Source: Armatimonadota bacterium
Lineage (GTDB): Bacteria; Armatimonadota; Chthonomonadetes; Chthonomonadales; Chthonomonadaceae
Reading direction: 5' to 3'
Assembly (NCBI GenBank): GCA_028871815.1
Contig: JAGWMJ010000002.1
Location: 186,001 to 250,000 of the forward strand
DNA length: 64,000 bases
The translations under genes were made by a program, and so were the position numbers. This document shows, in pieces, positions 1-64,000 of the stretch. The notes under the pieces were generated by a model that was not told the origin of the DNA, did not search any database, and saw only the letters and a program-made list of their open reading frames with translations. Within the stretch, counting starts at the first letter, position 1, and each line of letters opens with the position of its first letter.

Positions 1-486
1 GAAGGGCTGGGCGCACAGAATGCTCTCGGCGGAGGAGGGCGCTACGACGGACTGGTTCAGGAGTGTGGCGGGCCGCAAACGCCGGCGATCGGGTTTGGTT
101 TGGGGCTCGAGCGCTTGTTGATCTCGCTCAATCAACTTGATATTTCGCTCCCGGTGGAAGACGAAAACATCGATGCCTTCATCGTAGTGCTAAGCGAGTC
201 ACAGGAGGTCTGGCGCGCTGCCTTTGGATTGCAGCAGGCAATTCGGCGCGCCGGGTTGGCCGCAGGAATGTGTTACCACGCCCGCAAGTTCAAGGCACAA
301 ATGAAGGCGGCTGACCTTGCCGGCGCCCGCTATACGGTACTGTTGGGTGACGACGAGTTCCGTCGCGGTACCGTAGCGATAAGGAAGCAAGAGACACATC
401 AGCAAGCCGATATTGCGACACATGAGGCCGTTACGGAACTCAAACGGCTGCTGAGCAAACCGGGCAGCCAAACGGAGGGCAGCTGA
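1..486 (+). CDS. hisS: Histidyl-tRNA synthetase, C-terminal part (start outside window)
   Basis: Charges tRNA-His with histidine in the cytoplasm. The window opens inside the catalytic domain. Reading frame 1 from the first base is open and gives a GGGGRYDGL stretch (HisA-type substrate motif of class II HisRS) and then GFGLGLER, the class II motif 3 with its arginine. The rest, from about residue 50 of the visible part, is the C-terminal anticodon-binding alpha/beta domain, ending in a short polar tail. The N-terminal half with motifs 1 and 2 lies upstream of the window. The stop is one base before the next gene's ATG, so the two are probably co-transcribed. A HisZ-type paralogue is unlikely because motif 3 is intact. 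I am confident of the family. Confidence 0.93.
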   Translation, partial: EGLGAQNALGGGGRYDGLVQECGGPQTPAIGFGLGLERLLISLNQLDISLPVEDENIDAFIVVLSESQEVWRAAFGLQQAIRRAGLAAGMCYHARKFKAQMKAADLAGARYTVLLGDDEFRRGTVAIRKQETHQQADIATHEAVTELKRLLSKPGSQTEGS

Positions 487-487
487 A

Positions 488-874
488 ATGAGCCTGCATG
501 TCCACCTCGGGTTCGTCACCTCGCAATCACGCGACTACTTTTCAGAAAAGTGGCTCTATCGTCTGCCTGGTTGCAACGTGCTGGTGGACGGCGGCGATCC
601 TCCGGCGGCCGGTGATGAAGGCGATGCCGAGCGCTCCATGACCCTGGATGTGTCGTCGCCCACCGCCGCCAGGGCATTGTGCCACGCACTGCTCTCCGCA
701 GTGCAGCACGCTAAGGCGACGGTCTCAATCGACTGGGTGGCCGCCGGCGGCGAGCCGCAACAGGTGCGCATCACCAGCCAGAACACCTCAGACGGAGACA
801 TTGCCGCTACCCGGCTTTCCGCCGCTCTGCACGCAGCTAAACCTGCCACATCGAATCCGGAGTCGCCGAAGTGA
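488..874 (+). CDS. Small protein of unknown function, translationally coupled to hisS
   Basis: A 128-residue protein whose ATG lies one base after the hisS stop, which makes it a likely coupled gene. It has no signal peptide or membrane segment. The N-terminal half is polar with a Gly/Asp/Pro-rich linker near residues 35-45. The second half has an Ala/Leu-rich helix (around residues 58-72) followed by two predicted beta strands (TVSIDW and QQVRIT) and a final helix. That layout loosely recalls the effector-associated constant component EACC1 of conflict systems, but I see no diagnostic motif and no effector gene next to it. I treat it as a hypothetical protein. It could also be a lineage-specific companion of HisRS. 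The next gene is convergent and ends 17 bases downstream. Confidence 0.6.
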   Translation: MSLHVHLGFVTSQSRDYFSEKWLYRLPGCNVLVDGGDPPAAGDEGDAERSMTLDVSSPTAARALCHALLSAVQHAKATVSIDWVAAGGEPQQVRITSQNTSDGDIAATRLSAALHAAKPATSNPESPK

Positions 875-891
875 CCTGGCGCGAGGCACTG

Positions 892-2049
892 CTACACAAA
901 CTCGAGTGCGACCACGTTCGCCAGCATGATGCCCTGCGGTGTTGGAAGCAGACGCGTCCCGACCTGCCTGGCCAACCCGCGTGAAACGATGCGGTTGATT
1001 CCGTCGCGGTAGACCAGGCGTGGATCCACTCCGAACCGCTGCGTCAGGTCGGCAAGGTCCACCCCATCCACGGTCCGCAGCCCCACCATCAACGTCTCGC
1101 CCAATGCGCGTTCTGGTGGCAGCATCTCACTCTCCGAGATGATGCCGATTCCGCTCCGTGTCGCCTCCACGTAGTGGCGGACGCGCGGCTCACGCTTGAG
1201 TCGGCGCCCGCGGATGTAACCGACGGCGCCGGGGCCGAAGCCCATATACTCACCGTTGTTCCAATAGGTCATATTGTGCCGGCACCTGTGCCTACTTTTC
1301 GCGAAGTTGCTCACTTCATACTGCAGCAGACCGGCGTCGTTCAGGCGGTCTCGCGCCATTTCGTACATTTCGGCGTCACAATCCTCATCGGGCAACGCTA
1401 TAGAACCCTGGCGCGCCAGGCGCGCGAAGCGGGTATGCGGCTCTACGGTGAGCGAGTAGCACGAGACATGCTCCGGGCCAAGCTCAACGGCCGTGGTCAG
1501 CGCGGCGGACCAGTCAGAGAGTGACTGACCTGGCAGGCGGTACATCAAGTCGAGGCCCACGGTCTGGAATCCGGCCGCACGCGCGTCATTCATCGAGCGA
1601 ACCGCGTCGCTGCCGGTGTGATCCCGTCCAATGGCCCCTAGCAAGCGGTCGTCGAAGCTCTGGACGCCGATGTTGATGCGATTGAAGCCGATCGACCGGA
1701 TTTCCGCGAAACGGGCCCGGTCTGCGCTCGATGGGTTGGCCTCGAGGCTGATCTCCGCATCGTGCGCCACCTCGAATCGAGCGAGGACGGCAGCCATAAC
1801 CTGCGCCAGTTGGTATGGCGCTACGTAAGATGGTGTGCCGCCGCCGAAGAAGATCGTATCGGCTGCAACAGGTTCACTGCTCTCCATCTGCGTCGCCCCG
1901 ATATCCGAGCAGATGGCATCAATAACGCCTTCAATGAAGGAAGACCCCGGCTTTGCCACATAGACGTTGAAGTCGCAATAGGGACAGCGGCGTGAACAGA
2001 AAGGGATGTGTACGTATACGGCTCGGCGCGGTTTGCGGGGCGGAAGCAT
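892..2049 (-). CDS. hemW: HemW-like radical SAM protein (heme chaperone family)
   Basis: 385 residues, the usual length of HemW. The N-terminus carries the radical-SAM cysteine motif CSRRCPYC (CX3CX2C, residues about 18-25) preceded by VHIPF, then FFGGGTPS, the glycine-rich SAM-binding strand. The C-terminal HemN-type domain follows (YMGFGPGAVGY near residue 265). HemW binds heme and delivers it to target proteins. The family is often misannotated as oxygen-independent coproporphyrinogen III oxidase (HemN), but true HemN has a longer N-terminus and an extra cysteine after the motif (CX3CX2CXC). Here the residue pair after CPYC is DF, as in HemW. The gene is divergent from secDF, with the start regions about 180 bases apart. 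No strong Shine-Dalgarno is visible at the ATG. Confidence 0.87.
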   Translation of the reverse strand: MLPPRKPRRAVYVHIPFCSRRCPYCDFNVYVAKPGSSFIEGVIDAICSDIGATQMESSEPVAADTIFFGGGTPSYVAPYQLAQVMAAVLARFEVAHDAEISLEANPSSADRARFAEIRSIGFNRINIGVQSFDDRLLGAIGRDHTGSDAVRSMNDARAAGFQTVGLDLMYRLPGQSLSDWSAALTTAVELGPEHVSCYSLTVEPHTRFARLARQGSIALPDEDCDAEMYEMARDRLNDAGLLQYEVSNFAKSRHRCRHNMTYWNNGEYMGFGPGAVGYIRGRRLKREPRVRHYVEATRSGIGIISESEMLPPERALGETLMVGLRTVDGVDLADLTQRFGVDPRLVYRDGINRIVSRGLARQVGTRLLPTPQGIMLANVVALEFV

Positions 2050-2102
2050 GGCCTAATACTACCAGCGCGAGTTTGCGACACGGGCACACGGGCATGCAAC
2101 GC

Positions 2103-2131
2103 TTGACAATACGGGGTAGCCCGTATATAAT
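2103..2131 (+). promoter_or_regulatory. Consensus sigma-70 promoter of secDF with a dyad filling the spacer
   Basis: TTGACA at 2103-2108 and TATAAT at 2126-2131 with a 17-base spacer is a perfect consensus. The spacer is itself palindromic: ATACGGG (2109-2115), GTAG, CCCGTAT (2120-2126). A protein bound to this dyad would sit exactly between the -35 and -10 boxes. Predicted transcription starts near 2138, giving a leader of about 95 bases before the secDF start. Confidence 0.85.
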
Positions 2132-2233
2132 GCTCCTCCCGGGTGGCATCGTGAAGACCGGATCGGTCTTTGCCCTTGTTTGCGTCGCCTTGGGTTTGCC
2201 GCGGCCGCCCTGGCCGGGGGTGGAGGATTCACT

Positions 2234-4771
2234 TTGCCGAAAACGCAGCACCGCGCGCTCCTGGTATTCATCCTGGCGCTGGCGGTTGCATCGATATGGG
2301 TTTCATTTTCGAAGAAAATACGTGTTTGGTACGGCCTCGATATTCAGGGTGGTGTTCGCGCCGTCCTGGCGCCCGAAATCGACGTGTTCAACAAGGAGCA
2401 CCTAAAGGACGGCAAGACCTGGAGTGCGGACAATCTGGAGGCGGTGCGCCGGATTCTGGAGAATCGCGTCAATTTCCAGGGCGTCTCCGAACCGGTCATC
2501 ACCACAAGGCCCCAGGATAATCAGATCGTCGTTGAGCTGCCCGGCCTGAAGAATGAGCAGCAGGCGCTGCAGGAGCTGCAATCCACAGCCAATCTCCAGT
2601 TCTACCTGCTGCCGGAACTCGGCAACAAAAACAACACCCGTCCCGCTACGTGGAGCGTCCGCGATCAGGCCGACAGTACCGGCCAAAAGACGGAAACCCT
2701 CATCGACAATACTACCGGTCAGCCGGTTACCCCGGCGCAGCTGGATGCGATGGTGTTCAGCCGCGATCCAATTGTCACGGGCAGCGATCTGCTGCCGAAT
2801 TGCCGGGCCGAGATCAATGCAGCCTCAGCAAGCCCGGATATCACGTTTCAATTCAACTCAAAAGGGTCCGGTATATTCGAGCAGACTACCAGGGCGCACA
2901 TTGGCGACTACCTCGCAATCTTCCTTGATAAGAAGCTGCTCACAGCACCAACCATCGACAGTGTTATTCCCGGCCAGGGCATCATCCAGGGTAATTTCAC
3001 GCTGGAGAGCGCCAAGGCGCTGGCAGATCAGCTGAATGCCGGTGCACTGCCTGTTCCGCTTCAATTGCTCGAGGTGCGCAAGGTAGAGGCTACGCTTGGC
3101 CGCGAAGCAGTGAAGGCCACGGAAATGGCCGGCCTGATCGGCCTGGGTCTGGTACTCCTGGTTATGCTGCTCTACTACCGCGTGCCGGGCCTTTTGGCGG
3201 ATGCCGCGCTCATTCTCTATACGTTTTTCTCCTTCGCGCTCTTCAAGCTGTGGCCAGTGACGCTCACCTTGCCGGGCATCGCAGGGTTTATCCTCTCCAT
3301 TGGTATGGCTGTGGATGCCAACATCCTTATCTTTGAACGCACAAAGGAGGAGTTGCGCGCCGGCAAAACACTCAACAAAGCCATTGATGAAGGCTTCCGC
3401 CGCGCCTTTACCGCGATCTTCGACTCAAACACCTGTACGGTAATTACATGCCTCGTGCTGTACTACTTCGGTACCGGTCCAATTCGCGGCTTCGCGCTCA
3501 CCCTGGGCCTCGGCGTGGCGCTGAGCATGTTCACCGCCATCACCGTGACGCGGACGTTCCTGTTTACGCTGGTCTCGCTGGGTATCGGTCAGAGCGAACG
3601 GGCGTACGGTCTGAATGTGCACTGGGACCCGGGCTGGCGCGTTATGAGCCGCAAATGGCTCTGGCTTGGGTTCTCCGGTCTCGTCATCATCCCGGGCCTG
3701 GCTTTCTGGGGAATGGGCGGTATCAAGCGCAGTATCGACTTCCAGGGTGGCACCGAGTTGGATGTACCATTTGCTTCACGCCACTCCCCAACGCAAATCG
3801 AGCAGACGCTGGCGAAACTCAGTCCGCGGTACAAAGACTGTCGCGTCGTGGTGTCGGACCAGGGAGTGGGCTCGGCAGCCGGTTCGATTCTGGCGTACGT
3901 AACCATCGAGAAGGTCAGCGATGCACAGCGCCAGGCGATTATCGACACGCTCACGCAGCAGGTAGGTCCGCTGGTGGCGGGGCAATCCGTTCAATACGCA
4001 ACGGTTAGCGGTGTCATCAGCCGGCAGCTGACCATCGATGCCATAAAGGCTGTTATCGTGGCCTCGCTGCTGATCGTACTGTTTCTGGCATTCCGGTTCT
4101 CGATCGGTGGGTTCCTGGAGGGCCTCAAGTACGGTACCTGCGCAATCATCGCGCTGCTCCACGATGTATTAGTGGTATGGGGCTCGTTTGCGATCCTCGG
4201 CTATTTTCTGAATTGGCAAATCGACAGCCTCTTTGTTACGGCGATGCTCACCGTCATCGGGTTCTCGGTGCACGATACGATTATCGTCTTCGACCGTATC
4301 CGCGAGAACCTTCACAATCGGCAGAAGGGTGAGACCTTCGGAGAATTGGCGGATCGCAGTATCAACCAGACGATTGCCCGGTCGGTGAACACTTCGTTCA
4401 CGGTAATCTTGACCCTCACCGCCCTGTTTCTTTTCGGCGGCAACACAATCCATCAGTTTGTAGCCGCGTTGATTATCGGAATAATCAGCGGCACCTACTC
4501 GTCCATCTTCAACGCCAGCGTGCTGCTGGTGATGTGGAAACAGCGCGATGTGGCTACAGCGGCTGCAGCCGCTTCGGCGATCTCGCGCACCGTTGGCGGC
4601 AGATCGGGCCGCTCCACGGTTGGAGACAGGGCACTGGTAAGTCCGCAACGGCCCGTGGATCCACGCGTGGCTCCAGCAGCGGATGACGCAAACGGCGAGC
4701 CACGGTCCGACCCGGGAGCCGGATCGCGGCTGGGGTCGCGCAAACAGCCCGTTCGGCGACGCAGGATGTAA
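2234..4771 (+). CDS. secDF: SecDF fusion, protein-export membrane protein
   Basis: Fused SecD and SecF, 845 residues from the TTG at 2234. Helps SecYEG complete protein translocation using the proton gradient. I chose this TTG because GGAGGA lies six bases upstream and the next residues form the first membrane segment; a TTG 54 bases earlier is open but lacks such a site. The SecD half has GLDIQGG near residue 34, a large periplasmic domain and the GMAVDANILIFER segment in its membrane bundle. The SecF half restarts with IDFQGGTE near residue 500 and has VHDTIIVFDRIREN. Six membrane segments per half are expected. The last 70 or so residues are a disordered, Arg/Pro/Ala-rich tail longer than usual. 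No yajC is adjacent. Confidence 0.96.
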   Translation: MPKTQHRALLVFILALAVASIWVSFSKKIRVWYGLDIQGGVRAVLAPEIDVFNKEHLKDGKTWSADNLEAVRRILENRVNFQGVSEPVITTRPQDNQIVVELPGLKNEQQALQELQSTANLQFYLLPELGNKNNTRPATWSVRDQADSTGQKTETLIDNTTGQPVTPAQLDAMVFSRDPIVTGSDLLPNCRAEINAASASPDITFQFNSKGSGIFEQTTRAHIGDYLAIFLDKKLLTAPTIDSVIPGQGIIQGNFTLESAKALADQLNAGALPVPLQLLEVRKVEATLGREAVKATEMAGLIGLGLVLLVMLLYYRVPGLLADAALILYTFFSFALFKLWPVTLTLPGIAGFILSIGMAVDANILIFERTKEELRAGKTLNKAIDEGFRRAFTAIFDSNTCTVITCLVLYYFGTGPIRGFALTLGLGVALSMFTAITVTRTFLFTLVSLGIGQSERAYGLNVHWDPGWRVMSRKWLWLGFSGLVIIPGLAFWGMGGIKRSIDFQGGTELDVPFASRHSPTQIEQTLAKLSPRYKDCRVVVSDQGVGSAAGSILAYVTIEKVSDAQRQAIIDTLTQQVGPLVAGQSVQYATVSGVISRQLTIDAIKAVIVASLLIVLFLAFRFSIGGFLEGLKYGTCAIIALLHDVLVVWGSFAILGYFLNWQIDSLFVTAMLTVIGFSVHDTIIVFDRIRENLHNRQKGETFGELADRSINQTIARSVNTSFTVILTLTALFLFGGNTIHQFVAALIIGIISGTYSSIFNASVLLVMWKQRDVATAAAAASAISRTVGGRSGRSTVGDRALVSPQRPVDPRVAPAADDANGEPRSDPGAGSRLGSRKQPVRRRRM

Positions 4772-5023
4772 ATTGCCCCGATGCAGCTAGCCTGTACCGG
4801 CTGCTGCTGGCGCGGTGTCGCTCCGGCAGGGGCTGGCGTTGGCGCGATTGGCGTGGATTGCGAGTGATAAAGAAGGAATCGGTGGTTTGCCGCCGAATGT
4901 ATGCCGAACACATCGGAGAACCATGATGGCAACGCACAGGCGGATGTCAGTCGGTTGTTCGGCGGGATCAGCGAACGGAATGAATCATCCGAGATGCGCT
5001 GACCCGAGAGGAGCGGATTGGAT
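4772..5023 (+). other. Intergenic region before the S1 gene, with one possible 33-residue ORF
   Basis: About 250 bases between secDF and rpsA. I see no hairpin with a T-run and no convincing sigma-70 promoter. A 33-codon frame runs from the ATG at 4901 to the stop at 5002, just before the rpsA Shine-Dalgarno, and could be a leader peptide coupled to rpsA. It has no good ribosome binding site and may be chance. In E. coli the rpsA leader is autoregulated by S1, but I cannot identify equivalent structure here by eye. Confidence 0.35.
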
Positions 5024-6676
5024 ATGTCATCGGAAGAGATGGTCGGAGTGCCGGATGGTACCGAGCCCAACGCCGGCAACGGCGCTGAGGCGCCCGAAGC
5101 CGTCGACGTGGGCCAAACGCATACCGTCTCGAGCTTAGACCCAACAAGCGCGGCGCCGGCGTTCGAGACCAATGTATCGCAAGCGGCAGCCGAGGAACCG
5201 ACCCAGGAAACCACCACCGCAACCGTTCCGACGGATTCGGAACCTACGCTTCAAGCGCCGCCGTCCGAGGCTGTGCCCGCTGCCGCGCCGCCGGCGGAAC
5301 GTTCCGGCAAATCGGCCGACGACTTCGATGCGGCTTATAGCCAGTCGATGAGCTCTTTGCGCGATGGACAGGTGATCACGGGCACCGTGGTCCATGTGGA
5401 CCGCGAGGGCGTGATGGTCGACGTCGGAGCGAAGTCCGAGGGAATCATCCGTCCGCACGAGCTTTCCCGCAGTTCCAGCGCGAACATGCACCCGGAGTCG
5501 CAAGTTAAGGTCGGCGACGTGATCCGCGTCGTCGTTATCCATGCCGAGAACGAGGACGGCCACCCGGTCCTCTCGAAGAAACGTGCCGATTTCGAACAGG
5601 CATGGGAGCAGATCCAGAAGCTGCGAGACGACAACGAAACCATTGAAGCACTCGTCACGGAGCGCGTGAAGGGCGGCCTTACCGTAGACGTAGGCATCCG
5701 TGGCTTCGTACCCGCCTCACATGTTGACAACGGTAACCTCAAGACGAATCTGGATCGATACGTCGGCCAAACGCTTAAGCTGAAGGTCATAGAGGTCGAT
5801 CGCGAACGGCGCAAAGTGGTGCTGTCCAACAAGCTCGCTCTGGTTGAAGATCGTGAGGCGCGTAGCGCCCAGACACGCGCCGACCTCACTGAGGGACAAA
5901 CGCGTGTCGGTACGGTCCGTCGACTCACCACATACGGTGCGTTCGTCGATCTTGGCGGCATTGATGGGCTCCTCCACATTTCAGAAATGGCATGGACCCG
6001 CGTAAACGATCCTCACGACGTACTGCGCGAAGGACAGCAAGTGGAAGTCCTCATCCTCAAGGTGGATATTGATCAGAACAGAGTATCCCTGAGCATGCGG
6101 CAGATCCTTCCCGATCCATTCGTCACGCTGGCCGAGCGCGTGCACGCCGGCGATCTGATGGAAGGCACGGTAACGCGCATAGCCCCGTTTGGAGCGTTTG
6201 TGCAGGTAGATGGCGGCGTTGAGGGCATCGTCCCAAACGCGGAGCTGCCAAGGAATCACACCAAGGCTACGCCATCTGTGAATCCTGGCGACAAAATCCA
6301 GGTTCGTGTCATCCAGGTACGGCCGGATGAGCGGCGGCTGACACTCTCAGTTCGAGGCGCCATGCCGGATGAGCCCGAAGCGGAAGCTCAAGTCGTTAGC
6401 CCGCGCGAGCCGCATAGCAAGCGCAGCCGGCCAGACCGCGATGGTGAACCCAGGGATGAGATGCGCCACGCAGCCGGTGCACACGAAGAACCTCGCTATA
6501 CAATCGGAGACGCAATCGAGCATAACCGCAAGGAGCGCACGCGGAAGGAGAAGCGCGGTCGCCAGGTTGAGGAAGATGCCGATGACGACCTTACCGACAT
6601 CACCGCCGACCTTGACCTCACGTCGGATCCCGACGCCGAAGCTGAAAGCGGCGTCGACCCAATCGAGGAGGTCTGA
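5024..6676 (+). CDS. rpsA: Ribosomal protein S1-like protein with four S1 domains
   Basis: 550 residues from the ATG at 5024, which has AGAGGAG ten bases upstream; a TTG six bases earlier is possible. Residues 1 to about 105 are an acidic, Pro/Ala/Thr-rich disordered extension. Four S1 (OB-fold) RNA-binding domains follow, at roughly 108-180, 200-270, 290-360 and 375-445. Domains 3 and 4 are the best conserved (TTYGAFVDLGGIDGLLHISE and APFGAFVQVDGGVEGIVP). The C-terminal 100 residues are charged and disordered. Four domains fit the S1 homologues of many non-proteobacterial phyla; E. coli S1 has six. The family binds mRNA and helps it onto the 30S subunit. coaE follows eight bases after the stop. 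Confidence 0.9.
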   Translation: MSSEEMVGVPDGTEPNAGNGAEAPEAVDVGQTHTVSSLDPTSAAPAFETNVSQAAAEEPTQETTTATVPTDSEPTLQAPPSEAVPAAAPPAERSGKSADDFDAAYSQSMSSLRDGQVITGTVVHVDREGVMVDVGAKSEGIIRPHELSRSSSANMHPESQVKVGDVIRVVVIHAENEDGHPVLSKKRADFEQAWEQIQKLRDDNETIEALVTERVKGGLTVDVGIRGFVPASHVDNGNLKTNLDRYVGQTLKLKVIEVDRERRKVVLSNKLALVEDREARSAQTRADLTEGQTRVGTVRRLTTYGAFVDLGGIDGLLHISEMAWTRVNDPHDVLREGQQVEVLILKVDIDQNRVSLSMRQILPDPFVTLAERVHAGDLMEGTVTRIAPFGAFVQVDGGVEGIVPNAELPRNHTKATPSVNPGDKIQVRVIQVRPDERRLTLSVRGAMPDEPEAEAQVVSPREPHSKRSRPDRDGEPRDEMRHAAGAHEEPRYTIGDAIEHNRKERTRKEKRGRQVEEDADDDLTDITADLDLTSDPDAEAESGVDPIEEV

Positions 6677-6684
6677 ACGCGGCG

Positions 6685-7347
6685 TTGACTCCGCGCCGCC
6701 GCCGCCGTCGGCATGGTTGCCCGGCGATCCTGGTTGGCATAACGGGCAGCATTGGCGTCGGCAAGTCTACGGCACTGGCTGCCTTCCGTTCGTCTGGTGC
6801 GCGGGTGCTTGACGCCGACGACGATGCGCGCGCCGTTGTGCGTCCCGGCGGCCGCACACTCAGGGCGATCTCAGACGCCTTTGGTTCCGATCTTATCGCT
6901 CCCGACGGCACGCTGCGGCGTGGAACCCTGGCCGAACGCGTGTTTGGTAAACCGCTGCTGGTTGAACGCCTCAATCAAATCACGCATCCGGCCATTCGCC
7001 GCCGCTTGCGCCGCCGAATTCTTCGCCTGTGCGCTGATTCGCCCGCTGACAGCGTCATTGCCGTTGAGATCCCGCTGCTGTTCGAGAGCGGTCTTGAGTC
7101 GTGGTTCGATACGGTGGTGGTCATCGGCGCCGACCGTCAAACGCAGATCCACCGCCTCGTAAACCGTGACGCTTGCTCCGCCGAAGTCGCCGCGATCCGG
7201 ATAACGGCGCAGTGGTCGTTCGAGCGGAAGGCTGAGCTTGCCGACCTGGTTGTGAACAATAATGGCAGCCTCCGCAAATTCGAACGCTCAATCCAATTGC
7301 TGTGCAGGAATCTCGTGGAGGCGCGCCGAACGGCTTCGCAGGAATAG
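6685..7347 (+). CDS. coaE: Dephospho-CoA kinase
   Basis: Final step of coenzyme A synthesis: phosphorylates the 3'-hydroxyl of dephospho-CoA with ATP. 220 residues, normal for the family. The Walker A motif GSIGVGKS lies near residues 21-28. It is followed by RVLDADDDARAVV, which in the family binds the substrate, and by EIPLLFESG, the typical CoaE segment near residue 135. The start is a TTG that places a run of six arginines just before the first beta strand. The GGAGGT at 6667-6672 is rather far upstream (12 bases), so a downstream start is possible, but none lies between the TTG and the P-loop. Likely in one transcript with rpsA. Confidence 0.93.
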   Translation: MTPRRRRRRHGCPAILVGITGSIGVGKSTALAAFRSSGARVLDADDDARAVVRPGGRTLRAISDAFGSDLIAPDGTLRRGTLAERVFGKPLLVERLNQITHPAIRRRLRRRILRLCADSPADSVIAVEIPLLFESGLESWFDTVVVIGADRQTQIHRLVNRDACSAEVAAIRITAQWSFERKAELADLVVNNNGSLRKFERSIQLLCRNLVEARRTASQE

Positions 7348-7389
7348 AACGATCAATTGGTGAAAGCGTATTCGACGGCTGTTTCGTAC

Positions 7390-7418
7390 TTGCGCAATGG
7401 CATACCGTGTGTTATAAT
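7390..7418 (+). promoter_or_regulatory. Likely sigma-70 promoter for the exoprotein block
   Basis: TTGCGC at 7390-7395 and a perfect TATAAT at 7413-7418 with a 17-base spacer, followed by a leader of about 130 bases to the TTG start at 7556. This is the only clear promoter I see for the six same-strand genes up to 25125. Confidence 0.7.
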
Positions 7419-7555
7419 CTCCATACCGTTGTTGCGGCGGCTTCGAGTTCGACAGATCGCATCAGTTTCCCGTTGGCACATCCCCCCGTGCCGGCGGCGC
7501 GCAGTTTCCCCCTGTTTGGTGCCAGTGGCCTAACACTCTGGAGGTAGGACGCGCC

Positions 7556-10500
7556 TTGAACAGAGCCAGATATCGTTCGATCAACCGGGTTATACTTGCT
7601 GCCGGAGCCATGTTGATGGCCGCAGCAAGCGCGTCGTTTGCTCAAAACCGATCCAAAAACCCGCGAGGATCGCTGTCGAACTTCTTTGGAGCTCAAAGCG
7701 GAGCCAGCCGCGCCGTGTCACCACACGTGCTGTATGGGCGGCTTCAGCAGGTGCCGGCATGGATGACGCAGCGGAAACTGCCGGCCAGTGTGCTTGCAAA
7801 ACTGCGGTCCCGTGCGCCTGGCGACCAGGCGGTGATACGACAAACCATCCTGCTCACGTCCGCGCAGCCCGGCTCCGGAAACGACGTTATTTCACAAGCG
7901 CAGGAATCTCATCCATTCTGGACAGCGGATGAGAAGTTCATCTACTTCGATAGTGACCGGAACAGCGCGGCAGATGCAACTGAGAGCGCTTCGCATACCT
8001 ACCACATCTACTCAATCTATCCAGACGGCTCCGGCGCCACGCAGATTACCGCCGGCGCCAATAACGATATCGAGCCCGCCATCTCGCAGGATGGTGGCAC
8101 AATGGCCTACTGCACTGGCGGCAGCATGCAGTACCCAAACAGTCTCGACAATCTTCAGACGAGTGGCTTCCAGCTTGTTATAGTGCCTATAAGCCCCGGA
8201 CTCGGGACAAGCGGCCAGCCGTCCAGCCCTACGCTGACCAACCCGCAAGGCTTCAATTTTGCCGACGTAAGGCATCCCACCTGGTCACCGTCCGGCGCGC
8301 AGCTGGCCTTTAGCGGACGCCTGGTTACCGATAGCACCTACCACATCTTCGTGGTTGACGTTCAGACCAGCAACATCACCCAGGTTACCAAGGGCACGTC
8401 GACCGACTCCGCGCCTGCGTGGTCGCCTGATGGCAATCTGATAGCGTTTACCACCAATGCCGCCGCCTGGCCCAATACAGCGGCGCCGATTTCCGCGACG
8501 AGCCTTGCCACAACCACGGATATCTGGGTACTTAATCCGAACCGCTTCCGCCCCGACGTACGGCGCGTAACCGGCATAACGATCGGCGGCGTACCAACCA
8601 CCAACAAGAACGCTGCGTGGAGCACGCTCCGCCCAGACCCGCTCGGCGTGGTACCGGAGCAGCCCACCGGCACCGGCTCGTCAACCGCCGACGAACTGCT
8701 TGCGTTTGCCAGCAACCGCGCCGACACCGATCCCAACAACCCTGGTATCCCGAACGCTGTCAAGAACACCTTCGATATCTACTGGCTGCATGCCACCGTC
8801 CAGCCCGATATCGGCGTCCCGGGCGATTATACGGTCTCAACGCCCGAAGCGCCCGGTAATCCCGGGTTGAAGCTGCGGACCAGCACGCCGGACACGTCGA
8901 TCGATCCAACCGAACCCAGTCACGCGTTCGATCCCAACTTCACTTCCAACGAGGATTATCCGGTTTGGCCACAGTACATCGACTCGTACCGGATCGCGTT
9001 TCAGAGTGATCGTGGTGGCAACCTGAACCTGTGGGCCTCCACGATTTTTGATATCAACGCGCCAACGCTGTTGAACTACGATGCCAACAACATTGTTCGT
9101 ATCTCGGAGGATAACAACCCGCTCGTACCGATACGTGAGGCGCTGCCGGGAGACCGGCTGCGCATCGCAGCGCGTGTTGCGGATTATGAAACCGGCGTGG
9201 AATCGGTATGGGTGCAGATCAAGTGCCCGGATAGCGCAGAGCAGTCGGCAGACGGCCAGGAGCATAAGACCTATTTCGTTGGGCCAGGCCTGATAAACAC
9301 CGCCGTTTTTGCCGTCAACCCACCGTATGAATGGGACTCGCAGGCAATACAGCCCAGTTCATCACTCGGCGTGCCAGTGTTCCGAACGCCCGGCTTTATG
9401 CCGAAAACCGCGCAGGACCTTTTCGGAACCATCCCAGCCTCCTGGCCTGGATGGAACTGGTATATCCCCGGCGTCGACGATGAGAACGCGTTTTCGGGCT
9501 CGCTCAATCCGCCCGACTCCGACGCAAACGACCCGGAAGGTGGCTTCTGGCTGCAACTCTGGGATGACGGGCCTGTATCCAAGGGCGGTCACGAGCCCGA
9601 GGGTGAGATCGCCGGCGACGGACTCTACACGGCAGACTGGACGGCTCCAGTTTCGTTCGCCAGCGACTGGATCGTGGACATCATTGCCCGCGATCGCGCG
9701 GTGGATCCATTCGACACCGGCCTCCGGACCAACTGGAAAATCTACGATAACGTATGGGGCTTCTCGACGCGCCCATTCACCACGCAGGGTCGCGTCCTTT
9801 ACGTAAACGACTACGACGAGGGGCAGAAGTTCTTTCTCGGTCGTAACGGAAACGGTGGCACCAACTTCCCCGGCGCGTTTTCGATGTGGCCAACCGAGAG
9901 CTGGATGACCGAGCTCAGCACGCAGCTGCTGCCTACGCGCTACGTCACCACCACCTCAGGTGGTCCGCTGCTGAACGTGTTGAACCCGCTAGGCGTCGAC
10001 TCGTACGGCTCCGGCTTCGCGTATGATCCACTGACGGACGACGGCACCGGCATTCCCGTCACCGGTCGGTACGACCAGTGGCGCGTTCTGTGTCGCGGGC
10101 CGATTCCCTACAGCATCCTGCAAACCTACGGCGGTCATCAGCAGACCGATCCCAACGATGTACTCAACGGCAATGCGGCGGTGCAGGTAGATGTGGCTGA
10201 TCGGTGTGTCATCTGGCACTCGCCATATTCGGGCGACCTCTACGTTGGCCCCGGTACCATCCTGGACAACTCCACGCTCACCAACCTCCTTCAGTTTGTC
10301 AACAATGGAGGCCGGCTCTTCCTGGACGGCACCGACATCGGCTGGGCGATTACGAATAGCCAGAGTCAGAACGGTCTCGCATTGCTGGGCCTTGCCGGCA
10401 CGTCCTACGTCCAGGACGATCCGTTCCAGGGCACGATCGGCGAATATCAGATCAACCTGACTGCCGGCCACTTCACGCATCCGGTCTCAACCGAGTACTG

Positions 10501-13447
10501 GGCCGCGCCGGCCTACCACAACTATCCCGGCCCACCGCCGTTTCCACCAGACCACCCGCCGTCGGAAGGGCCCATCTTTGTGGCGCCCTCCACAGTTCCG
10601 GCAAATCGGGATTGGGGCTGCCTGGGCTCGGCAGCGGCATTTATGGATGTGATGGCGGCGCCCGCAGCAACCACCGACGCAACCTATATCGGTACCTACA
10701 ACGGGAATCCGGGAGTTGCAGTATCGTGGAACATACCATCCACGAATAGCCTTGGCGGGCGTGTCGTTTACAGCGGCTTCAACTGGGACGGTATCAACCC
10801 TGAGTTCTTTACCGTTACCGTGGGAACCGTAACCGAATACATTCTCAAGAACCGCCGCGCCGAGATGATCCACAACGTTCTGGACTTCCTCCGGACGGGC
10901 CGCATCTTCGGCACCGTGTTCGCCACACAGGGCAACGGCACCTCGGTACCGCTCTCCGGCGTGTTTGTAAGCGCCACCGGTATCAACATCGCCACCGGTA
11001 AAGCCATGACCATGGCGACCACCGTCAGTCAAACCGATGGCTCCTTCTCCCTCGATGGCCTGCCGGCCGAGGGCGCGGACATCTTCACACTGAACGTCGC
11101 CAAAACGGGATACCTCCAGAGCTCCCACGGCTCCGGCGCCGTTTTCCATGGCGGCTACCAGGGCCGCACCGACATCTTTATGACGGAAGCGCCTCCTGGC
11201 GGAATAAAGGGGCAGATTACCAACTACAGCAACGGCGTGCCGGTACCCGGCGCGGTCGTCATAGCAACCGACATCTCGTCACCCGGCGCCACTAACCCTG
11301 CCAGCTTCAGCGGCACCAGCGACTTCAATGGCATCTATACCATTGCATGTCCCACCAGCGTCTATTCCGTGGTGATCAGCAACCTTACTACGCTGGGTTA
11401 CGGTAGTTCGATTCCCGTCGGCTACGGCACCACGGATCCAACCTACAAAGCCGTGGTTGTCAATGGGCCAAACCTTACCACGGGAGTCAACTTCAGCGTT
11501 AAGCCGATACCTGGCTCGATCTCCGGTAAGGTCACGGACCAAAACACCGGTAAACCAATCCAGGCCGCTATCGTAACGGCCAGCTTTACGTCTGGTGGCA
11601 CAACAACGTCCACAACCGCCCTTACAGCCGCCGATGGCACGTACAGCATCGCCAACCTCAGCCCAGGATCCTACGGCGTCACGGCAAGCGGTCTCGGCTA
11701 CCAGACCAGCGGATCGCTTACCGTAACTGTGGCGAGCAAGGCGAACACGCCGAACGTCAACTTCGCTCTCGCCGAGCTGCCTCCGGGAGCAATCTCCGGG
11801 TTGGTCTCCACATCCGAGGGCATACCGATCTCGGGCGTCAGTATCACGCTCACGGATCCAGCCGGTAATCCGGTGAAGAGCCGGCAGGGCAATGTGCTTT
11901 CGGCAGTTACGGGCGCACCGCAAACCGTGGGAACCTACACCTTTAACTACAAGGTGCAGAATGTGCCCGCGGGCGGTCAGGTAACCGTTACCGCTGCCAA
12001 GCCCGGCTACAACCCGCCGGCGGGCACCACGCCCTCGCAAACCGTAACCGTGGTGACCGGTCAGGAACTGCAGGGCATCAACTTCACGCTGGATCCGCTG
12101 CACGTATTCACAGCGGGTGAAGCGCTGGTGTCATCGCCGTACCTGTACAACGTGCCGATAACAACGCTCCTCGGCGTACCGTCATCCGACGTCGCCTCCG
12201 GAGCGTTCCTCTTCGCCACATGGCCATTGAATTCGTATCTCTACTATCCGGTAGCACCTGCCGACACATTCCATCTCGGTGTCGGCTACTGGCTGGCGGA
12301 TACATCGGGACAGGCCTCGCTTGCGCTGACCACACCAGGCACGCCGGCGCCGCTGACCGGGCCATTCAACATCCAGCTGCATCCCGGATGGAACCTGATT
12401 GGCGATCCGTTCCCGTTCCCGATCGACTTCCTCGAGCTCAAGATCACACTGGCCAATGGCACGCAGGAAGATGTGATCAGTGCGATGAGCGGCAACACGC
12501 CCGCTCTCGGCTCCGCGCTGTGGACCTACGGTACCGGCGCCTACGAGGTTGCGTTCACGCTGGATCAATGGCGTGGCTACTGGCTGCAGGCATTCACGCC
12601 CTGTACCCTCGCAGTAGACCCGAACGCCATCCAGACCCGAGGGGCATCGATATCGCCGGCGAATGCAGAGTTAATCACCAGTGGCAATGCCAATGGTGAT
12701 GGCTGGCGCCTGTCGCTCAATGCCGTGGCTGGAACGGTTCACTCTGCTCCGGGGATTGTCGGCCAATCGCGCGCCGCAATCGATACTTACGACCGATTCA
12801 AGCTGCAGACGCCGCCGGGTATCGGCAAATCTCAAGTCGCCCTCACGTTTAACCACGCCGACTGGGGACGGATGGCGGGTCCATACAGCGTGGATGTGCG
12901 GTCGCAGTCGGAGACGGCGCAAAAGTGGAACTTTACAGTAAGTTCCAGTGCGCTCAATACGCCTGTGGTACTCACGTGGCCCGCCCTGGCAGCGGTACCG
13001 GCTCGCTACCACATCGCGCTGACCGATCTCGACAGTAACACGTCGTTCGATCTCAGAACGCACGGCGTCTATACGATCCCGGCATCCGCCAAGCCGCTGC
13101 TTCGCCACTTCCAGCTGGTGGTGACCCCTGCGGTGCGACAGTTCCTGGCCATTCAGGGCCTGGATGCACGCCTCAACACGACACGTGGCGTGGGCACCTC
13201 CGTAGCAATCGATTACGCGCTTACGGCCGACGCCACGGTTCAAATCCGCGTTCTCGCCAATGGCCGGTCACTTCGCACGGTACAAACCGGGCAGACGCGG
13301 GCCGCTGGGCAGTTGAACGCGATATGGGATCTCAAGACCGATGCCGGAGTAGCCGTGCCGGCCGGCACCTACATGGTCGAGGTCCAGGCGACCGACACAG
13401 GTGGACACGTAGTACGGAACATCATTCCAGTGGTAGTCTCACGCTAA
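7556..13447 (+). CDS. Giant exported protein: TolB-like propeller, GATase-like domain, four Ig-like repeats, shared C-terminal module
   Basis: 1963 residues, exported. The TTG start has GGAGGT ten bases upstream. A signal peptide is visible, with basic N-terminus, hydrophobic core and likely cleavage after ASASFA. Residues about 115-480 contain PD40/TolB-type propeller blades (HPFWTADEKFIYFDSDRN, APAWSPDGNLIAFTTN, YPVWPQ). Around 740-1110 is a region like the glutamine-amidotransferase/ThuA-like fold (FVNNGGRLFLDGTDIGW). Four CarboxypepD_reg-like domains begin near residues 1115, 1214, 1320 and 1411, each opening with a G-x-I/F-x-G strand. From about 1516 to the end is a module shared with two neighbours, containing GWNLIGDPF near residue 1611 and a FlgD-like Ig domain from about 1874. 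The function is unknown; binding or display at the cell surface is an inference. Confidence 0.85.
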   Translation: MNRARYRSINRVILAAGAMLMAAASASFAQNRSKNPRGSLSNFFGAQSGASRAVSPHVLYGRLQQVPAWMTQRKLPASVLAKLRSRAPGDQAVIRQTILLTSAQPGSGNDVISQAQESHPFWTADEKFIYFDSDRNSAADATESASHTYHIYSIYPDGSGATQITAGANNDIEPAISQDGGTMAYCTGGSMQYPNSLDNLQTSGFQLVIVPISPGLGTSGQPSSPTLTNPQGFNFADVRHPTWSPSGAQLAFSGRLVTDSTYHIFVVDVQTSNITQVTKGTSTDSAPAWSPDGNLIAFTTNAAAWPNTAAPISATSLATTTDIWVLNPNRFRPDVRRVTGITIGGVPTTNKNAAWSTLRPDPLGVVPEQPTGTGSSTADELLAFASNRADTDPNNPGIPNAVKNTFDIYWLHATVQPDIGVPGDYTVSTPEAPGNPGLKLRTSTPDTSIDPTEPSHAFDPNFTSNEDYPVWPQYIDSYRIAFQSDRGGNLNLWASTIFDINAPTLLNYDANNIVRISEDNNPLVPIREALPGDRLRIAARVADYETGVESVWVQIKCPDSAEQSADGQEHKTYFVGPGLINTAVFAVNPPYEWDSQAIQPSSSLGVPVFRTPGFMPKTAQDLFGTIPASWPGWNWYIPGVDDENAFSGSLNPPDSDANDPEGGFWLQLWDDGPVSKGGHEPEGEIAGDGLYTADWTAPVSFASDWIVDIIARDRAVDPFDTGLRTNWKIYDNVWGFSTRPFTTQGRVLYVNDYDEGQKFFLGRNGNGGTNFPGAFSMWPTESWMTELSTQLLPTRYVTTTSGGPLLNVLNPLGVDSYGSGFAYDPLTDDGTGIPVTGRYDQWRVLCRGPIPYSILQTYGGHQQTDPNDVLNGNAAVQVDVADRCVIWHSPYSGDLYVGPGTILDNSTLTNLLQFVNNGGRLFLDGTDIGWAITNSQSQNGLALLGLAGTSYVQDDPFQGTIGEYQINLTAGHFTHPVSTEYWAAPAYHNYPGPPPFPPDHPPSEGPIFVAPSTVPANRDWGCLGSAAAFMDVMAAPAATTDATYIGTYNGNPGVAVSWNIPSTNSLGGRVVYSGFNWDGINPEFFTVTVGTVTEYILKNRRAEMIHNVLDFLRTGRIFGTVFATQGNGTSVPLSGVFVSATGINIATGKAMTMATTVSQTDGSFSLDGLPAEGADIFTLNVAKTGYLQSSHGSGAVFHGGYQGRTDIFMTEAPPGGIKGQITNYSNGVPVPGAVVIATDISSPGATNPASFSGTSDFNGIYTIACPTSVYSVVISNLTTLGYGSSIPVGYGTTDPTYKAVVVNGPNLTTGVNFSVKPIPGSISGKVTDQNTGKPIQAAIVTASFTSGGTTTSTTALTAADGTYSIANLSPGSYGVTASGLGYQTSGSLTVTVASKANTPNVNFALAELPPGAISGLVSTSEGIPISGVSITLTDPAGNPVKSRQGNVLSAVTGAPQTVGTYTFNYKVQNVPAGGQVTVTAAKPGYNPPAGTTPSQTVTVVTGQELQGINFTLDPLHVFTAGEALVSSPYLYNVPITTLLGVPSSDVASGAFLFATWPLNSYLYYPVAPADTFHLGVGYWLADTSGQASLALTTPGTPAPLTGPFNIQLHPGWNLIGDPFPFPIDFLELKITLANGTQEDVISAMSGNTPALGSALWTYGTGAYEVAFTLDQWRGYWLQAFTPCTLAVDPNAIQTRGASISPANAELITSGNANGDGWRLSLNAVAGTVHSAPGIVGQSRAAIDTYDRFKLQTPPGIGKSQVALTFNHADWGRMAGPYSVDVRSQSETAQKWNFTVSSSALNTPVVLTWPALAAVPARYHIALTDLDSNTSFDLRTHGVYTIPASAKPLLRHFQLVVTPAVRQFLAIQGLDARLNTTRGVGTSVAIDYALTADATVQIRVLANGRSLRTVQTGQTRAAGQLNAIWDLKTDAGVAVPAGTYMVEVQATDTGGHVVRNIIPVVVSR

Positions 13448-13524
13448 TGGAACCAACAACAAACTTGCGCCCGGGGACCCGCCCCCTGCATCCGGCGCGG
13501 GACTTTCAGGGAGGAGTCGATAGA

Positions 13525-15849
13525 GTGAAAGCTTACTGCAGGCCTGCGGCAGCTCGCGCGGCCGTCAAGTTCGCCACTACGGCACTGGTTCTGCCTCTTC
13601 TGCTGCTCACCTTGCCTCTGCAGCGCGCGCACGCGCAGCAGGTGCTCCGGGTGGTGCTCGCAGAGTTTACAGACAAGGCGACCGGCACATCGGACGCGCT
13701 GGCGCGCACCGCCACGGATGCCGTTTACAATGAGCTGGTAAACACGGGGCAGGGCAAGTTTGACGTCTTGCCGTCTACTGAAGTCACTACGCAGGCCAAG
13801 AGCCTGGGTATCCGTGTGCCGAGCCTGCCAGGTGAAGCGCCGTCGTTCAGTGACTTTGATCTGACGCGGCTGGCGCGCGCACTCAACGCCGACGGCATAA
13901 TCCAGGGAGTTGTGGAAGGCGCGCCGCCGATGAAGGGCCGGCCCGCGACGGTGGTCATGAGCCTTACGGTGAAGGACACGACAACCGGCAAGCTCATCAA
14001 TGGTGGCATCGGTCAGGCGACAGCCGTGCCGGCGCCGGGCGAAGTAGGGGACCCACAGGACCTGGTCACGACGGCGGCGGAGCATGCCGCTATGGATGCC
14101 GTGCGGCAGATTGTCGAGCGCCAGTTGGTCACGGCCACGGTGCTGAACATCAACGGCAACACGGTCATCCTCAATCGCGGTCTTCGCGACGGTCTGCACG
14201 TGGGTGACGATGTGATGATCCTCCGCGACGGCGCAAACGGTGCGCAGACGCAGGAGGGCCTCGTTCGCATTGCTCGTGTCTACGCAACGGACAGCGAAGC
14301 CGACGTCATTCAGAACGTTGGCGGCATTCGTCCAGAGGACCTGGGCCGCGTTCTCTATCGCCCCAACTACGTAATAGCGGCGACACCCGGCCTGATCAAG
14401 GCCGAGCGCGTGACGCGGCCGAACTTCTCCGCGATCGGTTCGACGCTTGCTGCAATCGGACTCGGCGTTCTTCTCGCCGGAGCCAACAAAGGCGGCCAGC
14501 AGTCAGTGACGAACGTGACGGCGCAACCGTTTGCCTCAAGCGGTTCGTCTGCGGTCCAGATCAACTGGAGTGACAACATCTTTGGCCAGGCCGGTGTCCA
14601 GCAGTACCACATCTGGCGCTTGCCGGACTATCCATTCGATAACAACCTCGGTGTAACAACGGGTGGAACCGGTGGTACGGGCGGCACCGGCGGTACCGGT
14701 ACCACCACATTTATCGGGCGTATTCCGATTGGAACCACATCCGGTAACACGCATGTCTTTGTCGACAGGCCCAGCCCATACGCGTTCTATCAGAACGGTG
14801 GCACAATCACCGTTGGAGTGGGCAACGGCAGCAACGGCACCGGCAGCGGAACGAGTGGCACAGGCAGCACCACGGCAACCTGCGGCCTGATCTCGGTCAC
14901 CGGCAGCTTTCCAACTGGATTCACGCCAGGCAACACCTACCAGTATCAGGTCTCTGCCGTTATACTAAGGCAGGTGCCGGTCGTCTCGAGCAGTTCCAGT
15001 GGTGGTGGCACCGGCGGAACCGGTGGACTTGGCACCGGCGGCACGGGTGGCACCGGTGGTGTCGGGGGTACGGGAGGCACTGGCGGTACCGGCGGCACAG
15101 GCGGCACAGGCGGCACTGGTGGCACTGGTGGTACCGGCGGCACGGGTGGCAATGGCAACGGCGGCAATGGCAACGGCGGTTCCTACATCTGTATCGAAAC
15201 CGACCCGGTCACGAGCCAAAACGCCACTCCGGTCAACCCGGTTCTGCTGCTTACGCCGACTGCATCGGCGCAATCGGTGAATATCACCCAGTTTGCGCCA
15301 ACATGGACGAGCCGCAACGGCGCCGACGTCTTCCAGCTCGAGATCTCCACCGACCGGTCGTTCTCCAACCCGAAGACGATCTTCCTGGTGACACCGATCT
15401 TTTCCAGCGCCCCGAACGCCGATGGCGTCTCCGAGACTGTTAGTGCTCCAATCGACCTGCGCGGTGTACCACAGCTACTCGCGGATCAGTCGTTTGCGAA
15501 CTTCGTCAATGGTGCCGCGGGCGCTGCAGCGCCACCGATCTATTGGCGTGTCGGGGCGCGGCACGATGCCGATGTGCCCGGCCCGCTAAGCTGGTTTGGT
15601 GGCTCGTCCGGTCCCATCGCCGATCAGTTCCGATGGGTCTACAGCTCCATCCAGTCGTTCACTCCTGCGCCGGCGCCGCCGCCCCCACCTGGCAAAGCCG
15701 CAGCTATTCTGAACAAGCTGAACAGTGGCCGTGCGGCAAACTGGGTGCTGCCCCTGCCGGGCGACACTTCGCTTGGCCACGCCGTGGCTGCAAAGCGCGT
15801 ACCGACCATCCAGCAGATCCTCACGGGCGCTGGGAGGCCGCATCACTAG
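13525..15849 (+). CDS. Exported CsgG/FlgT-like protein with Gly-Thr-rich repeats
   Basis: 774 residues from the GTG at 13525, chosen because GGGAGGAG lies eight bases upstream and a clean signal peptide follows (cleavage probably after RAHA). An in-frame ATG at 13447 overlaps the previous stop. Residues about 27-210 resemble the CsgG/LpoB-type fold (VLRVVLAEFTDKATG near the start, ADGIIQGVVEG later). Next is a FlgT-C-like segment (NGNTVILNRGLRDGLHVGDDV), then a hydrophobic stretch (IGSTLAAIGLGVLLAGA), a fibronectin-like region ending in HIWRLPDYPF, two GGTGGTGG tracts, and a C-terminal domain that may bind partners (FQLEISTDRSF). CsgG-like proteins act at the outer membrane in export or envelope assembly. 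That role here is inferred from fold resemblance only. Confidence 0.75.
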   Translation: MKAYCRPAAARAAVKFATTALVLPLLLLTLPLQRAHAQQVLRVVLAEFTDKATGTSDALARTATDAVYNELVNTGQGKFDVLPSTEVTTQAKSLGIRVPSLPGEAPSFSDFDLTRLARALNADGIIQGVVEGAPPMKGRPATVVMSLTVKDTTTGKLINGGIGQATAVPAPGEVGDPQDLVTTAAEHAAMDAVRQIVERQLVTATVLNINGNTVILNRGLRDGLHVGDDVMILRDGANGAQTQEGLVRIARVYATDSEADVIQNVGGIRPEDLGRVLYRPNYVIAATPGLIKAERVTRPNFSAIGSTLAAIGLGVLLAGANKGGQQSVTNVTAQPFASSGSSAVQINWSDNIFGQAGVQQYHIWRLPDYPFDNNLGVTTGGTGGTGGTGGTGTTTFIGRIPIGTTSGNTHVFVDRPSPYAFYQNGGTITVGVGNGSNGTGSGTSGTGSTTATCGLISVTGSFPTGFTPGNTYQYQVSAVILRQVPVVSSSSSGGGTGGTGGLGTGGTGGTGGVGGTGGTGGTGGTGGTGGTGGTGGTGGTGGNGNGGNGNGGSYICIETDPVTSQNATPVNPVLLLTPTASAQSVNITQFAPTWTSRNGADVFQLEISTDRSFSNPKTIFLVTPIFSSAPNADGVSETVSAPIDLRGVPQLLADQSFANFVNGAAGAAAPPIYWRVGARHDADVPGPLSWFGGSSGPIADQFRWVYSSIQSFTPAPAPPPPPGKAAAILNKLNSGRAANWVLPLPGDTSLGHAVAAKRVPTIQQILTGAGRPHH
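15001..15180 (+). repeat. Coding tandem repeat, Gly-Gly-Thr units of about 9 bp
   Basis: About 20 imperfect copies of a GGY-ACY-GGY-type 9-base unit encode consecutive Gly-Gly-Thr triplets, degrading into Gly-Asn-Gly at the 3' end. A shorter tract of the same kind is at about 14661-14703, and a related one lies in the exoprotein gene at about 19735-19780. Copy number could change by slippage without breaking the frame. Confidence 0.9.
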
Positions 15850-15896
15850 AAGCCGGAGCGCGGCGATGGCCGCGGAGCCGGATGGGCTAACCGGAC

Positions 15897-15929
15897 TGTG
15901 CGCAGCCACCAATACTGTGGCTGCGCACA
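15897..15929 (+). other. Perfect 13-bp hairpin between exoprotein genes
   Basis: TGTGCGCAGCCAC (15897-15909), seven-base loop, GTGGCTGCGCACA (15917-15929). There is no T-run, so it is more likely a processing or stability element, or a weak terminator, than a classic intrinsic terminator. It lies 45 bases before the subtilase start. Confidence 0.8.
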
Positions 15930-15974
15930 CCGGCGAAAGAAGTCGGTTCTATGTTTAAAGGAGCAGTGTCAATT

Positions 15975-18900
15975 ATGAAGCGCGCTCAGCAATCTGCTCG
16001 CTGGGCGTGGGCGCCACTCGCGGCAGCCGTTTTCGGACTGTCGATTATGGCCGCCTACAGCCAAACGCAACCCAACACAGTCCCGGGCGAAATCATCCTA
16101 TACATGCAGCCGGGTACGCCGCAGGACACCGTGAACACGGTGGCGGCGAGCGTGTCGCCGCTCTCGGTTACACCACTCCTGATGAAGGACTGCTACGTCA
16201 TCTGGCTCCCAACAAACCGTCAGACACCCGCGGAGACGTCGTCGGCTGTGGCCACTCTCAAACAGTTCCCCAGCGTTCGCTACGCCGACATTTCGCATCT
16301 CTATACACTTTACGGTCAAAGCTCGGGTGATATTCCGAACGACCCCGATTACGCGCCCGATCAGTGGGATATGCCTCTGATCAACATGCCGCAAGCATGG
16401 GCGCTTGAAAAGGGAGCTCCGAATGTGAACGTTGGCTGGATCGACTCCGGCTACGACTTGACACATGTGGACACAAAGGGACAGTTCCTCCCCGACAGCT
16501 ACGACACCGCGGATAACAGCACCAACATCAATGCGGATGCCGGCGCCGATCACGGCGTCTCCACGAGCGGTATTGCGATCGCGCTGACCAACAACGGTAT
16601 CGGCGCCGCCGGCATCGACTGGGAGAACATCAAGTGCCTCGGCATCAAGGCGCACAAAATTGGCGCACCGGCTGAATCGGTAGATACGCCCGGCATCCTG
16701 TCCGGTTATGCTTACATCCTGTCGCGCGTACAGCAGGACCACATCGTCGCTGTCAATATGAGTTATGGCTACTCTGGCGGCGACCCGAGCAATACGAACG
16801 ACCCGCAGTATCAGGGGATTCTCGCGCTGGTAAACGCAGGCGTTGCAATGATCGCGGCCGCAGGAAACGACGGTATTGAAGATAGCGGAACGAACCTTCC
16901 TGCCGCTTATCCGTTTGTCGTAAGCGTTTCCGCTATAGGACCAACAAAGGCGCTCGCCTACTACTCATCGTACGGCAAGGTGGAACTTGCAGCCCCCGGC
17001 GGGTCTCAGATTACAGGTCCTAATGATCCCAATGGCTGCTTCGTTCTCAAACAGGGCAGCCTGTATGCGTTTGAGCAAGGCACCTCCTTCGCCGCGCCGC
17101 ACGTAACTGCTGTGACCGCTCTGCTGATGTCAATTCCCGGTGTCACGGCGGCCAAGGCGATCAAGGTGATGGAGGAGACGGCGAATTCAACCGGACTGGG
17201 CACGCTGCCCGATGCGCACTTTGGCTATGGCATCCTGGACGCTTATGCGGCGCTAAACAAAGTTGCCGTTCAGGCATCCATCGTCAACCCGCAGGGCGTT
17301 GATCCCGCGACCGGTCTCCCCACCGATCTGAGCAACACGGCACCGCCTGTTGCTACGTTCAAGCCGAGACTCACCTTCTCGCTCGTGAATGTAGCACCGG
17401 CCAACGTCACCATCACCATCGATGGTACTCCGGCGCCTGCCTCCGATATCCAGAATGCGACGTTCGTCGGCGACTCCACCTCGGCAAACCCAAACTACAC
17501 GATGCAGATCCGGCATCAGTTTCCTCTGTCGGCGCCATTTCAGCACACGATTACGGTGACCGGCGTTGGCGTGGGTGGCGGAGCAACCGTGACAGCATCT
17601 CGCATCATCACGCTGACCCCGCACGTGTTCCTGCCCGGAACTTCACTCGTCTCCATACCCTACTTCGAGTCGGCAGCCGATTCGCCGACCGGGGCGTTCC
17701 GGCAGCCGAAACAGCTGCTCGGCTCAAGTTCCGGACTTGCCCGGTGGGTAACACTACCCACCAGTACAGGCAATGCCGGCCAGTACGCCACGTATGGACC
17801 CGGCGCCTCTGGTGAGAACCCGGCATATTCATCCTTCACTCCGCCAGACGTCACAACCACGATCGACCAGGCGGAAGCGCTCGGCCTTCCCACGGACGTT
17901 CGCCCGTTGGGATTGGGCTACTTCCTTCAGTCTCCGGCAAGCATCGAGGTCGATACAAACGGCAAAACGTACGATAACCGACCGATCGTCATACCGCTCC
18001 ATGAGGGCTGGAACCTGATCGGCGATCCGTTCAACTACGTGGTGCCGTTCAACGCACTGCAGGTGCAGATGGCCGACGGCAGCCGGGTGTCCATTGGCTC
18101 GGCGGCCGATCAGGGCAGTATCCTGCCCGACATCTATACACTGTCCAATGGCAGCTATACGTTTGCCACGCTGCCCGGCGGTTCACTGCTCCCATGGCAA
18201 GGACACTGGGTCTACGTCTATCCGAAGAACCCGGCCTCGCCAAGCCTTGCGCCGACGATCAGCCTCGTGGTACCGCCCACGGCGCAGGCCGGCAGCGGCA
18301 CCGGCAACGCGGTGGTACTGCATCCGCAGACTGCGGGACAAACGCTCGGAGCGCCTGTGTCAACAGGCTGGAAGCTCCAACTTGACGCCACCTCCGGTAC
18401 GCTCCACGATGCAAACAACTTCATCGGGATGTCTGGACAGGCGACCGTCGGACGTGACATCACCAAGGTGCCCAAGCCGCCGATGCTGTCACCAAACGTA
18501 ACACTGGGAGTATTGCGGCCGAACGACGGCTCGGCGCTCTATGCGCAGGATCTCGAGCCATTCGGCGCCGCTCACACCTGGAACGTCATCGTCAGCTCTA
18601 CGCAAAAGAACGCAACGGTAACGGTAACCTGGCCCAACATCCAGTCGGTGCCCCGGTCGTACTCGCTCCTTCTCACCGATAAAACCAGCGGTGATCAGGT
18701 GCAGATGCGCCATGCGGGTTCCTATCAGTTCAACACCGGCCCGCAGGCGGCCAGCCGAACGTTTACCATCACTGCCGCGCCGGTAGCTCCCGGCGCTCCA
18801 ATGGCGATAACGTCGGTGTTCGTCGATCCCGCCCGCATGGTCAATGGCCGCTCGGTCGGTCTCTATGACATCAGGTATAATCTCACCCGGGCGGCCCAGG

Positions 18901-19112
18901 TGAGCGTGACCGTAATGGCGAACGGCCGCACCGTTGCCCAGGTGGCTCCGGGGCGGGCCGTTCTTGCAGGCAGTAACGACACAACGTGGAACGGCCGGGA
19001 TAGTGCAGGTCGCACCCTGCCTGCCGGTCTCTACATGGTCCAGATCAGCGCCGTCACCAGTGACGGTCAGGTCGCCCGCACCGTTGCGCCCATGGTAATC
19101 ACCGGTCGGTGA
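15975..19112 (+). CDS. Exported subtilisin-like serine protease (S8) with shared C-terminal module
   Basis: 1045 residues from the ATG at 15975, preceded by AAAGGAG (11-base gap). An ATG 24 bases earlier is open, but the Shine-Dalgarno lies inside that extension. There is a signal peptide, then a short propeptide-like region. The catalytic triad is visible: Asp in WIDSGYD (about residue 157), His in DHGVSTSG (about 193) and Ser in GTSFAAPH (about 371). The oxyanion Asn is probably in VNMSYG or AAAGND. The His motif departs from the usual GHGTHVAG: the second conserved His is replaced. The protease domain ends near 430, followed by an Ig-like linker. From about residue 549 to the end is the module also found in two neighbours (GWNLIGDPFNYVVPF; FlgD-like end). 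A probable role is processing surface proteins or degrading external protein. Confidence 0.9.
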   Translation: MKRAQQSARWAWAPLAAAVFGLSIMAAYSQTQPNTVPGEIILYMQPGTPQDTVNTVAASVSPLSVTPLLMKDCYVIWLPTNRQTPAETSSAVATLKQFPSVRYADISHLYTLYGQSSGDIPNDPDYAPDQWDMPLINMPQAWALEKGAPNVNVGWIDSGYDLTHVDTKGQFLPDSYDTADNSTNINADAGADHGVSTSGIAIALTNNGIGAAGIDWENIKCLGIKAHKIGAPAESVDTPGILSGYAYILSRVQQDHIVAVNMSYGYSGGDPSNTNDPQYQGILALVNAGVAMIAAAGNDGIEDSGTNLPAAYPFVVSVSAIGPTKALAYYSSYGKVELAAPGGSQITGPNDPNGCFVLKQGSLYAFEQGTSFAAPHVTAVTALLMSIPGVTAAKAIKVMEETANSTGLGTLPDAHFGYGILDAYAALNKVAVQASIVNPQGVDPATGLPTDLSNTAPPVATFKPRLTFSLVNVAPANVTITIDGTPAPASDIQNATFVGDSTSANPNYTMQIRHQFPLSAPFQHTITVTGVGVGGGATVTASRIITLTPHVFLPGTSLVSIPYFESAADSPTGAFRQPKQLLGSSSGLARWVTLPTSTGNAGQYATYGPGASGENPAYSSFTPPDVTTTIDQAEALGLPTDVRPLGLGYFLQSPASIEVDTNGKTYDNRPIVIPLHEGWNLIGDPFNYVVPFNALQVQMADGSRVSIGSAADQGSILPDIYTLSNGSYTFATLPGGSLLPWQGHWVYVYPKNPASPSLAPTISLVVPPTAQAGSGTGNAVVLHPQTAGQTLGAPVSTGWKLQLDATSGTLHDANNFIGMSGQATVGRDITKVPKPPMLSPNVTLGVLRPNDGSALYAQDLEPFGAAHTWNVIVSSTQKNATVTVTWPNIQSVPRSYSLLLTDKTSGDQVQMRHAGSYQFNTGPQAASRTFTITAAPVAPGAPMAITSVFVDPARMVNGRSVGLYDIRYNLTRAAQVSVTVMANGRTVAQVAPGRAVLAGSNDTTWNGRDSAGRTLPAGLYMVQISAVTSDGQVARTVAPMVITGR

Positions 19113-19130
19113 GCGTAGCCGAACTACCGG

Positions 19131-19169
19131 CAGCCTGCAGATGGAGCGGTTTGCGCCATCTGCAGGCTG
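19131..19169 (+). other. Perfect 14-bp hairpin between exoprotein genes
   Basis: CAGCCTGCAGATGG (19131-19144), 11-base loop, CCATCTGCAGGCTG (19156-19169), 19 bases after the subtilase stop. Only two T residues follow the stem, so a Rho-independent terminator is not clear. The sequence is unrelated to the other hairpins in this block. Confidence 0.8.
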
Positions 19170-19305
19170 TTGAATACGTCGACAAGGCAATAAGCGCGAT
19201 ATTAGTAGAGAATCCGCAACCCAGCGGCCAAACGAAACTGCGATGTGCGGCGAATCCCCCGGCCGCGCAGTGCATTGGATGCAATTCGAGAGGGAGGCGT
19301 TCCTG

Positions 19306-22300
19306 ATGGAGCGATTTCAACGGATATTCGGAAACCGCATGACTCTTGCAGCAGCCGTGTTGGCTGTTGCAGCGCTGATCGGAATTTGCCCGGTCGCCGG
19401 AGCTCAAAGCGGCGGGGGCGGAGGCGGCGGCGGCGGAACTGTAACGGTGCCCTCAGCAGTGCTGACGAACGGCAACGTCACGCTGACGCTGAATGGTGAT
19501 GGCTCATTCGGCCTGACGACCACCGCATCGAATAGCAGCGACCCGAGCAATACGCTGATGGTTGCTGAAGGCGCCACACTTACCGGCAGTCTGTTCCATA
19601 TCGGCGGCTCGTTTCTCTATCTGCGCATAGATGGCGGCCTGGACAACTTTTTTGCCACCAACAACTCCGGCTGGGACGATGTGTTTGGTAGCGGCTCCGC
19701 CTTTGCCGGCACTACCGGCAGTGGTGGTGGCGGCGGAACCGGAGCCGGCGGAACCGGTGGAACCGGCGGCACAGGCACCACAACCCTGGCGGGTGCCTGG
19801 ATCGAACCGCCGAGCGTTATCGGTAACCATATCGAAGCCGTTTACGGCACCAATCCCCAGCTTTTCACGACTACCAAGAACGGTACCACCACGTATACCG
19901 TGGGCTACCTGCTGCAAGTAAGTTTTATCGGCAATATCATCCACGACACCGCGCGCTTTCAATTCACCGTCAAGAATCTTGATCCCGGCAATGCGCATCA
20001 GGTAGCCATGGATTTTGTTCAGGACGTGCATGTTCTGCCGTCCCCGACCACTGTCACGAACGCCAGCGCGCCGGACGGCCCACTGATCGTACCGGGGCAG
20101 CCATACCTGCATCACGAAACGGAGTTCTACGCGTCGCAGATTCCTCAGTACTGGCAGGCGTTTCACCTGATAACACCGGCAACCTCGACCACGCCCGAGA
20201 CGCTGCACTCCCTGATGGGGACCCTTCGTCCGACGAACTCGTTCGAAACGGATCCGACCCCTCCAACCCGGTTCGCCTATGGCCGGAGTGACCGCCTGAA
20301 CGGCGAGGACCTCGCCTGCCTCAGTTCGTTCACCGGCCTGGCTGGACCATTCGACTGCATCTGGAACTTCACGCCGGATCCCAGCATTGTGTTGGATCAG
20401 ACCTCGGCGAGCCCGCTTGGTCCAACCGACGCATCCGTGGCGCTCTACTGGGACCCCAGCGCAATAGCTCCGGGGGGCACCCAAACGTACGTAACCTATA
20501 TGGGTCAGGCCGATGCCACGAGTGATTTCGGACAGCCGATGTCGCTCAGCGTAAGTGGCCCGATCGCTCTTAGCCTCGTTAACAACGTCAGCAATCCGTC
20601 GCTGGGCCCGCAAGTGACGCCCAATCCGTTTCTGGTCACGGCATACGTGCAGAACCTTACCGACCTTCTTAACAGCACCGGTGTGGACGAAGGTCCTGTG
20701 AATGTGTTCATCAATCCCGGTCCCGGCCTGCAGTTGGCCAACGGTGATCAGGCGAGCCAGACCATATCCTCTCTCGGACCCGGTACGGAGGGCGTTGTGA
20801 GTTGGCATCTCCAGCCAACAGGCGCGCAAGGCGGCAGCCTCACCTATTCGGTTACCGCGACGCCAAGCCTCGGCAACGGAAAGATCGTGCAGCGATCCGT
20901 ACTGGTGCCTTCACCGCAGCAGTTCACTCTGGTAGGCAACAGCCTTGCCAAGGGCCTGTTCCAGATGGTCTCGATTCCTGAGGCCACGGGAACCACGCTG
21001 CCATCAACCATCCTGTTTCCAGGGATAGCCGCCAATCCGCCGCTGTTCGACCTGGTTCGCTTCGATACACCTTCCGGCAACTACCTGCCGGTCAACAGTT
21101 TCGTGCCCGGTCAGGCGTACTGGATTCGCAGTCGACTGCCGCAGAACCATACGGTAACCATCAACGTGGCGCAGTATCCGCCACTACCTGGTCAAACGCA
21201 GCCGAATAACCAGACGTACAAGATGCAGTATGGTCAGGGCTGGAATCAGATCGGGAACCCCTATGTGTACCCGATACGTTTTTCCGAGATCCAGGTCTTC
21301 GATCCGTCCACGGTGACGCTGGTAAACATGGCGGAGGCTGCAGACAGCATCCATCAGTGGGTCGTGCCGGTTGTCTACCCGTACAATACATCGGATCCCA
21401 ATCCGGCCAACTGGCACTATGACCTGGTCGATAACTTTGGCTTCGACATGCAGCCGTTCACGGGCTACTGGCTTTACGTCAACAAGCCCGGCCTCGACTT
21501 CATCTACAACGGTGTGGATACACCTGGAGCCGGCATTATCACGCAGGCCGCCCTGCTGGGCTCCAGCCTCGGCGCCACTCTCGGACGCGACAAGATGACC
21601 AACTGGAGGCAGCAACTGTCTGCCCGTGGCGCCGACTCCAGTGACACCGTGAACTATATCGGCGTGGCGCCAAACGCCACGGACCGAGCCGACATCTACA
21701 AGTATCCGAAGCCGCCCGTCCTGGCGCAGCACGTTGCTCTGGATATCGTGCACAACAGTTGGGGCGCAGCGGGACAGAGATTTGCGCAGGACTTGCGATC
21801 ACCAATGCTCACCAAGAAGGTATGGAACCTCATGGTGCACAGCAGCGGTCCTACGCAGCCCGTCACAATCTCATGGCCCGGTATCGCGTCATCCGTTCCG
21901 CGCGGATGGTCGCTCGAGCTAGTGGATACAACCACCGGCGCTCAGCGCAACATGCGCAGCAGCTCCAGCTATACCGTAACGACCAACCAGAACGGAATGC
22001 AGCCGCTCGAGATTGTCGCCACACCTACAACGGCGAATGGCGCCGTTTCGATTACGTCGTTCGACGTTACCAGCGGGCCACGCTCCGGCCGCGCGGCCCT
22101 GGCCGGCTCGGTGCAGATCCACTACGCGATGACGCGGGCGACACAGGCGCAGATCACCATCAAGTCCAGCGCTGGCCGCACCATTCGCACCCTGGAAGCT
22201 ACCACACGGGCGGTTGCTGCCGGTGGGGTTGCCACTGGCGATGCCGTCTGGGATCTGCGGGATAATCGTGGCGTATCGGTGCCACCGGGCCTCTATAACG

Positions 22301-22371
22301 TAGAGCTGCAGGCGCTGGCCTCCGATGGGTCGCTCACTCGCCAGATTCGGCCATATCTGGTAGTTCGTTAA
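19306..22371 (+). CDS. Exported Gly-rich protein with shared C-terminal module
   Basis: 1021 residues from the ATG at 19306, which has GGGAGG eight bases upstream; an ATG 63 bases earlier lacks a site and would bury the signal peptide. The signal peptide ends near CPVAGA and is followed by a run of glycines. Residues about 45-500 form a beta-rich domain with no family I recognise, interrupted by a GGTGAGGTGGTGG tract. It contains conserved-looking segments such as FQFTVKNLDPGNAHQVAMD, which suggests a galactose-mutarotase or lectin-like sandwich, but I cannot assign it. From about residue 538 comes the module shared with the 1963-residue protein and the subtilase (GWNQIGNPYVYPIRF; FlgD-like closing domain GLYNVELQALASDG). 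Probably extracellular or surface-bound. Confidence 0.85.
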   Translation: MERFQRIFGNRMTLAAAVLAVAALIGICPVAGAQSGGGGGGGGGTVTVPSAVLTNGNVTLTLNGDGSFGLTTTASNSSDPSNTLMVAEGATLTGSLFHIGGSFLYLRIDGGLDNFFATNNSGWDDVFGSGSAFAGTTGSGGGGGTGAGGTGGTGGTGTTTLAGAWIEPPSVIGNHIEAVYGTNPQLFTTTKNGTTTYTVGYLLQVSFIGNIIHDTARFQFTVKNLDPGNAHQVAMDFVQDVHVLPSPTTVTNASAPDGPLIVPGQPYLHHETEFYASQIPQYWQAFHLITPATSTTPETLHSLMGTLRPTNSFETDPTPPTRFAYGRSDRLNGEDLACLSSFTGLAGPFDCIWNFTPDPSIVLDQTSASPLGPTDASVALYWDPSAIAPGGTQTYVTYMGQADATSDFGQPMSLSVSGPIALSLVNNVSNPSLGPQVTPNPFLVTAYVQNLTDLLNSTGVDEGPVNVFINPGPGLQLANGDQASQTISSLGPGTEGVVSWHLQPTGAQGGSLTYSVTATPSLGNGKIVQRSVLVPSPQQFTLVGNSLAKGLFQMVSIPEATGTTLPSTILFPGIAANPPLFDLVRFDTPSGNYLPVNSFVPGQAYWIRSRLPQNHTVTINVAQYPPLPGQTQPNNQTYKMQYGQGWNQIGNPYVYPIRFSEIQVFDPSTVTLVNMAEAADSIHQWVVPVVYPYNTSDPNPANWHYDLVDNFGFDMQPFTGYWLYVNKPGLDFIYNGVDTPGAGIITQAALLGSSLGATLGRDKMTNWRQQLSARGADSSDTVNYIGVAPNATDRADIYKYPKPPVLAQHVALDIVHNSWGAAGQRFAQDLRSPMLTKKVWNLMVHSSGPTQPVTISWPGIASSVPRGWSLELVDTTTGAQRNMRSSSSYTVTTNQNGMQPLEIVATPTTANGAVSITSFDVTSGPRSGRAALAGSVQIHYAMTRATQAQITIKSSAGRTIRTLEATTRAVAAGGVATGDAVWDLRDNRGVSVPPGLYNVELQALASDGSLTRQIRPYLVVR

Positions 22372-22390
22372 CCCTCCGCACAACGTCCCT

Positions 22391-22426
22391 ATATGCAGGA
22401 GCGCCTCCGACGGCGCTCCTGCATAT
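22391..22426 (+). other. Perfect 15-bp hairpin between exoprotein genes
   Basis: ATATGCAGGAGCGCC (22391-22405), six-base loop, GGCGCTCCTGCATAT (22412-22426), located 20 bases after one stop and 17 bases before the next start. This is the strongest stem in the block. There is no T-run. The Shine-Dalgarno of the next gene (GGGGGA, 22434-22439) lies just outside the stem. Confidence 0.85.
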
Positions 22427-22443
22427 CCGGTATGGGGGATAAC

Positions 22444-23073
22444 ATGACGCTCAAAATCGGCCGCGGGCTCTCCATTTGCGCGGCGGCAATTGGACTACTG
22501 TTGCTCGTGACACCCGGCGCGCAGGCACAAAAGTCAGGACGAGTTGGATCGCATGCGGCGAAGCTCAGGGTGATGGTGATGCCGCTCGACACGGATAACG
22601 CCGACGCAGCCGAGTTGTCGGATACTATCTCGTCCGTGGAAGTGAGCCGGCTTCGGCTCACGCACAGGTTCCAACCGTCGATCTTCACCGCTGGTCTGCC
22701 GTCGATCCGTCGCGCCATACTGGAAGGGACGCTCACGGCGGCGGATACTTCTGCGCCGTGGAACGATGACGTCAAGCTGAAGAAACTTGCCGCCTATCTG
22801 ACCGCCGACGGTGCGCTGGTAGTTGCGTTAAGCGACTACAGCTACGACCCCGACAAGCACCAGGTGAGCCTGATCATGTCGGCGCGTTTAGTCACCTATC
22901 AGGGTAAGAAGCCCGTGGCGAAAACGGGTGCGGAAAGCATGTCAACAGCCGCTGGCGCCGTACACTCGCCAGACGATGTGCTGGCGGTGGTAGCCACTGC
23001 CCGGGCACTTACCGACAAGCTGATGACCGACGTGTTGAAGCCAACCAAGCCGAAGGCTGCCCCGGTCAAGTAG
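22444..23073 (+). CDS. Small exported protein of unknown function (possibly CsgG/LpoB-like)
   Basis: 209 residues from the ATG at 22444; GGGGGA is four bases upstream, and an in-frame ATG at 22393 would start inside the hairpin. The signal peptide is clear (ICAAAIGLLLLVTPGAQAQ). The mature part begins with KLRVMVMPLD, a beta strand typical of the CsgG/LpoB-like fold, and later has LTADGALVVALSDYSYD, matching the strand pair in that fold where the family reads as 'is this species present'. An alternating strand (QVSLIMSARLVTYQGK) follows, and the C-terminus is a Lys/Pro/Ala tail. No conserved catalytic motif is visible. Sitting between the exoproteins and the outer-membrane barrel, it may be a periplasmic helper, but that is guesswork. 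Confidence 0.7.
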   Translation: MTLKIGRGLSICAAAIGLLLLVTPGAQAQKSGRVGSHAAKLRVMVMPLDTDNADAAELSDTISSVEVSRLRLTHRFQPSIFTAGLPSIRRAILEGTLTAADTSAPWNDDVKLKKLAAYLTADGALVVALSDYSYDPDKHQVSLIMSARLVTYQGKKPVAKTGAESMSTAAGAVHSPDDVLAVVATARALTDKLMTDVLKPTKPKAAPVK

Positions 23074-23117
23074 TCGCAGCCGGCGTCGCGTGCGCACGCC
23101 AATATCGAACTCGTGAC

Positions 23118-23144
23118 GGACGCGACCCTCCAGCGGGTCGGTCC
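23118..23144 (+). other. Hairpin just upstream of the barrel gene
   Basis: GGACGCGACCC (23118-23128), six-base loop, GGGTCGGTCC (23135-23144), with one bulged G in the left arm. It ends 13 bases before the ATG at 23158, so it could affect translation initiation. No Shine-Dalgarno is visible between the stem and the ATG. Confidence 0.65.
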
Positions 23145-23157
23145 GCGCATCAACCCT

Positions 23158-25125
23158 ATGAAAATCGTAACGGCGGCTGCACTGTTTGTGTTGATCGGGC
23201 TATTCGCCGCACACAGCGCCGTGGCAGCGCCGGGAGCTCCTAACGGCATCACGCTGCGCGCGACGCGAACCGCGCTGCTGGCCGACGGTAAGTCGTTCAC
23301 CGACATCATTGCGCAGGTTTACGATAGCTCCGGTTCACCGGCGAACTACGTCAACGTACAGTTTCAGACCACCAGCGGCACCCTCTCGGAGCCGGTGGTG
23401 CAGACTTTCGCCGGTGTTGCGCGAGTTCGCCTTACCAGCTCCCCGGTCGCGGGCGTAGCGCACGTGACCGCATTTACGGCGGGCGCGGCAAGCGCGACAC
23501 TCGACGTGGTTTTCACAAACGATCCTGAAGCCACATTCGCTGGCAATACCTATATATCGGTCTCTGCCAAAGGCTACCTGGCATATAGCGCCACGGATCG
23601 CGCCATTGAAGCCCTGGGAGCGCCGGCTAAAGCCAGGTTAACCTATCGGAATCTGGATCTCACCGCAGATCGTATTCAGTTGCGATGTGATGACCTGATC
23701 GTTCGCGCACAGGATAACGTCACGCTGAAGCGCGCGGGCAAGGCGGTCAAACTTACGCGCCTGTACTACAGCATCCCTCAAGGGCTCGGGTATGGTATCG
23801 CTGTGCTCGGCGGGCGGCTCCAGCCAGTGCAAATCGCGGGCCAGCCGCCGGTGCTTTCTCCCAGCCCTACGCCGATTCCCAGCACATATCTGAACCTGCC
23901 GCAGTTGCAGGTGAAGCTGGTTGTGGTGGCGCGCGGCATCACATTCTTCCCGGGCGACCGGCTGCAGTTTCAACGGCCGCAGTTCTACCAGGACCAGGTC
24001 CGGATACTCAGCCTGCCGTACTACGAGTTGGCGCTCAACTCGCGCCAGCTGTTCTCCGATCAGTTCGTGAGTGTTGGCACCAATGGCTTCGGCCTCGAAT
24101 TACCGCTCTACTACAACCTCACGCCAACCTCCAACGGCATCCTGTATATCCGACACCAGCAGCAATTGGGTCGTAGCTACTACGCCACTCAGCCGGGCTG
24201 GGCCCTTGACCTCATTCAGGGATACTCATCGCGTGGCGGTCAACAGTATCAGGGCTCGGTGGGCTTTACAGGTTTGACCCGTGGCGACTGGGGATTTCAG
24301 TGGAACCACAATCAAGAGTTCAACGCCGCCACGCAGGGGTCGCTCGATCTGGAATTCCCCAACCATAACAGCATGTTCTTTTCGAGCAGCCTTACGCAGG
24401 ATTTTCACCAGCTGCGCTGGGGGCTCAATTTCGGTTCCGGCACCACGTTTATCGCGCCGACGGAGGCAACATACCGGACCGATATGTTCGCGGAAACACA
24501 GCCGAAGCCTCTGGCAGGCTCACGATCGCTGCTCTACACGCTGGGCACCACGTTTTCCGATGGCCACGTGCTGGCCGGAACCGGCGTGCAGTCGTTTGGT
24601 GAGACGTCGGAAGGCGTGAACCTGCGCGTCTTTTCACATCCGCTTTTGCTCGGCTCGCGTACCTCCCTCAACGACTCGTTCTCAGTGGGTCAGTCATTCG
24701 GCAGCGGCGGCACGTCCGGCTTTACCGGCCTTGCCACGCTGGGCCTCGATCAAACGTTCAAGGGCGGCGGCACCATGACGCTCACCTACGACTTTGTGAC
24801 GCAGCCATCCGGATTGTTCAATACCGATGGGCATCACCGGGTTGGGGCAACCTACAACTTTGCCACAGGCAAGCGGGTACAGGCGCTGCTGGTTGCCAGC
24901 ACCTATCTGGATGCCGCCGATTCCAGCGTGCTCGGCGACTTCATCTACCGGATCGATCCAAATTACCGGCTGCTCTTCTCCGCTACGATGCAGCGTTTTG
25001 AGGGTGAGACGTACAACGATGTTGAGTTCACATTCGGGCGCCGGATTGGCGCGCGGGAGCTTGAACTCACCTACTCAACGTTCCTGAAGCGGGTTTCCGT
25101 AAACTTTACAGCCACCAGCTTCTAG
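23158..25125 (+). CDS. LptD/OstA-like outer-membrane beta-barrel with N-terminal Big_1-like Ig domain
   Basis: 655 residues from the ATG at 23158, which gives a normal signal peptide (cleavage near HSAVAA); a GTG 45 bases earlier is open. Residues about 28-120 look like a bacterial Ig-like (Big_1/invasin) domain: [25 protein letters not shown], with the alternation typical of that fold. Residues 125-210 resemble an OstA/LptA-type segment ([20 protein letters not shown]). From about 260 onward the sequence alternates in the manner of an LptD C-terminal barrel, beginning with [12 protein letters not shown], and the final residue is Phe, as in BAM-inserted barrels. The true LptD is usually paired with LptA/B/C genes, which are not here. 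The protein may be an LptD paralogue serving the upstream exoproteins. The last codon overlaps the leuD stop on the other strand. Confidence 0.75.
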
Positions 25126-25766
25126 TGCCTGCGAGGTTGGCTGCGGGCAGAGCCTCCATCCGCTGCGTGCGGGAGCCACGCTGGCCGGCGGGCCTCATAC
25201 TGCGCAATCTCATCGGTGTGCTCCAGCGTGAGCGCGATCTCGTCCAGGGCGTTCATCAGGCAGTGGCGTCGAAATGGGTCCACGGTGAATGTGGTGTGGA
25301 GCCCATCGGCATCCACAATACACTCGTGTTCAAGATCTACCGTTGCCACGTATCCACCGGCAGCGCCGGTCTTCTTTGCGAGCTCCTCAACACGCTCCTC
25401 GGGCAGGATTACCGGCAGTAAGCCGGTCTTGAAGCAGTTGTTGTAGAAGATGTCGGCGAACGAGGGGGCGATGATTGCGCGGATTCCATAGTCGCGGAGC
25501 GCCCATGGAGCATGTTCACGCGAAGAGCCGCAGCCGAAGTTGCGTCCCGTTACCAGGATGGAAGCGCCCGCGAATTTCGGCTGGTTCAACTCGAAGTCCG
25601 GATTCGGTGTACCGTCGTCCTTGTAACGCCAGTCGAAGAAGAGCACATCGCCAAAGCCTGTGCGTTCGATGCGCTTCAGGAACTGCTTCGGAATGATCTG
25701 GTCCGTGTCGATGTTCGATCGACACAGCGCGGCAACGGTTCCCTCCAACCTGCGAAACGTCTCCAA
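25122..25766 (-). CDS. leuD: 3-isopropylmalate dehydratase small subunit
   Basis: Partner of LeuC in leucine synthesis: isomerises 2-isopropylmalate to 3-isopropylmalate. 214 residues from the TTG at 25766, chosen because GGAGGAGG lies seven bases upstream and the next residues are the conserved LeuD N-terminus ([10 protein letters not shown]). A longer open frame begins at 25808. [17 protein letters not shown], the swivel-domain signature of LeuD, is near residue 70. The C-terminus is about 15 residues longer than in many LeuD proteins and is basic. The start lies 48 bases after the leuC stop. Its stop overlaps that of the barrel gene within a CTAG palindrome. Confident assignment. Confidence 0.95.
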
Positions 25767-25814
25767 TACAGGTCCTCCTCCATTGCCGGACCCGGCGCCA
25801 TGGCCCAACGGAGT

Positions 25815-27218
25815 TTACGACAGGTAATCGCGCACATCCGTCAGCCTGCCCGCTAACGCTGCTGCCGCCGCCATTGCCGGGCTGCAAAGGTGCGTTCTTC
25901 CGCCCTTGCCCTGTCGGCCCTCATAGTTTCGGTTTGAGGTGCTGGCGCAGCGCTCGCCCGGCAGCAGGATATCATCGTTCATGCCCAGGCACATCGAGCA
26001 TCCGGCTTCCCTCCACTCAAACCCTGCATCCAGAAATGTGCGATCCAGCCCCTCGCGCTCCGCTTGCAGCCTTACAGGAGTTGAACCGGGTACCACAATC
26101 GCATGGATCCGCTGGTGAACCTTGTGCCCGCGAACCACCTCCGCCGCAGCCCGCAGGTCCTCGATCCTGCTGTTGGTGCACGATCCGATGAAAACGCGGT
26201 CGATCAAGAGCCTGTTCAGTGGCTCGCCACCTTCCAGGCCCATGTATGCAAGCGCTCTCGCCGCGGCCTGCCGCGCTCCTTCGTCGGCAAACTCCTCAGG
26301 TAGTGGTGCGGAACCTGTTATTGGCGCAGCCATCCCGGGATTTGTGCCCCAGGTAACGTAGGGTGCAAGTTGAGAAGTATCCATCTCAACGGTCCGGTCG
26401 TAAATGGCGCCCGCATCGGACGGCAGCCGCAGCCACGCCGCCGAGGCTTCTTCCCAATGAGCGCCTGCGGGCGCCGCAGCTTTGTTCTTCAAGTAGGCCA
26501 AAGTTGCGCCGTCGGGCGCAACCATCCCCGCTCTGGCGCCGGCCTCGATGCTCATGTTGCAAACCGTCATGCGTCCTTCCATGCTCAAGCCGCGAATGGT
26601 GTCGCCGGTATACTCCACGACAAACCCCGAAGCGCCATCTGTGCCCAGCGCGGCAATAACGCTCAGCACCAGGTCCTTTGCAGTAGTGCCGCGTGGCAAA
26701 CCACCGTTCAGCCGCAGCTCCATGGTCTTCGGCATCTGCTGCGGCAGCGTCTGCGTGGCAAGTACGTGCTCTACCTCGCTGGTGCCGATTCCAAAAGCGA
26801 GTGCACCGAACGCGCCGTGCGTACTGGTGTGGCTGTCTCCACAAACGATGGTCATCCCCGGCTGCGTCATACCCATCTCAGGACCGATGACGTGCACAAC
26901 GCCTTGCAGCGGCGATCTCAGGTCGTGCAGAACGATTCCGGTTTCGCTGCAGTTTCGCTGCAGCGCCTCCAATTGCTGACGGGCCACGGCATCCACTACC
27001 GGGGCCAGCCGATCCCGCGTTGAAACGTTATGGTCCATCGTCGCCAGCGTCAAATCCGGGCGGCGTACGCTTCGTCCGGCCATGCGTAAGCCTTCGAATG
27101 CCTGGGGCGACGTGACTTCATGCACCAGGTGCAGGTCGATGAACAGCAGGTCGGGTTCACCTGCTGTGCGGCGCACAACGTGCGCATCCCAAATCTTCTC
27201 TAGTAGTGTTCTCGGCAT
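25815..27218 (-). CDS. leuC: 3-isopropylmalate dehydratase large subunit
   Basis: Catalytic aconitase-type subunit, 467 residues, normal length. The iron-sulfur cluster ligands are visible: Cys in [14 protein letters not shown] (near residue 346) and the pair in [12 protein letters not shown] (near residues 407-410). Other family segments are [19 protein letters not shown] at the N-terminus and [19 protein letters not shown] near residue 130. The enzyme works with LeuD encoded directly downstream. A TATACT at 27241-27246 on the minus strand is a possible -10 box, but no good -35 lies at the right distance. leuA and leuB are not in the window. Confidence 0.96.
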
Positions 27219-27275
27219 GCTTGCCAGTCCGCCTTGATGCAGTATAGCCGATTGTCGGATGACGGCCCGGCGAGG

Positions 27276-27506
27276 CTATTCGTCCTCGCTGCTGTCGTCG
27301 AACTCCATCAGCCGTCTCAGCTGGTCGGCGCGGTTCGAAGCGCCGGCTTCGCGCGTGCGTAGCGCATCAATATCCTTTACGGCTACATACACCTGCTTGA
27401 CGCCGTCCAGGTCAACTCCGCCGATATTCAGCACCAACCATCCGTCGGTACTGCTGTGGCCCGGCATTGTGCGCGAAAACTGCATGCGACCGGAAGGAAA
27501 CAGCAT
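27276..27506 (-). CDS. Small protein of unknown function
   Basis: 76 residues with a convincing start: AAGGAG is seven bases before the ATG. No signal peptide. The middle contains GWLVLNIGGVDLDGVKQVYVAVKDIDALR, which looks like two beta strands and a helix, and the C-terminus is acidic (DDSSEDE). I do not recognise the family. It lies upstream of leuC on the same strand, with 57 bases between them, so it may share a transcript, but no functional link to leucine synthesis is evident. Confidence 0.65.
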   Translation of the reverse strand: MLFPSGRMQFSRTMPGHSSTDGWLVLNIGGVDLDGVKQVYVAVKDIDALRTREAGASNRADQLRRLMEFDDSSEDE

Positions 27507-27538
27507 GGCTAAACTCCTTTTTAGACCGGCGGCCCGGT

Positions 27539-27568
27539 TTGACAGTCTTTTCGAACGTGGTCTATACT
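27539..27568 (+). promoter_or_regulatory. Likely sigma-70 promoter for the aminotransferase gene
   Basis: TTGACA (27539-27544) and TATACT (27563-27568) with an 18-base spacer, about 145 bases before the aminotransferase start. Both boxes match the consensus well. Confidence 0.75.
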
Positions 27569-27714
27569 AGCCAATCTCGGCTTGTTGCCGTTTGGCCCGG
27601 TTCGTCCCACATGGTGCCGATCATCCTGCGCGACGCGCGCCACATCAACCTCGTCGCTGGCGAACCGGCGGTATCCGTTGACGGCTCACACCGTCGCTTG
27701 CCGGATTGCGGCCG

Positions 27715-28899
27715 ATGACAGCGCCGGCCATGCCGCTGAATGTAGCGGTTGAAGCCTGTCCGCCCTCCGGCATCCGACGCTACTTTGATGTTGAGCGGCG
27801 AATGCCGGGCAGCATATCCCTTGGAGTCGGCGAGCCGGACTTCAGCACTCCGGAGCCAATCCGCAACGCCGTAATCGCATCGCTTCAATCGGGTGAGACC
27901 TCGTACACCGCAAACAGTGGCCTGCCGGAACTTCGCGACGCCATCTGCCGGATGACCGCATCCTCCATCGATGTGGAGTACGATCCGGAAACGGAATGCC
28001 TGGTAACCGTTGGAGTCTCTGAGGGGCTGGACCTTGCCCTCCGCGCACTTTTGAACGCCGGCGACCAGGTAGTTGTGGCCGAGCCATGTTACGTGTCGTA
28101 TATACCCTGTATCCGCTTTGCTGGAGGCGTTGCAGTAACCGTGCCGACCAGCGCGTCGGAAGGATTTCGTTGCGATCCTGAGCGCGTTCTGGGCGCGATA
28201 ACACCGCGCACCAAAGCCATCCTGGTTGCATCACCTGCCAATCCCACAGGCGTCACGCAGAGTATTGACGATTTGAAAGCGATTGTTGATATCGCGGAAA
28301 AGTACGGTTTGTACATCATTTCCGATGAGATCTATGCGCGGCTGCGGTACGAAGGAGTGCACTCTAGTGCGGCTCAGTTCAACCGCGAGCGAACCATCCT
28401 TCTCAACGGATTCTCCAAAGCATACGCCATGACCGGATGGCGTGTTGCCTATGCCTGCGCTCCGCAACGCGTACTTTCATTGCTGGCGCGCATCCATCAG
28501 TACACCATGCTGTGCGCTCCCCGAGTTTCTCAGGTCGCTGCGTTGGAGGCCCTTCGTGTTGGCGAACCGTTCGTTCAAGCTATGCTGCAGGAATATGATG
28601 ATCGGCGCCGTTTCGTGGTGCAAGCGCTGCATACCGCGGGTTTGCCGTGTGTGACGCCGACCGGCGCCTTCTATGCTTTTCCCGACATTCGACCAACCGG
28701 CTTGACGTCGGACCGGTTTTGTGAGCGGCTCCTCGATGAGCAGCAACTTGCGGTTGTGCCCGGCAGCGCCTTTGGAAGCGCTGGCGAAGGCCATATACGC
28801 TGCTCATACGCGGCGTCAATGCAAAAGCTGCAAACCGCTATGGAGCGGCTGACGCAGTTTGTCCAGCCACTGATCCCACGCGAGGCAATTCCGCAATGA
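27715..28899 (+). CDS. Class I/II PLP-dependent aminotransferase
   Basis: 394 residues, the usual size for fold-type I aminotransferases (AspC/PatA-like). Motifs in order: LGVGEPDFSTP near residue 35; SPANPTGV with the Asn that contacts PLP near residue 178; SDEIYARLRY with the Asp that binds the PLP nitrogen; and NGFSKAYAMTGWRVAY with the Schiff-base Lys near residue 237. The Arg that binds the substrate carboxylate is likely in GHIRCSYA near residue 365. Substrate cannot be fixed from sequence; aspartate or aromatic amino acids are common in this group. The ATG at 27715 has no clear Shine-Dalgarno, and a TTG nine bases earlier is possible. The stop overlaps the next start by four bases (ATGA). 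Confidence 0.92.
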   Translation: MTAPAMPLNVAVEACPPSGIRRYFDVERRMPGSISLGVGEPDFSTPEPIRNAVIASLQSGETSYTANSGLPELRDAICRMTASSIDVEYDPETECLVTVGVSEGLDLALRALLNAGDQVVVAEPCYVSYIPCIRFAGGVAVTVPTSASEGFRCDPERVLGAITPRTKAILVASPANPTGVTQSIDDLKAIVDIAEKYGLYIISDEIYARLRYEGVHSSAAQFNRERTILLNGFSKAYAMTGWRVAYACAPQRVLSLLARIHQYTMLCAPRVSQVAALEALRVGEPFVQAMLQEYDDRRRFVVQALHTAGLPCVTPTGAFYAFPDIRPTGLTSDRFCERLLDEQQLAVVPGSAFGSAGEGHIRCSYAASMQKLQTAMERLTQFVQPLIPREAIPQ

Positions 28900-30107
28900 C
28901 CATTATCGCGCCGGATGGCGCAACCGACAATCGGCGCGTCGTCCTCATTAAGAGTATTGCAACACATAATCGCTTTTACGCATTGGTCGAGCCCGACAGC
29001 GGCATCCATAACGCCGATACAGTGAGTTCCATTCCCGAACACCTGGTTCTGGGAATCGCCTATCCGTGCCTGGAGGATGGGCTGAACGATTTTGCCGTTA
29101 TCCGCACCACATTTGAAACGCTGGATGTATTTCCCGCCGACGATCCCATCCGCCCGGAGATGTTGGAGATCATCGACGATGCAAAGGCCAACCTGCTGCG
29201 GCGTCTCCAGGAACTGGCAGACAAGTTTCGAGATCGAAAAGCACACTTTTTGGGTACGGAATACACCGAATTCAAGCGCTCAGCTATCGATATCATTCAA
29301 CGTGGATGCCCGCGCCGGAATCTCGACAGCATGATGAAGCTGAACGTGTTTGGCTCGGTCGCCGCCTCGGAAGCAGCGCTTGGCTCCGGCGGCGATGACC
29401 TGATGTATCGGCTTGAAATTCAATACCGTGATGCCGCCGAGCTCGTCGGACTTTCGCCTCGCGAGTTTATCGTCGGCCTGTTCGGCGAGATCATTCAGAG
29501 CGTCATTGACACGGCCAACTACCAGAACCGATACCTTTTCGACCGCAACGTGTTCCAAAAGTTCATCGCGGTGATGTTTATCAACTACGCAACCACCGAC
29601 CCGATGTTCTATGGCATTAACAAAAAAGACTACGCCGTGTCCGGCGATCGCGATATGGACGATACGCCTCTGTATGTGGCGATCGGCCGCGAACTGCGAG
29701 ATATCGAAGCCGGTCGTATTGACGTTTCATCCGCGGAACACGGCGGACTTGAGGGAATAACCCAACAGCCCACATCCACGACACAAAGGCTCGACACGAT
29801 CCAGCTGCCGGCCCAGGAAGAGCCTGCCGCGCAGGTCCTGCGCGCGGCATTCACCGATTTTGACACGGCATCGGAACTGCTGCCCAGCGAACTGGTGCTC
29901 GAGGATGTCCTTCTCGGTCCGCTCACTTCTCTATGCTCGGCGGCATCCTTGCTGGGCAGGAAAAACGACCCGGAAACGCAGCGGTTTGCTCGCGTGGTTC
30001 TGGCAGATGCATCGCGTATTGTGCAGGAGTTGAAACGCCTGGGCACCATATCGGAATTGGTAAATGACCCGGCTGCCCGCGAATTGGAGAGGCTCGGTAA
30101 TCTGTGA
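28896..30107 (+). CDS. Protein of unknown function, translationally coupled to the aminotransferase
   Basis: 403 residues whose ATG overlaps the aminotransferase stop. No signal peptide or membrane segment. Residues 1-100 are beta-rich and start with a strand (VVLIKSIATHNRFYALVEPDSG). The rest is mainly helical, with LLRRLQELADKFRDRKAHFLG near residue 107 and REFIVGLFGEIIQSVIDTANYQNRY near residue 190. The last quarter has a Gln/Thr-rich linker and then amphipathic helices. No catalytic or nucleotide-binding motif is apparent and I cannot name a family. The tight coupling suggests a function with the aminotransferase, or joint expression with the next gene, squalene-hopene cyclase, which starts 90 bases later. 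Confidence 0.7.
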   Translation: MTIIAPDGATDNRRVVLIKSIATHNRFYALVEPDSGIHNADTVSSIPEHLVLGIAYPCLEDGLNDFAVIRTTFETLDVFPADDPIRPEMLEIIDDAKANLLRRLQELADKFRDRKAHFLGTEYTEFKRSAIDIIQRGCPRRNLDSMMKLNVFGSVAASEAALGSGGDDLMYRLEIQYRDAAELVGLSPREFIVGLFGEIIQSVIDTANYQNRYLFDRNVFQKFIAVMFINYATTDPMFYGINKKDYAVSGDRDMDDTPLYVAIGRELRDIEAGRIDVSSAEHGGLEGITQQPTSTTQRLDTIQLPAQEEPAAQVLRAAFTDFDTASELLPSELVLEDVLLGPLTSLCSAASLLGRKNDPETQRFARVVLADASRIVQELKRLGTISELVNDPAARELERLGNL

Positions 30108-30197
30108 CACAGCGGCGCTCGCCAGCGGCGTATTGCGGAGGTCTCCGTTGAGCGCACCGGCGATTGTGTTGAAGTCAATTGGAAGGACAACTCGCCG

Positions 30198-32264
30198 TTG
30201 ACCACGCATGCAGACCACACCAGCGCCGCACGTTTGCAGGAGACCTCGGCAACTGTGCCGTGGCGGAATCTGGCGAACAGCGGCTCGGGGGTGTTGAATC
30301 GCGTCCACGCTGCCATCGCGCACGCCACCCGGCGCCTGCTGGACCAGCAGCGGCCGGAGGGGTGCTGGGTGGCGGAACTGGAAGGGGACACAATCCTCGA
30401 AAGCGAGTATATCCTTCTCCTGCAGTTCCTCGGTAAGCGAGATCCCGAGAAGTTCCGCAAACTGGCGAACTACATCCGCCGCTGGCAGCATGCCGACGGA
30501 TACTGGCCAATTTACCCCGGCGGTCCACCGGACGTAAGCGCGTCGGTCAAGGCATACTTCGCGTGCAAGCTTGCCGGATATACCGGAACCGAGGCCTTTA
30601 TGCGCCGCGCCCGCAAAGCTATTCTCAAGGCCGGCGGCGTTACCACCTGTAACACGTTCACCAAGCTGTATCTCTCGATGTTTGGGCAGTACGATTGGCA
30701 CGGCGTGCCCACAATCCCGCCCGAAACCATCCTGCTGCCGCCCTGGTTTTACTTTAATATCTACGCCATGTCATCCTGGTCACGCGCAATCCTCGTTCCG
30801 CTGGCCGTGATGAACGCGCGCAAGCCGTTTCGGGCCGTACCCCGTGATGCCTCAATCGACGAACTTTTCGTCGGTGGCCGTGATAAGCGGCGGATGAAAC
30901 TGCACTGGGACCGCCATCCGTTGAGCTGGCGCAACGTCTTTCTGGTGGTCGATAGACTCCTCAAGTTATACGATGCCAGCCCGGTGAAGCCGTTCCGGAA
31001 GCTGGCCCTGCAGCGCTCACTGCAGTGGCTCATCACCCGTGAGGATGGTAGCGGCGGCTTGGGCGCCATCTTCCCGGCAATGACGCATGCCATCATGGCC
31101 TACAAATGCATGGGCCTGGCTGACGACCACCCGGTCGTCAAAAAGGAGTTGGCCGAACTTGCTGCGTTCGAAATTGAGCACGATGACACGATCCGCCTCC
31201 AGCCATGCGTCTCTCCGGTCTGGGATACAGCCATCTCAGTGAATGCATTGATGGATGCCGGCGTTCCAGCCGACCATGACGCCATCCGTTCGGCCCGAAG
31301 CTGGTTGATCTCCAAGCAGACCAGCACCAAAGGTGATTGGGCCGTCTCGGTGAGGAACGTGGAGCCCGGCGGCTGGTTTTTTGAAGACGAAAACGAGTTC
31401 TATCCCGACGTGGATGACACCGTGATGGTTCTTATGGCCCTGTACAAGAGTTCCTGTCCCTCCGGAGAGCACTGGTCCGATGCGCCGGCGGAAGTCCGTG
31501 GCGCCATGGAGCGGGCGCTGAATTGGGTGTTTGCGATGCAGAACCGCGATGGCGGGTGGGCCAGCTTCGATAAGAACAACAACAAAACTCTTTTTCAATA
31601 CGTGCCGTATGCCGACCACAACGCGATGCTCGACCCGTCGTCCGTCGATATCACGGCACGTACGCTGGAGATGTGCTCATTCTACAGCTTGGGCCGCTCC
31701 GACCGGCGCGTGCAGCGGGCGCTCAACTACATCTATCGAGAACAAGATGCCGATGGTTCGTTTTTTGGCCGTTGGGGCGTGAACTTCATTTACGGCACGT
31801 GGCAGGCGCTGCGCGGTTTGGCGCTCATCGGCGAGGACATGGATGCGGAGCCCGTACAGCGGGCTGTGCGCTGGCTTCAGAGTGTGCAGAACGACGACGG
31901 AGGGTGGGGCGAAACCTGCGGCTCCTACGATGACGGACATCCCAAGGCCACCGGTCCCAGCACACCTTCACAGGCCGCGTGGGCACTGATGGGGCTCTTC
32001 AGCGGTGGCGACTACACGAGCGATACCGTCCAGCGCGGCGTCGATTATCTGTTGCGCGGGCAAAACGCCGATGGCACGTGGGAGGAAGACGCATTTACAG
32101 GAACAGGCTTCCCACGCGTCTTTTATCTGCGATACCACTACTATTGTCACTACTTTCCACTTTGGGCACTTGCACAGTACTACCGCGTACGCTCCGGAGG
32201 TGTCCCGGATCCATTGATCCCGGAGCTGCCGGCCGGCGAGAGGTTTGCGAACCTCGAAGTCTGA
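30198..32264 (+). CDS. shc: Squalene-hopene cyclase
   Basis: Cyclises squalene to hopene/diplopterol at the membrane, the committed step of hopanoid synthesis. 688 residues from a TTG with GGAAGGA ten bases upstream; the family is usually about 630-680, and the extra length is N-terminal. The catalytic DVDD motif is near residues 404-407. QW motifs are visible: QNRDGGWASF near 448, REQDADGSFFGRWG near 515 and QNDDGGWGE near 562. The family's GTWQAL segment follows the second of these. No other hopanoid genes (hpn or isp) are adjacent. Hopanoids stabilise the envelope of diderm bacteria, which fits the outer-membrane proteins elsewhere in the window. Confidence 0.95.
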   Translation: MTTHADHTSAARLQETSATVPWRNLANSGSGVLNRVHAAIAHATRRLLDQQRPEGCWVAELEGDTILESEYILLLQFLGKRDPEKFRKLANYIRRWQHADGYWPIYPGGPPDVSASVKAYFACKLAGYTGTEAFMRRARKAILKAGGVTTCNTFTKLYLSMFGQYDWHGVPTIPPETILLPPWFYFNIYAMSSWSRAILVPLAVMNARKPFRAVPRDASIDELFVGGRDKRRMKLHWDRHPLSWRNVFLVVDRLLKLYDASPVKPFRKLALQRSLQWLITREDGSGGLGAIFPAMTHAIMAYKCMGLADDHPVVKKELAELAAFEIEHDDTIRLQPCVSPVWDTAISVNALMDAGVPADHDAIRSARSWLISKQTSTKGDWAVSVRNVEPGGWFFEDENEFYPDVDDTVMVLMALYKSSCPSGEHWSDAPAEVRGAMERALNWVFAMQNRDGGWASFDKNNNKTLFQYVPYADHNAMLDPSSVDITARTLEMCSFYSLGRSDRRVQRALNYIYREQDADGSFFGRWGVNFIYGTWQALRGLALIGEDMDAEPVQRAVRWLQSVQNDDGGWGETCGSYDDGHPKATGPSTPSQAAWALMGLFSGGDYTSDTVQRGVDYLLRGQNADGTWEEDAFTGTGFPRVFYLRYHYYCHYFPLWALAQYYRVRSGGVPDPLIPELPAGERFANLEV

Positions 32265-32340
32265 CGCGTTCCGCACTCCTCCGGCCCACGGTTTACTGCG
32301 CTCCGTGCCTTTGTGCGGGCGGCTTTGGTATAATGGAGCC

Positions 32341-32475
32341 GTGCGCCGCGGCATTGAGAGCCGGGCCAGACGCAGCAGCAGGCCGACGAACCGTGTCAGG
32401 ATCGGAAGGTAGCAGCACTAAGCCGGACCTCCTGTGTGCGCTCTGATAACCCGGCTCTGAATGCCGCGCGCCGCA
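32341..32475 (+). ncRNA. ffs: Signal recognition particle RNA (small bacterial, 4.5S type)
   Basis: The conserved apical domain is unmistakable: GTGTCAGGATCGGAAGGTAGCAG at about 32394-32416, the tetraloop/internal-loop region bound by Ffh. A long stem joins 32343-32365 to 32450-32474 (GCGCCGCGGCATT... with ...AATGCCGCGCGCCGC). A TATAAT lies at 32329-32334, so transcription would start near 32341. A -35 box is poor. Total length is about 135 bases, with no Alu domain. ffs next to dnaX is a common bacterial arrangement. The exact ends are estimates. Confidence 0.9.
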
Positions 32476-32491
32476 ATCCGGAAATATGGCC

Positions 32492-32539
32492 AAACTGCCG
32501 TGAATGGAGCGCCAGCCGGCGTTCCATTCACGGCAGTTT
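32492..32539 (+). terminator. Long hairpin between ffs and dnaX
   Basis: A 21-base stem with one G-U pair: left arm 32492-32512, six-base loop, right arm 32519-32539, which ends in TTT followed by CCCTT. It probably ends the SRP RNA transcript. It also sits 10 bases before the dnaX ATG, in the position where a Shine-Dalgarno would be expected. Confidence 0.75.
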
Positions 32540-32549
32540 CCCTTATGGC

Positions 32550-34193
32550 ATGACCTACGTAGCCCTATACCGCAAATACCGATCGCAAACGTTCGATGAA
32601 GTGATGGGCCAGGAGCACATCACCACCACGCTTCGAAACGCCATCCGGCTCGGCCGAATCGGGCATGCATACCTCTTCTACGGAGCGCGAGGTTGTGGCA
32701 AAACCAGCACGGCAAGGCTGCTGGCCCGCGCCGTGAACTGCGCGGCCGGCGATGGTCCCACGCCGGATCCGTGCGGCGTCTGCTCAATCTGCACATCGAT
32801 CCGAGCCGGTAGCTGTATGGATGTTATGGAAATGGACGCTGCCAGCGAAACGGGCATCGACGATGTGCGCGAAAAGGTAATTGAGAATGTGCAGTATGCG
32901 CCTGTAGAGGCGCGCTATCGCGTGTACATCATCGACGAAGTCCACGACCTCTCGGCGAAAGCCTTTGACGCGCTCCTCAAAACCCTTGAGGAGCCACCGC
33001 CTCATGTCATATTCATTCTTGCAACCACCGAACTTCAGAAGGTTCCCGTTACGATACGGTCGCGCTGCCAGCCGTTCCATTTTCGCCGCGGCGGTATCGA
33101 TGATCTTGCGAGAGCGGTACAGCGTGTCGTGGATGCTGAAGCGATCACGGCCGACGCGGCAGCCGTTCGCGCAATTGCTCGGGCTGCGGACGGCTCGTGG
33201 CGCGACGCTCTCTCCATCCTCGAACAGGTGCTCGCTTACTCCGACGGCGGCATCACGCTCGAGACGGTGGAGCGCGCCATCGGCGCCGTAAGCGCCGATA
33301 TGTTGGACCGGATCGCCGATGCCATTGTCGCGGCCGAGTGGGATACGACGCTGGCATTATCAGCAACTCTGGTTGACGGTGGCCGCGACATACGGCAACT
33401 TATCTCGGGCCTTGCATTTTATCTACGCGACTTGATGTTGGTGGCTGTCGGCGCCCGGGGCACGGCGGAGGCGGAACTGGGAAAGGAGCGCGTCGATGCG
33501 CTTGCCGCGCGGGCGGCAAAACTGTCGCCTGCCATCATCCTGAGGATGATGGATCAAATCGCACAGGCCGAACGTGACATGCGCGTTACCAGCCAGCACC
33601 GATGGCTCTTTGAGCGCACGCTGCTCGAGATGTGCGTACTCGTTCAGGCGGATCCCGGCGCCGCTGCATTACCTCGCGACGCGAACAGCCGTAGCGAAGC
33701 GCCGGTACCGGCAGATCGGCCGCGCGCGACCACGGGCGCCACGCATCCACCGAGCTCACCCACAACGCCCGCCCCTGCTCCAATGGCGCAGTTCGCCGAA
33801 CCGATTACGGCGGCCGCGCTTACACGTGTCTGGAGCGACTTCGTAGCTGCATTCAAGACGGTCAGCAAGCTGGGCGCTGCCTATCTCGCACACGCAAAGG
33901 TCGAGTCGGCGGAACAGCAAGTGATCCGCCTGGCGTTCGACGATCCCGCCATTCTGGAGCGTGTTGTGCTGAAGCGCAACCTGGTGGAAGAGCGCCTTAA
34001 TGCCTTCCTGAACGTGAACGGTTGGACGATTGACTGCGTTGCTGCCGCAACCTCCAAACTTCCGGTGAGTAACTCAGGCGCGCACGGCAAGTCCGACACG
34101 GCCGTACCGGGCGAGGCCGATCGGCCGGAGGTGGTGAACTCGGCGCTCCAGCTCTTTGGCGGCGAAGTGGTATCTTCACATCAACTGGAATAA
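32550..34193 (+). CDS. dnaX: DNA polymerase III subunit gamma/tau
   Basis: Clamp-loader ATPase, 547 residues from the ATG at 32550, the first codon of the conserved YVALYRKYRSQTFDEVMGQEH N-terminus. The Walker A GARGCGKTS is near residues 44-52. The zinc-binding cysteines are in CAAGDGPTPDPCGVCSICTS, and IIDEVHDLS is the Walker B (near residue 130) with its usual DExH-like form. The SRC sensor-1-like arginine is in TIRSRCQPFHF. The tau-type C-terminus has a Pro/Ala-rich linker and a final helical domain. No Shine-Dalgarno precedes the ATG; a strong hairpin occupies that place. ybaB and recR follow, the common dnaX-ybaB-recR order. I see no obvious slippery frameshift site for a gamma form. 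Confidence 0.95.
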   Translation: MTYVALYRKYRSQTFDEVMGQEHITTTLRNAIRLGRIGHAYLFYGARGCGKTSTARLLARAVNCAAGDGPTPDPCGVCSICTSIRAGSCMDVMEMDAASETGIDDVREKVIENVQYAPVEARYRVYIIDEVHDLSAKAFDALLKTLEEPPPHVIFILATTELQKVPVTIRSRCQPFHFRRGGIDDLARAVQRVVDAEAITADAAAVRAIARAADGSWRDALSILEQVLAYSDGGITLETVERAIGAVSADMLDRIADAIVAAEWDTTLALSATLVDGGRDIRQLISGLAFYLRDLMLVAVGARGTAEAELGKERVDALAARAAKLSPAIILRMMDQIAQAERDMRVTSQHRWLFERTLLEMCVLVQADPGAAALPRDANSRSEAPVPADRPRATTGATHPPSSPTTPAPAPMAQFAEPITAAALTRVWSDFVAAFKTVSKLGAAYLAHAKVESAEQQVIRLAFDDPAILERVVLKRNLVEERLNAFLNVNGWTIDCVAAATSKLPVSNSGAHGKSDTAVPGEADRPEVVNSALQLFGGEVVSSHQLE

Positions 34194-34203
34194 GGAGGCG
34201 AAA

Positions 34204-34566
34204 ATGACGCGTTTCGGCGGCCTGCCCGGCGGCTTGGGCTCACTTGGCAACATGCAGAAACTGATGCAGCAGGCGCAAAAGATGCAGCAGGACGCCGCAC
34301 GCCTGCAGGATGAGATGAAAGACGCAAGGTACCAGGCCAGTTCCGGTGGTGGTGTCGTAACGGCTACGGTGGATGGCTTCGGCCACCTCATCAACCTGGA
34401 AATCAAGCCCGAAGTGTGTGATCCGGATGACGTCCAAATGCTGCAGGATCTGGTACTGACGGCGGTTACCGATGCCGCACACACCGCGGAAACCGATCAG
34501 CAAAACAGGATGTCGGCAATAACGCAGGAACTCGGAGATCTTAAGTTGCCGCCGGGTCTGGTTTAG
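34204..34566 (+). CDS. ybaB: YbaB/EbfC family nucleoid-associated protein
   Basis: 120 residues from the ATG at 34204, which has AGGAGG close upstream and starts 10 bases after the dnaX stop. The fold is the YbaB tweezer: an N-terminal helix rich in Met/Gln (MQKLMQQAQKMQQDAARLQD) followed by a small beta sheet with SSGGGVVTATVDGFGHL and a C-terminal helix. The Gly-rich N-terminus (GGLPGGLGSLG) is typical. The protein binds DNA as a dimer and is encoded with dnaX and recR in most bacteria. No enzymatic function is known for the family. Confidence 0.95.
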   Translation: MTRFGGLPGGLGSLGNMQKLMQQAQKMQQDAARLQDEMKDARYQASSGGGVVTATVDGFGHLINLEIKPEVCDPDDVQMLQDLVLTAVTDAAHTAETDQQNRMSAITQELGDLKLPPGLV

Positions 34567-34595
34567 CGGACCGGAAGCAGGAGGGTTATCCGTCT

Positions 34596-35192
34596 TTGCA
34601 CTATGCGCGACCGCTTGCTCAACTGGTGGCGGAATTGGAGCGTCTTCCGGGCGTGGGGCCAAAATCCGCTCAGCGACTTGCGTTCCACATCTTGAAACGC
34701 CCTCAGGAGGAAGTTGACCGGCTGACACAGGCGATGATCCTGGTGAAACAGACGATTCATCTTTGCGATGAGTGCTACAACTTCACCGATAGAGCTACGT
34801 GCGAAATCTGCAGCGATTCCCGGCGAGACAGGTCGGTGATCTGCATCGTGGCCGATCCGCGCGACCTCATTGCGATGGAAAAAACGAATGAGTTCAAAGG
34901 TCTGTATCACGTTCTACAGGGGGTTATCTCGCCCATGGACAACATCGGGCCCGATGCCCTGCGCATCCGGGAACTCTTTCCACGGGTGGCCGCGGGAGTC
35001 CGCGAAGTGATACTGGCTTTGAACCCTACAACCGAGGGTCAAACCACGGCGCTCTATCTTGCCGCGCGCCTCCGCAGTCTTGACGTTAAAGTAACGCAGA
35101 TATCCCATGGATTGCCGGCCGGTGGAGATCTGGATTATGCCGACCAGGCCACCCTGATTGCCGCCCTGCAGTGGCGGCGCGAAATGAATTAA
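34596..35192 (+). CDS. recR: Recombination mediator RecR
   Basis: Acts with RecF and RecO to load RecA on gapped DNA. 198 residues, standard length. It starts with a TTG at 34596, supported by AGGAGGG ten bases upstream. The N-terminal helix-hairpin-helix reads [18 protein letters not shown]. The C4 zinc finger is CDEC...CEIC near residues 57-72. The Toprim domain follows ([17 protein letters not shown]) and ends with the conserved [18 protein letters not shown]. pdxS begins 14 bases after the stop, behind its own strong Shine-Dalgarno, so the transcript probably continues. Confidence 0.96.
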
Positions 35193-35206
35193 GGAGGCGA
35201 AAGAGA

Positions 35207-36103
35207 ATGAACGACTTCGAAACACAGAAATCTACCTGGCGGACCAAGGTTGGCCTGGCGGAGATGCTCAAGGGCGGCGTGATCATGGACGTGGTCACTG
35301 CAGAGCAGGCGGTCATTGCCCAGAAAGCCGGTGCCGTGGCCGTAATGGCACTGGAGCGCGTACCGGCAGATATCCGGCGGGACGGCGGTGTGGCGCGAAT
35401 GTCGGATCCGCGTATGATCAAGGCGATCATGAATGCTGTTACCATCCCGGTGATGGCCAAATGCAGGATTGGCCACTTTGTGGAAGCGCAGATACTCCAG
35501 GCAATTGGCGTGGACTACGTGGATGAGAGCGAAGTGCTGACGCCCGCTGACGAGGAGAACCACGTAGATAAGCACGGATTCAAAGTGCCCTTTGTCTGTG
35601 GCTGCCGGAACCTGGGCGAGGCGCTTCGTAGAATCGGAGAAGGCGCCGCGATGATCCGCACCAAGGGTGAGGCCGGCACGGGCAACATTGTGGAGGCGGT
35701 ACGACATATGCGCTCGGTTACCGGGGAGATGCGTCGCATCCAGAGTTTGCGGCCGGAGGAACTGATGGTGGCCGCCCGTGACTTGAAGGCTCCATATGAT
35801 CTGGTGGCCGAGATTCACAAAACCGGCAAACTTCCGGTACCCAACTTCAGCGCAGGCGGCGTCGCTACGCCGGCCGACGCCGCTTTGATGATGCAGCTTG
35901 GAGCGGAAGCGGTATTCGTAGGTAGCGGCATCTTCAAGTCGGCCGATCCAGCCGATCGAGCGCGCGCTATCGTTGATGCGGTGGCTCACTTTGCCGATGC
36001 CGACAAGTTGGCAGAAGCGTCGGACGGCCTTGGCGACGCCATGCCCGGGTTGGATGTGCGAAATATGGACGAATCCGAGCGCATGGCCGTGCGTGGCTGG
36101 TAG
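35207..36103 (+). CDS. pdxS: Pyridoxal 5'-phosphate synthase, PdxS subunit
   Basis: Builds PLP from ribose 5-phosphate, glyceraldehyde 3-phosphate and ammonia. 298 residues, close to the usual 294. The ATG at 35207 follows AAGGAGG. The first catalytic Lys is in [15 protein letters not shown] near residue 83, with the second in the [14 protein letters not shown]-like segment here written [12 protein letters not shown]. Phosphate-binding glycines are near the C-terminus (FVGSGIFKS). The TIM barrel is complete. The glutaminase partner PdxT is not adjacent and must be encoded elsewhere or replaced by another ammonia source. The gene follows recR by 14 bases in the same direction. Confidence 0.97.
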
Positions 36104-36115
36104 GTGGCAAGCGAA

Positions 36116-37624
36116 ATGACGACGAGCCTCTCCGAACTCAAGGTCCGCTCAAAACGCATCGCCGATATCAGCGCGGCGCTTGGGCTGCTCGAGTGGGATC
36201 AGGAAACCTGCATGCCGCCGGCCGCATCCGCGGCGCGCGGCGACCAGCGCGGCGCGCTGGCCGAGATTGCGCACGAAATGCTTGTTGCGCCTGAAACTTT
36301 ACGCTTGCTGGAAGGCGCCGAGCGGGAAACTGCCTCCCTGCCGGAGGATTCCAATGACCGGCGTCTGACCGCCGTAGCCCGACGCGACTACGATCACGCC
36401 GTAAAAGTGCCGGCGGAGCTGGTCGCCGAGATTTCGCGAGCCAGCAGCATCACGCATGAAGTTTGGGCACGAGCACGCGAAGCCTCAGACTTCGAACTCT
36501 TCGCACCGCACCTCGAAACGATGTTCGGATTGGCACGACGCATGGCCGACTGCCTCGGCTATAGCGGCCACGTTTATGACGCGCTTCTCGATCTCTACGA
36601 GCCAGGCGCTACGCACGCGGCGATCCGCACCCTGTTTACCGAGTTGCGGCCGCGGCTGGTTGAGCTGACACATGCAATCTCCGCTCGCCCGCCGGTGGAC
36701 GACTCGCCTCTCCACGGTAGTTTTCCCGTGGATGCGCAGCGTGCGCTCACGCTCAGCGTTGTAGCCGCGCTTGGTTTCGACCTGGCGCGCGGACGGCAGG
36801 ACGAGGCCGCTCATCCGTTCTGTGCAGGCTTCTCGCATAACGACGTACGGATCACCACACGCTTCAGCACGGCCTATCTTGGCCAGGCCTTATGGTCCTC
36901 AATGCATGAAGCGGGTCACGGCATGTACGACCAGGGGTGGCCCGCGGATTGGGAGGGCACGCCGCTTGGTGGTGGCGCCTCACTGGGCATCCATGAAAGC
37001 CAGTCGCGGTTGTGGGAGAACGTGGTCGGCCGCAGCCGGCCGTTTTGCCGATGGCTTTTGCCCAAGCTGAAACAGGCCTTTCCAGACCGGTTCAATGCTA
37101 CCGGCGCCGAGGCGCTCTACCGAGCCGCCAACCGCGTTGTGCCGTCGTTCATTCGCGTTGAAGCCGATGAAGTCACGTACAATCTGCACATCCTGCTGCG
37201 GTTTGAACTGGAATCGGAACTGTTGGCCGGCACGCTTGCCATCAAGGACCTGCCGGATGCCTGGAACGACCGAATGGAGCAGTATTTTGGCATCCACCCA
37301 CGCAGTGCGGCGGAGGGCGTTCTGCAGGATGTGCACTGGTCGGAAGGCCTCATCGGCTACTTCCCGACGTACACGCTTGGCAATATCGTCTCCGGGCAGC
37401 TATGGGACGCGTTGACACGTGACATTCCCGCTGTGGATGCCCACATCGAGAACGGGAACTTTGCACCGATCCTTGCCTGGCAGAACAGCCATGTGCACCA
37501 ATACGGCCGCAAGTATCTGCCCGGCGAACTGGTCCAGCTTGCCACCGGTAAGCCGCTTTCGTCAGAACCGTATGTGGCGTATCTGGTCGGCAAGTACTCC
37601 GAACTGTATGATCTGCCGCGATAG
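36116..37624 (+). CDS. Metallocarboxypeptidase, M32 (Taq/Pfu) family
   Basis: 502 residues from the ATG at 36116, with AGGTGG eight bases upstream; a GTG right after the pdxS stop is an alternative. The zinc site is HEAGH in SSMHEAGHGMYDQ near residue 265, with the third ligand probably the Glu of HESQSRLWENVVGR about 30 residues on. That segment is the M32 signature. The N-terminal ALGLLEWDQETCMPP is also characteristic of the family. M32 enzymes remove C-terminal residues from peptides in the cytoplasm; no signal peptide is present. Its position between pdxS and dnaG looks like loose operon sharing with no functional link. Confidence 0.94.
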   Translation: MTTSLSELKVRSKRIADISAALGLLEWDQETCMPPAASAARGDQRGALAEIAHEMLVAPETLRLLEGAERETASLPEDSNDRRLTAVARRDYDHAVKVPAELVAEISRASSITHEVWARAREASDFELFAPHLETMFGLARRMADCLGYSGHVYDALLDLYEPGATHAAIRTLFTELRPRLVELTHAISARPPVDDSPLHGSFPVDAQRALTLSVVAALGFDLARGRQDEAAHPFCAGFSHNDVRITTRFSTAYLGQALWSSMHEAGHGMYDQGWPADWEGTPLGGGASLGIHESQSRLWENVVGRSRPFCRWLLPKLKQAFPDRFNATGAEALYRAANRVVPSFIRVEADEVTYNLHILLRFELESELLAGTLAIKDLPDAWNDRMEQYFGIHPRSAAEGVLQDVHWSEGLIGYFPTYTLGNIVSGQLWDALTRDIPAVDAHIENGNFAPILAWQNSHVHQYGRKYLPGELVQLATGKPLSSEPYVAYLVGKYSELYDLPR

Positions 37625-37650
37625 CCGACGCGCATCGCACTGGGGTTCAC

Positions 37651-39534
37651 GTGGCGCTTGAGAGCCTGCAGGATGTAAAGGAGAGGGTTCGCGAACGCAC
37701 AGATATCGTGGCGCTGATTGGTGCGTGCACCAGTCTCAAGCGAGTCGGCCGCTCGTTCGTCGGTCTCTGCCCGTTTCACGATGACCAACATCCCAGCTTC
37801 CACGTAAATCCGGACGGCTTCTACAAGTGCTTCGCCTGTGGCGCTTCCGGCGACGTCTTCACCTTTGTTGAGAAAAGGGAGGGGTTGGAGTTTCTGGACG
37901 CGCTGGAATGGCTGGCGAACCGGGCCGGTATCGAGTTCAGCCGTGTTGGCCATGCCGGCGCCCGGACCGGTTCTCGCGAGCAGTTGTTTGCGCTCAATAA
38001 CATTGCTGCGGCATTCTACGAGCAGCAACTGCGTGGCGCATCCAGCGCGCTGGCCTACCTGGAGGGTCGCGGCGTTACCGCGGAGGTTCGCCGGCGCTGG
38101 CGAATTGGCTATGCTGCGGAGGGTTGGGAGACGCTGGCCGACCATCTGCGCAGCAGCGGCGCCGATATCGGCGCGGCGGTGCAGGCCGGCCTGGTCCGCA
38201 GGCGCAGCAGTTCCGGCTGCTACGACGCGTTTCGTGCCAGGATCATCTTTCCAATCCACGATGTGCTTGGGCGCGTTATAGGCTTCGGTGGACGCGCTTT
38301 GGGCGATGAGCAGCCAAAGTACCTCAACACCGAGCAGACTCCCCTGTTTGACAAGTCGCGCACGCTCTACGGCCTGGATCGAGCTCGCTTGCACATCGGC
38401 CCCGAATCGCCGGCCGTGCTCGTAGAAGGCTATCTCGACGTCATTGCGGCACACGAAGCGGGTATAGCCCGCTGCGTGGCGCCGCTCGGCACGGCGTTTA
38501 CAGCCCAGCATGCACTTACACTCGCCCGTTACGGCCCGCGGCTGGTGATATGTTTTGACGCCGATTCTGCAGGCATCAAAGCCGCTCTGCGCGCGGCCGA
38601 CACCTGGCAGGCGTGCACGGTGGAGCATGAGGCGCCCCTAATTGCATGCCTGCCTCCCGGAGACGACCCGGATACGCTCGTTCGTTCCGGCCGGATTAAT
38701 GAACTGCATGCGGCAATCGGCAATGCCGCGCCAAGCGTACAGTTCGAGCTTGATTTGCTCCTGGGCCAGCCTAACGCCGGACACACGGCCACCGCGGAGC
38801 AGCGTCGGCGAGCCTTCACAGACGCCATCCGGATACTGCGAACGGAACCGTCGGTGGCCGAACGGTCGCGTTATGCGCAGCAGATAGTGCGCCTGCATCC
38901 GCTAAACGGCCGCTACTCCACGCCGCAGGTCATCGCGCTCATTCTCGAAGAGATAGCCGGTAGGAGCGCTGCGGTGCGTCCGGCCGGCCGTACGCCCCAA
39001 CAACGGGCGGCAACGGATGGCGCCGCTGGTCGCAGCGCAGCCGTCGAGCCTGCGGCGCGTCCATTGCCGGGCTGGGAGCGCGCCGAGCGTTGTCTGTTGC
39101 GGGGTCTGCTCGATCCGGTACGTCGCCCGGGCCTGCTCAAGCAGCTCAAGCCCGAAATCATGGCCACCGACGCAGGTCGGTACGTGATGGAGTTCGTTGC
39201 GAGTGTCGTGCCGGATGGTGCCTCGCTCAGCCTTCAGCAGCTGGGAGAACGGCTGCAGCGCCACGGCGCCGATGGCCACACGGCAGAAGCGGCGTGCAGC
39301 CTGGTTGAATCGATGAAGGAGGAAGATGCGGCGCCGCTCGCGAATGAGCCGCTGACGGACGCAGCGCTGGCCGGCTGCATTCTACGACTTCAACAGCGAG
39401 CCAGTCAGTGTGAGGCCGAAGAGCTCCGCATTCGGAGCGGATTCGTCGTTACCGGTGCCGACGCCAGGGAGCAATTGGCGCGGGCGCACCAGGTTATGAA
39501 GGCGGCCAAACCCTCCGGAACCGCCGAACCGTAG
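37651..39534 (+). CDS. dnaG: DNA primase
   Basis: Synthesises RNA primers for replication. 627 residues, starting at a GTG with no strong Shine-Dalgarno. The N-terminal CHC2 zinc finger is clear: CPFH near residues 39-42 and CFAC near residues 60-63. The Toprim core follows ([17 protein letters not shown] near residue 255, and the acidic [11 protein letters not shown] near residue 305). The helicase-binding C-terminal third is preceded by an Ala/Arg/Gly-rich linker around residues 435-470. The gene precedes rpoD, the classical dnaG-rpoD macromolecular-synthesis arrangement without rpsU. Confidence 0.96.
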
Positions 39535-39572
39535 CCCATACTGAACAGCCGCGCTTACGTCTGCGAGAGAGC

Positions 39573-40646
39573 ATGGCATCCCCCATCCCCATTCCCACCG
39601 TACCTGTACCGGCTCTCCGTACGCATGGCCATCGGACGCCGGCAGGAGCTGCACTGGCCGTTTGCGTAACCGCGGTGTTGGCGCAGCCCGAGGCCGATCG
39701 AGAGGACCTCGAATCGCTGCGCCCGGCCAAAAGCGAACTTGACGATGCTGATTCTGCGCCGCTGGAGGATGAGGACACGGTTGTGGCGGATGTGCCACTG
39801 GAAGACTCAGTGCGCGCATGGCTGCGGGAAATCGGGCGCACACCTCTGCTCACGACGGACGACGAGATTCGACTGGCACAGTGCATTGAAGGTGAGTGCG
39901 ACGCGCCCGTCGCGGCGCGCCAGGCTCGCAACCGTCTTACCGAGGCCAACCTTCGCCTTGTCGTCTCCATCGCGAAGCGTTACAGCGGCCGTGGCCTGTC
40001 GTTTTCCGATCTGATTCAGGAAGGCAACATTGGCCTTATTCGAGCCGTTGAGAAGTTCGATTATCGCAAAGGATACAGGTTTAGCACCTATGCCACCTGG
40101 TGGATCCGGCAGGCGATTACCCGAGCTATTGCAGACCAGGCTCGAACGGTTCGCCTCCCGGTGCATATGGTTGAGACAATCAACCGATTGATCCGGGCAA
40201 CATCCAGCCTCCGCCAGTTGACCGGTCGCGAGCCTACACCGGACGAATTGGGTCGCGAACTTGGTGTTTCCGCGGTGCGCGTGCTCGAGATCCAGCGAAT
40301 TGCCCCGGAGCCGTTGTCCCTGGAAGCACCCGTAGGCGACGACGACGACGCGCGCCTGGCCGATTTTCTGGAAGATCGCGACGCCATCTGCCCCACAGAT
40401 GCCGCCTGCGCCACCCTGCTGCGTGAACAGATTGACGACGCGCTCAATCACCTTACCAGCCGAGAGCGCGAGGTAGTAGTAATGCGGTTCGGTCTGGCGG
40501 ATGGCTGTCAGCGCACGCTCGAAGAGGTTGGCAGCCACTTCAAAGTTACGCGGGAGCGGATCCGCCAGATTGAAGTAAAAGCTATCAAGAAGCTACAAAG
40601 CCCGCGCTGCAGCGGCCGCTTGCGCGCCAGCCTGGAGTGGCACTGA
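39573..40646 (+). CDS. rpoD: Principal sigma-70 factor
   Basis: 357 residues, group 1 type by context and sequence. An N-terminal 70 residues of low complexity replace most of region 1.1. Region 1.2 reads [22 protein letters not shown]. Region 2 is intact ([23 protein letters not shown], then [14 protein letters not shown]), as are region 3 and region 4 ([26 protein letters not shown]). It directs RNA polymerase to the TTGACA/TATAAT promoters seen at several places here. The C-terminus continues a short way past region 4.2. It lies 38 bases after dnaG. A group 2 (RpoS-like) factor is possible, but pairing with dnaG argues for the housekeeping one. Confidence 0.9.
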
Positions 40647-40658
40647 CAGGGCAGCCCA

Positions 40659-41990
40659 TCAAGCATGCTGGGGCAGCAGCCGGTTGAGGTCCAGCGTGCG
40701 CGATTCGGGCGAGACACGCAGGGCTGAGTTTGCCCTCGCCTCATCCAACAGCGCAGCGCTGACCTCCATCCACCGTGTGCAGTTGGTATTCCGTATGCGC
40801 ACCAGACGTACCCGGCGCATATCTCCGCGACCGCAGGAGCCCATCGCCGTCCGGACACAGTCGTCGGCGCTCTCCAGTGGTACCGGAATGCGGCTCTTCA
40901 GGATGCCTCCTTCGCCGCTGGTACGCGTATTGGTGAGTGTTGCGTTGAAATCTACCGACTCCAGCAGCGCCCGCGTGGTAACATCGGCCAGACCCAGGCC
41001 GGAAGCGTTCCCATGCGAGTCACGGCTCAGGCTCAATACCGCGATCATCCGGACAAGCGGACCGTCCCAGTCGGCCTCCGGAATGCTGGGCATCAGGGCT
41101 CGACCGATCACGTGCGTATCCATTCCGGTGCCGCTGATGTTCTTACCCATCTCATCCACCACCAGCACGTCGATTTTGTCGAACGGCAGATGCGGACACA
41201 TCTTACGGGCGCGTTCCAGTAGTGCCGCCTCGCCGGCCCTTCCGATGTCCGTGGCGCGCAGGGCGTGCACCTCGGCAGTCTCTCCCGCTTGATTCTCCAG
41301 GATGGCAATCCCGCCCAGCACGGGAAGTGCGGCCGCCATGTGCCGTGCCACCCGGGGCATTAGCTCGCGAAGACCGTAGGCGCCGTGACGGTGAATGGCC
41401 TCTGCCCCGTGCCGCTTGCCGAGGCCAATCGCCAGCATTTTGGCGATGCCGCTCTCAACCGGTCCGCCAAAGTCGGTGTGTGGCTTGATCCTGTTGATCA
41501 GCAGTATCCCGTCCGCGCGCGCGGCGTTCTCGTCACACCACACGCTGTGCCCGGCGAACTCACCGGAATCGGTTCCCTCCAGCCTCCCGAGTTCTTTGAC
41601 GTTCATCGTTGCATGCACCGGCGCACGCACGACATCGGGTAGAATCCCGTAGTCACGCAAAATGGCCTCTTGACCGTCAGCCGTGGCGCCACCGTGGCTG
41701 CCCATCGCGGGCACGATAAACGGCACGGCGCCCAGTTCCCGGATGGCGTCTACGGCCGTCGCGGCGATGGCGGCCAGGTTGCGGATTCCGCGGCTGCCGA
41801 GGCCAATGGCCACAGATGCGCCGAGTGGCAAGCCGGCTGTTTCCCACAATGCCCTCACAGCGCGAAGTACCTCGTCGGCCACCTCAGATAGATCTGCGCC
41901 CCTGGCAGCGTTCGTTTGCTCGACCATCCATACCGGCGGCAGTTCAACATCTGGGTAGGTGAACAATCCGGTGGGAAGTTCCAGTCGCAT
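40659..41990 (-). CDS. LarA-like protein (lactate racemase N-terminal domain family, DUF2088 type)
   Basis: 443 residues from the ATG at 41990, with GGAG eight bases upstream; another ATG three bases earlier and one at 42014 are open. The family signature is the segment IGLGSRGIRNL near residue 70 and FIVPAMGSHGGAT near residue 100. Later regions include NRIKPHTDFGGPVESGIAKMLAIGLGK near residue 170, and MGKNISGTGMDTHVIGR near residue 275. LarA itself is a nickel-pincer lactate racemase that needs LarB, LarC and LarE, none of which is here. Many relatives of this length are uncharacterised, so I give no substrate. It is convergent with rpoD, 12 bases from its stop, and divergent from the oxidoreductase gene. 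Confidence 0.75.
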   Translation of the reverse strand: MRLELPTGLFTYPDVELPPVWMVEQTNAARGADLSEVADEVLRAVRALWETAGLPLGASVAIGLGSRGIRNLAAIAATAVDAIRELGAVPFIVPAMGSHGGATADGQEAILRDYGILPDVVRAPVHATMNVKELGRLEGTDSGEFAGHSVWCDENAARADGILLINRIKPHTDFGGPVESGIAKMLAIGLGKRHGAEAIHRHGAYGLRELMPRVARHMAAALPVLGGIAILENQAGETAEVHALRATDIGRAGEAALLERARKMCPHLPFDKIDVLVVDEMGKNISGTGMDTHVIGRALMPSIPEADWDGPLVRMIAVLSLSRDSHGNASGLGLADVTTRALLESVDFNATLTNTRTSGEGGILKSRIPVPLESADDCVRTAMGSCGRGDMRRVRLVRIRNTNCTRWMEVSAALLDEARANSALRVSPESRTLDLNRLLPQHA

Positions 41991-42237
41991 CATCCGTTCT
42001 CCATTTTGAAACACCGATCGATGGCGCCATGCTGTGTTGCCGATCCGGCACGCCTCACGATCACTGCAGTCTTTCGTACATCATATCGCAATATGACGCG
42101 CAGGTCGGAATGCGCATGCTCAAATCGGTTAGCGCAGGGCACTATCACCGGATGAGCGACGCGTGGCAGGTTCGGTACGAGCGGGCAAAGCAGCCCTGAT
42201 AAATCGATATATCACAACCCGAAGGGAAAGCGTATGT

Positions 42238-42259
42238 CGATGTTGAATTCCTAACATCG
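42238..42259 (+). promoter_or_regulatory. Inverted repeat upstream of the oxidoreductase gene, possible operator
   Basis: CGATGTT (42238-42244), eight-base centre, AACATCG (42253-42259), a perfect 7-bp dyad 39 bases before the ATG of the next gene. The 308-base gap between the LarA-like gene and the oxidoreductase gene holds nothing else I can identify apart from AT-rich stretches near 42200-42215. The dyad could be a repressor site for the sugar-metabolism genes downstream. Confidence 0.4.
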
Positions 42260-42298
42260 GTTAACACATCCTTAAGGTTATCGGAGGCACTTGCAAGG

Positions 42299-43360
42299 AT
42301 GCGAGTCATTCAAGCGGGCGTAGGTGGATTCGGCGTGACCTGGCTATATGCGGTGAAGGAGTGCGACGGTTTTGACCACGTTGCACTGGTCGATCCGAGC
42401 CGCGAGGCTCTGGATCGGGCCGCCGAGATCGTTCCGGTGCCGCCCGACCGGCGCTTCACCGAGTTGGATGAAGCGCTGAACAGCGTGGAGGCGGATGGAC
42501 TGATCGATTGCACACCGGCCAGCTGCCACAAAACCACCAGCATCGCAGCGATGAGCCACGGTCTGCACGTGCTGGTGGAAAAGCCAATGGCGGAGGATCT
42601 GTTTTCCGCCCGGGCTATTGTTGAGGCTGCAGACGCGCACGACCGCAAACTGATGGTGACGCAACAGTATCGCTACCAGGATCAGCCGCGCGCCGTGCAC
42701 AAGCTTATCCAAGACGGTGCAATTGGCGAGGTCGATCACGTACTGGTCGAGTTTCAGCTGCAGGGTTTGCTCTCCGGCTGGCGGAAGCAGATGCGCCAGC
42801 CGTTCATCATGGATATGGGCATCCACCACTTCGACATGATGCGGTACCTTCTCAAACGTGATGCGGTATCGGTGCGCTGTCGAACATGGAATCCCAGTGT
42901 CAGCAACACTCTCGGCGATATGTCAACCTTTGCCTGGATCGACTTCGAGGGTGGCATCAAGGTGAACTACACCGGATCTTACGGCTCGCCGGGTCAGGAT
43001 ACCGGCTGGAATGGCCGGTGGACCATAACGGGCTCACGCGGCACAATCGTCTGGTTTGCGCGTGACGAATGGGGTCCAATTCGGCTCTTCCAGCAGAATG
43101 CCGATCTCACGCAATACACCGACATGCACTTCTTTACGCCGTTGCCGGAGCCGTGGGGCGCCGCGATCTGGGCCGAGTCGATCGGTGCAACCGGCCACCA
43201 GTTTGACCTGTACCATTGGCGCGCTTGCATCGAGATGAACGTCCAGCCGGAAACCAGCGGCCACGATAATCTGAAAACGCTGGCGATCGCCGCTGCAGCG
43301 GTTGAGTCGGCCGAGACAGGTCGCGAAGTTCAACTGGAGCGGATGGCAGTACCGGTATAG
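42299..43360 (+). CDS. Gfo/Idh/MocA family NAD(P)-dependent oxidoreductase
   Basis: 353 residues. The N-terminal Rossmann fold begins AGVGGFGVTWL with the dinucleotide-binding glycines. The family's catalytic-domain entry is EKPMAEDLFSARAIVEAA near residue 95, including the Glu-Lys-Pro signature. The second domain has an IMDMGIHHFDMMRYLL segment, where His and Asp are typical active-site positions of this family. Members oxidise sugars, inositol or related polyols with NAD(P). The substrate here cannot be named. A DUF1501 gene follows 33 bases downstream on the same strand, so the pair is probably co-transcribed. GGAGG lies about 12 bases upstream of the ATG. Confidence 0.9.
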   Translation: MRVIQAGVGGFGVTWLYAVKECDGFDHVALVDPSREALDRAAEIVPVPPDRRFTELDEALNSVEADGLIDCTPASCHKTTSIAAMSHGLHVLVEKPMAEDLFSARAIVEAADAHDRKLMVTQQYRYQDQPRAVHKLIQDGAIGEVDHVLVEFQLQGLLSGWRKQMRQPFIMDMGIHHFDMMRYLLKRDAVSVRCRTWNPSVSNTLGDMSTFAWIDFEGGIKVNYTGSYGSPGQDTGWNGRWTITGSRGTIVWFARDEWGPIRLFQQNADLTQYTDMHFFTPLPEPWGAAIWAESIGATGHQFDLYHWRACIEMNVQPETSGHDNLKTLAIAAAAVESAETGREVQLERMAVPV

Positions 43361-43393
43361 TTCAACCTGGGCGTCCCGGAAAGTGAGGGCAGC

Positions 43394-44839
43394 GTGAGCC
43401 ACTCCGATTTCTCGCTGGAAGATCTCTTCCTCACTCGCCGACAACTCATCTCGCGGCTCGGGGCGGGGTTTGCCGGCGTAAGCCTGGCCGGTCTGCTTCA
43501 AGCGGAAGCTCAAGCCGCAACGAAACCTGACCCGGTCAATCCGCTTGCTCCGCGAATGCCACCCATGAAGGCGACGGCAAAACGCGTCATCTTCCTGTTT
43601 ATGAACGGCGGCCCGTCGCACGTGGATACGTTCGATCCCAAGCCGATGCTCACCAAATACGATGGTCAGCCGTTGCCGTTTGCCAACCTGCCCACGGAGC
43701 GGAAAACCGGCACGGCGTTCAAGTCACCGTTCGGAACGCGCCGATTCGGCCAGAGCGGTATCGAGATTGCGGACATCTTTCCACATATCGGCTCGAGCAT
43801 CGACGATATCGCCGTTATCCGGTCGATGCATGCCGATGTGCCAAACCACGAACCGTCGCTACTACTGATGAACTGCGGCGATGGTCGCTTGATCCGTCCC
43901 AGTATGGGATCCTGGTTGCTATACGGCCTCGGAACGGAGAACCAGAACCTTCCCGGTTTCGTTGCCATGTGCCCAAACGGGTATCCCATCCAGGACACAC
44001 AGAACTGGGATGCCGGGTTCTTGCCGGGCATCTATGCGGGAACGTATATCGATCCGTCACAAACCGATATCCAGAAGATCATCCAGTACATTCGCAACAC
44101 CAGTCAAACGCCGACGGAGCAGCGGCAGCAGCTGGACCTGGTGCAGCAGTTGAACCAGCAGCACCTGGCAATGCGTCAGCACGATGCCCGTCTGGAAGCT
44201 CGAATCCAGTCATTTGAGCTTGCATTTCGCATGCAAACCGAGGCGACAGACGCGTTTGATGTGAGCAAAGAACCTGAAAGCATTCGCAAGATGTACGGCC
44301 CCGGCGTCTACGCGCGGCAGGTCCTCATTGCGCGCCGCCTGCTGGAGCGTGGAGTGCGATACATCCAGCTCTATCAAGGCGCTGGTCAACCCTGGGACGA
44401 TCACGACGACATTGAAGCAGGTCATCGGCAGTTGGCGCGAGACACCGATCAGCCAATCGGCGCCCTCCTGCGTGATCTGAAACAGCGCGGCATGCTGGAG
44501 GATACGTTGGTGATCTGGGGTGGTGAGTTTGGCCGCACACCAACCGTTGAGTTACCAGCCAAAGGGTTGAACGCGGGCAAGAAGAATGGACGTGACCACA
44601 ATCACTATGGGTTTACCGTGTGGTTGGCCGGTGGAGGCGTGAAAGGCGGACAGGTATGGGGCGCAACCGATGAGTTTGGCTTTCGAGCCGTTGAGAACCC
44701 CGTGCACGTGCACGACCTGCACGCGACCATTCTGCGGCTCATGGGTTTCGACCATACCAAATTGACTTACCGGTACGCGGGCCGCGATTTCCGGTTGACC
44801 GATGTCTACGGTTCGGTGGTTCAGGGGCTTATGGCCTGA
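43394..44839 (+). CDS. DUF1501 family protein (sulfatase-like fold), Tat-type signal
   Basis: 481 residues from a GTG. The N-terminus carries TRRQLISRLGAGFAGVSLAGLL, a twin-arginine type signal segment, so export by Tat is likely. The core is the alkaline phosphatase/sulfatase-like DUF1501 domain: FLFMNGGPSHVDTFDPKP near residue 75, DHDD near residue 336, and WGGEFGRTP near residue 375. The family occurs widely in Planctomycetes and related phyla, usually with a DUF1549/DUF1553 cytochrome-like partner, which is missing here. Its activity is not established. A weak 6-bp hairpin (TGACCG / CGGTCA) directly follows the stop. Confidence 0.9.
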   Translation: MSHSDFSLEDLFLTRRQLISRLGAGFAGVSLAGLLQAEAQAATKPDPVNPLAPRMPPMKATAKRVIFLFMNGGPSHVDTFDPKPMLTKYDGQPLPFANLPTERKTGTAFKSPFGTRRFGQSGIEIADIFPHIGSSIDDIAVIRSMHADVPNHEPSLLLMNCGDGRLIRPSMGSWLLYGLGTENQNLPGFVAMCPNGYPIQDTQNWDAGFLPGIYAGTYIDPSQTDIQKIIQYIRNTSQTPTEQRQQLDLVQQLNQQHLAMRQHDARLEARIQSFELAFRMQTEATDAFDVSKEPESIRKMYGPGVYARQVLIARRLLERGVRYIQLYQGAGQPWDDHDDIEAGHRQLARDTDQPIGALLRDLKQRGMLEDTLVIWGGEFGRTPTVELPAKGLNAGKKNGRDHNHYGFTVWLAGGGVKGGQVWGATDEFGFRAVENPVHVHDLHATILRLMGFDHTKLTYRYAGRDFRLTDVYGSVVQGLMA

Positions 44840-44869
44840 CCGCTGCAGCCGGTCACAGGCTCATCCTAC

Positions 44870-45289
44870 ATGTCCAGCTGCCCACTGTGCGACCAGTTGG
44901 CCACGCCTGATCCGGCCTTTCACGTGGCGCAGTTCGCCTCATCCACGCTGCTGGTTGGCGAGCACCAGTTCTATCCCGGCTATTGCGTTCTCGTGTTGAA
45001 CCGACACGTTCGAGACATGGTCGATCTGGAACCCGCCGAACAGGCGCTGGTCATGGCAGATTTGATGAAGGCCGCGGAAGCGGTTCAGGCCGCCTATGAA
45101 CCGTTCAAGCTCAACTATGCCTGTTTCGGAAATCAGGTGCCGCATGTTCACTGGCATATCTTTCCGCGGTTTGCCGGCGAGCACAACCTGTGTGACCAGC
45201 CGTTCTCCGCGTCCAGCCACTTCTCCGAATTTCGCACCACGCCTCAGCAGGCGGCCGAGGTAGCGAAGAAGCTCCGGCGCGCGCTATAG
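44870..45289 (+). CDS. HIT family protein
   Basis: 139 residues with the histidine-triad motif VPHVHWHIFPR (H-x-H-x-H) near residue 97. The N-terminus has CPLC, a common zinc or structural pair in bacterial HIT proteins. The proteins hydrolyse or transfer nucleotide monophosphates, for example from AMP-lysine or dinucleoside polyphosphates; the exact substrate is unknown. The gene starts 30 bases after the DUF1501 stop on the same strand. The following 129 bases before the convergent dioxygenase gene contain no RNA gene or terminator that I can see. Confidence 0.93.
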   Translation: MSSCPLCDQLATPDPAFHVAQFASSTLLVGEHQFYPGYCVLVLNRHVRDMVDLEPAEQALVMADLMKAAEAVQAAYEPFKLNYACFGNQVPHVHWHIFPRFAGEHNLCDQPFSASSHFSEFRTTPQQAAEVAKKLRRAL

Positions 45290-45418
45290 CGGCGTCTCGA
45301 GCGGCCGATGGTAGCGGAAGGACCCTGGCCGGCAGTCCGGATAGCCGCCGTCCAACTGAGGCCGGCTACGGTACGGATGCTGGCTAAAGACTGACGGCGG
45401 TGACTCTGCGTAGGCAGC

Positions 45419-46276
45419 TTACGCCTGAATGCGCGGGTTCAAGGCGCGCCAATAGTAGCGCAGCCCATCGTCCGGCCAGCCGTCGTACACCTCTTCCCAG
45501 CTCGCAACGCCAAGATGCGGCTCCAGGCTGGAAGGGTGGATAGCGTCTGCAGCCCGCTGATAGCGGTAATCCACCGACAGACGGAGTCGATCGGGCGACA
45601 TATTCGGCAGCGCCTTGTGAATCGTATGGCTGTGGAAGAGTAACACGTCGCCAGTGTCGTAGTCTGCGGTGGCCCATCGCCAAGGCAGTGTGCCTGTCTC
45701 CACCGCGGCGCCACCGGCGCCGTCAGCTGCGTGGGTTGCCAGTAGTGGTTCGGCGTGCGAGCCCGGCATAACCGCCAGTCCCCCACGCTCCCGTGGGCAG
45801 GCGCCAAGCGGTATCCAGGCCGTCCAGGTATCCGCGCAGCCCCGGACATGGTAGAAGTCCTGATGCGCTGGGGTCGTGAACCGCGTGCAGGCCGGAAAGC
45901 TTACTCGCGCAATGTTGCGCGGATGGGCAAGCACTGGGCGTCCTACAATAGCCTCCACTGCGGCTAGCAACGCCGGATGCAACGCCAGCGCGTGGAACCT
46001 GCGCAGGCGTTGTATTTCGCGATAGAGCGGCCGGTACTCCGGCGATTGCTCGGTATAAGCCGTTCCAGGCGCCGCCACGCCTTCGCGCGGATCGGTACGC
46101 GGATGCAGCCAACCCGCCATTGCGCAGAGGCGCAGAACTTCCAGCCGCAAGGCTGCGATATCGTGTGCCGGCGCGAGCCCGCGCAGTAACAGAACACCTT
46201 CTGCAGCGGCGCGCTCGCGTAGAGCTGCCGGTCGGGCCAGCAACGCGGATGCGTCGCCAAGTTCGTCCATAGTCAC
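45419..46276 (-). CDS. Phytanoyl-CoA dioxygenase (PhyH) family protein
   Basis: 285 residues. The iron facial triad of Fe(II)/2-oxoglutarate dioxygenases is visible: HQD near residue 138 and the distal His in LLFHSHTIHKALPNMS near residue 220, followed by an Arg (RLRLSVDYRYQ) that would bind 2-oxoglutarate. FHALALHPALLAAVEAIVGRPV in the first half is typical of the PhyH fold. Bacterial members hydroxylate many small molecules and I cannot name the substrate. The start could also be the second Met, two codons on. It is divergent from mntR, with 118 bases between the starts. Confidence 0.88.
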   Translation of the reverse strand: MTMDELGDASALLARPAALRERAAAEGVLLLRGLAPAHDIAALRLEVLRLCAMAGWLHPRTDPREGVAAPGTAYTEQSPEYRPLYREIQRLRRFHALALHPALLAAVEAIVGRPVLAHPRNIARVSFPACTRFTTPAHQDFYHVRGCADTWTAWIPLGACPRERGGLAVMPGSHAEPLLATHAADGAGGAAVETGTLPWRWATADYDTGDVLLFHSHTIHKALPNMSPDRLRLSVDYRYQRAADAIHPSSLEPHLGVASWEEVYDGWPDDGLRYYWRALNPRIQA

Positions 46277-46380
46277 AGTCTACCGCGTGTTGCCATCTGT
46301 CCGGCCATAGCCCGGCTAACGATCTCGCGGTAAAACGGACTTTGCTGCACGCCGTGTGGTACTATGGTTCATGTAATAGT

Positions 46381-46392
46381 TAACCACGGTTA
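46381..46392 (+). promoter_or_regulatory. Palindrome at the mntR start, candidate MntR/DtxR operator
   Basis: TAACC-AC-GGTTA, a perfect 5+5 dyad two bases before the mntR ATG (46395). DtxR-family regulators bind AT-rich dyads of similar style, so autoregulation is plausible. The arms are short and the match to a published MntR box is not close. Confidence 0.45.
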
Positions 46393-46394
46393 TT

Positions 46395-47081
46395 ATGATG
46401 CATAAACCAGAGCTAACCGGGCAATCGCGGGCAACGCGCTCCGTCGAGGACTACATCAAGGCCATCTACCATCTGTCGGCCGAATCGACGGATGCCACCA
46501 CCCGGAACCTCGCCGGCCGCCTGGCCGTCTCAGGCCCGGCCGTCAGCAAAATGCTGCGGCGTCTCACCGCAATGGGTCTTATCGAGCACGAGCGCGGCCG
46601 GCCGGTTCGGCTCAGTTCTACCGGCCGGCTCATGGCGTTGGAGATGGTGCGCCACCACCGGCTTCTGGAGCTCTACCTGGTTGAAGCTCTCGGCTATGGC
46701 TGGGATACCGTCCACGATGAGGCCGAGCGACTCGAACACCATATCAGCGAGGAGTTTGAGAATCGGATCGATGCACTGCTCGGTCACCCCACGTTTTGTC
46801 CTCATGGCGATCCAATACCCGACTCGAACCTGAGCATTGCGGCCGCTGCCGGCAGAGCGCTCAGCCAGGTGCGGCCGCCGGCGGAGCTGACGGTGATTCG
46901 TGTCAGCGACAAGAGCGCGGCGCTGCTCAAATACGTTGCCGGTTTAGGTCTGGTACCAGGCGCGGCGCTTCGTCTTGTGGAGCAGGAGCCATTCGGCGGC
47001 TCGTTTGTGGTTGAAGTTGGCGGCAAGGTCGCGCGCCTTGCGCCTTCGGTTGCCGACGCGATTACGGTATCTGCGCGATGA
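46395..47081 (+). CDS. mntR: DtxR/MntR family metal-dependent transcriptional regulator
   Basis: 228 residues. The N-terminal winged helix is typical (SVEDYIKAIYHLS, then GRLAVSGPAVSKMLRRL). The metal-binding helix reads HDEAERLEHHISEEFE near residues 110-125: Glu occupies the position that is Cys in DtxR/IdeR, which in the family goes with manganese rather than iron selectivity. CPHGDPIP follows. Unlike Bacillus MntR, it has a C-terminal SH3/FeoA-like domain (ELTVIRVSDKSAALLKYVAGLGLVPG). Its stop overlaps the mntH start by four bases (ATGA), which links it to manganese uptake. It probably represses mntH when manganese is plentiful. Confidence 0.88.
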   Translation: MMHKPELTGQSRATRSVEDYIKAIYHLSAESTDATTRNLAGRLAVSGPAVSKMLRRLTAMGLIEHERGRPVRLSSTGRLMALEMVRHHRLLELYLVEALGYGWDTVHDEAERLEHHISEEFENRIDALLGHPTFCPHGDPIPDSNLSIAAAAGRALSQVRPPAELTVIRVSDKSAALLKYVAGLGLVPGAALRLVEQEPFGGSFVVEVGGKVARLAPSVADAITVSAR

Positions 47082-48415
47082 GCGGGGTCGATCCCTGGCG
47101 TTTTGTCCGGCCCGTACGCCACAGCCTGGAAGAGGTGTACGCCACCATTCCGATACCGGTTGGCGCTTGGTGGCGCAGGATGCTCGCCTTTGCCGGACCC
47201 GGCTTCCTGGTGGCTGTGGGCTATATGGATCCCGGTAACTGGGCAACCGATATCGCCGGCGGCGCGGCCTTTAACTACGCGTTGCTGTCGGTAATCCTTG
47301 TCGCGAACTTTGTCGCCGTGTTCCTGCAGGCAATGGCTGCGCGCCTCGGGCTGGTCACCGGTCGCGACCTGGCACAGGCCTGCAGGGAAACCTATTCCCG
47401 CCCTGTGGCTATCTTCCTGTGGCTCTGGGCCGAGGTCGGCATTGTGGCATGTGACGTGGCGGAGGTGCTTGGCGCCGCAATCGCGCTCCTACTGCTGTTC
47501 CATATTCCTCTGCTGACCGGCGTGGTACTTACCGGTCTGGACGTTTTGATCGTGCTTGCCCTGCAAAACCGGGGATTCAGAGTTATTGAAGCTATTGTAA
47601 TAACCCTTATAGCCATTATTGTTGTTTTGTTTGGCGTGGAGCTGTTCTTTGCACGGCCGGAATGGGCGGCCGTTTGGCGCGGTTTCTTACCGCACCAGCA
47701 GCTTGTCACCAATCCTACTATGCTTTACATTGGGCTGGGCATCGTGGGCGCCACCGTGATGCCGCACAACCTGTTTCTGCACTCCTCTATCGTTCAGACC
47801 CGCAAGATTGGGCGCACAGACGCCGACTTGCGCTCCGCGATTCGCTTCGCGCTAGCCGACTCAGCCATTGCCCTCACGATTGCATTGTGCGTGAACGCCG
47901 CTATCCTCATCGTGGCGGCCGCGGCGTTTTTCCGCAGCGGCCACCACGAAATCGCCGACATTCAGGGCGCATATCGCATGATATCGCCGGTACTTGGCGT
48001 GGCGCTTGCCGCGCCAATCTTTGGCGTTGCGCTCCTTGCCTCAGGACAGGACTCAACCCTCACCGGAACGCTGGCCGGACAGGTGGTGTTGGAAGGCTTC
48101 ATGCAACTGCGGATTCCGCCGTGGCAGCGCCGGCTGATCTCGCGCGGACTCGCGATTGTACCGGCTGTGCTCGTCATTGCATGGGCCGGACCGAATGCTA
48201 CCGGCGGCCTTATGATTTTCAGTCAGGTAGTTCTCTCGGCGGCGCTCATCTTCGCCGTAGTTCCACTCGTCACTATTACGGGCGACCGGAAGCGCATGGG
48301 CAACTTTGTCAACACCCGCGCAAACACGATTGCCGGTTGGCTCATGGCCGCGGCGCTCGCCGTTACCAACGTCTGGCTGGCCGTGACCACGCTGCTGCCG
48401 ATGCTGCGCCACTGA
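47078..48415 (+). CDS. mntH: Nramp family manganese transporter
   Basis: 445 residues, an integral membrane protein of the inner membrane with about 11 helices. The first transport helix contains DPGNWATD (residues about 51-58), which supplies the metal-binding Asp and Asn. Helix 6 has VMPHNLFLHSS near residue 228, with the Met-Pro-His of the second metal site. Nramp proteins import Mn(2+), and to some extent Fe(2+), with protons. The gene is translationally coupled to the regulator upstream. The next gene on this strand, hisD, has its own promoter, so the pair is likely a two-gene unit. Confidence 0.95.
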   Translation: MSGVDPWRFVRPVRHSLEEVYATIPIPVGAWWRRMLAFAGPGFLVAVGYMDPGNWATDIAGGAAFNYALLSVILVANFVAVFLQAMAARLGLVTGRDLAQACRETYSRPVAIFLWLWAEVGIVACDVAEVLGAAIALLLLFHIPLLTGVVLTGLDVLIVLALQNRGFRVIEAIVITLIAIIVVLFGVELFFARPEWAAVWRGFLPHQQLVTNPTMLYIGLGIVGATVMPHNLFLHSSIVQTRKIGRTDADLRSAIRFALADSAIALTIALCVNAAILIVAAAAFFRSGHHEIADIQGAYRMISPVLGVALAAPIFGVALLASGQDSTLTGTLAGQVVLEGFMQLRIPPWQRRLISRGLAIVPAVLVIAWAGPNATGGLMIFSQVVLSAALIFAVVPLVTITGDRKRMGNFVNTRANTIAGWLMAAALAVTNVWLAVTTLLPMLRH

Positions 48416-48444
48416 GGCTCCGTGCCGCGAGACACTGCCGTTGT

Positions 48445-48474
48445 TTGACTAGCTCGCCCAGCGCAACGTATAAT
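48445..48474 (+). promoter_or_regulatory. Sigma-70 promoter of the histidine operon
   Basis: TTGACT (48445-48450) and TATAAT (48469-48474) with an 18-base spacer. It lies 34 bases before the hisD start, so the leader is short and leaves little room for a leader-peptide attenuator. Confidence 0.8.
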
Positions 48475-48508
48475 TGCAGTTTGCGACTAACGGACTCAGG
48501 AGATGCGG

Positions 48509-49801
48509 GTGCGCCAGATAGAGGTAAAGCGCGATGGGTGGGACGTGGCACTTGCGGCGCTGCAGCGTCCGGCTATGCAGGCCGATACCGGCCTTGAAGA
48601 TACGGTGCGTGGCATCATCCGCGACGTCCGTTTACGCGGCGATGTCGCTCTCCTCGAGTTGGGCCGCAAGTTTGACGCGCCGGACCTGAACGCACTTGTT
48701 GTTGAGCCCGAGGATCTGGATCGCGCCGAGGCCGCCGTCGATCCGGCGCTCGCCGACGCCATACGCGTGGCAGCCGCCAATATACGGGCGTTTCACGCGC
48801 GGCAGCGGGAGAACAGTTGGTCGTTCAGCAGCGGAGGCGTTACCACCGGGCAGCTGATCCGCCCGCTTCAGCGCGTTGGCGTCTATGTCCCAGGCGGCAC
48901 GGCGCTCTATCCCAGCACGGTGCTTATGACGGTGATACCGGCTCGCGAAGCCGGGGTGGAAGAGGTCGTTCTATGCACGCCGGCCCAGAAGGATGGCAGT
49001 GTCTCACCCGCCGTCCTGTATGCAGCGAGTATTGCGGGCGCCAGGCTCATCATCCGTGCCGGAGGCGCGCAGGCCCTTGCCGCAATGGCGTTCGGCACAG
49101 AGAGCGTTCCGCGTGTTGACAAGGTAGTAGGACCGGGAAACCTCTACGTCAATATAGCAAAGCGCCTGTTGTACGGTCATGTGGATGTCGATATGCTGGC
49201 CGGGCCCAGCGAAGTGTGCGTTTTGGCCGATGGTAGCGCCTCTGCACGCTTCGTCGCCGCAGATATGCTGACCCAGGCCGAACACGATGGCGACGCTGCT
49301 GCTTTCCTGATTACGCCATCTGCAGCCCTGGCTTCAGCCGTGCAAGCTGCCATTGAACGGGCACTTGTTGGTCAGCCACGCCGAGCCATTCTCGAACGCG
49401 CACTCCTGGAGCATGGAGCGCTTATTGTGGGAGAGACGATGGCGCAGTGCATTGATCTGGCAAACCGCTGCGCACCCGAGCATCTGGCGCTGATGGTTGA
49501 GGACCCATGGCGTTTGCTTCCTTCGATCCGTTCGGCCGGGGCGATCCTGATGGGTCGGTACACGCCGCAGGCCCTGGGCGACTACATCGCCGGGCCGAGC
49601 CACTGCCTGCCAACCGCAGGGACGGCGCGGTTTAGCTCACCGCTCAGCGTAGAGAGCTTTCTGAAGCGGACTTCGGTGGTCGATTGCAGCATTGAGGCGC
49701 TCCGTGAACTCGCTGGCCACATCACCGCATTTGCGCGTGGCGAGGGATTCGAGGCGCACGCACAGGGCGTTGAAGTGCGCCTGGAGGAGCCGGAGACGTG
49801 A
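48509..49801 (+). CDS. hisD: Histidinol dehydrogenase
   Basis: Final two oxidations of histidine synthesis, histidinol to histidine, with NAD and zinc. 430 residues from the GTG at 48509, which sits six bases after CAGGAG; the ATG at 48503 touches the Shine-Dalgarno and is less likely. Family segments: YVPGGTALYPSTVLM near residue 128, DMLAGPSEVCVLADG near residue 228, and TQAEHDGDAAAF near residue 252, where Glu and His are catalytic. The C-terminal dimer part has SPLSVESFLKRTSVVD. It overlaps hisB by four bases (GTGA). Confidence 0.96.
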   Translation: MRQIEVKRDGWDVALAALQRPAMQADTGLEDTVRGIIRDVRLRGDVALLELGRKFDAPDLNALVVEPEDLDRAEAAVDPALADAIRVAAANIRAFHARQRENSWSFSSGGVTTGQLIRPLQRVGVYVPGGTALYPSTVLMTVIPAREAGVEEVVLCTPAQKDGSVSPAVLYAASIAGARLIIRAGGAQALAAMAFGTESVPRVDKVVGPGNLYVNIAKRLLYGHVDVDMLAGPSEVCVLADGSASARFVAADMLTQAEHDGDAAAFLITPSAALASAVQAAIERALVGQPRRAILERALLEHGALIVGETMAQCIDLANRCAPEHLALMVEDPWRLLPSIRSAGAILMGRYTPQALGDYIAGPSHCLPTAGTARFSSPLSVESFLKRTSVVDCSIEALRELAGHITAFARGEGFEAHAQGVEVRLEEPET

Positions 49802-50391
49802 GCCGTACCGCCGAAATTGCCCGCAAAACAGCTGAAACCGACGTAACCGTCTCTCTCGACCTGGATGGCGACGGCAGCTGTGATGCATCAACAGGAATCG
49901 GCTTCTTCGACCATATGCTGACCCTCGTGGCGCACCACGGCCTCGTTGGGTTGAAAGTACGAGCGCACGGCGACGTCCATGTGGATGATCACCACACGGT
50001 GGAAGATGTTGGGATTGCCATTGGGGCCGCGCTACGCAAGGCACTCGGTAATTGCTCCGGCATCGTACGTATGGGCCATGCCTTTGCTCCGATGGACGAG
50101 GCACTGGTACTGTGCGCGATCGACGTGAGCGGACGTGGCATACTGGTCTGCGAGTTGGAGCTGCCCACGCCCCGGTTGGGAGACTACACCACCGAACTGA
50201 CGCCGGAGTTCTTCCGGGCCGTAGCGCACAACGCAGGCTGGACAGTCCACCTGAAGCAGATATCCGGCTCCAACACGCACCATTTGGTGGAGGCGGCGTT
50301 CAAGGCATTCGCGCGCGCGGCTCGAATGGCCGTCGCGGTGGACCCGCGCGTGATCGGCGTGCCCAGTACCAAGGGTGTGTTGGGCGAATGA
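49798..50391 (+). CDS. hisB: Imidazoleglycerol-phosphate dehydratase
   Basis: Dehydrates imidazole glycerol phosphate in histidine synthesis. 197 residues, monofunctional (no N-terminal phosphatase as in the E. coli enzyme). Manganese-binding repeats are visible: GFFDHMLTLVAHHG near residue 35 and DVHVDDHHTVEDVGI near residue 60, with the mirrored set GSNTHHLVEAAFKAFARA near residue 157. The GTG start overlaps the hisD stop, and the stop overlaps the hisH ATG, so translation is tightly coupled. Confidence 0.96.
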   Translation: MSRTAEIARKTAETDVTVSLDLDGDGSCDASTGIGFFDHMLTLVAHHGLVGLKVRAHGDVHVDDHHTVEDVGIAIGAALRKALGNCSGIVRMGHAFAPMDEALVLCAIDVSGRGILVCELELPTPRLGDYTTELTPEFFRAVAHNAGWTVHLKQISGSNTHHLVEAAFKAFARAARMAVAVDPRVIGVPSTKGVLGE

Positions 50392-51011
50392 TAGCGATTG
50401 TAGATTATGGAATGGCAAATCTGCGAAGCGTCGAGCGCGCTTTGCGGTACCTTGGTGCGGAGGCGTGTATCACAGCGCAGCCGGACGAGGTGGATGCCGC
50501 TGCCGCCGTGGTACTGCCGGGAGTAGGCGCATTTGCGGCCGCCATGAATAACCTGAGGGAGTCGGGATTGCAGGAGGCCGTTGCCCGAGCAGCTCGGTCG
50601 GGGAAACCGTTTCTGGGTATCTGCCTGGGTCTGCAGATGCTGTTTGATAGCAGTACTGAAATGTGCGGTTCCGAGGGCCTGGGGTTATTCCGTGGCACGG
50701 TAGTGCGCCTTGGCGATGACCCGCCCACGGAATGGCCGCTCATCAAAGTGCCGCACATTGGGTGGAACCAACTCTGCAAACCGCGTCCATCACGCCTACT
50801 GGATGGAATCTGCAGCGGGGAGGAGGTCTACTTCGTTCACTCGTACTACCCCGTTCCGACGCAGCCCGCCCTGGTGGTGGCGACTGCGGAGCACGGCCGG
50901 CCATTTTGCGCCGCCGTCGAGAGCGGCAACGTGGCCGCTACACAGTTCCACCCGGAGAAGAGCGGCGACGCAGGGCTTCGCATTTTGCGAAACTTCATCA
51001 GCTGGAACTAG
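50388..51011 (+). CDS. hisH: Imidazole glycerol phosphate synthase, glutaminase subunit
   Basis: Class I glutamine amidotransferase that feeds ammonia to HisF. 207 residues. The nucleophile elbow FLGICLGLQ (Cys near residue 79) and the catalytic His-Glu in FHPEKSGD near residue 186 are present. GVGAFAAAM near residue 45 is typical of HisH. The ATG overlaps the hisB stop (ATGA). The partner HisF is not in the window; in many genomes it follows hisA, but here the operon ends with hisA and two membrane proteins. Confidence 0.95.
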   Translation: MIAIVDYGMANLRSVERALRYLGAEACITAQPDEVDAAAAVVLPGVGAFAAAMNNLRESGLQEAVARAARSGKPFLGICLGLQMLFDSSTEMCGSEGLGLFRGTVVRLGDDPPTEWPLIKVPHIGWNQLCKPRPSRLLDGICSGEEVYFVHSYYPVPTQPALVVATAEHGRPFCAAVESGNVAATQFHPEKSGDAGLRILRNFISWN

Positions 51012-51049
51012 GTAGTGATACTCGTGCACCCGCTTGTGCTGCAGACCGT

Positions 51050-51805
51050 ATGATGGAGGTCTTCCCCGCCATCGATATTCAGGATGGCGTCTGCGTCCGG
51101 CTTCAGCAGGGTCGGTTCGACTCAGCTTCCACATACTCCAGCGATCCGCTTGAGATAGCGGTCCGCTGGAAGGATGCCGGCGCAACCTGGCTGCATGTGG
51201 TTGATCTGGATGGCGCTCGCCGCGGCATGCCGACGCCGGCCCTCTCGTCGGTACTCGACCGGCTGGTAGCGGTCGGCGGATTGCGAATTCAGTGGGGCGG
51301 CGGAATCCGAACGGCCGACCATATAACGCGAATCCTGAATGCCGGGGCGACACGGGTGGTTCTAGGCACCGCGGTGACGCAGGAACGTACGAGGGCGGCC
51401 AAACTGCTCGGCGAGTTTGGTGAAGCCGCCGCGGTCGCGGTCGACGCGCGCGACGGACTGGTGGCGATCAACGGCTGGCAGACCGACACCGATCACAGCG
51501 TAGCGGAGTTCACGTGCGAGATGAAGTCATTGGGAGCCGTTCGGTTTATCGCGACCGATATAGCCACCGACGGCATGCTGTCGGGTGTGAATACGGTGGC
51601 GCTCGCCGGAGTAGCGGAAGCTGCATCGCCGATGCCCGTCATCGCATCTGGGGGCGTTGCCGGGCCTGACGACATCCGGCGGCTCATGCAGTTGCAGCAA
51701 GAATCGCACAATCTGGAGGGTGTTATCGTGGGCAAGGCGCTGTATACAGGCAGCTTGCAACTCGGCGAGGCATTGGCGTTAGCGCAGGGAGGTCAGGATG
51801 GATAA
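51050..51805 (+). CDS. hisA: ProFAR isomerase (HisA)
   Basis: Opens the ribose ring of N'-phosphoribosylformimino-AICAR-ribotide in histidine synthesis. 251 residues, a TIM barrel. The first catalytic Asp is in FPAIDIQDG near residue 10. The second Asp is in ATDIATDGMLSG near residue 170, and phosphate-binding glycines are in ASGGVAG. Two adjacent ATG codons can serve as start; neither has a strong Shine-Dalgarno, and 38 bases separate it from hisH. The stop lies inside the next gene by eight bases. A bifunctional PriA is less likely because the window is organised as a his operon with no trp genes. Confidence 0.93.
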   Translation: MMEVFPAIDIQDGVCVRLQQGRFDSASTYSSDPLEIAVRWKDAGATWLHVVDLDGARRGMPTPALSSVLDRLVAVGGLRIQWGGGIRTADHITRILNAGATRVVLGTAVTQERTRAAKLLGEFGEAAAVAVDARDGLVAINGWQTDTDHSVAEFTCEMKSLGAVRFIATDIATDGMLSGVNTVALAGVAEAASPMPVIASGGVAGPDDIRRLMQLQQESHNLEGVIVGKALYTGSLQLGEALALAQGGQDG

Positions 51806-52097
51806 CGGCACTCTGGCAATCATGCTCTCGCTTGGCATCCCGCTGGCGGCCATAATCACCAATCACTTTTACAAGCTGGCCAGGCTGCGTGCGCAAAGCC
51901 GAACCGGCCTCGACTCCGGTACACGCGCGGCGATCGAGTCGCTTCGGCAGGAGGTGGCAACCTTGCGCGACACGACCATGCAGTACGACCTCAGCTTCGA
52001 TACGGCGCTTCAGCGCATCGATTCCCGGGTTACTGGTTTGGAGCGGCGCCTCTCGGCTGCCGACCCGGCGCCAGTCTCGGCCCGTATCGGCGATTAG
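51798..52097 (+). CDS. Small membrane protein with coiled coil, paralogue 1 (PspB-like layout)
   Basis: 99 residues. The ATG overlaps the hisA stop by eight bases and has GGGAGG five bases upstream. One N-terminal membrane helix (IMLSLGIPLAAIITNHFY) is followed by a cytoplasmic coiled-coil region. The stretch LRDTTMQYDLSFDTALQRIDSR near residues 57-78 recurs almost unchanged in the next protein. The arrangement (short TM segment, charged helix, then a leucine-containing RxxxLExR tail) is like phage-shock protein B, which works with PspC/PspA under envelope stress, but the similarity is architectural only. The gene belongs to the his transcript. Confidence 0.75.
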   Translation: MDNGTLAIMLSLGIPLAAIITNHFYKLARLRAQSRTGLDSGTRAAIESLRQEVATLRDTTMQYDLSFDTALQRIDSRVTGLERRLSAADPAPVSARIGD

Positions 52098-52117
52098 TAC
52101 ACGAAGGAGGCGCAGCC

Positions 52118-52450
52118 ATGGGCTTTTGGATGGCCGTCGTACTGGGTATGATCGTGGCGGCAGTTTCGGTAATCGCCATCCCGATCGCCGGCATCTGGAC
52201 GTACCACCGTCGTAAGCTATATGCTATGGAACTCGAGGCGCGGGGCCGCGAGGCTGACCAGGTGACCGCCCAGATCGAGGAGTTGCGCGATGAGCTGCGG
52301 GCGCTCCGAGACACGACGATGCAGTACGATCTGAGTTTCGACACCTCACTACAACGGCTTGAAAGCCGGATGCAGCACCTGGAAACTCGCAACCGGGTTG
52401 GCGCCGCGGTCGAGGAGCAGGCGCCACTCTCATCGCGACTCGGTAACTGA
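52118..52450 (+). CDS. Small membrane protein with coiled coil, paralogue 2 (PspB-like layout)
   Basis: 110 residues, with AAGGAGG seven bases before the ATG. N-terminal membrane helix (AVVLGMIVAAVSVIAIPIAGIW), then a charged stretch rich in Arg/Glu and a coiled coil. It contains LRDTTMQYDLSFDTSLQRLESR, matching paralogue 1 at most positions, so the two genes are a tandem duplication. Function unknown. They are followed by a clear terminator at 52484-52524, which places both in the histidine operon. Whether they affect histidine synthesis or just share its transcript cannot be decided from sequence. Confidence 0.75.
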   Translation: MGFWMAVVLGMIVAAVSVIAIPIAGIWTYHRRKLYAMELEARGREADQVTAQIEELRDELRALRDTTMQYDLSFDTSLQRLESRMQHLETRNRVGAAVEEQAPLSSRLGN

Positions 52451-52483
52451 AATGGGGCGCCCGGTTTGCCTGTACAAGTGCGC

Positions 52484-52524
52484 AAGCCGCGGCCGACCAG
52501 ATGGGTCGATCTACCGCGGCTTTT
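52484..52524 (+). terminator. Intrinsic terminator after the his operon
   Basis: AAGCCGCGG (52484-52492) pairs with CCGCGGCTT (52514-52522), and an inner stem CGACC/GGTCG tightens the loop. TTTT follows at 52521-52524. It closes the histidine operon between it and the convergent rpmA gene; on the minus strand the T-run is only two bases. Confidence 0.8.
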
Positions 52525-52554
52525 GAGGTCGGTTCAAGGGCCCTCGGGCCGGAT

Positions 52555-52836
52555 TCAGTCCGCTGCGATCTCGACCTGCGCTGTTTCGGCCGGGTACACG
52601 CTCACTCGACGGCGATCCTTGCAGCCTTCAAACTTCACGATACCGTCGATGAGCGCAAACAACGTGTGGTCACGACCCAAGCCCACATTGGCGCCCGGAT
52701 GCAGTGGCGTGCCGCGTTGGCGCACCAGCACGTATCCGGCTCGTACGGTTTCGCCACCGTACTCCTTCACGCCAAGCATCTTCGGCTTGCTGTCGCGGCC
52801 ATTGCGCGAGCTGCCCATACCTTTTTTGTGTGCCAT
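52555..52836 (-). CDS. rpmA: Ribosomal protein bL27
   Basis: 93 residues of the large ribosomal subunit, at the peptidyl-transferase centre. The N-terminus [19 protein letters not shown] is the bL27 signature without the N-terminal extension found in Firmicutes. The rest continues with [35 protein letters not shown]. The C-terminus is slightly longer than in E. coli. Starts 24 bases after rplU in the usual rplU-rpmA order. obgE, often the third gene, is not here. Confidence 0.97.
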
Positions 52837-52860
52837 GGTTTTGTACTCTGCAAGCCGCGT

Positions 52861-53172
52861 TCAGCCGGCGATTTGATCGATCCGTAGACGGGTCAACTCC
52901 TGACGGTGCCCGTAGCGGCGTGAGCTATGTTTCTTCGGCTTGTAGGTGAAACCGTTGATCTTCTTGCCTCGCTCGTGGGCCAGAATCGTGGCGACCACTG
53001 TAGCCCCTTCAACAGTTGGAGCGCCGACGCGAAGGCCGTCATCGTTCGCGACCAGGAGAACCTCCTCCAGCACTACCGTGCTTTCGGCATCGCCCACCAG
53101 GCGCTCGACCAACAACTCCCCACCGGGCGAGACGCGATACTGCTTACCACCCGTTTTTACGATTGCGTACAT
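52861..53172 (-). CDS. rplU: Ribosomal protein bL21
   Basis: 103 residues, from the ATG at 53172 preceded by GGAG six bases upstream; an upstream GTG at 53199 is open but unnecessary. The N-terminus YAIVKTGGKQYRV and the C-terminal KPKKHSSRRYGHRQELTRLRI are diagnostic for bL21, which binds 23S rRNA. It forms an operon with rpmA. A near-consensus promoter lies 80 bases upstream on the minus strand. Confidence 0.97.
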   Translation of the reverse strand: MYAIVKTGGKQYRVSPGGELLVERLVGDAESTVVLEEVLLVANDDGLRVGAPTVEGATVVATILAHERGKKINGFTYKPKKHSSRRYGHRQELTRLRIDQIAG

Positions 53173-53253
53173 GCGTAGCTCCAAGCGGCTGCGGACCAAA
53201 TACTGTGTTCCGACGCGAGCCCAATAATCTGCGGCCGATTGCGCCGGCGAAGT

Positions 53254-53283
53254 ATTGTACCGGCCTCACTGCCTTTCTGTCAA
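53254..53283 (-). promoter_or_regulatory. Sigma-70 promoter of rplU-rpmA
   Basis: On the minus strand, TTGACA (53283-53278) and TACAAT (53259-53254) with an 18-base spacer, upstream of rplU. The leader of about 75 bases has no terminator-like structure that I can see. Confidence 0.8.
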
Positions 53284-53661
53284 CAGCACGCATTGCCCGT
53301 AATCCTCCAGCTACGCTGTCGGCTGTCGCGACACGCGCGTCATTGGTCGCCGTTTTCTCGGATTGGCTTCCGCGGCCGGTTTCAGGTGCCGTCTAGCGGG
53401 CGAAATATCGTGGGTTAGGGTCCGGTGTTGGCTATTGTCCCGTCCATCTGGCGCTAGATGGCGCTGTTTGCGTTGCGACTGTATACGCCTTACGTGAAAA
53501 TGCGCTCCGAATCTCGCGTCGAGTTCAGTTGTCGGCTACTCTGAGGCGCGCCGGCGTCTTGTGTGGTTGCTAGGTCATGTACTGCGCAACCGCCCTTTCT
53601 CTGATGACTGCGACCAGCTGCGCAACACGGATCCCAATGTCGGAATCGCTACACGCAGCCT
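53284..53661. other. Intergenic region without recognisable genes
   Basis: About 380 bases between the rplU promoter and the lipoprotein gene. The only structure I notice is CCATCT-GGCGCT-AGATGG at 53444-53461, a short imperfect dyad. No RNA gene, open frame with a start site, or T-run terminator stands out. Confidence 0.5.
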
Positions 53662-54189
53662 CTACGGTACCCAGATCCTCACCGGGTTAGCATTTTCCGT
53701 CGTGGCGGGGTCGCCCGGCATAAAGGCAGGGCCACCCAGGCTATTCTTCCCAAAGACCGATCCAAACAGAGCAATATCTGGGTACGTGACCACCGTGTAC
53801 ATTCCGGTGGCGAGGTCCGGGCTGTATTCGGTGACACTCTGCGACGTGCCGGGCGCGACGTCAACGCCGGACCCACCCTGGCCAGAGGTCCCCAAAGAGG
53901 GCGGGTCGATGGCCGTAACCTGGCCGTCTGCGCTAGTTGCCGTCCCTATGAAAAGCGGATCCCCGTCCCAACGCACGCTGCCTGTTGTGCCGTTGGCCAC
54001 CGTGAATGTTATCGACAGCCAACTGGTCCCAGATTTCGTAGTTCTAGTGACGACCTGGCTGAACGTGATGCCGTCGACCGTCCGGGGACGTGACGTGCGA
54101 GTGACTGCGGCCGGGCCGGCTCCGCCGCCGCATCCCGAGCCGACCAGGGTGGCTGCAAAGATCGCAGCCGCAAGATAGGCGCTCTTCAT
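53662..54189 (-). CDS. Putative exported lipoprotein, unknown function
   Basis: 175 residues. The N-terminus has a lysine, a hydrophobic core and a cysteine at about residue 20 (LVGSGCGGG), which looks like a lipoprotein signal, although the -3 residue is Gly and so the lipobox is not canonical. The mature part starts with a Gly/Ala linker, then beta-rich segments (SWLSITFTVANGTTG and MYTVVTYPDIALFG), which suggests an immunoglobulin-like fold. I do not recognise a family. AAGGAAAG lies upstream of the ATG. It stands alone between a gene-poor tract and rplU. Possibly a surface or periplasmic protein. Confidence 0.6.
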   Translation of the reverse strand: MKSAYLAAAIFAATLVGSGCGGGAGPAAVTRTSRPRTVDGITFSQVVTRTTKSGTSWLSITFTVANGTTGSVRWDGDPLFIGTATSADGQVTAIDPPSLGTSGQGGSGVDVAPGTSQSVTEYSPDLATGMYTVVTYPDIALFGSVFGKNSLGGPAFMPGDPATTENANPVRIWVP

Positions 54190-54225
54190 GGCTTGCTTTC
54201 CTTCTGGGGGATGAATGGGGGCGTG

Positions 54226-54459
54226 TCAGTACCCGAAATAGAACGGATAGTTGATGGCCGGCGCGAACTGGTGTGGTTCCGGGCAACGCCGTACACGCAT
54301 TCCCGCCATTATGACGACGCTGGAACTTGGCGCCGAGCGGAAATGCGGGATTCCGAACAGCAGCACGCACAGGAGGGTCAACGCAAGCTGATTAAACGGC
54401 CAAGTCGGACGGGCCGCGTTGCGTTGCGTTGCGCGGCTGCCTGAAGTGTTCCGGTTCAT
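54226..54459 (-). CDS. Doubtful small membrane-protein ORF
   Basis: 77 codons from an ATG with no good Shine-Dalgarno. It has one hydrophobic stretch (LALTLLCVLLFGI) and a C-terminus rich in Pro and aromatic residues. It directly precedes the lipoprotein gene on the same strand, with a 36-base gap, so it could be a real small gene of the same transcript. Nothing about it is conserved to my knowledge; it may be chance. Confidence 0.3.
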   Translation of the reverse strand: MNRNTSGSRATQRNAARPTWPFNQLALTLLCVLLFGIPHFRSAPSSSVVIMAGMRVRRCPEPHQFAPAINYPFYFGY

Positions 54460-54473
54460 CGGCCCTGCTCCGC

Positions 54474-54644
54474 TCAATCCCAATTTCGAGTCGTCGATAC
54501 CGGTCTACCACAAATATCGCCGGTTGGCATACCCAGAGCATTCCACAGATCAAGGTATGGCATAATCCCGGCAAATGCCGCCGTCATGCACCGCGTAGGG
54601 TCAACCTTAAGCTTGATCGGAATACGACGGTATTCAGGCTTCAT
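54474..54644 (-). pseudogene. N-terminal fragment resembling an IS4/IS1380-type transposase
   Basis: A 56-codon frame starting at an ATG placed right beside an inverted repeat. It reads KLKVDPTRCMTAAFAGIMPYLDLWNALGMP, which resembles the N-terminal part of several transposase families in which a helix ending in LGL/LGM precedes the DDE domain. It then ends at a TGA, and no DDE motif follows in any frame. I read it as the stump of a degraded insertion sequence. The evidence is a pattern resemblance; no IS ends are visible. Confidence 0.4.
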
Positions 54645-54669
54645 TTACTCACCCTTTCAGTGAGTAAAT
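54643..54669. repeat. Perfect 10-bp inverted repeat at the transposase-like fragment
   Basis: ATTTACTCAC (54643-54652), seven-base centre, GTGAGTAAAT (54660-54669). It overlaps the first bases of the transposase-like fragment. It could be an operator of a TetR-like repressor or a relic of an insertion-sequence end. No regulator gene is adjacent. Confidence 0.6.
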
Positions 54670-54795
54670 TCAACGCGCGAATCGCTGGTTCCGCGTTCAC
54701 AGACGGTCCCAAACTATTTCTGGTGGAGGATCACGGACGTCTCACCGAAAACCTGGGCGAAACCCCAAAAATCCTGGGGCTGTTCGGAGGATTAC

Positions 54796-54966
54796 GTGCG
54801 CCGCCGGCGACCGGCTGCGCCGTACCAACGACTAATTGCGGCGGTTGTGCTCTCGAAAGAGTACCGTGCGGCCGTGGAGAAGATGCTCATCATGCCCAAC
54901 CCGGCCGATATACAGCGACAGATACTGGCTCCAAAAGGGCGTACCGAAAGTCACGTTCCTGTCTGA
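54796..54966 (+). CDS. Doubtful 56-residue ORF with a good ribosome binding site
   Basis: Starts at a GTG with GGAGGA four bases upstream. The product begins with an Arg-rich stretch and contains LSKEYRAAVEKMLIMPNPADIQRQILAP, which looks protein-like (an amphipathic helix), then stops. It could be a small gene or the remains of a larger one. The rest of 54670-55183 has no other credible gene. Confidence 0.3.
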   Translation: MRRRRPAAPYQRLIAAVVLSKEYRAAVEKMLIMPNPADIQRQILAPKGRTESHVPV

Positions 54967-55183
54967 GGCAAAGAACGAACGGGAGCCGCATTCCTACGTT
55001 AGGCAACACGGACCGTCGGATCCTGTTAAAGTCAGATACCAGCTCGAGGTAACGAGAGCGTCTGGTCCTCAATGGGCGCTGCAGCGTGCCCGAAGCGCCT
55101 GCTCACGCAATTTACGGTATCATCGCTCCATTGAGATTACGCAGCGTCTTGCAGACCTTGCCGCTCCCAGGACTGAGATACCC

Positions 55184-57988
55184 ATGAACCGAACTTTGTG
55201 GCATACCGCCGCACTTGCATTACTGATTGTGTTTTTGCCGCTGAATACGGTCGCCAATGCGATAACCGTGCCACCGGCTGGCCGGCAGCGCATCCGACTC
55301 GATGCCGGCTGGCGGTTCCACTTGACGCAGCAGGGCCAACTGGCACACGGCGTTGCCATCCGTGCCTGGCGCTGGAAGGAGGACGATGCGCCACATCAGG
55401 ATGTTGCCTCAATGACGGCAGCAGACCTGGATGTAACAGGCTCCGACTGGCATCCCGCCTCCACCGGGGAGGACGTTTTTCACGGGCGTGTCGGGTTTGT
55501 GTGGATGCGTACCGCGCTGCCGGCCGTTCATGGTACGCATCGAGTGCTGCGATTTGCCGGCGTGGATGACAATGCCACCGTCTACCTGAACGGGCGGAAG
55601 CTGGTCCATCATGAAGGCTGGAACGATCCGTTCGACGTGCTGCTCGACGCGGCATGGAACCCCGCTGGCCCGAATGTGCTGGCTGTACTGGTCGAAAACA
55701 CGGCCGGCATGGGCGGCATCATCGGGGCGGTAACCCTGGGCGTGCCGCTGCCGGATCGGCTTGGCGAACCGCAGCTTGCCGGCTATAACGACCGGTCATG
55801 GCGCGTCGTGCATCTGCCGAACGATTACGTAGTTCAGGGCAAGTTCAGCCCGCTTGCCGATACCGGCCACGGATCGCTGCCGGTTCAGCCGGCCTGGTAC
55901 CGCAAGACGTTCCAATTGCCGAGCCGTGACATAGGCAAGAGCGTCTGGATCTACTTTGAAGGCGTTTACCGCGATGCAAGGGTGTGGCTCAACGGACGGT
56001 TCCTGGGCGAGCATCCGAGTGGCTACACCGGTTTTCGCTTCGATATCAGCCATGCCGTGCACTTTGGTACGCCAAATGAGCTTGCCGTCTCGGTCGATCC
56101 TCGCCATTTCGAAGGCTGGTGGTATGAGGGCGGCGGAATCTACCGGCATGTGTGGCTCACGGTGGCCAACCCCGTTCACGTAGAGCCGTGGGGAACGTTC
56201 GTATCGACCAGCCTGCCGGAGCCAACCCTTTCCGATCCGGATCCGAACACGCGGATCATGATCCATACGGCTATTCGAAACGCGTCGCATGCCTCCGCCA
56301 GTATCCAACTGGTGAGTCGCATCGTGGATGACCGCGGCGTCGAGGTGGCTTCCATCAGCAGCGGCCAAACGGCGGTCCGTGGCCTCATCCGTGCCTCGCA
56401 ACAGATACGCATCGCGCACCCCAGACTGTGGTCGCTTTCGCACCCGCGAATGTATCGCTTGATTACCGCCCTTGTCGAGAGAGGTCGGACCATCGACCAG
56501 GTGACCACACCGTTCGGCATCCGCACCATCCGATTCTCTGCGGACGATGGTTTCTTCCTGAACGGCAAGCGGGTCGAAATACAGGGCGTCTGCAACCATC
56601 AGGACTACGCCGGCGTGGGTATCGCGGTACCCGACAACCTGGAAGCGTGGCGCGTCGAACGGTTGAAATCCATCGGATGCAACGCTTGGCGAATGTCGCA
56701 CAATCCGCCGAATCCCGAACTCCTGGATGCTTGTGACCGGCTTGGAATGCTGGTGATGGATGAGAACCGGCACCTTGGCGACACGTTCGAGGCAAAAACG
56801 CCATACGGCACGCCATACAGCGATATGAGCGAGCTGGATAGCATGGTGCGGCGAGACCGAAACCACCCGAGCATCATCATGTGGTCGATGTGCAACGAGG
56901 AGGGCTTGCAGACCACCCAGTTTGGCGCCCGCATCTTTGCCGCGATGCGTGCCGAGACGCTGCGGCTTGACCCAACACGCCCAGTGACGTGTGCAATGAA
57001 TACCGGCGCTGCCCGGGGCATTGCACTCATCGAGGACATCCGCGGGTTCAACTATGGCCCGGGCGTGTACACCAGCTATCATGCCCGATTCCCAAACACA
57101 CCGCTCTATGGCAGCGAGATCGGCAGCACCACCACCACACGAGGCATCTACAAAGACGATCGGGCAAAAGGGTACGTGAATGCGTACGACGCCTATCCAC
57201 CCTGGGCGACCTCGGCGGAGGATACCTGGGCGCCAATCGGCAGCCAGCCGTTTATGGCAGGCGGGTACGTATGGACCGGCTTCGACTACAAAGGTGAACC
57301 GACCCCGTATGGTTGGCCCTGCATCAACTCACACTTTGGCCTGCTTGACATGTGCGGCTTCCGTAAGGACGATGCGTTCTACTATGAGTCGGTTTGGCAG
57401 CAGAAACCAATGGTGCACATCTTTCCGCACTGGAACTGGCAGGGCGAGAACGGGCGCCCGATTGAGGTGTGGGCATACAGCGATGCCGACTCAGTGGAAC
57501 TGTTCCTTAACGGTAAGAGCCTCGGCCGCAAGAGTTATCCGCGATTTCACCACGTTCAGTGGTCCGTTCCGTACGAGCCAGGTACATTGCTGGCAAAGGC
57601 GTACACCAATGGCGTGCTGGTGGCGCAGGATCGTGTAGAAACCACGGGCCCGCCGGCGGCGCTGGTCCTCAAGACCACCCAGCCAAAGATCGCGGCGGAT
57701 TCTGAAGAGGTGAGCGTGGTGTTGGTCTACGTGGTTGACAGCCGCGGCCGCGTGGTGCCAACCGCCGCCAATCGCATCACATTTCACGTTACCGGCGAAG
57801 GTCGCGTGGTGGGCGTAGGAAACGGAGATCCCAGCGATCACGAACCGGACCAGGCTGCAACCAGGCTCGCGTTTAACGGCAAGTGCATGGTGCTCGCCGG
57901 ACGGGCAAGCCATGCTGGGCGCATGATCGTCACGGCGCAGTCGCCTGGCCTGAAATCGGCGCGACTGGCTCTGACCGCCGCGCCGTAG
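55184..57988 (+). CDS. Exported glycoside hydrolase family 2 enzyme (beta-galactosidase type)
   Basis: 934 residues from the ATG at 55184 with a signal peptide (LWHTAALALLIVFLPLNTVANA). It has the GH2 layout: N-terminal jelly roll (about 40-250), Ig-like domain, then the TIM barrel (about 420-740). The acid/base Glu is in MWSMCNEEG near residue 570, and the nucleophile Glu is in YGSEIGSTTTTRG near residue 645. After the barrel comes a DUF4982-like segment (VWAYSDADSVELFLNGKSLG) and a C-terminal Ig-like domain. Such enzymes act on beta-galactosides or on side chains of plant and host polysaccharides. No clear Shine-Dalgarno. The genes downstream encode related activities. Confidence 0.92.
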   Translation: MNRTLWHTAALALLIVFLPLNTVANAITVPPAGRQRIRLDAGWRFHLTQQGQLAHGVAIRAWRWKEDDAPHQDVASMTAADLDVTGSDWHPASTGEDVFHGRVGFVWMRTALPAVHGTHRVLRFAGVDDNATVYLNGRKLVHHEGWNDPFDVLLDAAWNPAGPNVLAVLVENTAGMGGIIGAVTLGVPLPDRLGEPQLAGYNDRSWRVVHLPNDYVVQGKFSPLADTGHGSLPVQPAWYRKTFQLPSRDIGKSVWIYFEGVYRDARVWLNGRFLGEHPSGYTGFRFDISHAVHFGTPNELAVSVDPRHFEGWWYEGGGIYRHVWLTVANPVHVEPWGTFVSTSLPEPTLSDPDPNTRIMIHTAIRNASHASASIQLVSRIVDDRGVEVASISSGQTAVRGLIRASQQIRIAHPRLWSLSHPRMYRLITALVERGRTIDQVTTPFGIRTIRFSADDGFFLNGKRVEIQGVCNHQDYAGVGIAVPDNLEAWRVERLKSIGCNAWRMSHNPPNPELLDACDRLGMLVMDENRHLGDTFEAKTPYGTPYSDMSELDSMVRRDRNHPSIIMWSMCNEEGLQTTQFGARIFAAMRAETLRLDPTRPVTCAMNTGAARGIALIEDIRGFNYGPGVYTSYHARFPNTPLYGSEIGSTTTTRGIYKDDRAKGYVNAYDAYPPWATSAEDTWAPIGSQPFMAGGYVWTGFDYKGEPTPYGWPCINSHFGLLDMCGFRKDDAFYYESVWQQKPMVHIFPHWNWQGENGRPIEVWAYSDADSVELFLNGKSLGRKSYPRFHHVQWSVPYEPGTLLAKAYTNGVLVAQDRVETTGPPAALVLKTTQPKIAADSEEVSVVLVYVVDSRGRVVPTAANRITFHVTGEGRVVGVGNGDPSDHEPDQAATRLAFNGKCMVLAGRASHAGRMIVTAQSPGLKSARLALTAAP

Positions 57989-58013
57989 CCTCGATAGGAA
58001 GGTCGGTGACGGT

Positions 58014-58547
58014 ATGAGGCGCCTTGTGAACCTGCTGGTGGCGATCTTTGCCGCCGCCACGATCCAGACACCGGCTGCCGCTCCGGCCGGACTGCTGGCC
58101 TCACAGCCGGAAACGCTTCGCGGGCTGCCCGGCTTACGGGTCGTTATTGAGGGACTGCAGCCCGATATCGTGAAGGATGGGCTGAACCAAAAGTCGATTC
58201 GCCGAGCGGTGTTGGCGGAGCTGGAACGCGCGCATATTCCGGTTCTCAAGCCGACCCAGGCTCATCAGTTCAAGCCCGCACCGCCGCTGCTGTACATTGC
58301 GATCTCCAGCGTTCGATCTGCTGTTCAGCCCGTATACGCCGCGTCGGTGGATGTAGCCGTCACTCAGCCCGCGAAGCTCGACTATCAGCCGGGTGCTACC
58401 GTGCTGGATGCCGTCACATGGCGGCAGCGCGCCGTTGAGATCGTAGGCGCGGCACAAGTGAAAACGCTGACGCAGCTCGTTACGATGCTGGTGGCGAAAC
58501 TCGCTGCGGATTGGGGTCGGGCGCATGCGTCACAGCCGGCTGGGTAG
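58014..58547 (+). CDS. Small exported protein of unknown function
   Basis: 177 residues with a signal peptide (VNLLVAIFAAATIQTPAAA). AGGAAGG lies about 11 bases before the ATG. The mature part opens with LPGLRVVIEGLQPDIVKDGL and continues with alternating strands and helices (LLYIAISSVRSAV and KTLTQLVTMLVAKLAADW), somewhat like the DUF4136 or CsgG-like fold, but I cannot assign it. It lies 25 bases after the GH2 gene and is probably in the same transcript. Confidence 0.65.
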   Translation: MRRLVNLLVAIFAAATIQTPAAAPAGLLASQPETLRGLPGLRVVIEGLQPDIVKDGLNQKSIRRAVLAELERAHIPVLKPTQAHQFKPAPPLLYIAISSVRSAVQPVYAASVDVAVTQPAKLDYQPGATVLDAVTWRQRAVEIVGAAQVKTLTQLVTMLVAKLAADWGRAHASQPAG

Positions 58548-58573
58548 CGCGGGGCTCCGACACAATTAGTCAG

Positions 58574-59145
58574 TCATCGCCGGCGATATCGAGTAGAAGC
58601 TCTACGCTCACCACGTCGCGCCTTGCGCCATCCAGCTTCCCATGCCTGTGATAGATGCCGACCTCGCGGAATCCAGGCGATTTAGGCAGCGCGCGGCCGA
58701 CACCTGTTTCCGCGAACACACGCGAGACCAGCTTTCAGAACCCGGCTCACGCGGCCCGGCGTATTAGCTCCACCGAGGCCAGTGAGCCTGCGCCGGCTCG
58801 TCGTTAGATACGCCGAGACTGAGCCACTCGGGCGTAGCGCTCCGTCGTTCGATAGGTACTGATCGCGGCAAACGCCGTCACTTCGCCGCGATCTTCCACT
58901 GCGTCGAGCGGATAGCCGCCGGCATACCAGGTTTCGATATCAGCGGCGCTGCGCGATCGTGGTTCAAGCGTGGCAAGACGCACTACGATGCCCGCGTTGT
59001 AGATCGCGGCGACTCGCTCTGAATCCAGTGGTCCAGCCGGTCCCACGTTCAGAGTCGCCCTCCCTATGCAGGCGCGGGAGCGCTGGCTCATTACCGTGCG
59101 GCTAGAATCAGGAGTTTTGTGCTCCGCCGGCGAATCGTACCGCAT
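58574..59145 (-). pseudogene. Broken GNAT acetyltransferase gene (phosphinothricin acetyltransferase-like)
   Basis: The N-terminal part is intact (59145 to 58804) and reads VAAIYNAGIVVRLATLE...YPLDAVEDRG...AAISTYR, the start of the phosphinothricin/methionine-sulfoximine acetyltransferase group. It stops after YARVAQSRRI. The rest of the family sequence is found downstream in another frame: ASVELIRRAA, an in-frame TGA, AGF, another TGA, then KLVSRVFAETG and SPGFREVGIYHRHGKLDG, ending in VSVELLLDIAGDD. So one frameshift, a small deletion and two stops have inactivated a gene of about 170-190 codons. It is antisense to the carbohydrate genes on either side. Confidence 0.85.
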
Positions 59146-59169
59146 GATTACTTTTCTCCAGTTGCATCA

Positions 59170-60669
59170 ATGAACGTCACACCAGCTCTGGCAGTAATGA
59201 TGCTCGCCGCCTGCGCCTGCTCTATGGCCGGCGCCGTACCGCCTCCCGCGCCATACGGCGCCATCCCCTCCAAACGCCAGCTGGCGCGCGAGAGGATGGA
59301 TCTCACGGCTTTCCTGCACTTCAACATGAACACCTTTACGGACAAGGAGTGGGGATATGGCGACGAGAACCCAATCCTGTTCCATCCCACCGCGTTCAAT
59401 CCCGACCAGATTGTCTCTACGCTGAAGCGAGCCGGGTTCAAGGGGGTTATTCTGACCTGCAAGCACCACGATGGCTTCTGCCTGTGGCCCACGAAAGCGA
59501 CCGATCACAGCGTAACGCACAGCAGCTGGATGAATGGCAAAGGCAATGTTGTGAAAGCAATCAGCGATGCGTGCCACCGCTTTCACATGAAGTTCGGTGT
59601 CTACCTCTCCCCGTGGGACCGGAACAACGCTGCATATGGCACGCCGGCGTATCTGCCGATCTATCGTGAACAGTTGCGAGAACTACTTACCGAGTTCGGG
59701 CCGATTTTCGAGGTCTGGTTTGACGGAGCCAACGGCGGCGACGGATACTACGGTGGCGCGCGTGAAACGCGCCAGATCGACCGTACAACGTACTACCACT
59801 GGCCCGGAACGTGGCAGATGGTACGCAGACTGCAGCCGGGTGCGGCGATATTCAGTGATGTTGGCCCCGACCTTCGATGGGTCGGTAACGAGTCGGGCTA
59901 CGCAGCCACCACCTGCTGGCAGACGTATGACCCGGTAGGACCAAATGGCGGACCCGCAGCACCGGGTGACTCGCAGTACCAGACAGCCGGTGTCGGCACG
60001 GAGAACGGCGAGCACTGGATGCCCGCCGAGTGCGATGTCTCCATCCGTCCGGGCTGGTTCTACCACGCCGACCAGGACGGTTCCGTCAAATCACCGCAGG
60101 ACCTCATGAATCTCTATTTTGAGTCGGTCGGTCGAGGCGCGCTGCTCTTGCTCAATGTGCCGCCCGATCGGCAGGGTCAACTCGCGGCGCCTGATGTGAT
60201 GGCGGTCACGCAGTTCGGCAAAAACCTGCGGAAGTTGTTCAAGGTCAACCTGGCGGCGTCCGCACGGTTACATGCGAGTAACGTCCGTGGAGGCGATTCT
60301 GCCGCGTATGGTCCTGATAATCTGGTGGCGCGCCAAGGCCGTAGCTATTGGGCGACCGATGACGGCATCGCTCAAGCCTCACTGACGGTCGATTTCGGGC
60401 GCAGCGTTGCGGTGGATGTGATTCGGCTTCGTGAGGCGATTTCTCTGGGGCAGCGAATTCGGGGCTTTGCTATAGACGTATGGGAGAACAGTGCGTGGCA
60501 TGAGGTCGCCACCGGCGCCAGCATAGGCAACTGCCGTTTGGTACGGCTCGGCACGCCGACGGTCACGTCGCGGCTACGGCTGCGGATTACCAAATCCGAC
60601 GCTTGCATCGCCCTCGCGCAATTCGGCGTGTATGCCGGCGCTGGTCTTGGGACTGGAGTGAAACCATGA
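59170..60669 (+). CDS. Exported alpha-L-fucosidase (GH29) with C-terminal F5/8-type domain
   Basis: 499 residues from the ATG at 59170, which gives a signal peptide (VMMLAACACSMAGA); an earlier TTG is open. GH29 signature segments are present: MDLTAFLHFNMNTFTDKEWG near the start, ILTCKHHDGFCLWPTK near residue 100, and the catalytic nucleophile Asp in FEVWFDGANGG near residue 185. From about residue 365 a discoidin-like (F5/8 type C) domain follows. GH29 enzymes release fucose from glycans and plant xyloglucan. The acid/base is not obvious by eye. The stop overlaps the next ATG by four bases. Confidence 0.92.
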   Translation: MNVTPALAVMMLAACACSMAGAVPPPAPYGAIPSKRQLARERMDLTAFLHFNMNTFTDKEWGYGDENPILFHPTAFNPDQIVSTLKRAGFKGVILTCKHHDGFCLWPTKATDHSVTHSSWMNGKGNVVKAISDACHRFHMKFGVYLSPWDRNNAAYGTPAYLPIYREQLRELLTEFGPIFEVWFDGANGGDGYYGGARETRQIDRTTYYHWPGTWQMVRRLQPGAAIFSDVGPDLRWVGNESGYAATTCWQTYDPVGPNGGPAAPGDSQYQTAGVGTENGEHWMPAECDVSIRPGWFYHADQDGSVKSPQDLMNLYFESVGRGALLLLNVPPDRQGQLAAPDVMAVTQFGKNLRKLFKVNLAASARLHASNVRGGDSAAYGPDNLVARQGRSYWATDDGIAQASLTVDFGRSVAVDVIRLREAISLGQRIRGFAIDVWENSAWHEVATGASIGNCRLVRLGTPTVTSRLRLRITKSDACIALAQFGVYAGAGLGTGVKP

Positions 60670-62174
60670 AGGCTTGGTGCTTCCCCGCGGCTGTCGCGGT
60701 CGTGGCGGCCCTTGGATCGATGCTTCCTTCCGCGTGTCGTGCGGATATACGCCTGCCGGCCCTTCTTTCCGACAATATGGTGCTGCAGCGCAACACCAGA
60801 GTCACGTTGTGGGGTACCGCCAGTCCCGGCGAGCCGGTCGCTGTTTCCGCTTCGTGGGGGCCGACGGCGCATGCAGTCGCCGGCTCGGACGGAGGCTGGC
60901 TGGTCCGCATTCCAACAACGCGCGCCGGCGGCCCGTACACCATCACCTTCCGCGGAGATAACACGGTAACGCTGCACAACGTGATGCTCGGCGAGGTGTG
61001 GGTCTGTTCCGGCCAATCCAACATGGAATTCACGGTTCGTCCCAGTGCACCGTTCGCGCTGCAGGACGCGTCGCATGAAATCGCCGCGGCCAACTGGCCA
61101 CTGATCCGAATGTTCAACGTGGTCAAGAACACATCGTCGGTGCCGATTCACGACTGTCGTGGCTCGTGGCAGGTCTGCTCGCCACAGACGGTAGGCGACT
61201 TCTCTGCCGTCGGCTACTTCTTCGCCCGGTCACTCTACCAGCGGCTGCTCGGCGCTGCAAAGCAGCACGTTCCGATTGGCATGATCCACTCGAGTTGGGG
61301 TGGTACGGAAATCGAGCTATGGATGAGTGAACCGGCGCTGCAGGCTGTGCCAGGCTTCGCCGCACGTATCCAACATTACCAGCAGGCTCAGGAGGAAGCA
61401 AAAAATGCTCGCGCCACAAAGCGGCGAGCGCCGTTTTTCCGGATCCACTCCACACTCTTTAACGCCATGATCGCGCCGCTGCTCCGTTACCGAATTCGAG
61501 GTGTCATCTGGTATCAAGGCGAGTCGAATGTGGGACGTGGCGCTCAGTATGCGGAGCTTTTCCCCGCCATGATTGCCGATTGGCGCTCGCAATGGGGCGA
61601 GGGCGCCTTTCCGTTTTACTACGTACAAATCGCGCCGTGGATCTACTCCGGCAACGCGGCAAACCCCTCCAGCCCGAGCGTGCGCGAAGCGCAACTCAAG
61701 ACCCTCTCAGTACCGCACACCGGCATGGCGGTAACGTGGGATATATCCCCGGACTATAAAAACATCCACCCGGCCGACAAGCAGGACGTGGGTTGGCGGC
61801 TGGCGCTTTGGGCGTTTGCCGATACCTACCACTTGAAGGGCATTGTCCCGTCCGGCCCGCTCTTTCGATCGATGAAACGCGACGGCGATCGCCTGCTGTT
61901 GTCGTTTGATCATCCAAACGGCGGGCTGCACGTGGATGGCCCATCCCTGCAGGGCATTCAGATCGCCGGCGCCGACCGGGTTTTTCATCGGGCAGATGCC
62001 CGGGTCGACAACTGGCAGCTTCTGGTCTGGTCGCATGCCGTACCCGAGCCTGTGGCCGTACGGTATGGATGGTGCGATTACGGACCACTGAACCTGTTCA
62101 ATGGCTCCGGACTTCCTGCGTCTCCGTTCCGCACAGACAGTTGGCCGGACCCAGCCGCAAACGGCAAGTGGTGA
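60666..62174 (+). CDS. Exported sialate O-acetylesterase-like carbohydrate esterase (SASA family)
   Basis: 502 residues from the ATG overlapping the fucosidase stop. A signal peptide is present (LPSACRA region). The SGNH-type esterase signature is VCSGQSNMEF near residue 118, with Ser as likely nucleophile. RGVIWYQGESNVGRGAQY near residue 277 is the second conserved block of the family. The family removes acetyl groups from sialic acid and from plant polysaccharides such as rhamnogalacturonan or xylan. Coupled to an alpha-fucosidase, the more likely target is an acetylated plant or microbial polysaccharide, but this is inference. Confidence 0.92.
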   Translation: MKAWCFPAAVAVVAALGSMLPSACRADIRLPALLSDNMVLQRNTRVTLWGTASPGEPVAVSASWGPTAHAVAGSDGGWLVRIPTTRAGGPYTITFRGDNTVTLHNVMLGEVWVCSGQSNMEFTVRPSAPFALQDASHEIAAANWPLIRMFNVVKNTSSVPIHDCRGSWQVCSPQTVGDFSAVGYFFARSLYQRLLGAAKQHVPIGMIHSSWGGTEIELWMSEPALQAVPGFAARIQHYQQAQEEAKNARATKRRAPFFRIHSTLFNAMIAPLLRYRIRGVIWYQGESNVGRGAQYAELFPAMIADWRSQWGEGAFPFYYVQIAPWIYSGNAANPSSPSVREAQLKTLSVPHTGMAVTWDISPDYKNIHPADKQDVGWRLALWAFADTYHLKGIVPSGPLFRSMKRDGDRLLLSFDHPNGGLHVDGPSLQGIQIAGADRVFHRADARVDNWQLLVWSHAVPEPVAVRYGWCDYGPLNLFNGSGLPASPFRTDSWPDPAANGKW

Positions 62175-62723
62175 ACCGCGTCGCTCCGTGATTTGGCACG
62201 GCGAAGTTCAAAATTATCGTCATAAAGGCTATAGGTGTTATCTGTCTGACCCCCGGCAGCGCCGTCCGGTTGTAGCGGGGCGCAAGCATGCTCATAGGGC
62301 GAGTGAGACATACGGGACATGCGAGTCGTACTGAGGTTGCGACCATATGTCAGGTAGAAGCCCGTTCTCGCGCCGGTGCAGGTGTGTAGAATCCGTTGTT
62401 CCCTACATCCGCAATTGTCACCGGCAGCGAAGAAACTGTGCGGCATATCGGGTTGCTCTCGCATCTCCCTTCGTGTGTCTCGAACCGCAGTATACTGTTA
62501 CGGTTCTCCGACCCAAAATCTGGGTCTGGATTGCGAATGCCTTAGCGGATAGGTTCGCGGGGCTGCGCGTTTCGACAACCGGCCTGAATCGCCGGGAGCG
62601 GGTGGAGCGGGCATGGTTGGCCGGTTACCCGGCAGCACTTTGGGCTGGGTACGCCGGTACCGCGTCGTATCGTTCACCGTGCGCAATGGCCACGAGATTT
62701 TGCAAATAGCGAGGGGGCAGAAA
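62175..62723. other. Intergenic region with a nested palindrome and a short hairpin
   Basis: About 550 bases with no credible gene. Two structures stand out: AACCG-CAGTATACTG-TTA-CGGTT at 62483-62505, in which a perfect 10-base palindrome is enclosed by a second dyad, and GACCCA/TGGGTC with a five-base loop at 62510-62526. These are 200 bases upstream of the DinB-like gene and may form its control region. No promoter match is convincing apart from TATACT inside the palindrome. Confidence 0.5.
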
Positions 62724-63248
62724 ATGGAGCTGCGAGAGGCGCTCAAGGAGCAGTACCACGCCGGGTTGGCGATGCTCGCGGAGTGCGTGGAGAAGTGTCC
62801 GCCGGGGTTGTGGATCGAGGGGCAGTACCCGCGCCGGTACTGGCGGATCGCCTTCCATGCTGCCTTCTTCACGCACCTCTACCTCGGCCAGAAAGAAGAA
62901 GCGTTTGAACCATGGCCCGCCAGAAAGGAGGGCGTCGACCACGGCCTCTGGCAGCAGCCACCGGACGTGGAACCGTACGAACTGCCCGAAGAAGCGCTGG
63001 TCTACACGCGTGTCGAAATCCTGGACTACATCCGGTTTGTGGATGCACTCATTGACCCCACCGTCGATCGACTCAACCTGGAAGCAGACGAGACGGGCTT
63101 TCATTGGTATCCGAATATGAGCAAGCTGTCTCACGAGCTCATGAACATCCGCCATCTGCAGGGCCATGTTGGGCAGCTGTCGGAACTCTTGATGGCGGCA
63201 CAGGTCGATACCCGTTGGGTTGCCAGGTCAAGCGGCTTGTCGAACTGA
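62724..63248 (+). CDS. DinB-like putative metal-dependent protein
   Basis: 174 residues from the ATG at 62724, with GAGGGGG upstream; a longer open frame starts at 62613. The four-helix bundle of the DinB/YfiT superfamily is suggested by FHAAFFTHLYLGQ near residue 48 and IRHLQGHVGQLSELL near residue 140, which give three histidines in the positions that bind a metal ion in the family. The protein probably acts on small thiols or related compounds; the exact function is unknown. It stands alone, with its neighbours on the same strand. Confidence 0.75.
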   Translation: MELREALKEQYHAGLAMLAECVEKCPPGLWIEGQYPRRYWRIAFHAAFFTHLYLGQKEEAFEPWPARKEGVDHGLWQQPPDVEPYELPEEALVYTRVEILDYIRFVDALIDPTVDRLNLEADETGFHWYPNMSKLSHELMNIRHLQGHVGQLSELLMAAQVDTRWVARSSGLSN

Positions 63249-63377
63249 CGACTGATCTGGGCGCCGTTCGGGCAAGCTGCCCTGCGTACGCGTCGCCTTC
63301 GCTGCACAGCTGCAGAATTCGTGCTCGAGCGTGTTCACTTCGGTACCACTGCCTTCCCGGGCGCGGTAGACTTGCCC

Positions 63378-64000
63378 ATGAATCTTGCGGATGACGTCAG
63401 GCTGCTGCGTCGGCGCCGACGGCAATGCCTCATCATGCTTATTGGGGGGCAGGCGGTAATCGGCTCCAGCGCGCTCATGGTCCGGGTTGGTCTGAGTGCG
63501 CACATCGATCCGGTCACGCTCTCTGCGTGGCGGCTCACACTCGCCGGACTCGCAGCACTGGCCCTGCTGCCACTATCGCCTTATCCTGAGAGCTTGCGGT
63601 TGGCGCCTGGTGAGTGGATGCGTCTTCTACTCGCCGGCGGGGCGTTGGCCGCACATTTTGCCCTGTGGATCGCCTCACTGCAGTACATCTCGGTAGCGAA
63701 CAGCACGCTTCTGGTTTGTACCACACCGATTTGGGCCGGCCTGCTGTCATGGGTGGTCGGGAAGAGGCCGCCGGAGCGTTCTTTCTGGTTTGGTATGGTA
63801 GGCGCCGCTGCCGGAGCAATTCTGGTGACGCGCAGTGGCGCCGTGCACGTTTCCAACCAGCCGGCGCGTGGTGCGACGTTAGCCCTGGGCGGCGCTCTGC
63901 TCTTCGCTCTCTACCTGCTCCTGGCAGCCGGCCTGCAGCCCCGACTCGGTGTTGCGCGGCTCATCGCGGGCACATACTCGTCTGCAGCCTGTTGGCTATG
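63378..64000 (+). CDS. EamA/DMT family transporter, N-terminal part (runs off the window)
   Basis: 207 residues visible, all open to the end of the window. Membrane segments follow one another (IMLIGGQAVIGSSALMV, LTLAGLAALALLPL, LLLAGGALAAHFALWIASL, LVCTTPIWAGLLSWVVG, GMVGAAAGAILVT and ALGGALLFALYLLLAAGL). The W-R-L pattern in SAWRLTLAG and the TTPIWAGLL segment are typical of the first EamA domain. These proteins export metabolites, often amino acids. The stop codon is outside the window. It begins 129 bases after the DinB-like gene. Confidence 0.85.
   Translation, partial: MNLADDVRLLRRRRRQCLIMLIGGQAVIGSSALMVRVGLSAHIDPVTLSAWRLTLAGLAALALLPLSPYPESLRLAPGEWMRLLLAGGALAAHFALWIASLQYISVANSTLLVCTTPIWAGLLSWVVGKRPPERSFWFGMVGAAAGAILVTRSGAVHVSNQPARGATLALGGALLFALYLLLAAGLQPRLGVARLIAGTYSSAACWL

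Follow-up and report, generated by a model that had tools for sequence, protein, structure and literature searches.

A conserved three-domain C-terminal tail on predicted exported proteins of Armatimonadota, related to the tails of type IX secretion cargo

The locus

Proteins ending in a common C-terminal tail are encoded in the genome of an Armatimonadota bacterium (Chthonomonadaceae; GenBank assembly GCA_028871815.1). The window analysed here is the stretch of 64,000 nucleotides at positions 186,001 to 250,000 of contig JAGWMJ010000002.1, and window positions are used throughout; all features of the gene block lie on the forward strand.

Protein A (7556..13447; 1963 aa) has a Sec signal peptide, a PD40/TolB-like propeller and four CarboxypepD_reg repeats, followed by the tail, whose first domain (D1) lies at 12101..12628 (GWNLIGDPF at 12386, WRGYW at 12569), its second (D2) at 12701..13129 (WPALAAVPA at 12977) and its third (D3), FlgD-like Ig, at 13142..13444, where VVVSR precedes the stop. 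That stop is overlapped (TAATG) by the start of a gene for an ~800-aa protein (13447..15849) with a signal peptide, no lipobox, and LpoB/CsgG-like, TsaP/FlgT_C-like and FN3 regions. Protein B (15951..19112) is a subtilase (S8) with the D/H/S motifs DSG, DHGVSTSG and GTSFAAPH; its tail consists of D1 (17616..18287), D2 (18366..18782; WPNIQSVPR at 18630) and the FlgD-like Ig D3 (18801..19109; ending in VITGR). Protein C (19306..22371; 1021 aa) has a head without any Pfam match and a tail made of D1 (20917..21519; GWNQIGNPY at 21238), D2 (21601..22026; WPGIASSVPR at 21874) and the FlgD-like Ig D3 (22045..22368; ending in LVVR). Downstream are P226 (22393..23073), a small LpoB-like partner whose orthologues match the profile of the ~800-aa protein, and an LptD-like outer-membrane barrel (23113..25125) with an N-terminal Big_1/invasin Ig domain, an LptA/LptD region and Phe as its last residue. 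A fused SecDF protein is encoded upstream of the block (2180-4771).

The block order (S1 protein, CoaE, A, ~800-aa protein, B, C, P226, LptD-like barrel) is kept, with gaps, throughout the phylum, including Fimbriimonadia and Zipacnadia, and partly in lineages whose tails consist of D1 only.

Profile searches matched the LptD-like barrel to LptD (7omm; E 4e-4) and LptA (E 0.035); a Pfam search at E 0.01 gave it no LptD family. No other gene of the genome has such a match. The host genome also encodes LpxC and LptF/G, and the barrel is therefore probably a lipopolysaccharide (LPS)-assembly protein. All 13 aligned relatives of the barrel carry the N-terminal intimin/invasin-type Ig domain (Big_1/Invasin_D3), which is unusual for LptD; to our knowledge, canonical LptD has no such domain. 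The Ig domain is common to the intimin-invasin family, but the barrel itself is not of the intimin type.

Homology and domain plan of the tails

A sequence-only reading of this DNA had proposed that three exoproteins with unrelated upstream domains share a C-terminal module of about 450 to 500 residues. The last 448 to 498 residues of A, B and C are indeed homologous, with ~30% identity by BLASTP (A-B, 31% over 420 aa, E 2e-40; A-C, 29% over 431 aa, E 6e-36; B-C, 30% over 500 aa, E 1e-46), and their heads do not match one another by BLASTP at E ≤10. Shuffle z-scores were 56 to 65 for whole tails and 35 to 46 after removal of the Ig domain (C-terminal 110 residues), and the shared tail is real and far above chance. 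Its starts, at residue 1516 of A (nt 12101), 549 of B (nt 17616) and 538 of C (nt 20917), agree with those read by eye, and every motif named in that reading is present, in the order given there, in all three tails. The genome has a fourth copy, on a different contig (G000:C14:3771-4964).

An AlphaFold model of tail B, built on an alignment of 89 relatives, is a single confident structure of three domains (pLDDT 89.6, pTM 0.86). D1 (tail residues 1 to about 222) bears the GWNLIG(D/N)P and W-x-G-(Y/H)-W motifs, is internally duplicated (half versus half, hhalign E 3e-11, probability 97) and was again confident when modelled by itself (pLDDT 89.8); its fold matched nothing in the PDB below E 0.06, and a sequence search of the PDB likewise gave no match. 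D2 (about residues 250-390) contains the WP..VPR motif. Pfam searches of the 89 tails returned no family for D1 or D2, with FlgD_ig the sole general hit; D1 and D2 are thus newly defined domains without a Pfam family, D1 also without a PDB fold match.

D3 (residues 395-498) is the FlgD-like Ig domain already recognised from the sequence. FlgD_ig (PF13860) matched 87/89 tails and is confirmed in those of A, B and C (C at 0.4 bits below the Pfam cut-off), and the tail profile matched FlgD structures (E 4e-11). Flagellar FlgD was rejected as the identity of these proteins, with which it has only the Ig domain in common: D3 sits on exported proteins, the terminal Arg is specific to the tail, and the genome has no separate FlgD_ig gene above the cut-off, its sole matches above that cut-off being the four tails. 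The resemblance to the C-terminal domains (CTDs) of type IX secretion system (T9SS) cargo, also raised in the sequence-only reading, appeared in profile matches to the PorU CTD (E 0.003) and PorZ (E 0.03), and 44/89 tail members matched NCBI's PorU model; Foldseek of the whole tail gave generic Ig/Fn3 matches alone, with low TM-scores and PorU at rank 49. An invariant Gly in D3 (tail residue 437) resembles the conserved loop Gly of T9SS CTDs, but an equivalent Gly is frequent in FlgD Ig domains as well, so it says little for a T9SS-type signal.

In a search over journal papers, with the subscription literature partly covered, no earlier account of the tail emerged from work on FlgD_ig tails or on T9SS in Armatimonadota.

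Distribution, C-terminal end and descent

The tail was found in 60/61 Armatimonadota genomes, at 1 to 15 copies per genome, with G051 the sole genome without a match in the profile search; many of the genomes surveyed are metagenome-assembled, and both E-values and absences depend on the profiles. Its nearest named relatives are in Chthonomonadales and other Armatimonadota, and matches beyond the phylum fall in candidate division KSB1, Latescibacterota, Krumholzibacteriota, Calditrichota, Marinimicrobia and Bacteroidota.

All 167 distinct Armatimonadota open reading frames (ORFs) that reach D3 stop within 6 residues of the profile end, 143 of them exactly there, and 163/167 end in Arg. Among tails <60% identical, terminal Arg occurs in 102/107, versus 47/278 control ORFs from the same loci (some of these controls are spurious ORFs), and it ranks 16th in conservation among the 498 columns, whose mean identity is 25%. 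The conservation of the terminus could instead be due to folding or to common descent.

Mapped on a tree of 89 tails, the head label changes 2 times for A, 2 for B, 1 for D and 7 for C, versus means of 17.4, 15.0, 3.9 and 20.5, respectively, for shuffled labels. Because tail labels track the head family, the three tails in the window are ancient paralogues that have been passed down together with their heads from an early point in the history of the phylum. The tree thus rejects, for the main families, the mobile module that the sequence-only reading had envisaged, leaving the protease slot of the block as the exception. Heads (n = 221) fell into 15 clusters, the largest three being C, B and A. 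A fourth tail-bearing family is represented in this genome by a 1158-aa protein whose head has no Pfam match (L115 3771-7244, G000:C14), and its tails form a separate clade that is kept in relatives.

In the protease slot the catalytic head is mostly S8, C11 in G044 and G057 and M6-like in G053, and the tail is kept; one non-S8 tail (L119) nests among the B tails (support 96). It looks as if the catalytic head may have been exchanged over a retained tail. Examples of the slot are at 15951-19112 in the window, L122 10283-13366 and L134 2306-5677.

Most block proteins of three lineages (G035, G049 and G055) end after D1, with neither D3 nor the terminal Arg, even on orthologues of the block genes. 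Of 30 ORFs with D1 and without D3, 25 stop ≤18 residues past the end of D1, and most lack the terminal Arg. D3 is therefore not a universal signal, and these lineages are the main evidence against D3 as the single signal; D1 at the C-terminus is the more constant element, with D3 and the Arg found in the rest of the phylum. In the D1-only lineages (loci L170, L173 and L179) copies are also far more numerous than elsewhere, reaching 23 matches per genome; they sit on Fn3/Ig, GHL10 and other heads, frequently one after another in tandem, so that D1 by itself has an expanded use.

Relation to type IX secretion

T9SS CTDs depend for export both on their C-terminal end, whose last strand holds a conserved Lys, and on a loop that contains a conserved Gly (PMC11285876). 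The Armatimonadota tail has the corresponding C-terminal Ig-like beta-sandwich in the model and a basic end. Outside Armatimonadota, D1-D2 is followed by a type A sorting domain of canonical form (YPNPFNP...), with TIGR04183 matched in 18/19, and D2+D3 aligned with T9SS cargo tails at hhalign probability 100 (E 1e-49). Cargo tails of this type (KSB1, Latescibacterota, Calditrichota, Marinimicrobia and Bacteroidota) thus have D1 and D2 in the same order, followed by a C-terminal Ig-like domain, the same extreme C-terminal place and a basic last residue, but the Armatimonadota D3 is FlgD_ig-like and ends in Arg, without the YPNPFNP start or the R-K-M-x-L end. TIGR04183 weakly matched 16/89 tail relatives; proteins A, B and C matched neither TIGR04183 nor PF18962 at E ≤0.1, and PF18962 is absent from this genome.

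Tail-bearing genomes from other phyla, which served as positive controls, have SprA in 12/12 cases; the count is 0/20 in Armatimonadota, then 0/151 across 100 genera of the phylum. PorV was found in 0/19 Armatimonadota versus 10/11 tail-bearing genomes of other phyla, a weaker absence than that of SprA because PF19572 missed PorV even in a Bacteroidota control (G069). C25 peptidases (PorU) are absent from this genome and occur in a few other Armatimonadota, versus 11/11 genomes of other phyla. Gingipain-like C25 enzymes were rejected as tail carriers, the two that were inspected (G018 and G031) being without the tail. With SprA in none of the 151 Armatimonadota genomes and PorV and PorU not found here, the tail system is not a T9SS; Armatimonadota possess a cargo-type tail without one.

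Possible functions of the tail

The reading that we favour, at a little under even confidence, is that the tail serves Armatimonadota as an ancient C-terminal module for sorting or anchoring in the envelope, one that has a common origin with the D1-D2-CTD tails of T9SS cargo and works without a T9SS. A small fixed set of apparently Sec-exported proteins (the PD40/CarboxypepD protein, the protease, protein C and the fourth family) would carry it. To judge from their signal peptides, Sec would bring these proteins to the periplasm, where the folded tail, with the last strand of D3 and the terminal Arg exposed, may be recognised by an envelope partner that directs the protein to the outer membrane or retains it there, probably at the cell surface. 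Candidate partners, picked by their place in the conserved gene block alone, are the LpoB/CsgG-like protein, P226 and the LptD-like barrel.

This proposed sorting or anchoring role draws on the fixed C-terminal stop, the Arg end, the presence of the tail in nearly all genomes, the conserved block, the tail kept across protease classes, the D1-D2 pair before type A CTDs in SprA-bearing genomes of other phyla, the alignment of D2+D3 with those tails, and the dependence of T9SS CTDs on their C-terminal end. Set against it are the D1-only lineages, the probable LPS role of the LptD-like barrel, and G051; the last keeps both the LptD-like and LpoB-like genes without a tail match, so these genes are not dedicated to the tail. 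G051 and the LPS genes likewise weaken the barrel as a dedicated tail translocon. The earlier suggestion that the module is shared for sorting, anchoring or stability stays plausible.

More tentatively still, Armatimonadota might possess a hitherto undescribed route for outer-membrane export or anchoring, one that recognises a folded C-terminal module whose last Arg is near-invariant, an SprA-free counterpart of the T9SS; such a putative route would have the cargo tail in common with type IX secretion, but not the translocon. For a phylum whose protein-export biology is almost unknown, the tail singles out a conserved group of candidate surface proteins. The occurrence of this cargo tail both with SprA and without it makes it possible to ask directly what role a CTD-type tail has independently of T9SS, and whether the T9SS took over an envelope tail that already existed or Armatimonadota retained or gained the tail with another machine reading it.

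Alternatively, the tail may be a rigid stalk or contact surface that assembles A, B and C with one another or with an envelope partner and has no sorting role, which we consider possible but doubtful. FlgD Ig domains take part in assembling a structure, which would fit such a role, as would the adjacency of A, B and C in the conserved block, the confidently modelled rigid fold and the persistence of D1-only versions on the same orthologues; by itself, though, assembly leaves unexplained the extreme C-terminal place, the terminal Arg and the occurrence of D1-D2 before sorting domains elsewhere.

It is unlikely that D1, with its conserved Trp and Tyr residues, binds a surface glycan such as LPS and so keeps exported proteins on the cell, with D2-D3 as support: the D1 fold has no carbohydrate-binding-module match (best E 0.065, probability 0.06). 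D1 is, on the other hand, the constant part of the tail, terminal even where D2-D3 is missing, and the block holds the only LptD-like gene of a genome that makes lipid A, though that neighbour may be chance operon content.

A functional amyloid is less likely still. In 2016, a six-gene Armatimonadetes block encoding a CsgG-like protein, a subtilase and a protein with four PF13620 domains was proposed as a functional amyloid cluster (PMC4737851), in which the CsgG-like channel would secrete the CarboxypepD_reg protein as amyloid. Judged by its gene description, that block is the one in the window, and matches to CsgG in 4/29 relatives and to LpoB in 4/29 confirm the CsgG superfamily for the N-terminal domain of the ~800-aa protein. 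The window protein itself, however, has no CsgG (PF03783) match in Pfam, 28/29 orthologues lack a lipobox, and the nearest solved relatives are LpoB and TsaP, not CsgG; CsgG proper is thus unsupported and an amyloid channel a weak candidate. The shared tails do not figure in the text of that paper and are left unaddressed by its proposal.

A divergent true T9SS, to which the PorU/PorZ-like D3 and the basic C-terminus would point, is largely refuted and barely credible, given the SprA and PorV counts above, the lack of C25 peptidases and PF18962 in this genome, and the lack of a YPNP motif. Weak matches of ~95 residues to SprA 593-690 occur in 16/20 Armatimonadota, one of them in a 1081-aa probable outer-membrane protein of this genome (L129 3141-6386, G000:C7). 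They were rejected as a translocon because the stretch in that protein, the one example inspected here, is short and because SprA-bearing genomes with the tail have similar extra matches besides SprA. The L129 protein could be a further candidate partner at the outer membrane.
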